Assembly (NCBI RefSeq): GCF_036373705.1
Contig: NC_089857.1
Span: 40,000,784-40,064,783, forward strand
Direction: 5' to 3'
Origin: Amia ocellicauda
Lineage: Eukaryota; Chordata; Actinopteri; Amiiformes; Amiidae
DNA length: 64,000 nucleotides
Made by a program: the position numbers and the translations under genes. Below, in pieces: positions 1 through 64,000 of the stretch. Every line of letters begins with the position of its first letter. The first letter of the stretch is position 1. The notes under the pieces are model-generated. The model saw only the letters and a list, made by a program, of their open reading frames with translations. It did no database searches and had not been told where the DNA came from.

Positions 1-1866
1 TTCCATGAAAGGAAAGTTGTTTCAGCGGTATGATGATGAAGAGTTATTGCAACGATATAGATTGGACAGAAATTGAATATTGTTTGTGTTGAAATAGCCA
101 GAAATGCAGTTTCTTTTGCCACCGTCAGAAATGTGGCACTGTCAGCAGAGATAATGGTGGTGACAATGTTGCAGTGTCTGGTGACAGGAACAACTTAACA
201 ATGTAGCAGTGATTTGGGACCATCTTCACAGCCTTCAATAAGCGGAATTTCCCATCAGACCGTAAGGGCATTAACAGCACCCGAGATTGTTGACAGTTTA
301 TTGCTTTTCACAGCACTGTGTGGCAAATATCCCCAAAACAAGCCGCATTCATAATCAGTATTCATAAAGGGTTTTACATTACACTAATTCTATCTCCGGC
401 TGTTTTTCTAACAACAATAAAAGTAAAAATAATCCGCAAAATTAATGAAAATGATCCACTCATACAAAGCATATTCATAATAAATTGCATGGTTACGAAT
501 GTTTACTTTACTTAGTATTTTATTCAATACAGAAAAAGTGTCTGAAGTAGCAAATCTCTGTAAAACCCTTCATGAATATACCCCAGTGTTTCTAATTGTG
601 GACATTTTCCTATGTACAATGGAAGAATAATGAGTGTTCAATTTTAAGATGTTTTATGTATATTTATTTATTATGATTATGAATGAGAAAATAATCTAGC
701 ATTTAAATTCCATGTAGCACCGTAATGGCCTAATAATGAAGGCTTTTCATTTCATGTAAAATTATAAACAAATAAAAGGCTGATTTAGCTTAGCATATTC
801 GTATAGTTGTATTTTCTCTTCTACTTGTCTATGTGATCTCACTGGGGTTTTTTTTCACATTTTTTAAAATTGTGATCATTGTGAGTCGTTTTCTCACCTA
901 AACTGTAGTGAAAATTATCTGAAAGTTCTTATGATTGGCTCCTACTCCCAGCTATGGTGTAAAATGCTTTATAAGTAACTGCTCGTACTGTGAGGGAGTT
1001 GTACTTTTAATACCAAACAAATTTTTAGCGTGACTTGCAAAGAGATGTAGGCTATACTGACCAATAGGAAAGGGTTATTAAAACATCTGGACATTATTAC
1101 AAATTGGGAATAGACCTGCTTGAATAATTGAATCTATTATTCCTTCTATTAAACTACAGTGGGAGAGCAGAATGACAGCTGCATCTTGATTCTTGATCTT
1201 CACTGGCTTGAGTTGGTAGGGTACAAATGTATGCTAATGCCCTTATATAAAATCTTAAACTTCGATGCAAACACTGTGTTAAGAATTTTGGAATGGAATT
1301 GTGATTGAAGAGGGAAACGTACCAAACCTAAGATGAATCATTTAATGTGTTGAATCATCATAATTATATTGAAAAAGTGCACCTTCCATCGATTAAGGAT
1401 GGCCCCCCTAAATTGGGTGTGTGCCACCCCCTCGGGCACCCAATTCAAAATGTTCTGGACACGCCACTTTATATACTACATATCAAAGCTAAAAAACAAA
1501 CACTTAATGTATTTAGCTTGTCTGCTGTTAAATATCTAGTTCATGGTCACGATTTTCGTGATCCCCCCCCTCCACTTCAACTGGATGGCACCAGTCTTAA
1601 TAGTCACTGGATCCACCCAGCTGAAATGGCCTGGGGAATACAAAGATTAATTAATAATTTGTATTTTTCCTATCTTGACTTTCTTGATATCTAGTATTTG
1701 AAGGGGCTTTCTTACACAAAGGCTTAGGTTTCCTGTGCTTATTAATTAAGACTTCTATCATTTGGTGGCATAACTTTTTCTATATTTTATCTACATCAGA
1801 GAGTGCAATGCATAGCACAGTTAGATATTGACATTGATTGTGTGTTGTGTAAGAACTATGATTTAA
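1..1866. other. Non-coding part of block A, NFIL3 intron-like
   Basis: No supportable gene. The sequence matches 20369-22150 of block B. Its last part, from about 1484, also matches the sequence from 56741 in front of intact NFIL3, so it is probably copied NFIL3 intron. Short open frames here contain stops or shifts in the sister copy. Confidence 0.75.
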
Positions 1867-2046
1867 GGCCGGATTAAATCAAAACTTTGACCCACCCACT
1901 AACAGAAAACTACAAACCTGTACATCATAGAGGTTACATTTATGATTAGAAGAAAGTGGCATCTAACTAAAAATGAAACCGCAGCAGAGTTCAGTTCTGT
2001 AGTTTTCTATTAGTGGGTGGGTCAAAGTTTTGATTTAATCCTGCCC
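1867..2046. mobile_element. MITE with about 47-bp terminal inverted repeats
   Basis: The left end from 1867 and the right end up to 2046 are inverted copies of each other over about 47 bp, sharing the core GATTAAATCAAAACTTTGAC, with an interior of about 85 bp. Blocks B and C lack it. At this position they instead carry about 470 bp that block A has lost. No coding capacity. The superfamily is not determined because the target duplication is unclear (TTTAA-like on the left, TAAAT-like on the right). Confidence 0.8.
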
Positions 2047-2526
2047 TAAATTAGATTGAATTATGTTCACACATATTGCCAAGGGGCACATTGAGTCATA
2101 TTCACAGGAAGCTGCTGTGGCTACTGAACAACTATTATTTTTATGTTGTGCTTTTGTACATTGGCTGTGTTTTTTGAAAAAGGTAAATATATATTTTTTA
2201 CATCCTTCAGTATCAAAAAGAAAATAAGCAGACATTACTTAATCAATGCCTATAGTAACATATCTACACGTAAAAAATATCTTCTAGTTTAAAACCATAT
2301 TTAGTGATTCAGCTTGGATAAACGAGATTTAAAATACCCTACAAGGGGTCTGCTGAATTCCCCTAGTTTCTTGCAACTACTAGGGGAGATCTCATTAACT
2401 GCAATGCAGATGTACTGAGTCAGAGGAAACTGTTACTGGCACACAAAGAGAAATCCAGATTCGTTATGGTAGTGAACTGTAGTAGTCAATTTTTGGGGAC
2501 AATAATGAAATAAATAGTTCTATATA

Positions 2527-3290
2527 CACTGATCAGCCATAACATTATGACCACCTGCCTAATATTGTGTAGGTCCCCCTTTTGCCGCCAAAACAGCCCT
2601 GACCCATCAAGGCATGGACTCCTCTAGACCTCTGAAGATGTGCTGTGGTATCTGGCACCAAGACGTTAGCAGCAGATCCTTTAAGTCCTGTAAGTTGCGA
2701 GGTGGGGCCTCCATGGATCGGACTTGTTTGTCCAGCACATCCCACAGATGCTCGATTGGATTGAGATCTGGGGAATTTGGAGGCCAAGTCAACACCTAGA
2801 ACTCGTGATTCATTAGACCAAGCCACCTTCTTCCATTGCTCTGTGGTCCAGTTCTGATGCTCACGTGCCCATTGTATGGATTTTCGGCAGTGGACAGGGG
2901 TCAGCATGGGCACTGTGTGTTCTGACACCTTTCTATCAGAACCAGCATTCACTTTTTCAGCAGTTTGACCTACAGTAGCTCGTTCACCGCTTTTCCTTCC
3001 TTGGACCACTTTCGATAGGTACTGACCACTGCAGACCGGGAACACCCCACAAGAGCTGCAGATTTGGAGATGCTCTGACCCAGTCGTCTAGCCATCACAA
3101 TTTGGCCCTTGTTAAAGTCGCTCAGATCCTTACGCTTGCCCATTTTTCCTGCTTCTAACACATCAATTGTGAGGACACTATGTTCATGTTGCTGCCTAAT
3201 ATATTCACCCACTGACAGGTGCCATGATAACAGATTATCAGTGTTATTCACTTCACCTGTCAGTGGTCATAATGTTATGGCTGATCGGTG
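2527..3290 (-). mobile_element. Tc1/mariner element, internally deleted
   Basis: The ends CACTGATCAGCCATAACATT and its inverted counterpart, closing in CTGATCGGTG, are flanked by TA at 2525-2526 and 3291-3292. On the minus strand the N-terminal helix-turn-helix part of a Tc1 transposase is recognisable (about 3140-2970, including [14 protein letters not shown]). The middle of the gene is missing. The C-terminal block around [16 protein letters not shown] lies in another frame. The element is 764 bp, against about 1.2 kb or more for a full Tc1, so it is non-autonomous. Blocks B and C lack it here. Confidence 0.9.
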
Positions 3291-3346
3291 TATGTGACCA
3301 GTTGCAATTGTTTCTCATTTGTTTTTCTTTTTTATGTCCCATATAG

Positions 3347-3480
3347 GTCTTTTAGAAGCTTTGCAACTGATGAAGGAAACCAGCACATTTTGAAGACACC
3401 ATCTTTAAGTAAAACTGAAAGATTGTTCCTGGCTTTTATTTGCAGAAGCAATTTGAATATTATATTCTTGTAGATATTTA
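3347..3480 (+). pseudogene. NFIL3 exon 2 5'UTR remnant, coding sequence lost
   Basis: A pyrimidine tract ending in ATATAG precedes GTCTTTTAGAAGC at 3347. The same acceptor and 5' UTR precede the NFIL3 start at 58136 and in block B at 23187. The 7-codon upstream ORF (MKETSTF) is conserved. After about 3480 the sequence enters a Tc1 stack, and no NFIL3 coding sequence follows in this copy. The part equivalent to 24567-25140 of block B was removed by a deletion near 6062-6071. This is a dead third NFIL3 locus. Confidence 0.8.
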
Positions 3481-3768
3481 TACAGCACTGCATTTTTTTC
3501 TTAAATCAGCATCCCTACATGTATGGCAACCATTCCATTCCAGTGTCTATTGAATTCCAACACAGGCACCCCTCATTCTACTGAATGAGGTACTGATTAG
3601 GTGATCACCTGAACCAAATCTTATTTAAGGAAAAGTATAAAAAACACTGCTGTGGTCATCTCTATACTCTTGCAATAGCACCAGCTGGTTGGCAAAAAAA
3701 GTGCTAGTAGTACCTCAAAAGTAATTGGAATTAATAAATAACTATTGACCTTGCCAAAAGAGTTGAAA

Positions 3769-4785
3769 ATGAATGTTTTGAGTGAGGAAAAGAAGGGTTC
3801 AATTCTGGCTTTACTGGCAGAGGGATACAGTGAGCGTCGGGTTGCTTCCATCCTTAAAATTTCAAAGACGGCGGTTCATAAGAACAAGGTCAAGCAGCAG
3901 ACATTGGGGACAACAGAGCTACAGACCGGCAGAGGGCGAAAACGACTCTCCACTGAGCGGGATGACCGCCAACTCATTCGAATGTCACTCCACAACCGTA
4001 GGATGACATCAAGTGACCTACAAAAAGAATGGTCGGCAGCTGGGGTGAAATGCACGGCGAGAACTGTTCGAAACAGGCTCCTAGGGGCAGGGCTGAAGTC
4101 GTGCAAAGCTAGAAAAAAGCCTTTCATCAATGAGAAGCAAAGAACAGCCAGGCTGAGGTTTGCAAATGACCATAAGGATTGGACTGTAGAGGACTGGAGT
4201 AAGGTCATCTTCTCAGATAAGTCCAATTTTCAGCTTTGCCCAACACCTGGTCGTCTAATGGCGAGACGAAAACCTGGAGAGGCCTACAAGCCACAGTGTC
4301 TCGCACCCACTGTGAAATTTGGTGGAGGATCGGTGATGATCTGGGGTTGCTTCAGCAAGGCTGGAATCGGGCAGATTTGTCTTTGTGAAGGACGCATGAA
4401 TCAAGCCACATACAAGGTTGTCCTGGAAGAAAATTTGCTTCCTTCTGCTTTGAAAATGTTTCCCAACCCTGAGGATTGGTTTTTCCAGCAGGACAATGTT
4501 CCATGCCACACAGCCAGGTCAATTAAGGTGTGGATGGAGGACCACCAGATCAAGACCTTGTCATGGCCAGCCCAATCTCCAGATCTGAACCCCATAGAAA
4601 ACCTCTGGAATGTGATCAAGAGGAAGATGGATGGTCACAAGCCATCAAACAAAGCTGAGCTACTTGAATTTGTGCACCAGGAGTGGCATAAAGTCACCCA
4701 AGATCAATGTGAAAGACTGGTGGAGAGCATGCCAAGACGCATGAAAGCTGTGATTGAAAATCAGGGTTATTTCACCAAATATTGA
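3769..4785 (+). CDS. Tc1-like transposase, intact reading frame
   Basis: 338 aa from ATG 3769, the expected Tc1 length. An in-frame non-ATG extension upstream was not used. The order is an N-terminal paired-type helix-turn-helix domain (EGYSERRVASILKISKTAV, about residues 18-36), a second HTH and AT-hook-like basic linker (GRGRKRL), then the DDE catalytic domain. Catalytic Asp 1 is in VIFSDKSNF, Asp 2 in FFQQDNVPCH, and the Glu in [11 protein letters not shown], giving DD34E-type spacing. The usual SDES motif reads SDKS here. There is no stop or frameshift. It cuts and pastes DNA at TA sites in the nucleus. Both element ends look truncated, so it could act only in trans. Confidence 0.9.
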   Translation: MNVLSEEKKGSILALLAEGYSERRVASILKISKTAVHKNKVKQQTLGTTELQTGRGRKRLSTERDDRQLIRMSLHNRRMTSSDLQKEWSAAGVKCTARTVRNRLLGAGLKSCKARKKPFINEKQRTARLRFANDHKDWTVEDWSKVIFSDKSNFQLCPTPGRLMARRKPGEAYKPQCLAPTVKFGGGSVMIWGCFSKAGIGQICLCEGRMNQATYKVVLEENLLPSALKMFPNPEDWFFQQDNVPCHTARSIKVWMEDHQIKTLSWPAQSPDLNPIENLWNVIKRKMDGHKPSNKAELLEFVHQEWHKVTQDQCERLVESMPRRMKAVIENQGYFTKY

Positions 4786-4848
4786 TTTCTGAACTCTTCC
4801 TAAGTTCAAACATTAGTATTGTGTTGTTTAAAAATTAATATGAACTTA

Positions 4849-5410
4849 CACCAATCAGCCATAACATTATGACCACCTGCCTAATATTGTGTAGGTCCCC
4901 CTTTTGCCGCCAAAACAGCCCTGACCCGTCGAGGCATGGACTCCGCTAGACCTCTGAAGGTGTGCTGTAGTATCTGGCACCAAGACGTTAGCAGCAGATC
5001 CTTTAAGTCCTGTAAGTTGCGAGGTGGGACCTCCATGGATCGGACTTGTTTGTCCAGCACATCCCACACATGCTCGATTGGATTGAGATCTAGGGAATGT
5101 GGAGGCCAAGTCAACACCTTGAACTTGTGATTCTTCAGACCAGGCCACCTTCCTCCATTGCTCCGTGGTCCAGTTCTGATGCTCACGTGCCCATTTTAGG
5201 CGTTTCGGCAGTGGACAGGGGTCAGCATGGGCTACGCAGCTCAGATCCTTACGCTTGCCCATTTTTTCTGCTTCTAACACATCAACTTTGAGGAAAAAAT
5301 GTTCACTTGCTGCTTAATATATCCCACCCACTGACAGGTGCCATGATTACGAGATTATCAGTGTTATTCACTTCACTTGTCAGTGGTCATAAAGTTATGG
5401 CTGATCGGTG
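4849..5410 (-). mobile_element. Tc1/mariner remnant nested in the 3' flank of another Tc1
   Basis: The same family as the element at 2527. Its ends are CACCAATCAGCCATAACATT and CTGATCGGTG, with flanking TA at 4847-4848 and 5411-5412. The minus strand keeps C-terminal transposase sequence (SLDLNPIEHVWDVLDK, ESMPRRVRAVL). A large internal deletion joins the remnant of the start (MGKRKDLS) directly to the middle. At 562 bp it cannot encode a transposase. The TA duplication shows a genuine transposition into the older Tc1 copy. Confidence 0.9.
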
Positions 5411-5491
5411 TATTTTCTTTGCATTATTTGAGGTCTGACAACACTGCATTTTTTTTGTTATTTTGACCAGTTGTCATTTTCTGCAAATCAA

Positions 5492-6062
5492 ATGCACTTT
5501 TGAGAGTTCAGTGGTGCAAAACCCATAGGCACTGGTCTACACAGATGTGGAAAAAAGTGATATGGTCAGATGAGTCATCCTACACCATATTCTCGACAAG
5601 TGGGTGTACACCAAGAGAACAGTACAGGCCTCACTGCTTGACCCCTACAGTGTGGAAAATGCAAATTGTCATTGCAAATGATTACAAAGTTATTCCAAGT
5701 GATCACCTTTATCCTATGGTGAAACATTTCTATCCTGATGATCTTTCTGTTCCAGATGACAATGCCTCCATCCACAGGGCACAAGGGCACTGAATGGTTT
5801 GATGAGTATGAAAATGATGTGACTCATATGCTATGGCCTTCACAGTCACCAGATCTCAACCCAATTGAACAGCTATGGGAGATTCTGGACCGACGTGTTA
5901 GATAGCGCTCTCTACCACCATCATCAAAACCCCAAATGAGGGAATATCTTTTGGAAGAATGGTGTTCATCCCTCCAGTAGAGTCCAGAGACTCGTACAAT
6001 CTGTGCCAAGAGCACTGAAGCTGTTCTGGCGGCTCCTGGTGGCCCAACACCTTATTGAGACA
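5492..6062 (+). pseudogene. Tc1 transposase fragment, 3' half, frameshifted
   Basis: It corresponds to the second half of the intact transposase gene at 23504-24529. The recognisable pieces are [26 protein letters not shown] and [17 protein letters not shown]. The frame is broken by an internal deletion after CLTPTV, by shifts around 5760-5800, and by a stop replacing Arg in DRRVR (TAG near 5902). It ends at the TTTATGTTGGCT junction near 6070. Confidence 0.88.
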
Positions 6063-6070
6063 CTTTATGT

Positions 6071-6559
6071 TGGCTGTTCCTTCCAGCAGGACAATGACCC
6101 TAAACATACAGCCAAAGCCACACTGGAGTGGCTTAAAAACAAAAAGGTCAATGTCCCAGAGTGGTCTAGTCAAAGCCCGGACCTCAATCCAATTGAGAAT
6201 ATGTGGAATCAGTTTATGGAAAATGTGGAAAATTGCTGTTCACCAAAGATCCCCATCCAACTTGATGGAGCTTCAGCAATTTTGCAAAGAAGAATGGGCA
6301 CAATTGCTGTCTGGTAGAGACTTATCCACATAGACTCATGGCTCTAATTGCTGCCAAAGGTGCCTCTACCATATATTGACTGAAGGGGTGATTATTTATG
6401 CATTCACGTATTTTCTGTTTTGTATTTGTAATTAATTTAGAACAATTTACAGATCATATTTTTCACTTTGACATTATGGACATTTTCTGTGTTGATCAAT
6501 GGCAAAACTCTTCAAATGTGGAAAAGTCCAAGGGGGGTGAATATTTTTGAGAGCCACTG
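6071..6559 (+). mobile_element. 3' end of a second Tc1 family, truncated
   Basis: It starts in the transposase at [19 protein letters not shown] (from about 6079) and includes [14 protein letters not shown] and the right terminal repeat ending GAGAGCCACTG at 6559, followed by TA. The same element is present but longer at its 5' side in block B (25141-25815), so a deletion in block A removed both its beginning and the NFIL3 fragment that preceded it. Confidence 0.88.
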
Positions 6560-6561
6560 TA

Positions 6562-8844
6562 TAAGTTAAAGAAAAGTGTGTTACAGGCCCTACTTTGAAG
6601 TTAATCTGCACAGCTATGCAAATCCTGTCCAAATGGGCCAACTTGAACAGGATTCAGTGGTGGAATCGTTCCAAATGATGTCCAGACCACTGTTTCAAAT
6701 ACACTGTAGTCACTTTTTTTCTTCCTGCCTGCGAGAACTTTTAAGAGCAACCACTCCAGCGTTAACGCCTTGTACGGCAAGGTTAGGAATCTAAGGAGTC
6801 TGTCTAATGATAGAAGGTCCACTGATATTTATCAATTAAAAAAAAAAAATGATGGGTCTAAAATACTGTTCCTAGCAAGTATGTGCTTATTTCAATGACT
6901 ATTTAAATAAGTGATGATAATCAGTTAAGTGTGCATCTTCCTGTAGTCATCTTATACTGGGATGAATAGATTTGTGAATGGAAAATTAAAAGAAAAATAC
7001 AGGAAATAGCACTAACCATGACTTACCTATAAAATATACAGAGCAGATTCATAGATAATAACTTCTTATAAAATAAAATCAATTTACATTCTGAAACCAT
7101 TCCAACCAGTTAAAACATAGTATTCTCCCTTATCTCCCTTTATGTGTCATTAATAAAAACTGCAGACTGAAAACGTATAATGAATATCTTTCGAAACTAA
7201 GAATTCTATGAACATGATTTTCTTGTAGAATACACAGAAACTCAAATACGTCAAACAAAACTACTGGGCTTGATTATAAAAGAAAGTTACAATTTCTTAT
7301 TTACATTCATCAAAAGGGAATCACAAGGCTTGAAAAATTATACTTCTGAATGTTTGTGTAGTACCGTGAACAAAACCAGGAATAATATATATTTAATGCA
7401 TTTGGCAAGTGAAATATATTGAAGATCCTTTCAATAATGATACCAAACTAACTAAGTAACATCAGTTCTCAGTTCACTCTGAATTGAATCCACAATTACA
7501 AAGCACTGATATGTTGTTTGGCATTATTGGAAGTTAAAGAGAACAGGGCATTATGCCATAAGCACCCATTTGTGATCAAACCATGCATGTAGGATTTGCT
7601 GTAGGATTGAGCTATAGTAACAGTCAACTCCAAAAAGAGCCCTTTTGTTCTGGAACATGGACAGAGAAAAAGATTAACCACAGTTAAGTTTACTACAAAA
7701 ATAACTTACTTTTACTGTATTTTGGAGGTTTTCTAATTGTAGACCACACCAAAGAGAAGACATTTCAGTTCTTGGAAGTTGTAGTCCCCCTATCACTGTT
7801 TTGTGTGTTGTAAAAAGCATTTACAATTCATACCCAATATGTGTCTTAAAATGCAGTCAGTTAAATCAGTCTTTTGATATTTGCAAAGCATCTTATATGA
7901 GAAGAGAAATAAAAGGTGCTATTTGCCATGACTGATGGGCAAATGCAAAATCATCTCTCATACTGAATGTAACCGGACTCTGATAAACGACCTTGACATG
8001 AAAAAAATGAAAGCTAATACAGTGCTATGGTTTTATTTTGTATTAGATATATTTCTCGAGTGACAATTCAAATGTACTCTACACTGTATTCAAATCATTG
8101 TGCTTTTAAATATATATTTGTGTTTCCAGTGTTCTTGACTGCCATATTCAACTTCTGTTTGAATTCTGAGAGTCTGAGACTATTCCCACAGTTCAGGCAT
8201 TTGAATTTCAGTTCATGACATTAACTGACTAAAAAAAAGATGTATTACATATTTCAAAATATACTGGGTGAAATAAAATATCCATTGAACTGCTCCACTC
8301 TTCTTCCATATGCAGTCCGACACAATACATTATAGTACAAGATTCAGAGTAAAAAGTACATCAAAGAGGATGCAGTGATTTCATAGAACTATACTCTCCA
8401 TTTGACATCTTGCAGGATTAGTTGTGTCTAAAACTCAACAGAATTCATCATAGAAAAATGTATTGATATTTTTTTCCATATAGTTTTTAATGCAAAAATT
8501 ATGAAGAACCTGCGGACGACACAGAGGAGCATGGAAATATGTCTGCTTGGAATAACAAAAGATGAAGATGCTTACAGAAGTCAATCTTCTGCTGGAAGTC
8601 AACACAGTAACTTTATTTTTAGAATGAGCTAATTGGTCTCGTAAGCTTCTTTTATTAAAAAATCCTTGGCTTCAATTCAACAATCACATCGCTAACGCTC
8701 AGAACAGCAGAACATCTGTTGACCTATTTTCCCCCCAGTGGAATCAAGGTCCCCATGATCAGACCTTCACAAAAGTAACAGTTCTTGGGAAAATCATGTA
8801 CTGTAGAATTGGCTTATCCTAAAGTGATTTTGTATTCACTGTTG

Positions 8845-8876
<32 letters not shown>

Positions 8877-11154
8877 TAATCAACGGCATTAAACCATTAA
8901 TCCATTAATTACATATTCAGATTCCAGGGGAAACCGATTCCTCTGGTAAGAGATAAACCTGAACACATGACCGTGCAAAGAATTCATATTCTCTCTTGCA
9001 AGTAAATCAACTTTCCTAATTTCTCAGGACTACTTTCTATGTAAAATACTACTTTTCTGACACTTACACATCTCCAATGTTTCAAATTGCTTAAAATAAA
9101 CCAACAGTGAATCTCTAGAGCATGGTGCTGATACCATACAGTAAGACTGTGGGATCAGTTGAAATGCAGCCCGGCGTGGCGTGACTCCCTGTGTGCTTCA
9201 GTGCGACCGGCCGTGTCAGTTCTGTACAGGCCTTCACAGTGTGCGGGCTGTTGCGTTCGATTGCTATGGGAGCTTTAATAGTTTTGACGACTCTCCTCGC
9301 ATTGCTTATCCCTTCTATAATAACTATGGCAAAGAAGCGACACGGATCCAACTTGGGATCTAAGAAATGGAAGAAAAAAGTTTGGTTGTGTTCGGTACAC
9401 AGAACAAGTTTCTCAAATGTGGTTATTACTGTCAGATGATGATTACCCATGAAATAATATAGCTTATTTTAATCTTCTACGGGCGTTTATGACCACCTGG
9501 TGACTAGATGTGACCAGATACGAATTTCACAAGTTTCAAACGGACCAACCGCCCTGTTCGTTCAATCACTCATGACTGCACAGTGTAGTGACAAGTTACT
9601 ATCCAATTCCTTACTGATTTTGTGGACCTTGGAGTTTGAAATCCTGAACAAAAAGATGGGGAACAATTATTTGAAACAAAGTACAAGGGAGGAATTTAAA
9701 CTATATACATAGAAGCAAATGGAAACATCTTGGGAGGCCTTCATCCAGCAGTGGATCGATATGGGCTGATGGTGATATATATATATACACACCCTAGTTT
9801 TAATAATTAGGAATCTAGAAGGTGAATAAATGTAAGGTTTGAAAGTCTTAAAACAGCAGGATAGTTTGTTTTCATTTCCACAATAGCAATTTCCTGATTT
9901 AATGCATATTCAATGCTTTAAATTCCGTCACCATTCATTGTTGCGTTGACATTTTTTTATTAACTTTTACCAGGTAAATACACCAAAAATAGATTCTTCT
10001 GTTCCTCCACCTCTTATAAATGGCTTGCTTACATGCAGTGAGGGAGGCACACAAATGCCCCTCTGTTTCGACTGCTCACCAGAAGCAGGGGACTTGGCTC
10101 CCTCCAGTGAAATGTTAGGAGCTTGTTCTTTATGCTCTTTCTGTTCCCCCTATATGTGTGTTAGAACATAAGAAAGCCTCCTCTCGTTTGTAAACTATCT
10201 GGAGTGCTCATGTGTGTTAAAAGGGTCCTCAGCCTTGTTACCTTTCACTATGTGTTCCTTCTTATTTAGATCACAAACATTTCCTTCTGCTCTCCGTACA
10301 TCACTGTGGTGAAATAAACAGTCATTTTAATATCTTTAACATACACAGCTGATTTATGCATACTTTTTAAAAATATAAACAGTTTTGATGTTTGGGTGGG
10401 AAAGTAAAGTGTAGCATAAATATATAGTCTCTGCTGAATCTGGGAGCAGTTTGGTTTTCACATCTGTATAAAAATATGTTTTAAAACAAAAGGAAAGTCT
10501 TAAGATCCCACCGTTATCTCAGTGCTTCAAACTTTTGTATCAGAACTGTGTCTCCTATTGAGAGGTACCCCATTTTGGCAAGTCTGCATGAATCCTGCCA
10601 TGCAATTTATTGATTTATTTATCAAATAGAGTGCATCAGTTTTTGTTTTTTTTCATCAGTTGTACTCTTGCTACTCCAGGCTCTAATTGAAAATGTTTGT
10701 CTAATAGGTGGTTAAAAAGAAAAATTCAGTAAACTTATAACATTATTGCATAGGATAGTACAAATAAGAGCCACACTTTTCTCACATAATTCATAATTTA
10801 GCGTTTAGCAGAACACTGATTTCACCGGGATCTTTTAGCACTTTAGAAATGCATAACTTGGAAACTGTTGATAGCACCAGAGAACTGAGCAGGGACTAGG
10901 GTCACTGGAACTTTGGGGGGAAGGATCCCCAGGATAAAAAGCCTTCCCTCAGCATGGCAATTCATTATGCCATTAGTTGATATCTCTGACATCCATCTAT
11001 GTCAACAATCGCATGTTCACATAAAGAGCTGAGCTCAAGGCAGCCTTTTCCTTTAATAAAGGAAAATGAATTGCTTTTTCCTCCGACAGAAGACGTGCCC
11101 ACGTGGACGGACTCTGAAATGAAGGGAATATTTTAGCAAAGGTCACAAGATGTT
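6562..11154. other. Duplicated NFIL3 downstream flank, no gene recognised
   Basis: It matches 25818-30030 of block B with small indels. It contains an (ATT)n run at 8848-8876, a CR1 LINE tail fragment at 10161-10196, and a local CpG-rich patch at 9160-9370. That patch holds a short open frame from ATG 9266 with one hydrophobic segment. The frame shifts between the two copies after KKWKK, so a coding role is not supported. Confidence 0.7.
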
Positions 11155-11314
11155 TGGAGTAATGTTTAAATATTGTTACATTGTTGGTTACATATATATA
11201 TATATTTGTTTTTATTATTATTTATCTTCTTCTTTTCTGATAATGCTTTGGCAATACAAATGTTTAACTGTCATGCCAATAAAGCAATTTGAATTTGAAT
11301 TTGAATTTGAAGAG
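11155..11314 (+). mobile_element. Short non-LTR retroposon 3' end with (TTTGAA)n tail
   Basis: About 160 bp present in block A but absent at the matching point of block B (AAGATGTGCAGCC at 30035-30050). It ends in CATGCCAATAAAGC followed by four copies of a TTTGAA-type hexamer, a usual fish LINE or SINE tail. Imperfect flanking repeats (AGATGT on the left, GAGTGT on the right) fit a target duplication. The insertion is best dated after the duplication of blocks A and B. Confidence 0.7.
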
Positions 11315-11614
11315 TGTGCAGCCTGTAAACTCCAGAGCGATGTGTGCCAAGTCCTGGTGTGAAATATTTTTGCAGCTCACGCTGAAGTGATATTCATGTG
11401 TAATTTATTTATTTTATAAATTTATTTGTTTTTGCACAGTATGTCTCAATAATGCATGGCAGGTCCCTCTTTCTTTGAAGATATGAAATTCTCAGAGCAT
11501 ATTGCCACATGATGTGTATAACCTCAACAAGCTGGCCAATTTAAACAGTGCCTTGTTGCCTAGAAGTAAACAATTAATTTTTATGAATGATTATATATAT
11601 ATACACACAATATA

Positions 11615-12841
11615 CACTCACCTAAAGGATTATTAGGAACACCATACTAATACTGTGTTTGACCCCCTTTCTCCTTCAGAACTGCCTTAATTCTACGTGG
11701 CATTGATTCAACAAGGTGCTGAAAGCATTCTTTAGAAATGTTGGCCCATATTGATAGGATAGCATCTTGCAGTTGATGGAGATTTGTGGGATGCACATCC
11801 AGGGCACGAAGCTCCCGTTCCACCACATCCCAAAGATGCTCTATTGGGTTGAGATCTGGTGACTGTGGGGGCCAGTTTAGTACAGTGAACTCATTGTCAT
11901 GTTCAAGAAACCAATTTGAAATGATTCGACCTTTGTGACATGGTGCATTATCCTGCTGGAAGTAGCCATCAGAGGATGGGTACATGGTGGTCATAAAGGG
12001 ATGGACATGGTCAGAAACAATGCTCAGGTAGGCCGTGGCATTTAAACGATGCCCAATTGGCACTAAGGGGCCTAAAGTGTGCCAAGAAAACATCCCCCAC
12101 ACCATTACACCACCACCACCACCACCAGCCTGCACAGTGGTAACAAGGCATGATGGATCCATGTTCTCATTCTGTTTACGCCAAATTCTGACTCTACCAT
12201 CTGAATGTCTCAACAGAAATCGAGATTCATCAGACCAGGCAACATTTTTCCAGTCTTCAACTGTCCAATTTTGGTGAGCTTGTGCAAATTGTAGCCTCTT
12301 TTTCCTATTTGTAGTGGAGATGAGTGGTACCCGGTGGGGTCTTCTGCTGTTGTAGCCCATCCGCCTCAAGGTTGTACGTGTTGTGGCTTCACAAATGCTT
12401 TGCTGCATACCTCGGTTGTAACGAGTGGTTATTTCAGTCAAAGTTGCTCTTCTATCAGCTTGAATCAGTCGGCCCATTCTCCTCTGACCTCTAGCATCAA
12501 CATGGCATTTTTGCCCACAGGACTGCCGGTTACTGGATGTTTTTCCCTTTTCACACCATTCTTTGTAAACCCTAGAAATGGTTGTGCGTGAAAATCCCAG
12601 TAACTGAGCAGATTGTGAAATACTCAGACCAGCCCGTCTGGCACCAACAACCATGCCACGCTCAAAATTGCTTAAATCACCTTTCTTTCCCATGCAGACA
12701 TTCAGTTTGGAGTTCAGGAGATTGTCTTGACCAGGACCACCCCCCTAAATGCATTGAAGCAACTGCCATGTGATTGGTTGGTTAGATAATTGCATTAATG
12801 AGAAATTGAACAGGTGTTCCTAATAATCCTTTAGGTGAGTG
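11615..12841 (-). mobile_element. Complete Tc1/mariner element, left copy of an inverted pair
   Basis: Its ends are CACTCACCTAAAGGATTATT and the exact inverse AATAATCCTTTAGGTGAGTG, flanked by TA at 11613-11614 and 12842-12843. It is 1227 bp and carries an intact transposase on the minus strand. A second copy in opposite orientation lies at 14800-16018. The DNA between the two is inverted relative to the second genomic copy at 47.4-49.4 kb. Confidence 0.95.
11647..12693 (-). CDS. Tc1-like transposase, intact reading frame
   Basis: 348 aa from ATG at 12693-12691, with no stop or shift. The N-terminal HTH is FERGMVVGARRAGLSISQSA and the second DNA-binding part follows to about residue 120. The catalytic triad lies in VAWSDESRFLL (Asp), YFQQDNAPCHKG (Asp) and [14 protein letters not shown] (Glu). 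A run of six Gly (AGGGGGGV) makes it slightly longer than its sister at 14948. It acts in the nucleus by cut-and-paste at TA. With intact ends and coding sequence this is the best candidate for a recently active element in the window. Confidence 0.93.
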   Translation of the reverse strand: MGKKGDLSNFERGMVVGARRAGLSISQSAQLLGFSRTTISRVYKEWCEKGKTSSNRQSCGQKCHVDARGQRRMGRLIQADRRATLTEITTRYNRGMQQSICEATTRTTLRRMGYNSRRPHRVPLISTTNRKKRLQFAQAHQNWTVEDWKNVAWSDESRFLLRHSDGRVRIWRKQNENMDPSCLVTTVQAGGGGGGVMVWGMFSWHTLGPLVPIGHRLNATAYLSIVSDHVHPFMTTMYPSSDGYFQQDNAPCHKGRIISNWFLEHDNEFTVLNWPPQSPDLNPIEHLWDVVERELRALDVHPTNLHQLQDAILSIWANISKECFQHLVESMPRRIKAVLKEKGGQTQY

Positions 12842-13648
12842 TATTTATATTAACATGCTGAAAGGAAAACAAATGCAAATACAATTTGAAGAAATAATGT
12901 TTTGAAGATTGTTTTGAAGCCTGATCTTCCTTTATCTAAGAATAAAGTACATTATAAATACATCTATGTACATATTTTGTTAACATTGCACACATTTCAA
13001 GCATGCAAATAATAATACAAATTTACACTCATAATGTGTCTTGTAAGCTCCCTCCCTAAAGTAGTCACAACTTCAGTTGAATTCCTGTCATCCCAGCAAA
13101 CACCATTCCCTTCATTCCATGCAAAAGTTGATTTTCTTTAAAGGTCAGCAATACAATTATTGAACAGGCTCAAACTAGCTGAAACTTCTGACAAGAAGTT
13201 TATTGAATCCACTCCCAGCTCAGCACACTCTTGAACTTTCAGTGGCTCAGTGCAGCACTGTGGTAAAGACTCATTTTATTGAGCATCACTCATCCACTTT
13301 AAATTGTGATGTAAATTATGCCAGTTAAGGGGTTACAGAATTGAATGGCATGATTTTCAATTAGAAAAAAGCAAAACTGATAGTAAAACTAGACTATCAG
13401 GTGCAGTGGCTTGGAATGAGAATTTACAAAATATAGATGACTTAAAAAAAAGTTTGTCAAAGAAACTGGAAGTTATACTTGATAATCTTTCTAAGTACAC
13501 CTCTCAATTAATCCTACTACAACTTTGATTACAGTTTATTGTGACATACTGGTGTTTATTTTATGCTTTTTGCCGTGTATCAGACAAGAGAAAGCATTTC
13601 TCCACATACCCTTAACATTTATTATTAATACTTCTAGTGCAATAAGCA

Positions 13649-13662
13649 GTGCCATCTAGTGC
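13649..13662 (-). promoter_or_regulatory. CTCF-like motif in X1
   Basis: The minus strand reads GCACTAGATGGCAC, which fits the vertebrate CTCF core (CCASYAGRKGGCAS) at 13 of 14 positions. The same motif is intact in X2 at 48490-48503 on the + strand, so the inversion of X1 has flipped its direction. Motif only. Binding is not shown. Confidence 0.4.
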
Positions 13663-13748
13663 TGAAAAGTACATACTGTGCAGGTATTGCTTTGTTGTTT
13701 TACTATGTAAACATTTTTTAACCATAGTCTACAACTTAAAATAAATAA

Positions 13749-13754
<6 letters not shown>

Positions 13755-13786
<32 letters not shown>
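13755..13786. repeat. (AT)n microsatellite
   Basis: A run of about 16 TA units. X2 has a short poly-T/A stretch in place of the repeat. Confidence 0.9.
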
Positions 13787-13787
<1 letters not shown>

Positions 13788-14799
13788 AATCTGCAGTCAC
13801 TGACCAAGACACTTGCCAGTAATAAACAAGGAAAGAATATAGAAAATTGTAGGTCATTTCAGTCTATTTGTTTTAATCAGTGATAACTACATTTCATCCA
13901 AAATTCCACATTGCATCAGTGCTACAAAATAAGTTTCTGCTCATACTCTAAGGTTATCATCCTAATAAACAAATCCGTTTCTCTAACACTCACTTACAAG
14001 AATGTTTCTGAATGTACACTTTCTGCAAAATATAAAGACATACAACTTGTTACACAACTTTCTCTCAACTCCAAATTGAGAAAAAAACACACACACAGAG
14101 GAAATAATTAATATACAAAGTCTGTACATTAAGCCAAAGTGTTTGGTTATAATGAACAAGAAAAAAAATACTTCAGACTGATTTTACTTTTGTGAATTGA
14201 TGCTTTGGTTAATAAACACTTTACTAGCCAAATACATACAATATCACCTTATTCAAAATCAAAAAATAAACCAATTAAATTAAAAATAGATAAGATACAG
14301 AAATTGGCACAAATACAATGTAAATAAAAAGTAACCAGGCAAGCTTCTCATTGTTTCTGCTGCTGCCTCTAATCTTACTCACATTGCACTCACAAATATC
14401 AATCACTACCATGACATTTGAAACCACCAGATCACTTGATAGTTTGTGTGCAGAGGTAACGACATGTTAGAAGGCGATTACTGAAAGCTTTATAGAAAAA
14501 ATCATAACAGATAACGAATTTCATTCCAACCAGGAACAATAGATTTACATGAAACATTAAAAAAAGTTTAAATTATGTTACAGATTATAATTTAAACTTC
14601 CCACTCTTTCTTTTTATATCAATTTTATATCAACATAACACGTTAACACTGACTCACATCCAAACTTAGATGTGTGATGGCAGGTATAATGTCTTTAATA
14701 TTGCATTTTCAATTAAAATTATTAATAATGGCTTTCTTTAATAAGAATCAATCAATTCTATTTTAGAGTTTCCCCATTTTATATATGTGTATATAAATA

Positions 14800-16018
14800 C
14801 ACTCACCTAAAGGATTATTAGGAACACCTGTTCAATTTCTCATTAATGCAATTATCTAACCAACCAATCACATGGCAGTTGCTTCAATGCATTTAGGGGT
14901 GTGGTCCTGGTCAAGACAATCTCCTGAACTCCAAACTGAATGTCTGAATGGGAAAGAAAGGTGATTTAAGCAATTTTGAGCCTGGCATGGTTGTTGGTGC
15001 CAGACGGGCCGGTCTGAGTATTTCACAATCTGCTGTTACTGGGATTTTCACGCACAACCATTTCTAGGGTTTACAAAGACTGGTGTGAAAAGGGAAAAAC
15101 ATCCAGTATGCGGCAGTCCTGTGGGCGAAAATGCCTTGTTGATGCTAGAGGTCAGAGGAGAATGGGCCGACTGATTCAAGCTGATAGAAGAGCAACTTTG
15201 ACTGAAATAACCACTCGTTACAACCGAGGTATGCAGCAAAGCATTTGTGAAGCCACAACACGTACAACCTTGAGGCGGATGGGCTACAACAGCAGAAGAC
15301 CCCACCGGGTACCACTCATCTCCACTACAAATAGGAAAAAGAGGCTACAATTTGCACAAGCTCACCAAAATTGGACAGTTGAAGACTGGAAAAATGTTGC
15401 CTGGTCTGATGAAACTCGATTTCTGTTGAGACATTCAAATGGTAGAGTCAGAATTTGTCGTAAACAGAATGAGAACATGGATCCATCATGCCTTGATACC
15501 ACTGTGCAGGCTGGTGGTGGTGGTGTAATGGTGTGGGGGATGTTTTCTTGGCACACTTTAGGCCCCTTAGTGCCAATTGGGCATCGTTTAAATGCCACGG
15601 CCTACCTGAGCATTGTTTCTGACCATGTCCATCCCTTTATGACCACCATGTACCCATCCTCTGATGGCTACTTCCAGCAGGATAATGCACCATGTCACAA
15701 AGGTCGAATCATTTCAAATTGGTTTCTTGAACATGACAATGAGTTCACTGTACTAAACTGGCCCCCACAGTCACCAGATCTCAACCCAATAGAGCATCTT
15801 TGGGATGTGGTGGAACGGGAGCTTCGTGCCCTGGATGTGCATCCCACAAATCTCCATCAACTGCAAGATGCTATCCTATCAATATGGGCCAACATTTCTA
15901 AAGAATGCTTTCAGCACCTTGTTGAATCAATGCCACGTAGAATTAAGGCAGTTCTGAAGGCGAAAGGGGGTCAATCACAGTATCAGTATGGTGTTCCTAA
16001 TAATCCTTTAGGTGAGTG
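14800..16018 (+). mobile_element. Tc1/mariner element, right copy of the inverted pair
   Basis: The same family as 11615-12841 but on the + strand, with TA at 14798-14799 and 16019-16020. Its right flank TATGTAATGG continues into block Y1 and equals the right flank of the empty TA at 49405-49406 in Y2. Its left flank does not match the left side of that empty site. The matching flank is found instead beside the left element (12844), which is the signature of an inversion between the two elements. Confidence 0.95.
14948..15997 (+). pseudogene. Tc1 transposase, frameshifted near the N-terminus
   Basis: Nearly identical to the transposase at 11647-12693. Compared with it, 2 bases are missing at about 15033 (CTGCTGTTACTGG instead of CTGCTCAGTTACTGG), which breaks the frame around residue 30 within the first HTH. 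The normal stop after QSQY is changed from TAG to CAG, so the downstream frame runs on into the terminal repeat. The catalytic domain from 15108 is open, with WSDETRF, FQQDNAPCH and [11 protein letters not shown] all present. Confidence 0.9.
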
Positions 16019-16252
16019 TATATGTAATGGAATGTCACTACAGTCTTAAAGAATCTGCCTTATTATACACAGATACAATGCAGACACAGACCAGCAGATT
16101 CAATCAAAACTTCAATGTGCCAACAATAACTGGTGTAAGGACCAAATATGCTATCAAGTCCTGTTTTTCACTTCTGTATTGGATTGCAGATTTTATTTAA
16201 GATCAACTAGCTCTGTATTCGGATACTCGTTTATTTGAAATACTGCCCCCTC

Positions 16253-16288
16253 ATTGGTGGAAATGGGAAGATGCCGCTTTCCGATTGG
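16253..16288 (+). promoter_or_regulatory. Paired inverted CCAAT boxes of NFIL3 promoter copy 1
   Basis: ATTGG occurs at 16253-16257 and 16284-16288, exactly 31 bp apart, in the contexts CTCATTGGTGG and CCGATTGGCTG. The same pair with the same spacing is kept in copy 2 (51198, 51229). NF-Y binds such sites in CpG-rich promoters. The flanks and spacing are conserved although the gene downstream is truncated. Confidence 0.55.
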
Positions 16289-16532
16289 CTGTGGCGAGTG
16301 TCAATAACAGACTGTTGCCAATGCGTGAGTGTCCGGACTTGAACACAGATCCGCGCAGGAACAGACCCTGCAGCAGGAGAAAGCTGCCGGAGAGGCTCAC
16401 TCCCTGCCGCTGGATTTCTTTAAGCACCGCGGACACTAACTTCTGTCTTTGTCTAACAAGGTTTTTGTTTTTTGAGCTACCATGCCGCAAGACTGCACCG
16501 ATTCGCCATTTAGTTCGTCCTCGATTTAAAAG
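16289..16532 (+). other. Probable non-coding exon 1 of NFIL3, copy 1
   Basis: CpG-rich sequence ends at 16532 in a good splice donor (AAAAG|GTAACA). The same exon end lies at 51487 in front of intact NFIL3. Known vertebrate NFIL3 genes have a non-coding first exon and the whole coding sequence in exon 2. The next matching acceptor is at 23186/23187 in block B. The transcription start was not located. A long antisense open frame across this area is a by-product of its GC content. Confidence 0.55.
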
Positions 16533-17300
16533 GTAACACAACTTGCCTGCTTTATTGTGAGAACATGTTCTGTTGTTACTTAATTGTGCGGATTGATTCA
16601 TTGGGATACTCGCCACTTTAGGGAAACAGTTCCAGTGCAGCGCAGCCGGAGTGGCGCGTCGTCTCCCTTCACTCGGGCTGCGTCCCCAGCCGCGCACTTT
16701 GTCCTTCCCTTGCGGAGCGGAAGTCCTATAGGCGCCATCTTGAGCGCTGTCCCGATACCAGGAGCGAGAGAAGGAGCGGACCGGTGTGTTTGTCCGCTTC
16801 ACTGCTCCCGTCGACGGAGTGAACAAAACCGCCCACTCACGCCACACGATTTACACAGTCCGACGCGGTGGTGAGAAGGGTGGGAAGCTCACACTATTTT
16901 TCGCTAAATATATGTATTTTGCGTCGTGAAGGAGCGCACACTACCCGATCGCACAGCACAGCGGGGTCACACACTTCGCCACTGATCTGAAACCCTGTGT
17001 GGTGGGGAGCTGCGACTCGGCGCGAAACTCCCACCTCTCCATCCGGAGGAAAGGTAAACAAACATGGACGGGGACATTTACAGGTCACGATCGTCTAGCG
17101 CAGATGTCCGCAGATCTGCGCGGCTCCACCAATGGGATCAGTGGGATTGTGCAGATCTGTGTAGAACTGCGGAAATCTGCGCAGCAATACAAACGTGTTT
17201 GTATTAGTCTGTGCGGACAGAAAAGATAGTGTGGGTGAAGACATGGCTGGGAGTGGAGGACATAGCCTTATACTGTGTGTGAGAGCTGGAGGTGAGCAAC
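16533..17300. promoter_or_regulatory. CpG-rich intron start, CpG-island-like
   Basis: CpG dinucleotides are frequent from about 16250 to 17240, against a CpG-poor background. A segment at 17093-17185 repeats GCAGATCTG-type words several times. No coding frame is convincing. The density of surviving CpGs suggests that the promoter copy stays unmethylated in the germ line, unlike the decaying coding exon downstream. Confidence 0.5.
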
Positions 17301-17613
17301 AGTCACACGCTATATCCATCCCACATGATCATCACATTGTAGGTATCGATATTGTGTGCAGACCTGGGTAATTTACAGATCCTAATTGGTATTTGTATTT
17401 GAAAATATTATTTTCCCTGTATTAGAGTATGTTTAAATAGCCTGCCCCAAAACAACCGTTGGTATTTGAATAATAAAATGAATATAAAAAATAAATGAAA
17501 ATCAAATACTCATGTCATGATTATTCTTACGGTTTCTTTCTTCTTCTTCAATCAGCTCAACTCTCATTGGCTGCTGCCGGTCTCTGTGTGACGCTGATCA
17601 CGTCACCCTACAC

Positions 17614-17806
17614 CACTGGTTTTCATACTGGTCCTGGAGTACCCCCTGCCCTGCTGGTGTTTGTTCCAACTGAGGTCTTAATTGCTTAATTAAATTCTTA
17701 ATTGACCTAACAAAGCAATATACCATTCAATTAAGTAATTAAGACCTAGGTTGGAACAAAAACCAGCTGGGCAGGGGGTACTCCGGGACCAGTTTGAAAA
17801 CCCCTG
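17614..17806. mobile_element. hAT-type MITE with 8-bp target duplication
   Basis: The ends CACTGGTTTTC and GAAAACCCCTG are flanked by the exact 8-bp repeat CCCTACAC (17606-17613 and 17807-17814). The two halves are largely complementary (GGTCCTGGAGTACCCCCTGC against GCAGGGGGTACTCCGGGACC), so the whole 193 bp can fold. 8-bp duplications and CAG-type ends fit hAT. No coding capacity. A sister copy is at 19286. Confidence 0.9.
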
Positions 17807-18818
17807 CCCTACACCATCGGTGCATATAAAGTTGTAAATATTAAACATAGTAATATAAACGAGCAATATTTATTATTATTATATATTGTACAGATAATAC
17901 TTGTCGGAATCCTTGATTAAAGTTATTTGGAAGAGGAACAATGCAAATGCTATGGCAGCCTCCATTCTTTAAAACTACAATCTGACAAGAAAATATTGTG
18001 CAGGTGCTTTCTCTGTCTAACGTAAAGGCGCTGAATGATCATGCTGAAGTGTGTCCTATTTAACGCTTTTAGCTTCGCCCTGCACCTACAACCTCACTCA
18101 CTCAAGTACACACTCTGAGACGTCCGCACAAGGCCACACAAAGTGTACACTTGTCGAAGGGTGTAGGGAGCAAATGTGCGGTTTGGGACAAAGCCATGAA
18201 ATGCTTTTATCCCTGTAAAAGCTAGGATACATTAGTATCCAGTTGTGATTGATGAATTGGCTTTGATGAATTGTGCTCGGATTGAGTGACTGGGCACTGC
18301 TGGCGTCGTGTCCACAATTTAAACCGCATTGCTGTTACCATGGCATAGTGACCCAGAAAACAGGTCATGTGAGAGCCTGGGCTGTTGTTCCGACTGGACA
18401 GAGACATATCAGGATAGAAAGTCATGATTTTTCAATTGTGTTGTGTGTGTTCAATCAGGTATTTCCTGTGGGCAATTGTAGACAGTCATTATTGGATCAA
18501 AGTCCATTTAGTGGACAAGTATGCTTTGTTTTTTAAGTTTTGTATGGATGGAATGCATTTGTGCATAATTAGATTAAACTATTCTCGCAGAAACACTTGT
18601 GATTCATAAAAATGTGTGATTAAATGGTTTTCATCTAGACTAAAACAGATTCCTTCGTCATTTTGTCTTTCATTAATATGATCAGTTATGGTTGTTCGGA
18701 GGACAGAAGACAGTTGTTCCTGGAAATGTTGCATAATTCAGCCACGGAATATGCTGGCAGGGGGAGAAGGGAGCTGATGTGGTTTTGTAATCCTGACACA
18801 ATGAAGGAATCTGGGACT

Positions 18819-19187
18819 GACTGGGTGGTCAGAGATGGAGTCTAGGAATAGTTCTTTTTTGCTGAGCTCTAACAACCAAACTTTGAAAAGTATGTGAATC
18901 TTGTTTCAGATGTATATTTCAATCTGCCAGTTTATTTTATTATTACATTTGGACTGTGATGTAATTATTATTATTATTAGGTTTTATTCTGGTCCGATGT
19001 CAAAAGCAGACCATAAAAGATAAAGTGTATAAAGCAGATATATCTTCTGAGACTGATATGGCTGCGCAAACAACATACAACACTCTTATGGGCGACTGTC
19101 ATAATTATGCTGGCATAACAGATCCTTTAATAACTGTTATCGATGAAGAATTTACATATTACTCCAAGTAAACCCCCTGCCTTGAAG
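18819..19187. other. No gene recognised
   Basis: AT-rich spacer between block Y1 and a LINE ORF1 fragment. A short (ATT)n run lies near 18970. Nothing else was recognised. Confidence 0.6.
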
Positions 19188-20067
19188 ATGGGTAAGTCAG
19201 AGCACATCTCAGACATCCCTACTACTAATACTGATATTGTTGCCTCACTTTCCGTCTTATCAGTTCCCTGTCAGATGCCCTAAAGCAGGGGTTTTCAAAC
19301 TGGTCCTGGAGTACCCCCTGCCCAGCTGGTTTTTGTTCCAACCTAGGTATTAATTACTTAATTGAATGGTATATTGCTTTGTTTAGGTAAATTAAGGATT
19401 TAATTAAGCAATTAAGACCTCAGTTGGAACAAAAACAAGCAGGGTAGGGGGTACTCCAGGACCGGTTTGAAAACCACTGCCCTAGAGAGACTGACTGGTG
19501 ATAATGCACTCCAAATTGAAGGTTTAAAAAAGACATTCAAGATTTGAGGGGAAAGGTTGGTTTACTTGAAAAACGCATCAAGAAGGAGGAGGGGCGGATG
19601 GATCTTCGTGAAAATCGAATTGCAGATTTAGATTTAGCTACTCAAGGCACTGGAATCTGAGTCCATCCAGATTTGTCAAGCTGTTTTTCCAGAGGGAAAG
19701 ATAAGAATCCGTGAGGCAAGTGATACTGTGCATTGGATCGGCAGCAGGCGCTAGGATAGCGCCAAACACGGGCATCATTCTTCAGTTCACCTCACGATTT
19801 TTGAGAGATGCGATATGGAAAGCTCCAGAGAGTTCTTTATTTTTACTTTACAACCCTGCTAACAAACAATGTTGCTACAACTTTGGAGCAACATAAATTA
19901 CGTTGTGGCAATGTGGTGTGTTAGCTGGGAACAGCTTGCAGTTTGCTAAGGACCTCTCTAAGGCCAATCGAGACATAAGGGCACTGTTGTGGCCAGCAGT
20001 GGAGAAAGCTTGTAAGGAGGGGAAGGCTGCATATTATGTCAGGGGCAGGGGCTTGTCTGAAATCTGA
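19188..20067 (+). pseudogene. L1/Tx1-like LINE ORF1 remnant
   Basis: A frame starts at ATG 19188 (MGKSEHISDIPT). It is interrupted by a MITE at 19286-19479, then continues with a coiled-coil (LQIEGLKK, KVGLLEKRIKKEEGRMDLRE) and the RNA-binding-type block (VHWIGSRR, IILQFTSRFLRDAIWKA). It ends with KDLSKANRDIRALLWPAVEK, EGKAAYYVRGRG and a stop near 20067. Shifts are needed near 19535, 19655 and 19750. The order matches ORF1 of L1/Tx1-type non-LTR elements. No ORF2 follows. Confidence 0.72.
19286..19479. mobile_element. hAT-type MITE nested in the LINE ORF1
   Basis: The same family as 17614-17806, with ends CAGGGGTTTTC and GAAAACCACTG. The flanks CCCTAAAG (19278-19285) and CCCTAGAG (19480-19487) are an 8-bp target duplication with one mismatch. 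Removing it restores the LINE reading frame apart from the mutation within the duplication. Confidence 0.9.
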
Positions 20068-23000
20068 TTGCCCACCCCAGTGCCCCCCTAATTGGTCTAA
20101 TTGGTAATTGATAAAGTTGATCAAACCAAAACTGTGGGCGCGACACTGCGACTGCTCTGTGCCCGTATTCATAAATCTTCTGATAGTGAGAATTCGGTCC
20201 CAAGTGCTTGAAATATCTGAGAGTGATGTCAGTTTGATCCAAGCTATTCCTAAAGATTCTTTACAATTAAAAGTACTAACTCAACCAATATTTAGGAGAC
20301 CTCAAAAGGTGCCCTACCTAGTTAGGAGTTGGTAGATGGCAGAAATAAGAAGACGGCATCAGCGCACATTCCATGAAAGGAAAGTTGTTTCAGCGGTATG
20401 ATGATGAAGAGTTATTGCAACGATATAGATTGGACAGAAATTGAATATTGTTTGTGCTGAAATAGCCAGAAATGCAGTTTCTTTTGCAACTGTCAGAAAT
20501 GTGGCACTGTCAGCAGAGATAAAGGTGGTGACAATGTCATAGTGTCAGATGACAGGGAAAATGCAACAATGTAGCAGTGATTGGGACCATCTTCACAGCC
20601 TTCAATAAGCAGAATTTCCCATCAGACCGTAAGGGCATTAACAGCACCCGAGATTGTTGACAGTTTATTGCTTTTTACAGCACTGCGTGGCAAATATCCC
20701 CAAAACAAGCCGCATTCATAATCAGTATTCATAAAGGGTTTTACATTACACCAATTCTATGTCCAGATGTTTTTCTAACAAGAATTAAAGTAAAAATAAG
20801 CCACAAAATGCATGAAAATGATCCACTCATACAAAGCATATTCATAATAAATTGCGCAGTTACGAATGTTAACTTTACTTAGTATTTTATTCAATACAGA
20901 AAAAGTGTCTGATGTAGCGATTCGGTGTAAAATCCTTTATGAATATACCCCAGTGTTTCCACTTGTGGACAATTTCCTATGTACAACAGAAGGATAAAGA
21001 GTGTTCAATTTCAAGATGTTTTATGTATATTTATTTATTATGATTATGAATGAGAAAATAATCTAGCATTTAAATTCCATGTAGCACCGTAATAGTCTAA
21101 TAATGAAGGCTTTCCATTTCATGTAAAATTATAAACAAATAAAAGGCTGAGTTAGCTTAGCATATTCATATACTTGTATTTTCGCTTCTACTTGTCTATG
21201 TGATCTTGCGTTTTCTTTCTTCACTTAAAAAAAAATGAAAAAAATACATCACAGTCATTTTCTCACCTAAACTGTAGTGAAAAATATCTAAACGTTCCTA
21301 TGATTGGCTCCTACTCCCAGCTACGGTGTAAAATGCTTTATAATTAACTACTCATACTGTGAGGGAGTTGTACTTTTAATTCCATACACATTTTTAGCAT
21401 GACTTCCAAGGAGATGTAGGCTATACTGACCAATTGGAAATGGTTATTAAAACATCTGGACATTATTACAAATTGGGAATAGACCTGCTTGAATAAATTA
21501 ATCTATTATTCCTTTTATAAAACTACAATGGGAGAGCAGAATGACATCTTGATTCTGGCTTGAGTTGGTAGGGTACAAATGTATGCTAATGCCCTTATAT
21601 AAAATCTTAACCTTCAATGCAAACACTGTGTTAAGAATTTTGGAATTGAATTGTGATTGAAGAGGGAAACGTACCAAACCTAAGATGAATCATTTAATGT
21701 GTTGAATCATCATAATTTTATTGACAAAATCCACCTTCCATCGATTAAGGATGGCCTCCCTAAATTGGGTGTGTACCCCCCCCCCCTTGGGCACCCCATT
21801 CAAAATGTTCTGGACACGCCACTTTATATACTACATATCAAACCTAAAAAACAAACATTTAATGTATTTAGCTTGTCTGCTGCTAAATATCTAGCTCATG
21901 GTCACGATTTTTATGATTCGCCCCCCCCCCCCCCCCCACACTAAAACTGGGTCTTACTAGTCACTGGATCCACCCAGCTGAAATGGCCACTATTAAAAGG
22001 GGCTTTCTTACACAGAGGCTTAGGTTTCCTGTGCTTATTAATTAATACTTCTAACATTTGGTGGCATAATCTTTTATCTACATCAGAGAGTGCAATGCAT
22101 AGCACAGTTAGATATTGACATTGATTGTGTGTTGTTGTGTAAGAACTATGACTTCATCTTGAAACAGTGAGATGGGTTTCAAAGTATCATTAAAGGCTCG
22201 GATACCTCGAGCGGCAACGTAGGATGTGTTACTGCATCAGAATATCAAGAATTAAAAGAACAATGGGTCATTGTTCTAAGTAACCAATTCTTCAGTCAAG
22301 CAGTGGAGTTGATATCGGTACAGTGGTACTTTTTCATTGTGAGTTTCTAAAGCTTGTGATTTCAGAATTGTATGAGCTAATCCCTTAAATATTTTGTATG
22401 CACTAAACCTTTTCTATGTTATAGTTGTGTATGTATTGGAAGTGATTTTGGCAAAGGTATATAGGGTATCATTAGAGGCAATTGGAGAATCATTTGTTCC
22501 TTTTTTCTTTTGTCTTAAGAAGAACCCACTGCAGGCCCCATTCATCACGATTCACTGATATAATTAAATTTGGATCAGTCTGCACGGTCAGGTTGACCTA
22601 GCATCAGCTGCAGTGTCTTTATTAAGTTAGATTTCATTATGTTCACGCATATTACCAATGGGCACATTGAGTCATATTCACAGGAAGCTGCTGTGGCTAC
22701 TGAACACCAACTATCTTTATGTTGTGCTTTTATAACTACAGTGGCTGTGTTTAAAAAAAACGTAATTATATATTTTTTTCATGCTCCGGTATCAAAAAGA
22801 AATTAAGCAGACATTACTTAATCAATATATATTGATTATAATCAATGCCTATAGTAAACAATTTACACATAAAAAATATATCTTCTAGTTTAAAACCGTA
22901 TTGAGTGATTCAGCTTGGATAAACAAGATTTAAAATACCCTACAAGGGGTCTGCTGGATTCCCCTAGTTTCTTGCAACTATTGAGTCATAAGGGGAGATC

Positions 23001-23186
23001 TCATTAACTGCAATGCAGATGTACTGAGACAGAGGAAACTTGTTCCTGGCACATGGAGAGAAATGCAGATTTGTTATGGTAGTGAACTGTAGTAGTCAAT
23101 TTTTGGGGGAAATAATGAAATAAATAGTTCTATGTGGCCAGTTGCAATTGTTTCTCATTTGTTTTTCTTTTTTCTCCCCTATATAG

Positions 23187-23329
23187 GTCTTTTAGAAGCT
23201 TTGCAACTGATGAAGGAAACCAGCACATTTTGAACACACCATCTTTAAGTAAAACTGAAAGATTGTTCCTGGCTTTTACTTGCAGAAGCAATCTGAATAT
23301 GACATTCTTGTAGATGTATAGTATTTATA
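23187..23329 (+). pseudogene. NFIL3 exon 2 5'UTR, copy B, split by Tc1
   Basis: The acceptor tract TTTTTTCTCCCCTATATAG ends at 23186. The 5' UTR matches intact NFIL3 from 58136, including the MKETSTF upstream ORF. A complete Tc1 starts at 23330, so the exon is split, and its remaining UTR and ATG lie at about 24570-24618. Confidence 0.75.
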
Positions 23330-24566
23330 CAGGTGCATTACAGATTAAAGGAAAAACCTGAATAAATGAGAGGAGGAACATAACGAATCCAGATGTCTCC
23401 AAACAGGTGTACATGATACAATTAAGCAATTAACATCCTATCGTGCTCTATGGCATGTATAAAAATGCTGAGCAGGCCCAATTGACATCGATTTTGGATC
23501 AAGATGGCAAGAGGAAAGGATCTAAGTGACTTTGAAAGAGGGGTCATTATTGGGGCACGAATGGCAGGAGCTTCAGTCACAAAGGCTGCTCAACTGGCTA
23601 GTGTTTCAATTGGAACAGTGACTAAAGTTACATCTGCATTTAGATCTATGGGAAAGACATCGGTAAATAGGGTTGGAAATTGTGGTCGAAAGCGCACATT
23701 AGATGACCGCGATGCTCATGCATTACTGCAATATGTAAAGAAAAACAGAAGAGCAACTCTTTCCCAGGTGACTGAGAATGTCAATGCAAGACGTGATCAG
23801 ACTGTGTCAGCAAGAACAGTCCGTCGAGAACTACACAGAGAGGGATATAGCAGGGTTGCAGTGCATAAACCCCTCAGTACAAAGACACATGCACTTTTGA
23901 GAGTTCAGTGGTGCAAAAACCATAGGCACTGGTCTACAGAGATCTGGAAAAAAGTGATATGGTCAGATGAGTCATCCTTCACCATATTCTCAACAAGTGA
24001 GCATACACCAAGAGAACAGTACAGGCCAGACTGCTTGACCCCTACAGTGAGGGGGTCCGAGGGCTCTGTTATGCTGTGGGGGGCATTTTCCTGGCATGGT
24101 TTGGGTCCACTTGTCCCGTTAGAGGGAAGGGTCACTGCAAATGATTACAAAGTTATTCTGAGTGATCACCTTTATCCTATGGTGAAACATTTCTATCCTG
24201 ATGGGAGTGGTCTGTTTCAGGATGACAATGCCCCCATCCACAGGGCACGAGGGGTCACTGAATGGTTTGATGAGTATGAAAATGATGTGACTCATATGTT
24301 ATGGCCTTCGCAGTCACCAGATCTCAACCCAATTGAACAGCTATGGGAGATTCTGGACCGACGTGTTAGACAGCGCTCTCCACCACCATCATCAAAACAC
24401 CAAATGAGGGAATATCTTTTGGAAGAATGGTGTTCCATCCCTCCAGTAGAGTTCCAGAGACTCGTAGAATCTATGCCAAGGCGCATTGAAGCTGTTCTGG
24501 CAGCTTGTGGTGGCCCAACACCTTACTGAGACACTTTTTGTTGGTTTTTCCTTTAATTTGTCACCC
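23330..24566 (+). mobile_element. Tc1/mariner element with intact transposase in an NFIL3 5'UTR
   Basis: The left end CAGGTGCATTACAGATTAAA follows TA at 23328-23329. The right end GGTTTTTCCTTTAATTTGTC is its inverted match, but the last bases and outer TA have decayed. Intact NFIL3 (58.25-58.33 kb) lacks the element and has a (TA)n run there. Block A holds a chimeric derivative. Confidence 0.88.
23504..24529 (+). CDS. Tc1-like transposase, intact reading frame
   Basis: 341 aa from ATG 23504 with no interruption. An N-terminal paired-like HTH ([19 protein letters not shown], about residues 11-29) is followed by a second HTH (to about residue 115). The DDE domain has Asp in [12 protein letters not shown], Asp in [12 protein letters not shown] and Glu in [14 protein letters not shown]. 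The C-terminus is [20 protein letters not shown]. It encodes a TA-specific cut-and-paste transposase. The right end of its element is degraded, so self-mobilisation is doubtful. The element separates the NFIL3 leader from its ATG in block B. Confidence 0.92.
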
Positions 24567-24615
24567 ATTTTTATATATAAAACAAAATAGCCAAAATATT
24601 TTACAAACTTAAAAT

Positions 24616-25140
24616 ATGCAGGCAATCGAGAAAGAACAGCCAATGATGGACTCTTGTAGTGGATATAATGTTCTAGTACTGGCTGCAGCTTTACAGGGCT
24701 CAGATGGGGACTTGGTGTCTCGCAAATTACCAGGTGTGGGCTTTAAGCCAAAAAACTCGTCATGCCGCAGAAAACAGGAGTTTAACCTCGATGGAAAAGA
24801 AAAAGATGATAAATACTGGGAGAAGTGCTGGAAGAACAATGAGACTGCCAAGTGGTACAGAGAGAAGCAGAGGCTCAGCGACATGAACCTCGAGAATAAA
24901 CTGATGGCTTTGGGAGAGGAGAACTCTACCTTGAAAGCCAAGCTGTTGTCCCTGAAACTCAAGTTCGGTCTGGTCAGTTCTTCAGCCTACGCCCAAGAGG
25001 TGCAGAATCTTTCGACTTCCACCGCGTTCTATCAGGAGTTGAACTTGGCCACCGCGAGCAGAAGCTCTTACTCCGGGGACCCAGAGCCCACTTTGGTCAG
25101 CAGCAGTTGCATTTCTATTATAAAGCACTCTCCGCACAGT
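24616..25140 (+). pseudogene. NFIL3 coding exon, truncated copy with damaged basic region
   Basis: It aligns with residues 1 to about 174 of NFIL3 at 58351. The frame is open from its ATG through 175 codons and then runs 14 codons into Tc1 sequence before a stop, giving 189 aa. The DNA-contact motif NNEAAKRSREKRR reads NNETAKWYREKQR, and the preceding EKRRK is EKCWK. Most of these changes are CpG to TpG or CpA, as expected in a methylated, unconstrained copy. The leucine zipper ([20 protein letters not shown]) is almost unchanged. The whole C-terminal repression region is missing. It is probably a pseudogene. A dominant-negative bZIP product is formally possible if transcribed. Confidence 0.88.
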
Positions 25141-25815
25141 CCAAAACCTGTGCACATCATCCTGAGAACACCATCCCTACCGTGAAGCATGGTGGTGGCA
25201 GCATCATGCTATGGGGATGCTTCTCTGCATTAGGGCCTGGCAAAATGGATGCAGCAAAGAGGATGCTTACAGAGAAATCCTGTATGAAAACCTACTGAAG
25301 TCTGCAAGAGACCTGGGACTTGGGAGAAGATTAATCTTCCAGCAGGACAATGACCCTAAACATACAGCCAAAGCCACACTGGAGTGGCTTAAAAACAAAA
25401 AGGTCAATGTCCCAGAGTGGTCTAGTCAAAGCCCGGACCTCAATCCAATTGAGAATATGTGGAATCAGTTTATGGAAAATGTGGAAAATTGCTGTTCACC
25501 AAAGATCCCCATCCAACTTGATGGAGCTTCAGCAATTTTGCAAAGAAGAATGGGCACAATTGCTGTCTGGTAGAGACTTATCCACATAGACTCATGGCTC
25601 TAATTGCTGCCAAAGGTGCCTCTACCAAATATTGACTGAAGGGGTGATTATTTATGCATTCAAGTATTTTCTGTTTTGTATTTGTAATTAATTTAGAACA
25701 ATTTACAGATTATATTTTTCACTTTGACATTATGGACATTTTCTGTGTTGATCAATGGCAAAACTCCTGAAATGTGGAAAAGTCCAAGGGGGGTGAATAT
25801 TTTTGAGAGCCACTG
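25141..25815 (+). mobile_element. Tc1 fragment truncating NFIL3 copy B
   Basis: It begins inside a transposase gene ([28 protein letters not shown]). It continues in shifted frames through [19 protein letters not shown] and [14 protein letters not shown], and ends in the right terminal repeat GAGAGCCACTG at 25815, followed by TA. Its left half is absent, so its join to NFIL3 at 25140/25141 is a deletion junction. Part of it is shared with block A. Confidence 0.9.
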
Positions 25816-25817
25816 TA

Positions 25818-28800
25818 TAAGTTAAAGAAAAGTGTGTTACAGGCCCTACTTTGAAGTTAATCCGCACAGCTATGCAAATCCTGTCCAAATGGGCCAACTT
25901 GAACAGGATTCAGTGGTGGAATCGTTCCAAATGATGTCCAGACCACTGTTTCAAATACACTGTAGTCACTTTTTTTCTTCCTGCCTGCGAGAACTTTTAA
26001 GAGCAACCACTCCAGCGTTAACGCCTTGTCCAGCAAGGTTAGGAATCTAAGGAGTCTGTCTAATGATAGAAGGTCCACTGATATTTATCAATAAATAAAA
26101 AAAATCTGATGAGTCTAAAAGCAAGTATGTGCTTATTTCAATGACTATTTAAATAAGTGATGATAATCAGTTAGTGTGCATCTGCCTGTAGTCATCTAGT
26201 CATGTGATGTATAGATTTGTGAATGGAAAATTAAATAAAAATACAGGAAATAGCACTAACCACAACTTACCTATGAAATATAAAGAACAGATTCATAGAT
26301 AACTTCTTATTTTAAAAAATTACATTCTGAAACCATTTTCCAACCAGCTAAAATATAGTATTCTCCCTCATCTCCCTTTATGTGTCATTAATAAAAACTG
26401 CAGACTGAAAACGCATAGTGAACATCTTTCGAAACTAAGAATTCTATGAACATGATTTTCTTGAAGAATATACAGAAACTCAAATACGTCAAACAAGACT
26501 ACTGGACTTGATTATAAAACAAAGTTACAATTTCTTATTTACCTTCATCAGAAGGGAATCCCAAGGCTTGAAAAATTATACTTCTGAATGTTTGTGTAGT
26601 ACCGTGTACAAAACCAGGAATAATATATATTTCATGCATTTGTTAGTAATTGTCAACTCCAAAAATAGCCCTTTTGTTCTGGAACATGGACAGAGAAAAA
26701 GATTAACCACAGTTAAGTTTACTACAAAAATAACTGTCTTACTTTTACTGTATTTTGGAGGTTTTCTAATTGTAAACCACACCAAAGAGAAGACATTTCA
26801 GTTCTTGGAAGTTGTAGTCCCCCTTATCGCTGTTTTGTGTGTTGTAAAAAGCATTTACAATTCATACCCAATATGTGTCTTAAACTGCAGTTAGTTAAAT
26901 CAGTCTTTTGATATTTGCAAAACATTGTGTATGAGAAGAGAAATAAAAGCTGCTATTTGCCATGACTGATGGGCAAATGCAAAATCATCTCTCATATTGA
27001 ATGTAAGTGGACTCTAATGAGCAAGCATGACATGATAAAAATGAAAGCTAATACAGTGCTTTGGTTTTATTTTGTATTAGATATCTTTCTCGAGTAACAA
27101 TTCGAAGGTACTCTACACTGTATTCAAATCATTGTGCTTTTAAATATATATTTGTGTTTCCAGTGTTCTTGACTGCCATATTCAAATTCTGTTTGAATTT
27201 TGAGAGTCTGAGACTATTCCCACAGTTCAGGCATTTGAATTTCAGTTCATGACATTAACTGACTAAAAAACATATGTATTACTTATTTCAAAATATACTG
27301 GGTGAAATAAAATATCCATTGAACTGCTCCACTCTTCTTCCATATGCAGTCCGACACAATACATTATAGTACAAGATTCAGAGTAAAAAGGATGCAGAGA
27401 TTTCATAGAACTATACTCTCCATTTGACATCTTCCACGATTAGTTGTGTCTAAAACTCAACAGAATTCATAATAGAATAATATATTGATTTATTTTTTCC
27501 ATATACTTTTTAATGCAAAAATTATGAAGAACCTGCAGATGACACAGAGGAGCATGGAAAGATGTCTACTTGGAATAACAAGAGATCCAAGAACAAATCA
27601 ATATATGTGACATCACTGAGAGAATGGGCCAGACACACTGCAAGAAGAACAGATCAAAGATGGACAAATGAAGCTATTTAATGGATCCCAAGAGATGATA
27701 ATATACCTAGAAGATGAACACATAAAAGATTGGGAAGACATAGATGTAGATGGAAGCAAGTGGATGGTGGCGATATTTCTTTTGAAGTCCCTCCCCTTAA
27801 TGAAGATGCTTATAGAAGACCGTCTTCCGCTGAACACATGACCGTGCAATGAATTCATATTCTCTCTTGCAAGTAAATCAACTTTCCTAATTTCACAGGA
27901 CTGCTCTCTATGTAAAATACTGCTTTTCTAACACTCCAATGTTTCAAACTGCTTAAAATAAACCAACAGTGAATCTCTAGAGCATGGCGCTAATACCGTA
28001 CAGTAAGACTGTGGGATCAGTTGAAATGCAGCCCGGCGTGGCGTGACTCCCTGTGTGCTTCAGTGCGACCGGCCGTGTCAGTTCTGTACAGGCCTTCACA
28101 GTGTGTGGGCTGTTGCGTTCGATTGCTATGGGAGCTTTAATAATTTTGACGATTCTCCTCGCATTGCTTATCCCTTCTATAATAACTGTGGCAAAGAAGC
28201 GACACAGATCCAACTTGGGATCTAAGAAATGGAAGAAAAATATGGTTGAGTTCGGTACACAGTACAAGTTTCCTCAAATTTGGTTATTACTGTCAGATGA
28301 TGATTACCAGTGAATTAATATAGCTAATATGAACTGTGCATTATGCTGCATTAGTTATTTAGGGGTTATTTTAGTCTTATAAAGGCGTTTATGACTACTT
28401 GGTGACTGGATGTGACCAGATACGAATTTCACAAGTTCCCTGTTCGTTCAATCGCTCGTGACTGCACAATGTAGTGACAAGTTACTATCCAATTCCTTAC
28501 TGATTTTGTGGAACTTGGAGATTGAAATCCTGAACAAAAGGATGGGGAACAATTATTTGAAACAAAGTACAAGGGAGGAATTTAAACTATATACATAGAA
28601 GCAAATGGAAACATCTTGGGAGGCCTTCATCCAGCAGTGGATCTATATGGGCTGATGGTGATATATATATACACACCCTAGTTTTAATAATTAGGAATCT
28701 AGAAGGTGAATAAATGTAAGGTTTGAAAGTCTTAAAACAGCAGGATAGTTTGTTTTCATTTCCACATAGCAATTTCCTGATTTAATGCATATTCAATGCT

Positions 28801-30338
28801 TTAAATTCCGTCACCATTCATTGTTGTGTTGCCATTTTGTTATTAACTTTTACCAGGTAAATACACCAAAAATAGATTCTTCTGTTCCTCCACCTCCTTA
28901 TAAATGGCTTGCTTACGTGCAGTGAGGGAGGCACACAAATGCCCCTCTGTTTCGACTGCTCACCAGAAGCAGGGGACTTGGCTCCCTCCAGTGAAATGTT
29001 AGGAGCTTGTTCTTTATGCTCTTTCTGTTCCCCCTATATGTGTGTTAGAACATAAGAAAGCCTCCTCTCGTTTGTAAACTATTTGGAGTGCTCATGTGTG
29101 TTAAAAGGGTCCTCAGCCTTGTTACCTTTCACTATGTGTTCCTTCTTATTTAGATCACAAACATTTCCTTCTGCTCTCCGTACATCACTGTGGTGAAATA
29201 AACAGTCATTTTAATATCTTTAACATACACAGCTGATTTATGCATACTTTTTAAAAATATAAACAGTTTTCATGTTTGAGTGGGAAAGTAAAGTGTAGCA
29301 TAAATAGATAGTCTCTGCAGAATCTGGGAGCAGTTTGGTTTTCACATCTGTATAAAAATATGTTTTAAAACAAAAGGAAGGTCTTATGATCCCACCGTTA
29401 TCTCAGTGCTTCAATCTTTTGTATCAGAACTGTGTCTCCTATTGAGAGGTACCCCATTTTGGCAAGTCTGCATGAATCCTGCCATGCAATTTATTGATTT
29501 AATTATCAAATAGAGTGCATGAGTTGTTTTTTTTTTTCTTCAGTTGTACTCTTGCTACTCCAGGCTCTAATTCAAAATGTTAGTCTAATAGGTGGTTAAA
29601 AAGAAAAATTCAGTAAACTTATAACATTATTGCATAGGATAGTACAAATAGGAGCCACACTTTTCTCACATTATTCATATTTTAGTGTTTAGCGGAATAC
29701 TGATTTCACTGGGATCTGTTAGCACTTTAGACATGCATTAAACCAACTTAGAAACTGTTGATAGCACCAGAGAACTGAGCAAGCACTAGGCTCACTGGCC
29801 TTTTTGGCGGGAAAGATCCCCAGGATAAAAAGCCTTCCCTCAGCATGGCGATTCATTATGCCATTAGTTCATATCTCTGACATCCATCCATGTCAACAAT
29901 CGCATGTTTATGTGAAGAGCTGAGCTCAAGGCAGCATTTTCTTTTAATAAAGGAAAATGAATTGCTTTTTCCTCCGACAGAAGACGTGCCCACGTGGACG
30001 GGCTCTGAAATGAAGGGAATATTTTAGCAGGTCACAAGATGTGCAGCCTGTAAACTCCAGAGCGATGTGTGCCAAGTCCTGGTGTGAAATATTTTTGGAG
30101 CTCACGCTGAAGTGATATTCTTGTGTAATTTATTTATTTTTCCCCAACCCTGTATCTTATTTGTTTTCGCACAATATGTCTCAATAAAGCATGGCAGGGC
30201 CCTCTTTCTCTGAAGATATGAAATTCTCAGAGCATATTGCCGCATGATGTGTATAACCTCAACGAGCTGGTCAATTTAAACAGTGCCTAGTTGTCTAGAA
30301 GTAAACAATTTATTTTAATGAATGATATATATACAGTA
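25818..30338. other. NFIL3 downstream flank, copy B, no gene recognised
   Basis: Non-coding sequence matching 6562-11612. It holds a LINE fragment at 27580-27790, the second copy of the CpG-rich patch at 28000-28220, and the CR1 tail fragment at 29045-29080. Confidence 0.7.
27580..27790 (+). mobile_element. LINE reverse-transcriptase C-terminal fragment
   Basis: The + strand encodes LREWARHTARRTDQRWTNEA, then a stop, WIPRDDNIPRR, then THKRLGRHRCRWKQVDGG. This is the Trp/Arg-rich tail found at the C-terminus of RTE-like and related non-LTR polymerases (WAGH.AR..D.RW pattern). It is absent from the matching place in block A (near 8563). Confidence 0.55.
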
Positions 30339-30612
30339 TGTATATAAAAACAACTATTTTAAATAGTTCCAATTTTGAAGATCTGCTTCATGACTTTTAG
30401 CTCATGACAGGAGATACACAACAAATGCCCAATGCCGATGTGTATGCTAACCCTGTGAGATGAAAAATTCTCTTTATAAAACTGTCTGGTTTAACAGTCA
30501 AGGGAACAAGGTTGATCAAACTACACTAGTTCATATCTTTGACCTTATGTACACACATGCTTAATGTGGTTCTCCTTTGAAACATCTAACTAATTAACAT
30601 CTCTTTGTAGTT
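30339..30612. other. No gene recognised
   Basis: AT-rich sequence between the end of block B and a LINE. Nothing was recognised. Confidence 0.5.
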
Positions 30613-31600
30613 CTATATATTCTTTGTATTTTGTTTCTCCTCTATCCCTTTTGTATGCGCTATACAACATTTTCTCTCTCTTAATATATTTTTGCATATG
30701 TCTATTAAAACATTTTGGCTAGTGTTTTCTGGTCCTCGAGAAAGTTTTGGTACAAATTTCCCCTGAGCCTCAAGTAGTATATTCTTAAAATATAACCATC
30801 CATTTTTGACTGAATCTGTATCCAGTGTGCTCCAGTCTACCTCTTCTAAGTGCTGCCTCATACCTTCAAGGTTTGCTTTTCTAAGATTGTAGACCATCGT
30901 TTTAGACTTGGTCCTTGTTTTCTGAAAGAATGCCTCAAAGCTAACCATATTGTGATCACAGTTTGCCATTGATTCTCTAACTAGTGTCCCTCTGACTCTA
31001 TCTTGGTCATTTGAAAAGATCAAATCAATGCATGCACTCTCCCTGGTTGGTTCCCTGACAAATTGAGTTAGAAAGCAGTCATTTACCATCTCAACCATTT
31101 GTATTTCTGCTTCTGTAGTCCCAACTGGGCTTTCCCAGTCTATGTTTGGGAAATTGAAATCCCCCATTACAACAGTAAACATCATTGCTACATGCAGTCC
31201 TGATTACACTGTACAATGCAACATCTTTATGAATATCTGAGTTGGGTGGTCTGTAACACACTCCTACCGCTAATCCTCTGGATCTTTTGTTTGTCCCACA
31301 AACATTCTGTTTCATTACTAGGATCTAATTTGAGTTCTTCTGCCTCAATGTCATTTTTGACATATAATGCTACCCCACCACCTCTTTGATTTTGCCTGTC
31401 TCTCCTAAACTGTGTGTATCCTTTCATCCCCATCGTTTTCTGTAAGCCATGTTTCCGAAACTCCTACAACATCATAGTCACACACCAGCACTGTGGCTTC
31501 TAGGTCTAACATCTTGTTCCTTATACTTCTGGCATTGAGGTACAAATATTTCAGGACTTTCCTACTAGCAGTGTCCCTTTGTTTTCTTTCCTTAGTGGAA
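30613..31600 (-). pseudogene. CR1-type LINE ORF2 endonuclease domain, degenerate
   Basis: On the minus strand the frames give YLYLNARSIRNKMLDLEATV (from about 31560), VVGVSETWLTEN, then YTQFRRDRQNQRGGGVALYV, GLAVGVCYRPPNS and VVMGDFNFPNIDWES. They end with REPTRESACIDLIFSN and CDHNMVSFEAF. This is the order of the apurinic-type endonuclease of CR1 LINEs, with GDFN and the CDH motif carrying catalytic residues. Frameshifts occur near 31430, 31300 and 31180. It stops near 30613 before the polymerase domain, which lies in opposite orientation at 32.9-34.7 kb. Confidence 0.9.
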
Positions 31601-31650
31601 GATCTCCCATTGTCAGAGCTCCCTGTCCCCCTAGTTTAAATGATTCTCAA

Positions 31651-32556
31651 TTACTCTGTACATACACTCTCCCAATGCATTAGCCCCCTTTTGTTTCGAT
31701 GTAGACCGTCCGGCTTGTACAGGTCCCATCTATTCCAGAAGAAAGACCAATGCGCCATAAACCTAAAACCCTCTTCCCTACACCAAGATTTCAACCACGT
31801 GTTGAACTTTGTAATCTCTGCCTGTTTCCCTGGCCTGACACGTGGTACCAGTAGTATTTTGGAGAAAACTACCATGGAGGTTCTGCTCTTTAGTTTTGTT
31901 CCTAACTCTTTAAATTTGTCTTGCAGAACCTCTGCCCTACCCTTTCCTATGTCATTGGTTCCAATGTGGACCATGACCTGTGGATTCCCCACGGCTTTGG
32001 CCAGTAGCCCGTCTACTAGTTTAAGGAGATCTGCAACCTGAGCACCAGGCAGGCAAGATACCATGCAGGTCTCCTTATCACTAGAACACACTGTGTGATC
32101 TACGCCTCTATGAATTGAGTCTCCTACTATAACTACCTCCCTGTTCTGGGGGGGAGTGGACACCATGGTGCTCTGGTGCTCAACTGCCCTCCCATCACCC
32201 TCTGAGCTGTCACTGTCCAACTCGGTGTCCAGCAGTTGGAACCTGTTGGGCATTTCTAGCTCTTGGGTTGTTTCTAAGGTGTGTGCATGACCTTTTCGGC
32301 AGTTACGACCTACTGTAACCCAGCAGTTCTGTACACTTCCCTCCTCTAAGGTCTGAACATTCCTAGGTTTTGCCGTGCACACCATCTCTCTCATGGACTG
32401 ATTGACCAATTCTTCCATATCACTAATACAGCGCAGATCAGCAAGCTGAGCCTCAAGATCACAGACTTTGATCTCCAGGACTTCAACATGCTGACAACGT
32501 TCACAGATGAAATCTTCCTGGCAATCATTCTGCAAACCTGACACTGTAGTGGCCAC
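31651..32556 (-). CDS. CR1-type LINE ORF1 with SGNH esterase domain
   Basis: 301 aa open on the minus strand. The N-terminus has paired cysteines (CQEDFICERC) and a coiled-coil (VEVLEIKVCDLEAQLADLR). The C-terminal half is an SGNH-type hydrolase: block I VVIVGDSIHRGV with the nucleophile Ser, the Gly/Asn block VMVHIGTNDIGKG, and the His block YKPDGLHRNKRG. Such esterase domains are known in CR1 and related ORF1 proteins, probably acting in RNP or membrane interaction. The last codons shift frame (expected NALGECMYRVI). It lies directly before the endonuclease part, as in an intact CR1. Confidence 0.85.
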   Translation of the reverse strand: MATTVSGLQNDCQEDFICERCQHVEVLEIKVCDLEAQLADLRCISDMEELVNQSMREMVCTAKPRNVQTLEEGSVQNCWVTVGRNCRKGHAHTLETTQELEMPNRFQLLDTELDSDSSEGDGRAVEHQSTMVSTPPQNREVVIVGDSIHRGVDHTVCSSDKETCMVSCLPGAQVADLLKLVDGLLAKAVGNPQVMVHIGTNDIGKGRAEVLQDKFKELGTKLKSRTSMVVFSKILLVPRVRPGKQAEITKFNTWLKSWCREEGFRFMAHWSFFWNRWDLYKPDGLHRNKRGLMHWESVCTE

Positions 32557-32879
32557 ATGCTTCTAAATGTAGTAAGTTGTTGGTGCCCTAAACACTGTCT
32601 ATTGGTTTTTGTCCTCTAATTCAACTGCTTCACTTTTCATTTTTATTTTTTTAACATCAATTAAGGCAAAACTAAAAACAAGATTAGGCAGGAATAACTG
32701 AACCAATGATGGCATCAGGAGCATGCAGTACTGCACTGAAATGTTGCTACCCTGACTTCTCAGAGTTTGAATCAGGATTACACGTCGATAATCAGTACAA
32801 GAACTGATTTGAGGAAGTTGGAGCAAAACTGGAAATACAGTATGAGCTGATTTGCTGTTCAATAACTATGAGGAACATG

Positions 32880-34715
32880 AGAAAAAATCCACTGCAAGAA
32901 CACAAAATGAAACTCGCTTGGAACTGTTACTGCCAAGAAAATGGCCTACAGTTGCAAGTAACTCCCTCAGTGTCACATATTCTTGTTTAAGAGAGGGATC
33001 AGGAATACAAAGAGGGAAATAGAAACAACTCTTGGAGCTAAAACTAATGCAAAAAGCTTTTTTCAATACTATAACAGCAAGAGGTCAGCAAATAAAGGAG
33101 GAAGTGAAATGGGTAAAGGCTAAAAATTGAAGTATCTTAACAAGATGTGGCAAATGTTCTAAATGAGTATTCTGTAAACAGTTCTGTAAAAGAAAAATGC
33201 CACAGGTTAACAATCAGTCCAGTCAAACTCTGAGAGATCAGGATAAATGAGTAGGAGGAACTAAAGGGACTAGCAGAATTAAAATCAAACAAATCACCTG
33301 AGCTACATGGTATACTTCCAACAGTACTTTATTTATAGAAATATATAAATTATTTATAGACCACTAAACTAAAATATTCCAAATAACACTTAGAACAGGG
33401 GATGATTGGAAAACTGCTAATGTCATACCAATCCACAAGAAAGAGGACAAAACTGATCCAGGAAATTACAGACCTATCAGTCTCACCTGCATTACTTGTA
33501 CAATTTTTGTAAAAGTTATTAGACAGAAAATAGAGGAGCATCTTCATGAAAACCATATTCTTGGAGACAGTCAACATGGGTTTAGATGAGGCAGATCATA
33601 ATTTATTCTTTTTTTTTTACCTGCAACTGCAGCTGTAGATCATGTGAAAGCATATGATATGATATACTTAGATTTTCAGAAAGCTTCTGACAAGGTTCTG
33701 CATAAAAGATTGATCCTAAAATTGGAGGCTGTAGGCATTCAGGGTAATGTAAGTCGATGGATTATGAACTGGTTGATGTCTAGGAAACAGAGGGTGTCGA
33801 TTAGAGGAGTTGCTTCTAACTGGAGTGAGGTTGTTAGTGGAGTTCCACAGGGATCAGTACTAGGGCCTGTGCTTTTTCTAATCTATATTCATGATCTGGA
33901 CTCTGGGATAGTTAGCAAACTCGTCAAATTTGCAGATGATACTGAAATAGGTGGCTAAACAGATACAATCTCGGCAGCACAGGCTATTCAAAGGGACTTA
34001 GATAATATTCAGTTGTGGGCCGACACCTGGCAGATGAAATTCAATGTGGACAAGTGCAAGGTAATACATGCAGGTAACAAAAATGTCCATTATAATCTCA
34101 TTATAAGAGGAATAGAACTCTCCATCCAAACAATGTGGGGAAGCAATAAAAAAGGCAAACAGAGTGTTAGGGTATATTGTCAGAAGTGTAGAATTGAGAA
34201 CAAGAGCAGTGATGTTCAGACTGTACAATGCGCTAGTTAGAGCTCATCTGGATACTGTGGACAGTTCTGGGCTCCACACTTCAAGAAAGATATCGCTGCT
34301 CTAGCGGCAGTTCAGAGGAGAGCAACCAGACTTATTCCAGGTCTGAAGGGAATGTCCTACTGAGAGACTGAGGGAACTGAACCTTTTCACCAGAGGAGAC
34401 TACATGGGGACTTGATTCAAATCTTCAAAATCATGAAAGGCATCAACCACATCAAACCAGAGGAGCTTTTCCACATCAGCAGGGACACACGCACCCGGGG
34501 ACACAAATGGAAATTGGGCTTCAAGGCATTCAAGACAGAAAACAGGAGACACTACTTCACACAGAGAGGCGTCACAATCTGAACAAACTCCCCAGACTCT
34601 ATCCAGTCTATTCAAAAATAGACTGGATAGGATCCTTGGATCACTTAGTTATTAATGGACACCAAATGAGCATGATGGGGCGAATGGCCTCCTCTCGTTT
34701 GTAAACTTTCTTATC
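32880..34715 (+). mobile_element. CR1-type LINE 3' half: reverse transcriptase and 3' end
   Basis: On the + strand, in broken frames: KAFFQYYNSKRSANKGG (33052), then NVIPIHKKEDKTDPGNYRPI and QHGFR. These are followed by YLDFQKASDKVLHKRLILKL, SGVPQGSVLGPVLFLIYIHD and the active-site KFADDTE near 33945. The thumb and C-terminal segments follow (ADTWQMKFNVDKCKVIHAG) and the fish CR1 end GGCCTCCTCTCGTTTGTAAA near 34690. The polymerase keeps its YADD-equivalent FADD, but many stops make it dead. Confidence 0.9.
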
Positions 34716-37102
34716 TTTTGTTCTATCATGGCCAGAAGACCATTTCCTCTTGTGTGCTTCACTGAAGGTTGACTGACACACACACACACAAACTGTAGTG
34801 GCCTGCCTCCCACACTCCGTGTTAGTTTTTTCTTTGTATGAGATGTCAACTGAAAGATTTGAAATACTCTGCTAAACCGAGGTTTATAATGCACTGTATT
34901 TTCCTCCCCTGTGTTTCTTTTTCTCTCTGTTATATTGTTGTTACAGATTACTTTGTGGTGACATAAATTACAACATACAGCCCTGCCATATACACATTTG
35001 TTTAAGCATGTATGGAAAAGGAATTATACATCTTGCCAGAGTTTCCACTTTGGAAAATTGTCGCATATCAAGACCATTTCCAGTGGACAATCTCTGGGGA
35101 TCTTGAAAGAGCCAGCTAATGGATAACTCAGTCTGGTAGTTCAGCGTTTGGCATTTCTCGGATTTTTCACAGTTTGTAAACTCTCCAAAACAGTCACTTG
35201 AAATACCAGATTCATGTCCACTGAAAAAAAGAAAAATAAAAAAAGTTGCATTAAGGAACCAAAACACAGACAGAAGATTTTGGTCAAATTACAGTAAAGG
35301 GAAAATTAGACTGCTTGTATGCAAAGTTTTTTTTTTATAAGCAGGTAATTACAGCACTTGAAGGGAATTCAACTTAATGAGAGTATAACTGGTATGGTAT
35401 GGAGAGTTTACCCGGGCAGCCTCGCCAAGCAGGGTTGGCCCAGCGCTGCTTTGTGTGTCCACTGTGGGGCCTGTTGTCTGTGCGGAGAGGCGCGGCCCGC
35501 TGGTATCCAGACTTCCGCATCGAAGATAACAAGAAAATGAAAACATTGTGGTGGAGAGGAAGTCCTATGTAAAACAACAGGTTGGGGAAAATCCAAACTA
35601 TATTGGGGGACAAAGGTGCATCAATCCGAGAACATAATAACCTTATTCATTTGTGTCAGAATGTATGACATTACAGCCTTCCTGTTCTGCAGATCTTTGA
35701 AGATGGGGGGGAAGAGTTTTGTCACTGGCTGGTGATGTGGAAAATAATTTAAACTTTCTTAGTGTAAAATATGGGGGGATGAATTTCCAAATAGTGTAGA
35801 ATATGTTTTACTAGGATTCATGTTTGTCTTACTCGTGAGAAATGGCTAACACTCTCAGACAGGCCCGGGCCCAATCCAAACTTCAACCCTGCCTGTACTT
35901 CATTTTCATAAGGTAGAAAGAAGAACCCTCTGTCAAACTCTAAACTGGCATCAAATACTGGAAATGTCTTCTGCGATTGCCTCTTGAAAATTGCTGACCT
36001 TAGAATAACATTCTTGCTCTACACTCTACACTGTGATTTACATGGCGCTGTGTTTTTGCATGAAAAACAACCCCCATGAAGCAAGATTTCTGCTGGGTAT
36101 CATTCAGCAGATACTAGAATATTCTTGTTGATTGTGGCCATGGGTTACAACTATTTTTAGCCCAACTTGTTATAGATGTCAGAAAAGCCTCTCCAGTGAT
36201 ACTGTGGACACATGCTGTGGAGAGCAATGAGAGCACATTTATCTCCTGTCAAACAATGAAGTGTATTGTTTTCAGTAAGTATTTATGGAAAATCGAGGGG
36301 AAACAGTTATGTTTGGGGTCAGAGGAATATAATTTTGTGTTTGTTTCATTTAGATCAGAATTTTAGGGAGGATGTTCAGAATATATTCGAACAATCTCAT
36401 GTATTCCTTTATAAATCAAGCCGAAATGCCGTCAAGTTTTTATTTTTCCACATAAAGCATAAGTCGTGCGGTGGATTAGTGAGGTTTATAAGTAATTACC
36501 TCTTCTTGAGGATTAGGTTTTGGGATAGAGTTCCATGCAGATTAAACTCTTTCAAGGTGTGCATTAGGACTTGTTTGGCACACCTAAAAACAGAAGGCAG
36601 AATTAATTGCTTTCACAGATTTTCAGTATCATGTTCATGTTTTTTTATTTTGTTCTTTCAAGCTGCTTTTGGCTTTGAGAGAAAATCTATTTTCCCAGTT
36701 TCCTCCTCACTTCTAAGATCAGAAGCTGTGAAGAAAATGCTGGATGATTTGAGAGTATTATTTAGGCTCGTTGTGTAGCCAGCCCCGTTACAGTTTATCT
36801 GTTGAGTGGGAATTTCAAAATACATCTTGACACCTTGTGAGAAAGATTGAAACTACAGCAGCAGCAACAAGCCAAGCTTTTTATTTCCACACACAAGTGT
36901 CCATCAACGTGCCTCTGAGGGAAGGCAGCTATCTCTGGAATCTGTACTGAGCCAGGCCCTTCCACAAACCTTCAGCCTTCAGTGCTGTTTTATTTGTGTT
37001 GCTTTATAAATTGCAACAGACCTGTCAAGTGTTTTGTTTTGCTGATCTTAATTCCTTCTAATTAATTCCCAATCTCCCAATACTGTTCCTCTTGTGCTGC
37101 AG
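34716..37102. other. Probable ROR2 intron, no exon recognised
   Basis: Open frames up to 170 codons (for example from 36266, which has no good ATG) show no family resemblance. A CpG-rich patch at 35400-35530 was examined and no domain was recognised. No ROR2 immunoglobulin-domain exon was seen. The region lies upstream of the cysteine-rich-domain exon and is likely intron plus old repeats. Confidence 0.55.
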
Positions 37103-37371
37103 CCCCGTTTACCATGATCGGCACCTCCACCCACCTGTCCGACCAGTGCTCCCAGTTTGCCATCCCCTCCTTCTGCCACTACGTGTTCCCGCTCTGTGAC
37201 GAGGGCTCCCGCAACACCTGGCAACGGGAGCTGTGCCGAGACGAGTGCGAGGTCCTGGAGAACGACCTGTGCCACACGGAGTACACCATCGCCCGCTCCA
37301 ACCCTCTCATCCTCATGCAACTACAGCTGCCTGTGTGCGCCGCCCTGCCCCTGCCCGAGTCCCCTGAGGCG
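37103..37371 (+). pseudogene. ror2: ROR2 Frizzled-like cysteine-rich domain exon (pseudogene part 1)
   Basis: After the acceptor GTGCTGCAG the frame reads [20 protein letters not shown], then [28 protein letters not shown] and [20 protein letters not shown]. This is the Wnt-binding CRD of ROR receptor tyrosine kinases, closest in wording to ROR2. The conserved cysteines of this stretch are present and there is no stop within it. It stops matching after PESPEA, and the remainder of the normal exon (Cys-Met-Arg-Ile stretch) is missing. The gene as a whole is dead because later exons carry stops and deletions. Confidence 0.93.
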
Positions 37372-37491
37372 GTTAGAACTCCTGCATGGAGTTCTTCTGT
37401 GCCCAAAGCTGGAGCCCTTTTTCATATTTCCATCCTTAATACTGTAGCATCCTGTAGCTGAATTGTTTAAAGATCCTCCCACAGATCAGAT

Positions 37492-37737
37492 CACAAGTGT
37501 TACAATGGCAGTGGAGCAGATTACAGGGGCACAGTCAGTATGACCAAGTCAGGGTACCGATGCCAGTACTGGAACACCCAGGTGCCCCACAGCCACCATC
37601 TGACCGGCATGGAGTACCCCAAGCTCGGACGGGACCACAACTACTGCCGTAACCCCGGGGGGCAGATGGAGGGGCCCTAGTGCTTCACACAGGATGAGAG
37701 CAACCGTAGTGGGAAGCGATATTCCCGCCTGCAGTAA
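37492..37737 (+). pseudogene. ror2: ROR2 kringle domain exon with premature stop (part 2)
   Basis: The frame reads [20 protein letters not shown], then [16 protein letters not shown] and [12 protein letters not shown]. The conserved Trp codon of the motif PWCFT is then TAG at 37678-37680. The sequence continues CFTQDES before similarity fades. Kringle cysteines and the YRG and CRNP motifs are clear. The stop would remove the membrane span and kinase. No transmembrane exon was recognised after it. Confidence 0.93.
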
Positions 37738-37980
37738 GTGGACCCTCGGGAATATGATAAGAGAATAATGGGTTGTGAGAAACTTCACGGCCTTGGATGG
37801 TATAACCTCCATGTCTAATTATCTTCTTTGTATTCGTTTAATCTTTGTAAGTTGTGAGTTTCAAGGTAGACGCATACTACCGCCAGATGGAGTTACATTT
37901 TAAAATGTGGTTTTGATTGTTTGTTTGTTTTTTATTCCAAATGCTTGCTGAAAATATTATATTGTATTTATGTTATATAG

Positions 37981-38153
37981 TACCTCTCCAGTAACCACGT
38001 GGTGCACAAAGATCTGGTCACCAGAAACATCCTCATTTGCGACAAACTGAACATCAAGATCCTCAACTTGGGCCTCCGTCGATTACTACAAGCTGATGGG
38101 GACCAACCCCTTCCCCATTCGTTAGATGTTGCCAGAGGCCATTGTGGAAGTAA
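37981..38153 (+). pseudogene. ror2: ROR2 kinase catalytic-loop segment, frameshifted (part 3)
   Basis: The frame reads [20 protein letters not shown], then [12 protein letters not shown]. The catalytic loop Asp (HKDL) and Asn are kept, but the metal-binding Asp of the ROR-type DLG motif is Asn (AAC at 38065-38067). About 8 codons after it are deleted with a frameshift. Another frame continues [14 protein letters not shown], a stop in place of the conserved Trp, then MLPEAIVE. The kinase N-lobe with the ATP-binding site is absent upstream. An insertion begins at about 38153. Confidence 0.93.
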
Positions 38154-39531
38154 CTCAGTCTTCAATCAGGTTGGAACGTTTGTTGCAAAACCTTTATTAC
38201 ACACAGCATGGAGAACAGCAGTGAATCAAGAAGATTCCAAAGTTGCTCTGACTCCATACTAAAAGTCAGATGCTTTTATACACACAGAAGTCAAAGATCT
38301 GTCATTACTATGTTATCCTAAAAGCTAGCTAAGCAGAAGATATATCATCTGCTCCCTTTAGGTGATATCATTCGACGACATAATATTAACTTTAACAGTT
38401 ACGCAGATGACACACAATTATATCTGTCAGTAAATCCTAACAATACCATAGACCTAGTAAAACCAATCTGCTGTCTGTCTGAGATTAAATCATGGATGCC
38501 AAAAAAAAATCTTATGCTTAATTCTGACAAAACAGAAGTCCTCATTTTAGGGGACAAAAATCGAACTGTTCATCATGCACTGACAAAACTGAGTAATGAT
38601 AACTTTAATTTCTCCCCTAAGGAGATGGCACGAAACCTGGGTGTCATCTGTGATCATAATCTATCCTTTGAATCACACATTCAGAATGTGTAGAGATCTT
38701 CCTTCCTCCAACTTAAGGGACTGGCACCTCCCTACTTAAAAGATCTCCTTATTGAATACACTCCAGGTCGGCCATTGAGATCCCAGGAAGCCGGTTACAT
38801 AGTGCTCCCTAAAATACACAAGAAAACCACAGGTGGTAGAGCATTCAGTTATAGGGCCCTGAAACTGTGGAACGATCTTCCAGCCAATATAAGACATGCC
38901 CCCTCTGTCTTAGCCTTTAAATCACGGCTGAAGACTCATCTGTTTAGTTTCTGTTTTTCTAGCCCATAGTGCCGCCGGTGTGCCATGGACATGCAATGCA
39001 TAACTGTCTTTGGAAATGTCTTGCACTGCATGACCAGTATCTGAGCACGACTGCCTTCTTGTCTTCCAGCAACAGCCCCCTCTGAGGGTCCGATGAGGCA
39101 CCTCGTCCCCCACCATGGAAGTCTAACTGGGCACAACCCACCTCCAGGGCACCCCACCATGGAGGGCCAACGAGCCATCGCCACCCAAAGGCTGTTGAGG
39201 GTCCCCATCCCCGATGACCGGCGAGAGGCCTCCTCCAGAGGGAAGACCACAGCCAGCAGCACCGATAAAGAACTTTCTGATCTCCTTGCTGCTGTAATAA
39301 CTATACTGCCTGGAGGGGACGCAACCATTAGGCCTAGGCCCTAAGCCGTGGACCCCCAGAGATTCATTTTCTCCTACATGCCATCCATAGGAGTTTTTTG
39401 TTTTTCTCTCCTCCGTGCGTAAATGGTTTATTTACTTAAATGTATTATTTTATTTTGCTGTACATTTGTTGTATGTTTACCAGTCTGTAGCGCTCTGTGG
39501 CTACCCTGCGAAGGGTGCTATACAAATAAAA

Positions 39532-39565
<34 letters not shown>

Positions 39566-39776
39566 CATTATAAGACAGAGTTCATAGGTCAATACAAGGA
39601 TTAGGGAGCAGACACTTAAATCATATTGTTTGGCATTGTCTCCAAGATGCTCATTGTAAATAACAAACAGAGGTCAAACTACCTTCTGGCCTGACCGTTG
39701 GCTTGACTATATCTTTCTATACATGAAGTAAAACATTTGTGAGAAAATAATTTCTAGCTTTACTTCCACACTATCA
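38154..39776. mobile_element. Composite repeat insertion in the ROR2 kinase exon
   Basis: ROR2 sequence breaks after the codons for PEAIVE and resumes with YGKF at about 39777, so about 1.6 kb was inserted inside one exon. The core (38353-39565) is an L2-type LINE end. The outer parts (38160-38350 and 39566-39775) are not identified and may belong to an older element that received the LINE. Confidence 0.8.
38353..39565 (+). mobile_element. L2/CR1-group LINE 3' end
   Basis: It begins at the polymerase active site (NSYADDTQLYLSVNPNN) and continues with LMLNSDKTEVLILG and NLGVICDHNLSFESHI. The C-terminal block follows: LRSQEAGYIVLPK and GGRAFSYRALKLWNDLPANI, then SVLAFKSRLKTHLFSF. About 600 bp of GC-rich 3' sequence ends GGGTGCTATACAAATAAAAA followed by an (ATTG)n tail. 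It is 5' truncated, with a stop at about 38690. Confidence 0.85.
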
Positions 39777-39928
39777 TGTATGGCAAATTCTAGGTGGACT
39801 CTGACATCTGGTCCTATGGGGTGGTGCTGTGGGAGATCTTCAGCTGCGCACTGTAGCTCTTCTGTGGTTACTCCAACCAGGATGTCATCGAGATGGTGAG
39901 AAACCACCAGGTGCTGCCAATGATCTAC
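39777..39928 (+). pseudogene. ror2: ROR2 kinase C-lobe segment with two stops (part 4)
   Basis: The frame reads YGKF, a stop (TAG), then VDSDIWSYGVVLWEIFSCAL, another stop, then [20 protein letters not shown]. The conserved DxWSYGVVLWE helix of kinase subdomain IX is clear. It is interrupted at MIY by a SINE. Confidence 0.93.
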
Positions 39929-40010
39929 TTTGTTTGCACTTTGTATGCACTTATGTTGTAAGTCGCCCTGGATAAGGGCGTCTGCTAAGAAATAAAAATA
40001 ATAATAATAA
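39929..40010 (+). mobile_element. SINE 3' end with target duplication in ROR2
   Basis: An 82-bp piece ends GTCGCCCTGGATAAGGGCGT, then CTGC and an (ATA)n tail, which is a common fish SINE 3' end. It is flanked by TGATCTAC (39921-39928) and TAATCTAC (40011-40018), an 8-bp target duplication with one difference. It separates two adjacent kinase codons. Confidence 0.85.
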
Positions 40011-40137
40011 TAATCTACACCCTCATGCTGGAGTGCTAGAACACGTTCAGGAGGCCAGGTTCATAGACATCCACACCCGACTACAGACCTGGGAGAGCCT
40101 GTCCAATTACAACAGCTCGGCCCAGACCTCACAAGTA
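40011..40137 (+). pseudogene. ror2: ROR2 kinase end and start of Ser/Thr-rich tail (part 5)
   Basis: The reading is YTLMLEC, then a stop where the invariant Trp of subdomain XI is expected, then NTFRRPG. After a shift it reads FIDIHTRLQTWESLSNYNSS and AQTS. It is cut at about 40137 by a 1-kb inverted-repeat element. This is the fourth place where a TGG codon has become TAG. Confidence 0.92.
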
Positions 40138-41182
40138 TGTATTGCTGCAGACCCGGAGACATTGGAATGTGGGAGGAGTAACTGTCAATCATTTTGTATG
40201 CAGCCCATCACTTTACCAGAAATACTTGTCAATCACTTTTTAAGCGGAAAATCATCTGCAGAAAATATTTGTCAGTCATTTTTGATGCGAGAAGATAGTT
40301 GTCAGTCATCTTGTATGCGGCCAATCATCTTTCTCATTTATAAAATAAGAAAAGAGAAGAGGAGGGAGGAAACAAATATGTCCTGGGCTCCATTCCTCCT
40401 CACTTCTGACATCAGAAATAAACCCTGTGCAAACAGAGCTTAACTCACAGTAAGGGTAATTAATGGTAATGGTAATGAGTTTGAATTGTATATTGTATGA
40501 CAGATAGCTAGTTATATAGGTTATAAACCAAAAAGTGTTTCTTAAAGCAATTGCCATGCATGGTGTGTTGCTCAGTTAATAGAAACAATAACTAATGTAA
40601 ACATAGAAAATGGTTTTGCAAACTATAAACCCAGATGGCCAATGTTAACACAGAAATAAGAGGACTGATTTCACATTAATGAAGAACTTCATACTTTTAT
40701 TAACTGAAGATTAAAACATTACAGTTCACATAATACTGTATGTGTAAAGTGAATCCGTCATATGAGCTAAACGTAATGCATTCACGTATATTAACCAGAA
40801 GGTTTAATTTGGAATAGAAAATTTGCCTATAACCCAGCTAACACACAAAGTTGCCAACGTAAATGTACTAAAGTTAACTTCACTTACCAAAGCTAATGCT
40901 TTTTAAAAATAATAATAATAATACGAAATGAATTTTAAAACAGCGAGTATCATGTAATGTGCATCTTTATCGTAATTGTCATATCGTATATCATATTACA
41001 TTATATTACATTACATTACAAATATTGTCAAGTCAAAAAAAAATGACTGACAAGTATCTTCTGCAGGTCATTGGCCTCATAAAAAGTGATTGACAAGCAT
41101 TTTCAGCATAGACATTGGCTGCATACAAAATGATTGACAGTTACTCCTCCCACATTGCAATGTCTCCGGGTCTGCAGCAATA
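40138..41182. mobile_element. Unclassified 1.05-kb element with long terminal inverted repeats
   Basis: The outer 66 bp of each end are inverted copies with about one mismatch (TATTGCTGCAGACCCGGAGA at 40138 and its complement ending at 41182). Weaker complementarity continues for a further 100 bp. An 8-base motif GTC(A/G)(A/G)TCA recurs at about 40183, 40228, 40271 and 40301, and in opposite orientation near 41044, 41088 and 41131. The centre is AT-rich with no transposase. No clean target duplication was found, and the surrounding ROR2 sequence lost about 60 codons. Confidence 0.82.
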
Positions 41183-41537
41183 CCTTAACTCGCCCATGCC
41201 GGCCTATGGAGCCTATTTACAGAACTTCTACCCCATGCAGATCCCTATGCAGATGCCCCCACAGCAGATGCATCCTCAGATGGTGCCCAAGGCCGGATCC
41301 CACCACAGCGGCAGTGGCTCCACCAGCACGGGCTATGTCACGACAGCCCCCTCCAACGCCTCAATGACTGAACGGGCTGCTCTGCTCTCAGATGACGGAA
41401 AGGCTGTCGACGAAGATGTGGCCGATGGAGCGTCCCAGACTGGCCTGCACAACGAGGACGTGTCTGTGCCAGAAACAGAGCTGCTTGGGGACAATGACCC
41501 TCACACAGAGGACCCTGAGATCCAATCAGAAGCATAA
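41183..41537 (+). pseudogene. ror2: ROR2 C-terminal proline and Ser/Thr-rich tail (part 6)
   Basis: From about 41183 the frame reads [20 protein letters not shown], then PMQMPPQQM, then [20 protein letters not shown], then RAALL and [10 protein letters not shown], ending at TAA 41535-41537. This is the characteristic ROR2 C-terminus, and it is surprisingly intact. A probable AATAAA lies at 42113-42118. The upstream ATG in the same frame lies in the inserted element and is not a native start. Confidence 0.93.
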
Positions 41538-43640
41538 ACCCAAGCAAGAGCTGAGACAAGCTTTGATCTAACAGAAACTAAAACTCAAGTGAAAAACTGA
41601 AGTGAAGGGAATGATTTGTATTCATTAAAAAAAAAAAAAACACTGAGTGTTATTTAAACCGAGTCTCATGCGGATCTTTAGAAATTCATAAGCCTGATGT
41701 TATAAAAGATGACATTTCTGTTTGTAGCAAAATTCTGTTTTTTAAAGAAGCATAATGAGTTCAAAGGTAATGGCGAAAGGTGAATTATCTTTCAAATTTA
41801 AGGGTCAATATTCATACATAACGCAACTTTTACTATTGTGTTGCTTCTTTTTCATTTTAAACTCTGTACAGATGTGTAATTTATGTTAATAATGTTTAAA
41901 TAGCTTTCTTTCTGAAGTATTCGGAGTTTGTTTTAAACCAATTTAATGTAATTTAAGTGTTTCCTCTGTCCTGCTGGGATGGAGTCTGTTATTCAATGGT
42001 ATTACTTTTGCTTTACTTTTAACAAGCTGGTCCAACACACAAGTGATAATGTTTTTGTAATCATCACACAGTTTAGCTATATATTTTGTACATTCAGCCA
42101 CGTGGAGTATCCAATAAAGTGATACATTACTTAGTCTTCTAACGAGTGAGTATCTTTTGGCAAGGTAATCAATTTCTTGACCTCATTGCCTTTTATATTG
42201 TGATATTTTTGAAACAAATAAAATTCTTCATATGATTGAACTGAACTGTTTTGGAGAACGACCACTTACTATGAGTAAAAACATCATATGGGAGACAACC
42301 TAACAAAAGACTGAGTACATTCAAAACTCGTCAGATGGACAAAGTCATTTGCATTATATGACTGATTTAATGCTTTTAAAATATAATTACATTAGAAAGG
42401 TTGGGATTAACATGTTTGTTGTGATCAGGGTTGTTTTGTATTGTTTGTTTTACAGTACAAGCTAATGCCTTTTAAGAACATATGCTGTGTATATGAGTTA
42501 TATTCCTGTTAAATCAGTCTGGGCTTCCAAGATGCAGGTAAACCACAAATTGAGAATATAGTGCAAGAGAAGACTGTCTCTTCTGACCTGCATTCTGAAA
42601 ATGTCACAGGGTTTAACTAGTACAGTGTACATTATTTTTTAAAAGAAGATTAATAAGAGGGAATATGTTTTTTTTTTTTTTACATAACTCTGTTAGGTGC
42701 AACCATATCCCTATAATCCACCGTTTAAATGATCCAATCGCATGACTGAGTCTGAGGACATTACAACACAATTGAATTATAGTATGGAAATGTCTCCTCT
42801 GGTTCCAGACACTTCCTTGAAGACTTTGGATCAGCATTTCCCAACCTGTTCAAGCTTAAGTCACACTTACTTAACATAAAATGATCTGTGGCTCACCAAT
42901 CGCTCCTGCCTGCCCATGGCATTATACATTTTAAATCACAATTTGTGTTCAGTGAGAAACATGAGCTTGTTCTGACGTACAGAGATTTGTAAATCTGGTA
43001 GGAATTATGTATTTATTTATGCATTTAAAAAAGTTCTCTCATAATTGAGTGGCACACCTGATAGGAGGAAATTTGACACCGTAATACAATGGGGCATATT
43101 ATAACACCTATTTTATCAACACTACAATGCAGCATCACAGACGATAAACATAACCTTAAATATTATTTAATAGTTAAGGCTAATTAATTGCTAGGTCTGT
43201 TTCAAATCAAGATTTGGATGTTTGAGTGAAACAATCTACCAGAAATAAAAACAAAATCTGAAATTCGATTTGGGAATGATATTGGCGCAAAATGTAAAAC
43301 AGCACATACTTTTTTTCGAGTGTGTTTTTCACACATTTAACTTAAATCGTGTGTTTTTTCGACATATATAAATATTTCGTTCTTTTAAATAAATAAATGC
43401 TAAATCTCCGTTTTTGAAAAATAAATATTTATTGTTTATCTAATGGGACTATTTATGTCGTGCAGACACCTGTTTTGAGTAATTTAGCTACATCTTGCAT
43501 TTCAATGAAGTAACGTCTCAGAAGTATAGGGTTACATTTTGTTCGGGTTAGGGTTCGGGTCTATAAGCCATATTGGTTTGTGTACAAATACTATTACTCC
43601 TGTAGGTTAAACAAAAATAGTAATACGATAATGCAATCAG
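41538..43640. other. ROR2 3'UTR remnant and intergenic sequence
   Basis: AT-rich, with polyadenylation signals AATAAA at 42113 and near 42217, and no gene. A single TTAGGG within GGGTTAGGGTTCGGG near 43550 is not a telomere array. Confidence 0.6.
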
Positions 43641-43648
43641 TACATTGT

Positions 43649-43665
43649 CCGCCAGGGGGCACTGC
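43649..43665 (+). promoter_or_regulatory. CTCF-like motif between ROR2 and the NFIL3-like gene
   Basis: CCGCCAGGGGGCACTGC fits the extended vertebrate CTCF motif. A second CTCF-like core in the same orientation lies 234 bp further on. Their position between the dead receptor gene and the bZIP genes would suit a domain boundary. Motif evidence only. Confidence 0.45.
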
Positions 43666-43882
43666 TGAATGTATCTGTGCAGCTAGAGATCTTTTGAAAT
43701 GAACTTTGCAATAATCACAATGCAGAAACTGACACCTGAAGGGTCTGGTCTACCACGGGTCAGAATTTTCAGAAATTCAAGAGTTTACATTATTATATTT
43801 TACCAGATATCATTAACCAACACTTTTTTGTTGTTACGTTATTAACTTTTATTGCACAAACAAAAATGCACACGCCATTCCT

Positions 43883-43895
43883 CCAGCAGGGGGCG
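43883..43895 (+). promoter_or_regulatory. Second CTCF-like motif
   Basis: CCAGCAGGGGGCG matches the CTCF core and has the same orientation as the motif at 43649. Confidence 0.45.
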
Positions 43896-44998
43896 ATAAA
43901 GCACTATATACCAGTAGATATGCTATACTAGAAGAAGCAGCAACGAGAGTATCGGGCCTGTCCCCTGGCCTAGGACACTCTGACTTACCTCTGATTGTGT
44001 GATGCAGTGCAGTCAGTGCGGTGCTGCTGATAGCAGTGCAGGGGTTGCAAAGGGAGAGAGAGGTGTGCAGTCCAGTGCGAACGGTCTGGCTGACCAGTGA
44101 TGCTGTCTTGTCTGGTATTGTTTTGAAGTGACACACAACAAACAAATCGTTAAACCAAGGGGATACTAGCAACCGAGCCTTGAGAAATGACAGTGTCTTG
44201 ATTTGCACTCTCAGGGTTTAACAATGGACCCCAACTTGAACTTTCCTGCTTTGTATGTCCTTGCAGCTTGCTGTAGTTCCCTTACTACCTGAGTAAAGTT
44301 ACACAAGTGAGACTCAAAGGTGCGATGGATAAAGTATGGATGTGATCTCTGAAACTCTAGATGACAGCTGTGAAGTATCTTATGTAATGGCGTGGCTCCC
44401 ATGTTCTTAGAAAGTGGGGCTGAGGATGGAGGTATACTGATAGCATTAGATGTATAAACTGGGATAAAGCGCTAAGCTGGTGAGATTGTCAGGGGAAATG
44501 TGCGTAATTCAAGCCTGATCGCTGATTAAAGAGCTTACTAGTAATTACTTCAGATAATACCTGACCTTATTTGCCATACTACACTATACAACACAGTTTA
44601 TAGTATTATTATAACAAAAACTATAGGTGACCACTACTTTCTGTGCTAGACAGCCTAATCATTGAATTAGTGACACATTACACAAAATGGTTTACAAACA
44701 CGAGTGTCTTATCACCAGTTACGAAGTTTTATCACAACAACACCAGAAACAAATAAGCTGAAATATCCAATACATGATAGAAGATCCGCTGATTCTGTGG
44801 TTATGGATTTGATGTATGCGTTTATTGTATGTGGTTAAAATGTTGTTTTTCCTTTGACAATGAATGCGTGCATTTGGAAGAATAAGAAGACAATACATTG
44901 ATACATTGTAGGCGGTGGCAGCTTTCATTTTTAATTTAGTTTTTTGGGAAAGTGTCCCAAAGGCATCCGAAAGTTCATATAACACATTTTTGTTTCAG
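43896..44998. other. Upstream region of the NFIL3-like gene
   Basis: No coding frame is supported. A perfect PAR-bZIP/NFIL3 D-box lies at 44380. A good splice acceptor (ACATTTTTGTTTCAG) ends at 44998, so an upstream non-coding exon of the NFIL3-like gene may lie in this interval. Confidence 0.5.
44380..44387. promoter_or_regulatory. Perfect D-box TTATGTAA
   Basis: The palindromic consensus bound by NFIL3 and by the PAR bZIP factors DBP, TEF and HLF. It is 862 bp before the NFIL3-like start codon. It could give self- or cross-regulation by the cluster, but a single 8-mer can occur by chance. Confidence 0.35.
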
Positions 44999-45248
44999 GG
45001 GCGTTTTCAGTGTGTAACTGGTGGGAAATGATGGTGGGAGAATGGAGACAGTGGACTGGTCAAAATGCCCTGCTGCATAAAACGCTGGAGCGACAACCAA
45101 TCAGATGCAGGCATTCAGTTTGGGGTGGGTGTGTACCTGGTACTCCTAGGTGTGGGCGTGGCTACAGCCCTAAAAGGTCCCAGCCGGTCCGTATCGCAGA
45201 CACAGCGCCGCGCACTTGATCCTGGCGCTGCACCTCGGCGCACCAGAT

Positions 45249-46850
45249 ATGGACGGAGACTTAAACGCCACTGCAACCAGAATGGGGTTTGGGGTTAATA
45301 CTGAAATGGCCCACACTGTCATCCATTCCGACTCACAAAAGGACCCCGATAGCGCTGCTCTTAGTGACGTCACGTCTCCCCCGGCTCCTGCACCAGGAAG
45401 TGCCCGAAGCCCTTACAGCGTGTTCGCCAGGTCCTTCCTGGGGCTGAAGTCGCACCCGAGTAACAGAGAGAGCCCGGGCGCCCGGAGGAAGAGGGAGTTC
45501 ATCCCGGAGGAGCAGAAGGACTCCAGCTACTGGGTCAAGAGGAGGAGGAACAACGAGGCGGCGCGCAGGTCCAGGCAGCGGCGCAGGGTGGAGGAGTTCC
45601 TGCTGGAGAGCCGCGCCGTGGAGCTCCTCCGGGAGAACGAGAAGCTGAAAGCGGCGCTGTCGGCCGTGCGATACAGCTTCAGAGATCGGGGGGACCCGGT
45701 GGAGATCCCCGAGGCAAGTTTTGAGCCTCCAAGCTTGTCCAAGCATTTTGTCCATCACGCCGCCACAGAGCCTGCCCATCACCAGGTGCTCGGAGTGCAG
45801 CCACCTGCTCTGGCGCCTTTACGCACAAACGTAGTCGTTTCCCAAGCCTTATTTCAGGACGGGTTCCAGCGTTGTGCCGGGCTGGTGCATTCCTCTGTTT
45901 CAAATCAAGACATTGTTCATGCACATGGTGTGAACCTCCAGAGCACTTTCCCTACTGATGTTCATTGCACATCTCCTGCGCTTTCCCAGCGCGCACCAGC
46001 TCTGCATGGTGGTTTCCTGCTGCAGCAGCCCAGGCATCCCAGTGTGAGAGACTCGATGCTTGCTGCCAGCGCCAGAGGGTTTGAACCTGTTGATTGCCCT
46101 GCAGGGTATAATTGCTATGAAGATCAAAATAAAGCATGCATTGCAAATAAAAGACGCGACGACACTTTAGACGCATATGCAACTGCAGATCAAAAGCCCC
46201 AGGATGAGGATAAGACGCACGAAATGAAAGAGAGTTTATCTCCGACTGAAGGGTATGCATGTAAGTCGTCGGAGGACTGTACCAAAATCAGCGCTTCACC
46301 TATGAATGAGTTGAAATGGATAAAGAATTTACAATTTTTGCCCCACAAACTCAGGTTAAAAATAATCAGCACGCAATGTTGCAAAAGTAGATCATCAATT
46401 AAGCAAAATACAGAAGCTGTGAAAGAAATGGCACAGGACCGCGCTTCCCTGGCACCAGGAACGGGGGTTAAGGTTTGGAGGGGTACAGTCGCAAACTGTG
46501 ACCTGCAGGAAGATGACTTGAACAATTCAGCTGTGCAGGGAAGTAAACCTAAGGGCCAACAGACCCAGGCTTTGAACTGTAGTCTGGGGAATTCAGAGGA
46601 TAACATTCCAGCAAGGGAACAAAACAGGGATTTAAACTTGGGAGGAAACAATGTAGCTAATGATCCAAACACGCATCCTCTAACACCGCCACTTTTTCGA
46701 GAGTTGTCTGATAAGCGGCTCCAAAGTACATTTCATGCAACAGACATGCAAGAAAGGGCTGAAAACGGACATCTGAGGAACCAGTTGGCATCACTCTCTG
46801 CTGAAGTGAAACATCTTAAACAAATGCTTTTGGCAAAATCGACTGCATAA
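45249..46850 (+). CDS. NFIL3-like bZIP transcription factor, divergent paralogue
   Basis: 533 aa in one exon, starting at ATG 45249 (G at -3 and +4). An in-frame upstream extension lacks ATG. Residues 81-113 hold the basic region: KREFIPEEQKDSSYWVKRRR, then NNEAARRSRQRRR, the NFIL3-type signature. A leucine zipper follows (about 114-145, FLLESRAVELLRENEKLKAA). Later sequence is divergent, but the LPHKLRLKI motif and a C-terminal coiled segment (LRNQLASLSAEVKHLKQML) match the equivalent parts of NFIL3 at 58351. It should bind D-box (TTATGTAA) DNA in the nucleus as a repressor. It is older than the block A/B copies. Frame and contacts are intact, so it is probably functional. Confidence 0.88.
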   Translation: MDGDLNATATRMGFGVNTEMAHTVIHSDSQKDPDSAALSDVTSPPAPAPGSARSPYSVFARSFLGLKSHPSNRESPGARRKREFIPEEQKDSSYWVKRRRNNEAARRSRQRRRVEEFLLESRAVELLRENEKLKAALSAVRYSFRDRGDPVEIPEASFEPPSLSKHFVHHAATEPAHHQVLGVQPPALAPLRTNVVVSQALFQDGFQRCAGLVHSSVSNQDIVHAHGVNLQSTFPTDVHCTSPALSQRAPALHGGFLLQQPRHPSVRDSMLAASARGFEPVDCPAGYNCYEDQNKACIANKRRDDTLDAYATADQKPQDEDKTHEMKESLSPTEGYACKSSEDCTKISASPMNELKWIKNLQFLPHKLRLKIISTQCCKSRSSIKQNTEAVKEMAQDRASLAPGTGVKVWRGTVANCDLQEDDLNNSAVQGSKPKGQQTQALNCSLGNSEDNIPAREQNRDLNLGGNNVANDPNTHPLTPPLFRELSDKRLQSTFHATDMQERAENGHLRNQLASLSAEVKHLKQMLLAKSTA

Positions 46851-47373
46851 ATCAAAACATGTTTTAGGTTTTTCCAAGTTAAATGCAACAAGCCTTTATC
46901 TCATCTGTATTGTACATTCTGCTCTTCTATTGTTAACTAATTGGGTGACCTTAATCTTTCATTAAGTTCCTTGTTTTGACTGGTGTCAAATTTTAAACCT
47001 TTTCTTTTCTTCTGTTCTTGAGTTGATGGTCCTGCACAAAGTTTACATATCCTGATTTGTTTATGCAAAATGTGCATTGCTATGTATATAAAACGATTAT
47101 TATATTCTTAAAATGTTTAATGAATAGGTGCAGTATTGTGTTAAACAATATTTTAAGTAAATATTGTTACTCTATACTCTATGCTATGTAACCAAAAAAA
47201 AAGCAAGACAGTATTGAAAATGTATCAGTAATGTACAGCGTGTCACACAATAGGTCATTAAGTGAGATTAAACCTAAAGGTTTTCTCAAGCCTTAATAGT
47301 AGTAGTTTGAATTGTTGCATTGTAGAGATCAGAGGATATGAAGCCTTTATGCATAAGTCTAAATCACCTGTTG
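46851..47373. other. 3'UTR and flank of the NFIL3-like gene
   Basis: AT-rich sequence with no gene and no strong AATAAA. Block X2 begins at about 47374. Confidence 0.5.
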
Positions 47374-49404
47374 TATATAAAATGGGCAAACTCTGAAATA
47401 GTATTGATGTATTTTTATTGAATCCAGCCTTACACTTAAAATAAGCCATTATTAATACTTTTAATTGCAATTGAAAACATGGCCAACAATTATTAAAATA
47501 TTAAATGCATGATGTCTACCATCGCACATCTATGTTTGGATGTGAGTTAGTGTCAATGTGTCATGTGTATATACAAAAATGTATATACAAAGAAAAAGTG
47601 GAAAGTTTGAATTCTAATCTGCAATGTAATTTAAACATTGATATTATTTTTCTTTGTTTCATATAAATCCATTGTTCCTGGTTGGAATGAAAAATTGTAT
47701 AATCTATTATGATTCTTTCTCTAAAGCTTTCACTAATCCCCTTTTAACATGTCATTACCTCGACACAAACTATCAGGTCATTTATTATTGTTTTTGTGAT
47801 TGATATTTGATGCAAGTAAGGTTAGAGGCAGCAGCAGAAACATTGAGAAGCTTGCCTGGTTACTTTATTTTCATTCTATTTGTGCCAAAAAAAAAAAATC
47901 TTATCTATTTTTAGTTTTTTTTTTTTTTTTTTAATAAGGTGATATTATTATTTGTTGTAAAGTGTTTACTAACCAAAGTATCAATTCACAAAAGTGAAAT
48001 CAGACTGAAATATGTTGTTTTCGTTCATTTGAACAGAACACCTTGGCTTAATGTATAGTTATGACTTTGTGTATTCTATATTTGCTATGTGTGTGTTATT
48101 TCTCAATTTGGAGTTGGAGATACAACTTGTTACAATTTTGATGTCTTTTTTATTTTGCAGATAGTCTACATTCAGAAACATTCTTGTAAGTCAGTGTTAG
48201 AGAAACGGATTTGTTTATTAGGATGATAACCTTAGAGTATGAGCAGAAACTTATTTTGTAGCACTGAAGCAATGTGGAATTTTGGATGAAATGTAGTTAT
48301 CACTGATTAAAACAGACTGAAATTACCTACAATTTTCTATATTCTTTCTTTGTTTATTACTGGCAAGTGTCTTGGTCAGTGACTGCAGTTTTGTATAGAT
48401 TTTTTTTTAGTTAGTTGTAGACTATGGTTAAAAAATGTTTACATAGTAGAACAACAAAGCAATACCTGCACAGCAGGTTATACTTTTCAGCACTAGATGG
48501 CACTGCTTGTTGCATTAGAAGTATTAATAATAAATGTAAAGGGTATGTGGGGTTTATTAAAATGCTTTCTCTGGTCTGATACACAACAAATAAGCATGAC
48601 ATACACACCAGTATGTCAGTGTCCTTTTGGACAGTACACAAAACTGTAATCAAAGTTGTAGTAGGATTAATTGAGAGGTGTGCTTAGAAAGATTATCTAG
48701 TATAATTTGCAATTTCTTTGACAAACTTTCTTTAAACATCTATATTTTGTGCATAATGTTTTTTTTTTTTTCATTCCAAGCCACTGCACCTGATAGTCTA
48801 GTTATACTATCAGTTTTACTTTTTCTAATTGAAAATCATGCCATTCAATTCTGTAACCTCTTAACTGGCATAATGTACACCTCAATTTAAAGCGGATGAG
48901 TGATGCTAAATAAGATAAGTCTCTGCCACAGTCTGAGCCGCTGAAAGTCAAAGCTGGGAGTGTAGTCGATGGCAAACACAACAACTGAAGCCAGATCTTG
49001 TCAGAAGTTTCAGCTAGTCTGAGCCTGTTCAGTAATTGTTTTGCTGACCTTTAAAGAAAATCAACTTTCACCTACAGGCCAATAGATGTCAGTCTTCCCT
49101 CTGGTTAAGCGACATTATAAACCAATGTCCAAGTATGGAGACAGTGCTGTGCTGAAGGGAGTGGTGTTTGCTGGGATGACATATGAATTCAACTGTCTAC
49201 TTTTAGGGAGGGAGCCTACAAGACAAATTAGGAGTGTTCATCTATTTGTTTTTTGCATGCTAGAAATGTGTGCAATGTTAACAAAATATGTACATACATG
49301 TATTTATAATGTACTTTATTGTTGGATAAGGAAGATCAGGCTTCAAAACATGATTTCTTTAAATTGTATTTGCATTTGTTTTCCTTTCAACATGTTAATA
49401 TGAA
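47374..49404 (+). repeat. Block X2, reference orientation of X1
   Basis: The inverse of 12844-14785. Here X runs directly into Y at an unoccupied TA (49405-49406) without any Tc1. It contains the CTCF-like motif at 48490-48503 and poly-T tracts. No gene is recognised. Confidence 0.93.
48490..48503 (+). promoter_or_regulatory. CTCF-like motif in X2
   Basis: GCACTAGATGGCAC, identical to the X1 copy but in the opposite genomic direction because X1 is inverted. Confidence 0.4.
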
Positions 49405-50127
49405 TATATGTAATGGAATGTCACTACAGTCTTAAAGAATCTGCCTTATTATATACAGAGACAGACCAGCAGATTCAATCAAAACTTCAGTGTGCCAACA
49501 AAAGTGGTGTAAGGACATAAATATGCTATCAAGTCCTGGGTTTGTAACTTCTGGATTGGTTTGCAGTTTTTATTTCAGCTCCAATCTTAGTTAAAAAATA
49601 CAACTGTTTAAATTAAACAATTGGATGTGCCCTTCAAATTCAGAACAATGTCATGATCGTATAGTGCCATTTTCTCCTAAAGGTAAAGGGAAAATTGCTG
49701 TGTAGAGGAAATAATATTGCTGTGATCTCACCACATAAAAGTGTCACAATTCAGGAAACAATGCGTTCCATATTACACACTGCAAAGAGAGGAATATTTC
49801 ACGTGTTGGAAGACTATTGAAATGATAAAAAACAGAGGAAGTTTGGTAATTGCATTTCTCAAATAAGCTGGAACACTCCGATGTTTCATTAGCCTTGTTT
49901 TGCAGTATAATACTGAAGCTCTTTCAAAGACCATATTGACGAAGAAGACAAACACTGCTTGTGTTGCATGCAGAGGGGGGCAGGGAGACAGAGGAGGTGG
50001 GAGGCTGGGACATGTTCTTGGTGGGGATATTGTTTGCGCTTGCCCAACAGTTGGGAAACTTAAAGCACACAAAGCTATATGATGGTCAATTTCACTGCTT
50101 TCGGTCAATATATTTAATATAATTCAG

Positions 50128-50208
50128 TTTGTTCCAGCTTGGGTTAACTGAGTGGAGAGTGCGGTCAAAGACCGCACTCTCCACTCAGTTAACCCAGGCT
50201 GGAACAAA
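50128..50208. repeat. 81-bp near-perfect palindrome
   Basis: Arms of 39-40 bp meet at AAA (50167-50169). The outer left arm is TTTGTTCCAGCTTGGGTTAA and the inner part AGAGTGCGGTC, with one T/C mismatch. It can extrude as a cruciform or form an RNA hairpin. It lies in the part of Y2 missing from Y1. No terminal repeat family was recognised. Confidence 0.9.
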
Positions 50209-51197
50209 GAAGTTAGTTTAAAACTGTGTCTGAAGCATTCAAAATGCTCACACACATCCCAACACTACAATCCTTACCCAAGAGACTTCTCTGAAGGCTT
50301 CTAAGGCAATGAAAACAGACCCGGTCCTCTAAGACATGCAGCTGAGCCTCGAACCTGCAAAGCAAAGAGTTAAGACCAACTGAAGGGCAACCCAATCAAG
50401 TTGTCAAATTGATGACCACCCAGCTGTCTCCACCCCATTCAGTCTTTGAGGGTTTGTGTGTGCAGTTATGTGTCATGTTTTAATGTGTCATGTGTATGCT
50501 GTTAATACTCGGCTTTGCAATTATCAATTAAAGTACCTCCAGCTGACGTTTATCTGCGAGTGACGCTCAGCAGGGTTCTTCGCAGAAACATGAGCTACGT
50601 TATTCAAGAAATACATCCGAAGTTAACTTCTATATATATATATATTATACCATGACCGCCATGCTAATTATGGGCATATGTAGTAACAGCACTCAGAGAG
50701 ATAACGTAACCTTCCGTTAAGTTTAATTTTATATAATCTCTGCTTCCAAAAAAAAGAAAAAGAAAAATCCATATGTCGACAGTATTTAGTTATCTGGCAC
50801 TGTGTGGATTGACTTACAAGGTAGATAAGTGTAAACAGTAAATTATTAATAAACTATCAAGTAGACCTTTCTAGGACAAATAAAGCCCCCTATTTTGGCC
50901 ACTTTAAAACACATGCTCTCCGTCCTTCCCTTTGAATTGTATACTGTATAGTGTGTCCAATTTATAATGAATATTATTTTTAAATTAACTGAAAAACTAC
51001 TGATCCCAACACAGTATAGTACCGTGTTAAATAACTGTCTCTATCTCTGTATCGGACAATTACATAAAATGTCAGGCTCTCCCACCCAGCAGACTTCACC
51101 CTCTCCATGCGTTATGCAATGCGTGCGGCTCCGTGCTGGAGCTCAGACACAGTTGCTCTGTTTTCGGATGCTCGTTTATTTGGTAGACGGCCCCCTC

Positions 51198-51233
51198 ATT
51201 GGTGGAAATGGGAAAATGCCGCTTTCCGATTGG
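51198..51233 (+). promoter_or_regulatory. NFIL3 promoter: paired inverted CCAAT boxes
   Basis: ATTGG at 51198-51202 and 51229-51233, 31 bp apart as in copy 1, within CpG-rich sequence (CTCATTGGTGG, CCGATTGGCTG). Likely NF-Y sites of the TATA-less promoter that drives the intact NFIL3 gene. Confidence 0.55.
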
Positions 51234-51487
51234 CTGTGGCGAGTGTCAATAACAGACTGTTGCCAATACGTTTCTATCCTGACCTACTAACACAGATCCG
51301 CGCAGGAACAGACACTCCAGCAGGAGAGAGCTGGGCAGAGAGGGCCGCTCACTGCCATTGGATTTCTTTTTGTTGTAACCACCGCGGACACTAACTTCTG
51401 TCTTTGTCTAACAAGGTTTTTGTTTTTTGAGCTACCATGCCGCAAGACTGCACCGATTCGCCATTTAGTTCGTCCTCGATTTAAAAG
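51234..51487 (+). other. Probable non-coding exon 1 of intact NFIL3
   Basis: It ends at 51487 with the donor AAAAG|GTAACA. It splices by inference to the acceptor at 58135, giving an intron of about 6.6 kb. The sequence is almost the same as 16289-16532. The transcription start was not determined. Confidence 0.6.
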
Positions 51488-52318
51488 GTAACACAACTTG
51501 CCTGCTTTATTGTGAGAACATGTTCTGTTGTTACTTAATTGTGCGGATTGATTCATTGGGATACTCGCCACTTTAGGGAAACAGTTCCAGTGCAGCGCAG
51601 CCGGAGTGGCGCGTCGTCTCCCTTCACAAGGAATGACTGTATCCCTGTAAAAGCTGGGATACATTAGTATCCAGTTGTGACTCGCCGCGTTCTAACTTGA
51701 TTGATGAATTGGCTTTGATGAATTGTGCTGGGATTGAGTGACTGGGCACTGCTGGCGTGGTGTCCACACTGTAAACAGCATTGCTGTAACCATGGCATAG
51801 TGACCCAGAAAACAGGTCATGTGAGAGCCTGGGCTGTTGTTCCGACTGGACAGAGACATGTCAGGATAGAAAGTCATGATTTTTCAATTGTGTTGTGTGT
51901 GTTCAATCAGGTATTTCCCGTGGGCAGTTGTAGACAGTCATTATTGGATCAAAGACCGTTTTGTGTACAAGTGCTGATGCTGGCTTTGTTTTTTAAGTTT
52001 TGTATGGATGCCGTGCATTTGATTTCCATTTTGAAGTAAATCTAGCCTACATGTGTACTTCAATTTATATATGCATACGTTATTCTAGCATAAACATTTG
52101 TGATTCATAAACATAGTGGATTTTGTTTTTAATCTAGACCATACACATGCCTTCGTCATCACGTTTTTGATCGATATGATCAGTTACGGTTGTTCGGAGG
52201 ACAGAAGACAGTCGTTCCTGGAAATGTTGCATAATTCAGCCACGGAATGTGCTGGCAGGGGGAGAAGGGAGCTGATGACGCGGTTTTGTAATCCTGACAC
52301 AATGAAGGAATCTGGGAC

Positions 52319-54201
52319 ACTGACATGGACAGCGTGTGTAACAATGTAGACGTTTCATTTGGACTAAACGAGCAAACTTGTTTTGGCGAGTTACTGCGCT
52401 GCAAATGCACAGATTGAGCGGATCCAACTTTTATGGCAACACCAGACCGAGCGTTATTAGACTGACAAGTGGGACAAGTAAGTGAGGCTCAATGCTTGAT
52501 AAAAGACCAGCTCGCATCAGATTTACGATTGAGACCGTGATGTGTGCGTCTGTGCTGTATCTAGACGAGGTCCAAAAGTGCACTTCAGGATCGGGTTAAA
52601 GGTCATGTTTTGAAACGGGGGATGTCTCTCGCAACAATAGTTGCACTTTGTGCTGATGTGATTTGGGTTTCACCCACAGTGGCACGTCCAAGGGCGTTGG
52701 TTATTCTTGCACAAAAAAGGGCAACGCTGAGACATTCCGACGTGATCTTCAAATTGCAACAGCAAATCACAACATCAGAAATCAACGGCAGCATATGTGT
52801 TGGTTTGACGCCTTCCCATTTCTGTTTCATTTCGGCAACTTCAGCCATCGGCTTCTGGACACCGTGGTGCTGGAAGAATTGCGAATACAATACACAATAT
52901 TCAGGTCACAGGTGTTAATGCGCGGCTTATGGCGGTCCTAGGCGGTGGCTGTGTGTCTGGCGGGCACACGTGTGGATGGCAGCGCTGCATTCCTTTGTTC
53001 CCGGGCTGTAGTGCACACGCCCGCTGCCGCCCCAGTCACGTAGTGTCGCAACATGCAGCTCCGCGCTGCAACCCGGGGCCTGTGCCACCCATGCTTACCT
53101 ACTATTATAATGATAATAATACTTATTATTTGTCTACATGCCTTGTTTAGGAATCAGAATGTAATAGAATAGTTTAGAATTAAATTGAAGGTCATCTTGA
53201 ATTCAAATGATTGTACACCACTTAACCTTATTCATTGATTTACACTGATAATAATAGTATCGCAGAGTTAACGCCACGTCCCGACCCCGCTTTTATTTTC
53301 TATTTTTAGCCAGCACTCCATCACGTGGGGGAGCTTTTGCACTATTTTTATCCCGCAGTAATGGCCCCGAGTTGTGTGCGTGTTAAGTTCAGAGGTAGGC
53401 AGGGCAGGGAAGACACCAGGACAGTGTGCTGGACGGTGACATAACCGGAGGCAATGGAGGTTACAGAGGCGGTTGCATAAGAATCTGCATTTTGGAGCAA
53501 CATTGCAGAGTTCAGATCTGGAGTTAAGGCGTGCCAGCGTTTCCAAAGCCAGCAGAGCACAATTGCCGACAGGGATATACCAGAATAACAGGAATAAAAA
53601 CAAAACCCTATTTAACTTACGGAAAAGTAAAATGATGGAAAGTATATTCTGTGTGTTAGGCTATAAATATGCATAGATTAGACTTACTATAGATTTAAAA
53701 AGTCAACTTTTTGTTTGCTTGGTGGAAATCAGTTCCCAAAAGTGGGCTTTTTTAAGCATAGCATCTAACTGTTGTATCTTATAATATATATTTTCACAAT
53801 AGCCTAGACATTTTACCACACAAATTGTATTCAGGCTACCCTACACACTGGAGGAGAGTGTGATTCAGATTTAATTGTGGATTTTCGTTAGAAAACAAAG
53901 TCCATCCGATTTTGGACACCGGTCTCATCTTATTCCCAGTGTAATTATTGCACAAGGTGAATTGACATTCTTGTTGTGCCCATAATGTGATTGCCGGTGG
54001 TATTGACTAATAGACAAGTAGTATGTGGATTCCAGTTCCAATTGCCAAATGTTTTGCACCTACCAGCCATAAATATAATTAGAAATTAATCTGCTAAATG
54101 GAATATTCTTGATTATTATTTTTTTGGTTACTATAAACAAGTTTCTTTAAAAACACACACACACATTTGATTTAGGGCATCGTGCATATTTCATGTTTAT
54201 G
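52319..54201. other. NFIL3 intron interior, no gene recognised
   Basis: A CpG-containing part (52560-53100) has short open frames on both strands without recognisable domains. The rest is AT-rich. Confidence 0.55.
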
Positions 54202-54431
54202 TACAGTGAGGGAAAAAAGTATTTGATCCCCTGCTGACTTTGTATGTTTGCCCACTGACAAAAAAATGATCAGTCTATAATTTTAATGGTAGGTGTATTT
54301 TAACACTGAGAGACAGAATAACAGCAAAAAAATCCAGAAAAACGCATTTCAAAAAAGTTATAAATTGATTTGCATGTTAATGAGGGAAATAAGTATTTGA
54401 TCCCCTATCAATCAGCAAGATTTCTGGATCC

Positions 54432-54528
54432 CAGGTGTCTTTTATACAGGTAACGAGCTGAGATTAGGAGCACTCTCTTAAAGGGAGTGCTCCTAATCTC
54501 AGCTCGTTACCTGTATAAAAGACACCTG
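54432..54528. repeat. 97-bp palindrome in the Tc1 leader
   Basis: Two 48-bp arms around 54480 with one mismatch, each ending CAGGTGTCTTTTATACAGGT or its complement. It lies just before the transposase start, where its RNA would form a strong hairpin. Confidence 0.93.
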
Positions 54529-54570
54529 TCCACAGAAGCAATCAATCAATCAGATTCCAAACTCTCCACC

Positions 54571-55578
54571 ATGGCCAAGACCAAAGAGCTGTCCAAGGAT
54601 GTCAGGGACAAGATTGTAGACCTACACAAGGCTGGAATGGGCTACAAGACCATCACCAAGCAGCTTGGTGAGAAGGTGACAACAGCTGGTGCGATTATTC
54701 GCAAATGGAAGAAACACAAAATAACTGTCAGTCTCCCTCTGTCTGGGGTTCCATGCAAGATCTCACCTCGTGGAGTTTCAATGATCATGAGAACGGTGAG
54801 GAATCAGCCCAGAACTACACGGGAGGATCTTGTTAATGATCTCAAGGCAGCTGGGACCATAGTCACCAAGAAAACAATTGGTAACACACTACGCCGTGAA
54901 GGACTGAAATCCTGCAGCGCCCGCAAGGTCCCCCTGCTCAAGAAAGAACATGTACAGGCCCATCTGAAGTTTGCCAACATCTGAATGATTCAGAGGAGAA
55001 CTAGGTGAAAGTGTTGTGGTCAGATGAGACCAAAATCAAGCTCTTTGGCATCAACTCAACTCACCGTGTTTGGAGGAGGAGGAATCACCCCAAGAACAGC
55101 ATCCCCACCGTCAAACATGGAGGTGGAAACATTATGCTTTGGGGGTGTTTTCTGCTAAGGGGACAGGACAACTACACCGCATCAAAGGGACGATGGACGG
55201 GGCCATGTACCGTCAAATCTTGGGTGATAATCTCCTTCCCTCAGCCAGGGCATTGAAAATGGGTTGTGGATGGTATTCCAGCATGACAATGACCCAAAAC
55301 ACACAGCCAAGGCAACAAAGGAGTGGCTCAAGAAGAAGCACATTAAGGTCCTGGAGTGGCCTAGCCAGTCTCCAGACCTTAATCCCATAGAAAATCTGTG
55401 GAGGGAGCTGAAGGTTCGAGTTGCCAAATGTCAGCCTCGAAACCTTAATGACTTGGAGAGGATCTGCAAAGAGGAGTGGGACAAAATCCCTCCTGAGATG
55501 TGTGCAAACCTGGTGGCCAACTACAAGAAACGTCTGACCTCTGTGATTGCCAACAAGGGTTTTGCCACCAAGTACTAA
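54571..55578 (+). pseudogene. Tc1 transposase, broken by deletion and stop
   Basis: It starts at ATG 54571 ([20 protein letters not shown]). It shifts near 54975 where bases are missing in LKFAN-HLND. A TAG replaces the Trp codon near 55000, and further shifts occur near 55150-55260. Catalytic blocks remain: [24 protein letters not shown] and [14 protein letters not shown]. It ends ANKGFATKY at 55578. Confidence 0.92.
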
Positions 55579-55787
55579 GTCGAAGGGGTCAAATACTTAT
55601 TTCCCTCATTAACATGCAAATCAATTTATAAGTTTTTTAAAATGCATTTTTCTGGATTTTGTTGTTGTTATTCTGTCTCTCACTGTTAAAATACACCTAC
55701 CATTTAAATTATAGACTGATCATTTCTTTGTCAGTGGGCAAACGTACAAAATCAGCAGGGGATCAAATACTTTTTTCCCCCACTGTA

Positions 55788-56740
55788 GTTATGCTTTAGT
55801 GATCTGAATCAAGTTAAAGCACTTTCAAACACATTATAAACATATAAGGTGTGCCAAGATTAATTTTTCACACAAAAAATCGTTAGAGACTGCAAAATAT
55901 AATACATTATACTTCAGAAACGGATGTTTTGCAACAAAGACGCTGATTTTGTTTAATAACTTTGTGTGCTCCTCGCTTATTTTTCTTTCTTCTTTCTTCT
56001 CCTTTTTAATGACGTACTTGTGAAACGAGGGGAATTTTCTAAACGTTGCCCTAGGAAATGACTTTTTCAAGTACACTTCAGTTTGTGTGGGAAAGGTCAA
56101 ATGTATTTATATAACTGTGCCTTTTGTATCCATGAAGGTACTTGCATTGGTGTGCTTTTTAAACTGCAAAAGATTTTAAATCTTCAAGGTAGCAACCTAG
56201 CATGATTCTCTTTTTCACAGAGGTTTAGGTCTGTTAATGAGTTTTAATTTCCTTTTATCCTGTGGCTTCTATATATAATTTACTTGTTATGATAGGGTAA
56301 ATGTTACATGAATTTGAACTTTTCTGCCAGTGCTTTCTGTGAAATGTATACCATTTCCACTGTTTAATGTCATTCTTATCTTCTGTATCACATTCTTGAA
56401 TTCAGCAGTCCTGTTGCAAGACTGACAGTATGGGGTTGGTGTTTGTTACATAATGTCTGGACTGTGAGAGATCTGAGTTTTCACGTTTTCAAAACAAAGC
56501 TGACAACCCAACGATCTCTTCTTACGCGAGTGTACTGGTGCAAGTTGGTTATGGTCAGGTTGTTTTTTTATTATCTTGCTTAGCTGAGCATACACTGCCA
56601 AACCAAATCTTTCCTGAGAATAGTACTACGAACAGTGTTTTCCCCACAAATTGTCTACAGTACAGTAAATCAGGTGCCATCTGGCAAAACATTGTAGGCA
56701 TGTTTTTTTTTTGTGGAACATTATCATGATTGTTTTGTTC
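55788..56740. other. NFIL3 intron, no gene recognised
   Basis: AT-rich, with small random open frames only. The block C duplication starts at about 56741. Confidence 0.55.
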
Positions 56741-58270
56741 AAAGCTAAAAAACAAACATTTATTATCTTTAGCTGATATGCAGTTAAATATCTAGTTTAT
56801 GGTCATGATTTCCATGATTCCCCCCCTTCATCTGGGTGGCACCAGTCTTAACAGTCACTGGATCCTCTCAGCTGAAATGGCCTGGGGAATACCGAGATGA
56901 ATTAATAATTTGTATTTTTCCTTTCTTGACTCTCTTGATATCTAGTATTTGAAGGGGCTTTCTTACACAAAGGCTTAGGTTTCCTGTGCTTATTAATTAA
57001 GACTTCTAACATTTGGTGGCGTAACTTTTTCTATCTTTTATCTACATCAGAGAGTGCAATGCATAGCACAGTTAGATATTGACATTGATCGTGTGTTGTT
57101 GTGTAAGAACTATGACTTAATCTTGAAACAGTGAGATGTGTTTCAAAGTATCATTAAAGGCTTGGATACCTCGAGCGGCAACGTAGGATGTGTTACTGCA
57201 TTGGAATATCAAGAATTAAAAGAACAATGGGTCATTGTTCTAATTAACCCATTCTTCAGTCAAGCAGTGGAGTTGATATCGGTACAGTGGTACTTTTTCA
57301 TTGCGAGTTTCTAAAGCTTGTGATTTCAGAAATGTACGAGCTAATCCCTTAAATATTTTGTATGCACTAAACATTTTCTTATTTTATAGTTGTGTATGTA
57401 TTGGAAGTGCTTTGGGCAAAGGTATATAGGGTATCATTAGAGGCAATTGGTGAATCATTTGTTCCTTTTTTTCCTTTAATTGTCTTAAGAAGAACCCACT
57501 GCAGGCCCCATCCGTCACGATTCACTGATGTAATTAAATTTGGATCAGTCTGCACGGTCAGGTTGATCTAGCATCAGCTGCAGTGTCTTTATTAAGTTAG
57601 ATTTCATTATGTTCACACATTGCCAAGGGGCACATTGAGTCATATTCACAGGAAGCTGCTGTGGCCACTGAACAACTATTAATTTTATGTTGTGCTTTTA
57701 TAACTACAGTGGCTGTATTTTAGTGCCATTTATGTGTTTAAAAAATATAAATAAACATTTTTTTCAGGCTCCGGTATCAAAAAGATAATAAGCAGACATT
57801 ACTTAATAAATGCCTATAGTTACAAAAAATATCTTCCAGTTTAAAACTGTATTTAGTCACTCCGCTTGGATAAACAAGAGATTTAAAATACCCTACAAGG
57901 GGTCTGCTGAATTCCCCTAGTTTCTTGCAACTATTGAGTCATAAGGGGAGATCTCATTAACTGCGATACAGATGTACTGAGTCAGAGGAAACTGTTCTTG
58001 GCACAGGGAGAGAAATCCAGATTCGTTATGGTAGTGAACTGTGGTAGTACATTGTGAAATAATGAAATAAATATTTCTATATATGAGGCCAGTTGCAATT
58101 GTTTCTTATTTTGTTTTCTTTTCTCCCCCATATAGGTCTTTGAGAAGGTCTGCAACTGATGAAGGAAACCAGCACATTTTGAATACACCATCTTTGAGGA
58201 AAACTGAAAGATTGTGCCTGGCTTTTACTTGCAAAAGCAATATGAATATGACATTCTTGTAGAAATTTAA

Positions 58271-58308
<38 letters not shown>

Positions 58309-58350
58309 TATATATAAAAAAAAAGCCAAAACAGTTTTCAAACACAGAAT
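56741..58350 (+). repeat. Block C: third copy of the block A/B intron and 5'UTR
   Basis: It matches 21840-23330 of block B and, with a gap replaced by a MITE, 1484-3480 of block A. It is the presumed source copy because it leads directly to the intact NFIL3 coding exon without a Tc1. A (TA)n run of about 22 units at 58272-58305 sits where block B carries its Tc1. Confidence 0.9.
58136..58350 (+). other. nfil3: NFIL3 exon 2 5'UTR with upstream ORFs
   Basis: The acceptor TTTCTTTTCTCCCCCATATAG ends at 58135. An upstream ORF of 7 codons (MKETSTF, 58159-58182) is identical in all three copies. A second short one (MNMTFL) begins near 58240 and is only partly kept in the others. They may limit NFIL3 translation. 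Confidence 0.65.
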
Positions 58351-59772
58351 ATGCAAGCAATCAAGAAGGAACAGCCAACGATGGACTCTTGTAGTGGAGA
58401 TAATGTTCTAGTACTGGCTGCAGCTTTACAAGGCTCAGATGGGGACTTGGTGTCTCACAAATTACCAGGTGTGGGCTTCAAGTCAAAAAACTCGTCGTGC
58501 CGCAGAAAACGGGAGTTCATCCCAGACGAAAAGAAAGATGATCAATACTGGGAGAAGCGCCGGAAAAACAACGAAGCTGCCAAGCGGTCCAGAGAGAAGC
58601 GGAGGCTCAACGACATGGTCCTGGAGAATAAACTGATGGCTTTGGGAGAGGAGAACGCTACCTTGAAATCCGAGCTGTTGTCCCTGAAACTCAAGTTCGG
58701 TCTAGTCAGTTCTTCAGCCTACGCCCAAGAGGTGCAGAAGCTTTCAACTTCCACCGCTGCGTTCTATCAGGAGTTTAACTCGGCCAACACGAGCAGAAGC
58801 TCTTACTCCGGGGACCCAGAGCCCCCTTTGGTCAGCAGCAGTTGCATTTCTGTTATAAAGCACTCTCCGCACAGTACCCTGTCAGATGCGTCTGAAACCT
58901 CTGTGATTGCCCAGGACAGCCCTCTGCGGAATACTTGCAGGACCCCGGAAATAATCAAACGAGAACCACTAGAAAATGTCAGTTACCCACAGGAGGCAAG
59001 AGAGAACAGTCCTTATGACTTGTACCGGAACTACATGGCAAACCCATTCCCCGTAGGGTACTCCCAGCCTTCTCCCATTTTACAAATCGTCAGGTCTTCC
59101 AGCAACTCCCCCCGAACCTCAGAAGGGGACGAAGGCACCGTGGGCAAAGCTTCAGACGGAGAAGATGAACAGCAGGTTCCCAAAGGTCCGATTCCTTCTC
59201 CGGTGGACCCAAAGATCGTGGTCGCTTCTGTCGTTAAGGTACCAGACGCACACTCCTCAGCCCTGCCCCATAAACTTAGGATCAAGGCCAGAGCCATTCA
59301 GATCAAAGTGGAGGCCATAGATCCGGACTATGAGTCTTCAGGGAAACCGTCTTTTCCCATTGGCATGTCTGCTAAAGGGTGTTATGAGACGGGGAAACGC
59401 ACAGCTTCTGATTTGATCCAGTCCTCTCTCAGTCCTTTATCTCTCCAAGTCAATAATCTCCGGGACTGGGCTCACCGGCCAGAGCACTGGCATAACAAGG
59501 ACCAGCCAGAGATCATTCAGAGTGGCTGCAAAAACAGACTGTGTCCCAGCTCGCCTGGGCCGTTCACGAGTAAACTCATTGTTGACCTCAAAGACAGTTC
59601 TTACAATGACACAGAGTCGGAAAACTTGTATTTAAAACAGGGAATTTCTGACTTGTCGGCAGAAGTTACATCTCTGAAAAGACTTGTTACACACCAGCAA
59701 GTGTCTGTTATAGATTCATGCAGAAGCACCACTGATAATGGCTCATTGTCTAAAGGAAGTTATACAAAGTGA
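58351..59772 (+). CDS. nfil3: NFIL3 (E4BP4) bZIP transcriptional repressor, intact
   Basis: 473 aa in one exon, close to the human length of about 462. Residues 51-85 form the basic region: RRKREFIPDEKKDDQYWEKR, then RKNNEAAKRSREKRR. The leucine zipper follows at about 86-117 ([20 protein letters not shown]). The vertebrate NFIL3 signature comes next ([18 protein letters not shown]), then the C-terminal regulatory region with two sumoylation-type motifs (IKRE and IKVE), LPHKLRIKARA, and a final helix (LYLKQGISDLSAEVTSLKRL). It binds D-box sites and represses in opposition to PAR bZIP activators, acting in circadian output and immune cell fate. AATAAA signals lie at 59968 and 60020. There is no stop or shift. 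Confidence 0.97.
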   Translation: MQAIKKEQPTMDSCSGDNVLVLAAALQGSDGDLVSHKLPGVGFKSKNSSCRRKREFIPDEKKDDQYWEKRRKNNEAAKRSREKRRLNDMVLENKLMALGEENATLKSELLSLKLKFGLVSSSAYAQEVQKLSTSTAAFYQEFNSANTSRSSYSGDPEPPLVSSSCISVIKHSPHSTLSDASETSVIAQDSPLRNTCRTPEIIKREPLENVSYPQEARENSPYDLYRNYMANPFPVGYSQPSPILQIVRSSSNSPRTSEGDEGTVGKASDGEDEQQVPKGPIPSPVDPKIVVASVVKVPDAHSSALPHKLRIKARAIQIKVEAIDPDYESSGKPSFPIGMSAKGCYETGKRTASDLIQSSLSPLSLQVNNLRDWAHRPEHWHNKDQPEIIQSGCKNRLCPSSPGPFTSKLIVDLKDSSYNDTESENLYLKQGISDLSAEVTSLKRLVTHQQVSVIDSCRSTTDNGSLSKGSYTK

Positions 59773-61679
59773 AACCTGTTTGTTTGCACATTGTCCCGAT
59801 TTCCACTGGAACTTTGTCATTTCACTGTAGTGTTAATATGGTGTCTAAATTATGCAGTACCTTTTTTTTTTTTTTATGGATGATGTCTTGTGCACAGATT
59901 GTTGCTGTCAATGTGTCTTGATTACCATTGTGTACAGTCTAGCAGCCTAAAGTTAGGCTCGGTGTAAAATAAATGTTCACTTTTTCTGTTTTTGTTGTAA
60001 ATTGTATGTTTTCATTTACAATAAATGTATGTAGATAAGAATGTAAAATGCTTGTTTTTTTATAAAATGAGAATATAAATACATGGTGGTTGTGCTCAAA
60101 TATTTCCTGCTTGGGCTAGGTCTTCATCAGTGTGTAATTAAGCAATAATGCATGACGAGGGGTGGGTGTGTGTGTGTGTGTGTTATGAGACGGGATGTCA
60201 CCACTTGGGTGCAGATAAGACGTGTCAGTGTAATTTGTTCACTTACACACTGGAATACATTACTGCTATTACACCATGATTATGAAGTAATTTCAGTACA
60301 GATTAATAGATATGCAAAAATATTTACATAAAATGAGACTATGGCCCCAAAAATGATGATGCAAGTATATCTTTATTTATTGGTGACCTATGTTAAACTT
60401 TAACCTTTATAGTTGATGTAAATTAGAACTTTCATTTTTCAAACTTGTTTATACAGTAGATTGGAGGAAGTGTGGCTATAATACCCAAGCCAATATTAAA
60501 GTGCCATGTAGTTACACACTAGACACCATGCTACACTGAATCCTCACTCATCCTGAGAAATGTTAAAATGGGATGCAAGTAGAATTATCTATGAATTGTG
60601 AAAAACACACACACACTTGCACATTCCCTTTAGAAAATTATCAAATAAATAAAATGCATTTAATATCAATCTTCCACTTTAAGCAGCTATGTTTTCAGGC
60701 ACCATTTGAATACTGTACCAATGTGTATTTATGGCATTAATGTCCCACATATAAGAGTTGAATACACTTTCAGGTTTCCATAACTCTTACACCTTCTATT
60801 TTTTTTACATTTCATAGGGCTTAGAATGTGCAAGTTTGTTTTTCACATACAAAAAAAAAATCAGATTTAAATAAACTTCTTATAGAGTTTATGTCTCTTC
60901 ATTTATATGTATTGCCATGTAAAGGAGCTGTGGTTTGATATTTGAGAAGATAAAGCAAAACTATGCCAGAACCAACGACGGCACCAAATCAAAACTTCAA
61001 CCACACATCAACTGAAAATGGAAAGAAAAGCACTTGGGGACTTGATGGCCGGTTTCACATTAGTTACAACGTAAGATCCTCTTGAACAAAAACCCACCAA
61101 CAAGTATTGGATCTAAGTTTGAGGCTAAACATGTTGCTGTGATTTTTCCATTTGTGTCAAATATGGCTTGGAAATGGAACATTTTACCATATAATTACCA
61201 GTGTACACAAGGATAGTAAAAATGTACAAATTACTTTTTATCTGCCTCATACACTGTAAATTGTAAATGAAAAGGGACAATCAAATATTCGAATGACATG
61301 CATGTCTTGGTCAGTCCAATAAAAACTTAACCAATACTGTTATCAATCAGTGAAAACTCATATTGTTTAAAAGAGGGTAAAGTGCACAAGTGACACAGAA
61401 CATAATAAATCATCCCTACATGGCAGTACAAAGTACACCTAGAAAATGTGTGAGAAACCATTACCATGGCCATTACAGAAAAAATAATACTTCAAAGGTG
61501 GTGTAATGACTGAATGGGTATGATACAAAATCTATTTGAATAGTACTTACAAAAAGTCTCACAATTTATAGTAACGGTCATATTTAAAGAAAAACAAAAC
61601 ACAACCATCTCCCTCATTTATAACAATCTGTGGTTTCTGGCTAGAAATTTTAGAGCTAATTATAAGCATGGAGTAGATC
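59773..61679. other. NFIL3 3'UTR and intergenic sequence
   Basis: The 3' UTR runs to about 60045 after two AATAAA signals. A (GT)n run lies at 60167-60182. The remainder up to 61679 is AT-rich with no gene recognised. Confidence 0.65.
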
Positions 61680-61995
61680 CCAACCCCAGTCCTGGAGGAC
61701 CCCCTACCCTGCTGGTTTTTGTTCCAACCCAGCTCTCAATTACTTAATTGAACCCTTAACTGAACTAATAATTTCCTAAAACAGAACCGTTTAATTATTT
61801 AAAACAGTAGGGGTTTAAAATTAAGTATAGAACTGTATAAAGAACTTATTAAGGAACCAACTTTTTTATAACATTTAAAAAGTCAAATCTAAGCAGATTA
61901 AGACTTCAATTAAGGTTCAATTAGGTCATTGGGCTCATTTGGAACAAAACCCAGCAGTGTAGAGGGTCCTTTAGGACCGGGGTGGGGTAACCCTA
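61680..61995. mobile_element. Foldback MITE related in sequence to the 17614/19286 family
   Basis: The left half CCAGTCCTGGAGGACCCCCT is followed by CTGCTGGTTTTTGTTCCAAC. The right half is its complement in reverse (GGAACAAAACCCAGCAGTGT, GGTCCTTTAGGACCGGGGTG). It is longer (about 315 bp) and more decayed, and the target duplication is not clear. Confidence 0.75.
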
Positions 61996-62505
61996 AGGGT
62001 GTAGAACATTTTAATATCGTCATCAACCAAGAATGAACGTATCCAATTACATTAAATACATATGGCTACCCTAGTCAAACTGTAAAACCATGCAATTGTT
62101 AATGTTTCCTGTGAATAAACAGACAATAAACAGATCTTCATTACCAAGATTTAATACCCTTCTCAGAATAAAGTAATGTGTTCTATTTAAATGGGAAAAT
62201 TAAGTTCAGTTTGGCAAATATGCAATCAGCATCCGTCTCCAGCTCTTTAAAACCTTATTGAGATTTGGTGTATGTTCAAATCTGGATGAAGGGAAACCCC
62301 CACAGTATTCTTATGCGATGCTGACGTCAAGTCATGTAACACTGATCATACTATTTGGAAAGACTATACATCCCTCTTACTTCATGCTATTCTTTGTTCA
62401 ATTATAAAAATACAGATTAAATATAAATAAAAGAGAGAATCCCCCCACTGGAAAGTTTACACTGGAAATCACCTCGCTGCATCAAGCGCAGGGCGCTGCA
62501 GGAGT

Positions 62506-62526
62506 CACGTGGTTCAAGCGACGTCA
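62506..62526 (+). promoter_or_regulatory. AUH promoter motifs: E-box and CRE-like site
   Basis: CACGTG at 62506-62511 and CGACGTCA at 62519-62526, 50-70 bp before the AUH start codon in a short CpG-rich interval. They fit USF/MYC-type and CREB/ATF-type binding. Motif evidence only. Confidence 0.45.
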
Positions 62527-62576
62527 CCGGGGTCGAAGGTGAAAGTCAAAATATAAACACACACAGGCAGAGCAGC

Positions 62577-62820
62577 ATGGCGGTCCTTGCTGGGTGCAGA
62601 GTCCTATCGCGGACATTTCGACGTGCTTCGTTAGGTCCCAGCTTGGAGGGGTCTTGCAGGTTGCAGCTGCATGCGAAATACGTGTACTGTAATTTCCGTA
62701 CCAGCGAGCCGCAGAGATGCCGAGGAGGGGGCTACGGATCGGGGCGACATTACAGCTCAGAGGCCAAGTCGGCCGGCGGAGACGACCTGAGCGTTAGGTA
62801 TTTGGATGGACAGGACTCAG
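62577..62820 (+). CDS. auh: AUH exon 1 (methylglutaconyl-CoA hydratase), partial gene
   Basis: ATG 62577 lies in a good context (GCAGCATGG). The exon encodes 81 residues plus the first base of a Gly codon and ends at 62820 before a GTATCG donor. The N-terminus (MAVLAGCRVLSRTFRRASLG) is Arg- and Ala-rich without acids, as in a mitochondrial targeting peptide. The end, HYSSEAKSAGGDDLSVRYLD, matches the AUH segment just before the enoyl-CoA hydratase fold. AUH converts 3-methylglutaconyl-CoA to HMG-CoA in leucine breakdown and binds AU-rich RNA. The catalytic exons lie downstream, outside the window. Position after NFIL3 on the same strand fits vertebrate synteny. Reading on past 62820 gives intron sequence only. 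Confidence 0.9.
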
Positions 62821-63393
62821 GTATCGAGATGAAATGCACGGAGCAGAAATACTGTATGGATGAGTGGATAGACTGTAACATAAGCATTGTTGTTGCACGG
62901 TTTTCATGTATCCTGTCGAGAAGGATGAATTGAGTACATGCACGCATAGTAAACTGGATAAATGTACCACACATTAGATGCAGGCTTTCTGTGATATATT
63001 ACAGTGTCCCACGCCAAACGTTTTTCTTCACTCGACGTTGTCATGTTTACTGGTGACATTTGTTTTATACACTGCTTTTAAAGCCTCTGGAGAAGCACTG
63101 GGAGCTCAGGTCCGCTGCAGCACGACGCCAGAGTCAACCAGACGGCACAACTAACGTCCGAGGACATCTGTACGCAAACCCACAGTTTCGTGCATCTGTC
63201 TTTCTGAATTGTTACTCAAGAGTTGGGCTCATGTGTCACCTCTGTTCGTTGTTCTGCCCCTGTTAGGAAAAGTGGAAAAAACAAACACGCACACAGTCAG
63301 TGGAAACAAATGTTACCGAGTTTGTGGTTAAGGCCCCTGAAGTTAACTTTCATTTTGGCATAGTTGATTGTGTTCTGTATTAAGCTGGGGGTG

Positions 63394-63453
<60 letters not shown>

Positions 63454-64000
63454 AATACTAATAATATTATTAATAATAATAATATTATATATGCATTTGA
63501 TTGTGCACATTTAGAAACATTTTTCTTTGTTATAAATTGTATGAAAAAAATGTTACTGCATAACACCCCAGCTGCATTGGTCTATACTGCCAGCACTCAT
63601 GACCTTGTCAGAAATGAATATTAACCCATTGCTTTGTTTATTCCACTGATCGTATCCCATTACATAACAGGAAGTTAAATGTCTTCTATAAAATGGGTTT
63701 AGACAGATTTATTAAACCATCTGCTTACCAGTTTTATGGAACATTTGGAATGTAATTTTATATAAAACAATCTGTAAAAATGCACAATCACCTGAAGGGT
63801 GTATCATGCTCTTGTGTTATACAACAACACAGTTGCATCAAGGAAATTAGGTTATTTGAGCCGTTTAGTATGTCAGATGGTTTTATTTAATATTTGGTGG
63901 ATGTGTTGATCCAAGGTGACTCACAAAACAACCCAACTGCATTATAAACTTTTAAGTGTAGCTGTAAAAACCTTATACAATAATGCCTAACTTGTTATTA
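62821..64000. other. AUH intron 1, no further exon seen
   Basis: It contains an (ATT)n microsatellite at 63395-63450. The open frames of poly-Ile on either strand come from that repeat. No segment resembling AUH exon 2 was found. Confidence 0.65.
63395..63450. repeat. (ATT)n microsatellite
   Basis: About 19 uninterrupted ATT units, followed by an imperfect AAT/ATT mixture to 63485 that can fold on itself. Confidence 0.95.

Follow-up and report, generated by a model that had tools for sequence, protein, structure and literature searches.

Inversions of DNA lying between transposable elements (TEs) in opposite orientation are already known. In the account of the Galileo inversions of Drosophila, chimeric element copies are treated as the mark of ectopic exchange (PMC2775673), and the TE-mediated inversions described for the human genome, which also arose between opposite TEs, are reported to be smaller, at 2,454 bp, against 8,870 bp for the remaining inversions (PMC9675761). 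Among Tc1/mariner transposons, the DD36E family Incomer (IC) is described as about 1.2 kb long, with terminal inverted repeats (TIRs) of 22-32 bp, a TA duplication and an open reading frame (ORF) of about 346 aa in which 36 residues separate the second D from the E, and as widespread in ray-finned fish (PMC6875036).

Here, we analyze a 2-kb block between two opposite Tc1-like elements in a 64,000-nucleotide stretch of the Amia ocellicauda genome, referred to below as the window. We regard it as a clean example of this class of inversion and not as a new process (PMC2775673, PMC9675761). Since the class is known, and since the family is so abundant that hundreds of inverted pairs at a spacing of 2 kb are to be expected, the general picture is unchanged. 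Nevertheless, the locus is a compact natural case, in that the uninverted state is kept in tandem paralogues on the same chromosome, so that one genome is enough to read the structure of a transposon-bounded inversion.

The inverted block and its paralogues

All comparisons are between paralogues and element copies inside one genome assembly. The features, with strand where one applies, are as follows.

11310-11612, plus: L1, left flank, paralogue of L2 (self-BLAST, alignment)
11613-11614: TA, outer end of the left element (TIR/TA inspection)
11615-12841, minus: TL, left element, full-length Tc1-like, 1,227 bp (DD36E spacing, 29-bp perfect TIRs, marker pair)
11647-12693, minus: intact transposase ORF of TL, 348 aa (Pfam HTH_23, HTH_Tnp_Tc3_2, DDE_3; D155, D248, E285)
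12842-12843: TA between TL and X1 (inner end of TL), half of site A on the X side (alignment)
12844-14797, minus: X1, inverted block, 1,954 bp, reverse of X2 (self-BLAST, alignment)
14798-14799: TA between X1 and the right element (its inner end), half of site B on the X side (alignment)
14800-16018, plus: TR, right element, full-length copy of TL's family, 1,219 bp, with a 2-base deletion that breaks the transposase frame
16019-16020: TA between TR and Y1 (outer end of TR), half of site A on the Y side (alignment)
16021-16204, plus: Y1, right flank of site A (self-BLAST, alignment)
16019-16743, plus: 725-bp tract that begins at the outer end of TR; its identical counterpart in the upstream unit spans window coordinates -14402 to -13678
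30036-30340, plus: L2, paralogue of L1, flank of site B (self-BLAST, alignment)
47374-49404, plus: X2, uninverted paralogue of X1 (self-BLAST, alignment)
49405-49406: empty site A, single TA between X2 and Y2 (alignment)
49407-49581, plus: Y2, uninverted right flank (self-BLAST, alignment)

An earlier note on this DNA had described opposite elements around a block that is the reverse of a second copy, with one insertion site divided between them, and this structure was borne out. Self-BLAST of the window matches X1 to X2 in reverse and Y1 to Y2 forwards. X1 and X2 differ by many indels, and their identity over aligned bases depends on the alignment, being 90.5% (173 differences in 1,814) in one and 87.1% (237 in 1,841) in a second. 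When the right end of X1, one TA and Y1 are put together, they align gap-free across 49405-49406; if the present order is kept, the alignment covers the Y side alone. The single TA that the note had placed between X2 and Y2 recurs in a third unit at C8:39986381-39986382 (window coordinates -14402 and -14401), 14.4 kb before the start of the window, and there X and Y are joined in the uninverted order. Thus, empty site A is unbroken in both uninverted paralogues, and the agreement of the second strengthens the inversion reading.

Site B is formed by L1, a TA and the far end of X1. L1 and L2 (11310-11599 against 30036-30333) are 90.7% identical by self-BLAST, or 94.1% over aligned bases, and the left side of the site follows L2 up to a TA-rich tract. 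The second side also lies in TA-rich sequence, where alignment gaps allow more than one position for the join. At site A, and in part at site B, the flanks have been exchanged and the uninverted sequence has only one target site. The simplest reading, which the alignments support, is that X1 was flipped between the two opposite elements and one insertion site split between them.

Two side observations, both made by eye, concern this region. The upstream unit carries another Tc1-like relic near the site B region, and an 11-base direct repeat (TGTATATAAAA) occurs at about 30339 and 47373, and tells us no more than that the sequence at both joins is TA-rich.

Two elements of a DD36E family

TL and TR each have 29-bp perfect TIRs, with TA at all four ends, and are 97.9% identical over 1.2 kb by self-BLAST, with 18 differences. 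As the earlier note had stated, one of them encodes an intact transposase; this is TL, while in TR a 2-base deletion at alignment columns 236-237 brings a stop after 39 codons of the frame. The note had called both copies of one Tc1 element, and this needs correcting. Counted from motif positions in TL, 36 residues separate D248 from E285, a spacing that is DD36E rather than DD34E and would place the element with the Incomer type and not with Tc1 proper. A 29-base stretch of the element has 14,718 exact matches genome-wide, and TA stands on both sides of 52 of the 57 other family copies, as cut by BLAST. Outside the source genome, megablast found no relatives among plasmids and phages, a search of viral contigs found nothing, and prokaryote genome contigs gave 8 pattern matches without a true relative among them.

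The two elements also come from different lineages of this family. An exact 28-base pattern for the TL marker pair at columns 312-313 has three matches genome-wide, namely TL and two others, and TR lacks the pair. Among the 57 sampled copies, whose variant frequencies are biased since they were picked for similarity to TL or TR, three share the 6-bp insertion of TL, one with a base change. In the tree, TL groups with L002/L003 (support 99/96), and forcing TL and TR into one clade costs 26.7 log-likelihood units and is rejected (AU p 0.0226). These results indicate that TL and TR are separate insertions from different sub-lineages. Their one common minority base, A at column 616, is found in 5 of the 57 other copies and weakly suggests kinship of the two elements or conversion between them.

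TR's variants at columns 1185 and 1194, near the 3′ end, co-occur in only one other copy. This copy lies on the same chromosome at a distance of 684 kb and has none of TR's other eight listed departures, and the double match could be chance rather than kinship; exact matches number 30 for T at column 1185 alone and 14,718 for the common form. We considered whether TR's variants, each common to 1 to 8 sampled copies, mark six sub-families, and rejected this because no sampled copy has more than one of these departures. Such scattered matches are expected if a search in a very large family favors copies that share a base by chance. The differences between TL and TR are clustered (longest run, p 0.0037; three longest runs jointly, p 0.0004; variance, p 0.00145), with a difference-free run of about 455 columns. 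Conversion between the elements was considered as the cause and dropped, and the clustering was discarded as evidence, because comparison with other copies showed that lineage variants older than the insertion account for several of the differences.

Origin of the inversion and of the adjoining identical tract

The best account, which we consider probable, is that two insertions came first and the inverted copies then recombined. The setting is a tandem array with ror2- and nfil3-like sequence, in whose middle unit separate DD36E Tc1-like elements, one on each side of the 2-kb block, would have entered TA sites in opposite orientations; recombination between them would then have flipped the block, leaving each element with one flank from each original site. 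The likeliest form of exchange would be ectopic homologous recombination between inverted repeats, although both the order of events and a homologous rather than end-joining exchange are our inferences. The account is supported by the complete TIRs and TAs, by the gap-free rejoining of site A, by the L2-like left side of site B, and by the presence at two breakpoints of two homologous opposite copies with independent parental insertions, whose 97.9% identity and clean run of about 455 columns offer a substrate. Against it stands that no chimerism, the mark of ectopic exchange, is visible: the diagnostic block of TL (columns 211-720) is unbroken, so any crossover must lie outside it, and if TR's match at columns 1185 and 1194 reflects kinship, a crossover between columns 720 and 1185 is also unlikely. 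The absence of visible chimerism is weak evidence for a cut-and-rejoin event, because there are almost no lineage markers outside columns 211-720.

The earlier note had offered either recombination between inverted transposons or aberrant transposition; the former is favored, while aberrant transposition from a single element is disfavored by the differing sub-lineages. One form of the latter is hybrid-element insertion, in which an element doubled by replication sends the ends of its sister copies together to another site; X1 is thereby inverted, and the two copies left behind are identical. It would give the same final structure (PMC2775673, in its treatment of such events), but it predicts copies identical at birth, whereas TL has lineage variants absent from TR and their single clade is rejected. 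To save this model, a distant copy would have had to convert one of the two afterwards, and we hold it to be highly improbable. An aberrant event using the ends of two different elements is possible. In a cut-and-rejoin event, the transposase would cut both inner ends and free X1 with identical ends, to be rejoined reversed while the elements stay whole. TL does look like a whole member of its own lineage, as TR may, the left transposase ORF is intact, and mobilized Sleeping Beauty concatemers are reported to have yielded local inversions in mice (PMC1584263); nevertheless, two simultaneous cuts and seamless joins at both ends would be required, which makes this quite unlikely. A composite transposon, with both elements and X1 arriving as one unit, agrees with the intact TIRs and TAs of the outer ends but would by coincidence have had to land beside Y1, precisely at the site A homologue, and is scarcely credible. 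An assembly error, placing the block backwards between two 98%-identical 1.2-kb repeats, also has to be weighed, as long inverted repeats are classic mis-join spots. However, there are no Ns in the window or in 60 kb of flank, the repeats differ at 18 places, enough to anchor long reads, and X1 matches only three places, all inside the tandem array, with no stray contig, so that such an error seems unlikely.

A new observation here is the 725-bp tract that begins where TR ends on its outer side and shows 100% identity with the upstream unit. It most likely represents recent gene conversion halted by the insertion, and its sharp boundary illustrates how an insertion may limit conversion between tandem copies. 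A bolder and very unlikely possibility is that the DD36E transposase made breaks at element ends whose repair both flipped X1 and copied the 725 bp from the neighboring unit; if so, one transposon pair would drive inversion and local homogenization of a tandem gene array, and the segment might still be flippable. We also considered an element-caused deletion of a 17-kb ror2/nfil3-like stretch from the middle unit and set it aside, as the L1/X1 join fits a tandem-duplication breakpoint equally well.

Comparison with described systems

As far as the inversions are described in PMC2775673, the closest parallels are 2j, 2q7 and 2z3 of Drosophila buzzatii, in which opposite copies of one cut-and-paste transposon, Galileo, stand at both breakpoints, the target-site flanks are exchanged and the uninverted sequence has a single target site. 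In contrast, Galileo belongs to the P superfamily, its inversions are polymorphic and 2z3 has proven chimeric copies, whereas the Amia element is Tc1-like, its block is 2 kb long and the inversion is known from one assembly. The human Alu and LINE-1 inversions, as presented in PMC9675761, share the opposite orientation and the kilobase size, and the repeat identity at our locus is similar to that of the LINE-1 cases (median 97.1%), but they involve retroelements rather than a DNA transposon, and by comparison we see no breakpoint complexity at site A. The element itself, likened to Incomer through the published description (PMC6875036), agrees with it in its length of about 1.2 kb, 29-bp TIRs, TA duplication, single ORF and DD36E spacing, and differs in that the TL ORF has 348 aa instead of about 346, a 6-bp insertion having added two codons to a glycine run.

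Structure of the inversion and its empty site

The 988-Mb assembly that we searched (385 contigs) contains the window at 40000784-40064783 of C8, with zero N in its 64,000 bases. Two Tc1-like elements in opposite orientation, TL and TR, flank a block (X1) that runs in reverse to its paralogue X2, as the earlier note had described, and TA is present at all four of their inner and outer ends. The two elements are 97.9% identical, differing by 16 substitutions and 2 indels.

Features of the inversion (X1 and Y1 from window self-comparison)
11615-12841, minus strand: TL, full-length Tc1-like element, 29-bp perfect TIRs
14800-16018, plus strand: TR, full-length Tc1-like element, 29-bp perfect TIRs
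12844-14797: X1, reverse of X2 (47374-49404)
right of TR: Y1, matching Y2 (49407-49581) in the forward sense

We aligned X1 and Y1 with X2 plus Y2. When the right end of X1 is rejoined to Y1 through one TA, the alignment runs without gaps across 49405-49406, whereas the order as found gives no alignment on the X side. This bears out the claim that a single-TA empty site (site A) has been split between two elements. The structure is real, and the core interpretation of the earlier note, an inversion between opposite elements, is correct. X1 and X2 differ at 9.5% of aligned bases, more than the 3.3-7.2% of the other paired blocks in the array, possibly owing to alignment trouble or to less conversion after the inversion.

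At the other end (site B), the left flank L1 (to 11612), one TA and the far end of X1 (14797 backwards) can plausibly be joined into one single-TA site, whose left side tracks the paralogous flank L2 (30215-30340) as far as a TA-rich tract; there the alignment is gapped, which leaves the position of the join approximate. The 17 kb between L2 and X2 (the ror2/bZIP part) is absent from the unit carrying the elements, the middle unit, through either a deletion or a tandem-duplication joint at that point.

A third unit and the gene setting

Within 30 kb upstream of the window we found a further array unit. It too is uninverted, with a lone TA between X and Y at -14402 and -14401 in window coordinates (negative values lie upstream). 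X1 as a genome query matches three places only, all inside this array. Since an empty site A and the uninverted order are found in two of the three units, the one carrying TL and TR would represent the derived state. The upstream unit carries a decayed Tc1-like element of its own (about -16954 to -15680, named by eye), which likewise lies in TA-rich sequence, near the homologue of the left boundary of X2, and about 430 bp of X is absent near it.

Starting at the TA of the outer end of TR and running rightwards, 16019-16743 is 100% identical over 725 bp to -14402 to -13678 of the upstream unit (C8:39986381-39987105). Among 38 direct exact matches of at least 80 bases in a 124-kb region it ranks first in length, followed by one of 316 bases. 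On the X side of its start, 127 of 1,234 aligned bases (~10%) are different between the middle and upstream units, the nearest lying 15 columns off; on the Y side, both units show 50 differences each, in 655 bases, from the other unit in the window. The end of the tract coincides with 3.6 kb of the upstream unit that is absent from the middle unit. The best reading of these alignments would be a recent gene conversion confined between two stretches of unmatched sequence, one of which is TR. It is probably younger than the TR insertion, since a tract of that age should have gathered about 10 differences, if most of those between TR and its closest sampled copy post-date insertion, and none is seen. 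A break at the element end followed by repair from the neighbouring unit is possible.

The tandem array extends from -29129 to 58875, and its units carry ror2-like, nfil3-like bZIP and nfil3 sequence.

Gene-related features of the array
58318-59769: full nfil3 ORF (Vert_IL3-reg_TF, E 5.4e-145)
24613-25182: nfil3 5' part, another copy, ending after ~190 codons; Tc1-like sequence from ~25156 on
45174-46847: further bZIP gene
37066-37458: best match among solved structures ROR2 (9fse_A, E 1.3e-46)
36829-41656: ror2 exons, by eye from ORFs (Fz, probable kringle, kinase scrap, C-terminus)

The ror2 exons look like a decayed copy. The ror2- and nfil3-like stretches are matched in the upstream unit, at 98% for some ror2 exons. 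X1 is non-coding sequence beside what looks, by position and eye, like a candidate nfil3 promoter and first exon (16210-16672). Because the nfil3 copy downstream is broken, we claim no effect of the inversion on a gene.

Origin of the two elements and of the inversion

One element, TL, still encodes an intact transposase, as had been claimed: its 348-aa ORF contains HTH_23, HTH_Tnp_Tc3_2 and DDE_3 domains, and TR is frameshifted, with a stop after 39 codons. We compared both with 57 other copies, picked for similarity to TL or TR, so that frequencies among them are biased. TL and two of these copies, L002 and L003, have a 6-bp insertion in common, together with A-C at alignment columns 312-313 and A at both 339 and 616; 4 of 1,227 bases separate TL from them. 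A genome search with a 28-base exact pattern containing the A-C pair gave three matches, one of them in TL. The three copies form a clade (support 99/96) in a tree whose remainder is weakly resolved, with 40 of the 53 inner branches left open and the bootstrap short of convergence. The copy closest to TR in the sample, L007, differs from it by 8 bases and one gap. At column 616 TL and TR have the same minority base, A, found in 5 of the 57 others, but on balance the two are separate insertions.

The best explanation, which we consider fairly likely, is that TL and TR inserted separately, in opposite orientation, on either side of the X block, and that recombination between them, most likely a homologous exchange, then flipped X1. 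The base shared at column 616 and the gapped alignment at site B slightly lower our confidence in it and slightly raise that in an assembly error at the inverted repeats, which still seems unlikely. Cutting and rejoining by transposase, quite unlikely in our view, would require a rare double cleavage. Homologous exchange avoids this, and the length and similarity of the repeats favour it. The copies left by hybrid insertion from a single element are described as identical, those left by ectopic recombination as chimeric (PMC2775673). Column 616 is a weak sign of kinship or conversion between TL and TR, but on balance they are separate insertions, which makes hybrid insertion very improbable. 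Of the mechanisms named in the earlier note, recombination between inverted copies is favoured, while an aberrant origin from one element is disfavoured, given the lineage markers and the rejection of a tree constraining TL and TR together (AU p 0.0226).

As for chimerism under homologous exchange, the lineage markers of TL are unbroken in columns 211-720, so any crossover would lie outside them, where there are hardly any family markers. The TR 3' variants at columns 1185 and 1194 occur together in only one other copy, C8:39332393, 684 kb away, which lacks all 8 remaining TR departures compared (seven substitutions and a 2-base deletion); the variant at 1185 by itself has 30 genome matches. 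Should that copy be kin to TR, then TR is probably whole, and a crossover at 720-1185 would be unlikely; if the sharing is by chance, nothing follows.

Element family and comparison with known systems

The IC (Incomer) DD36E family is described as ~1.2 kb long, bounded by 22-32-bp TIRs and a TA duplication, and encoding a transposase of ~346 aa (PMC6875036). TL resembles it in having 36 residues between D248 and E285, and by this spacing would be a candidate member. A 29-base stretch near the element 3' end has 14,718 exact genome matches, not necessarily all full-length copies. This amounts to one per 67 kb, and therefore, under random placement, to ~430 neighbours less than 2 kb apart, half of them oppositely oriented. 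A second opposite pair of the family turned up in our sample (C18:16784500-16792500); its members are 99.4% identical and separated by 1,968 bp. Two other open frames for Tc1-like transposases, 347 codons each and from different families, lie at 3742-4782 and 23486-24526, and two 1.6-kb Tc1-like copies with ~200-bp inverted ends (L063, 54199-55787 and 74778-76373 in window coordinates) are 96.7% identical.

Among the listed titles of our literature search, which covered few subscription journals, none concerns an inversion caused by an IC/DD36E element. Mobilisation of SB is reported to cause inversions (PMC1584263), and ectopic recombination between TEs has been proposed as a cause of rearrangement in the Atlantic salmon genome, where Tc1-mariner is the largest class (PMC8127823). 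The present case is ordinary in kind, a further example of an inversion between opposite TEs.
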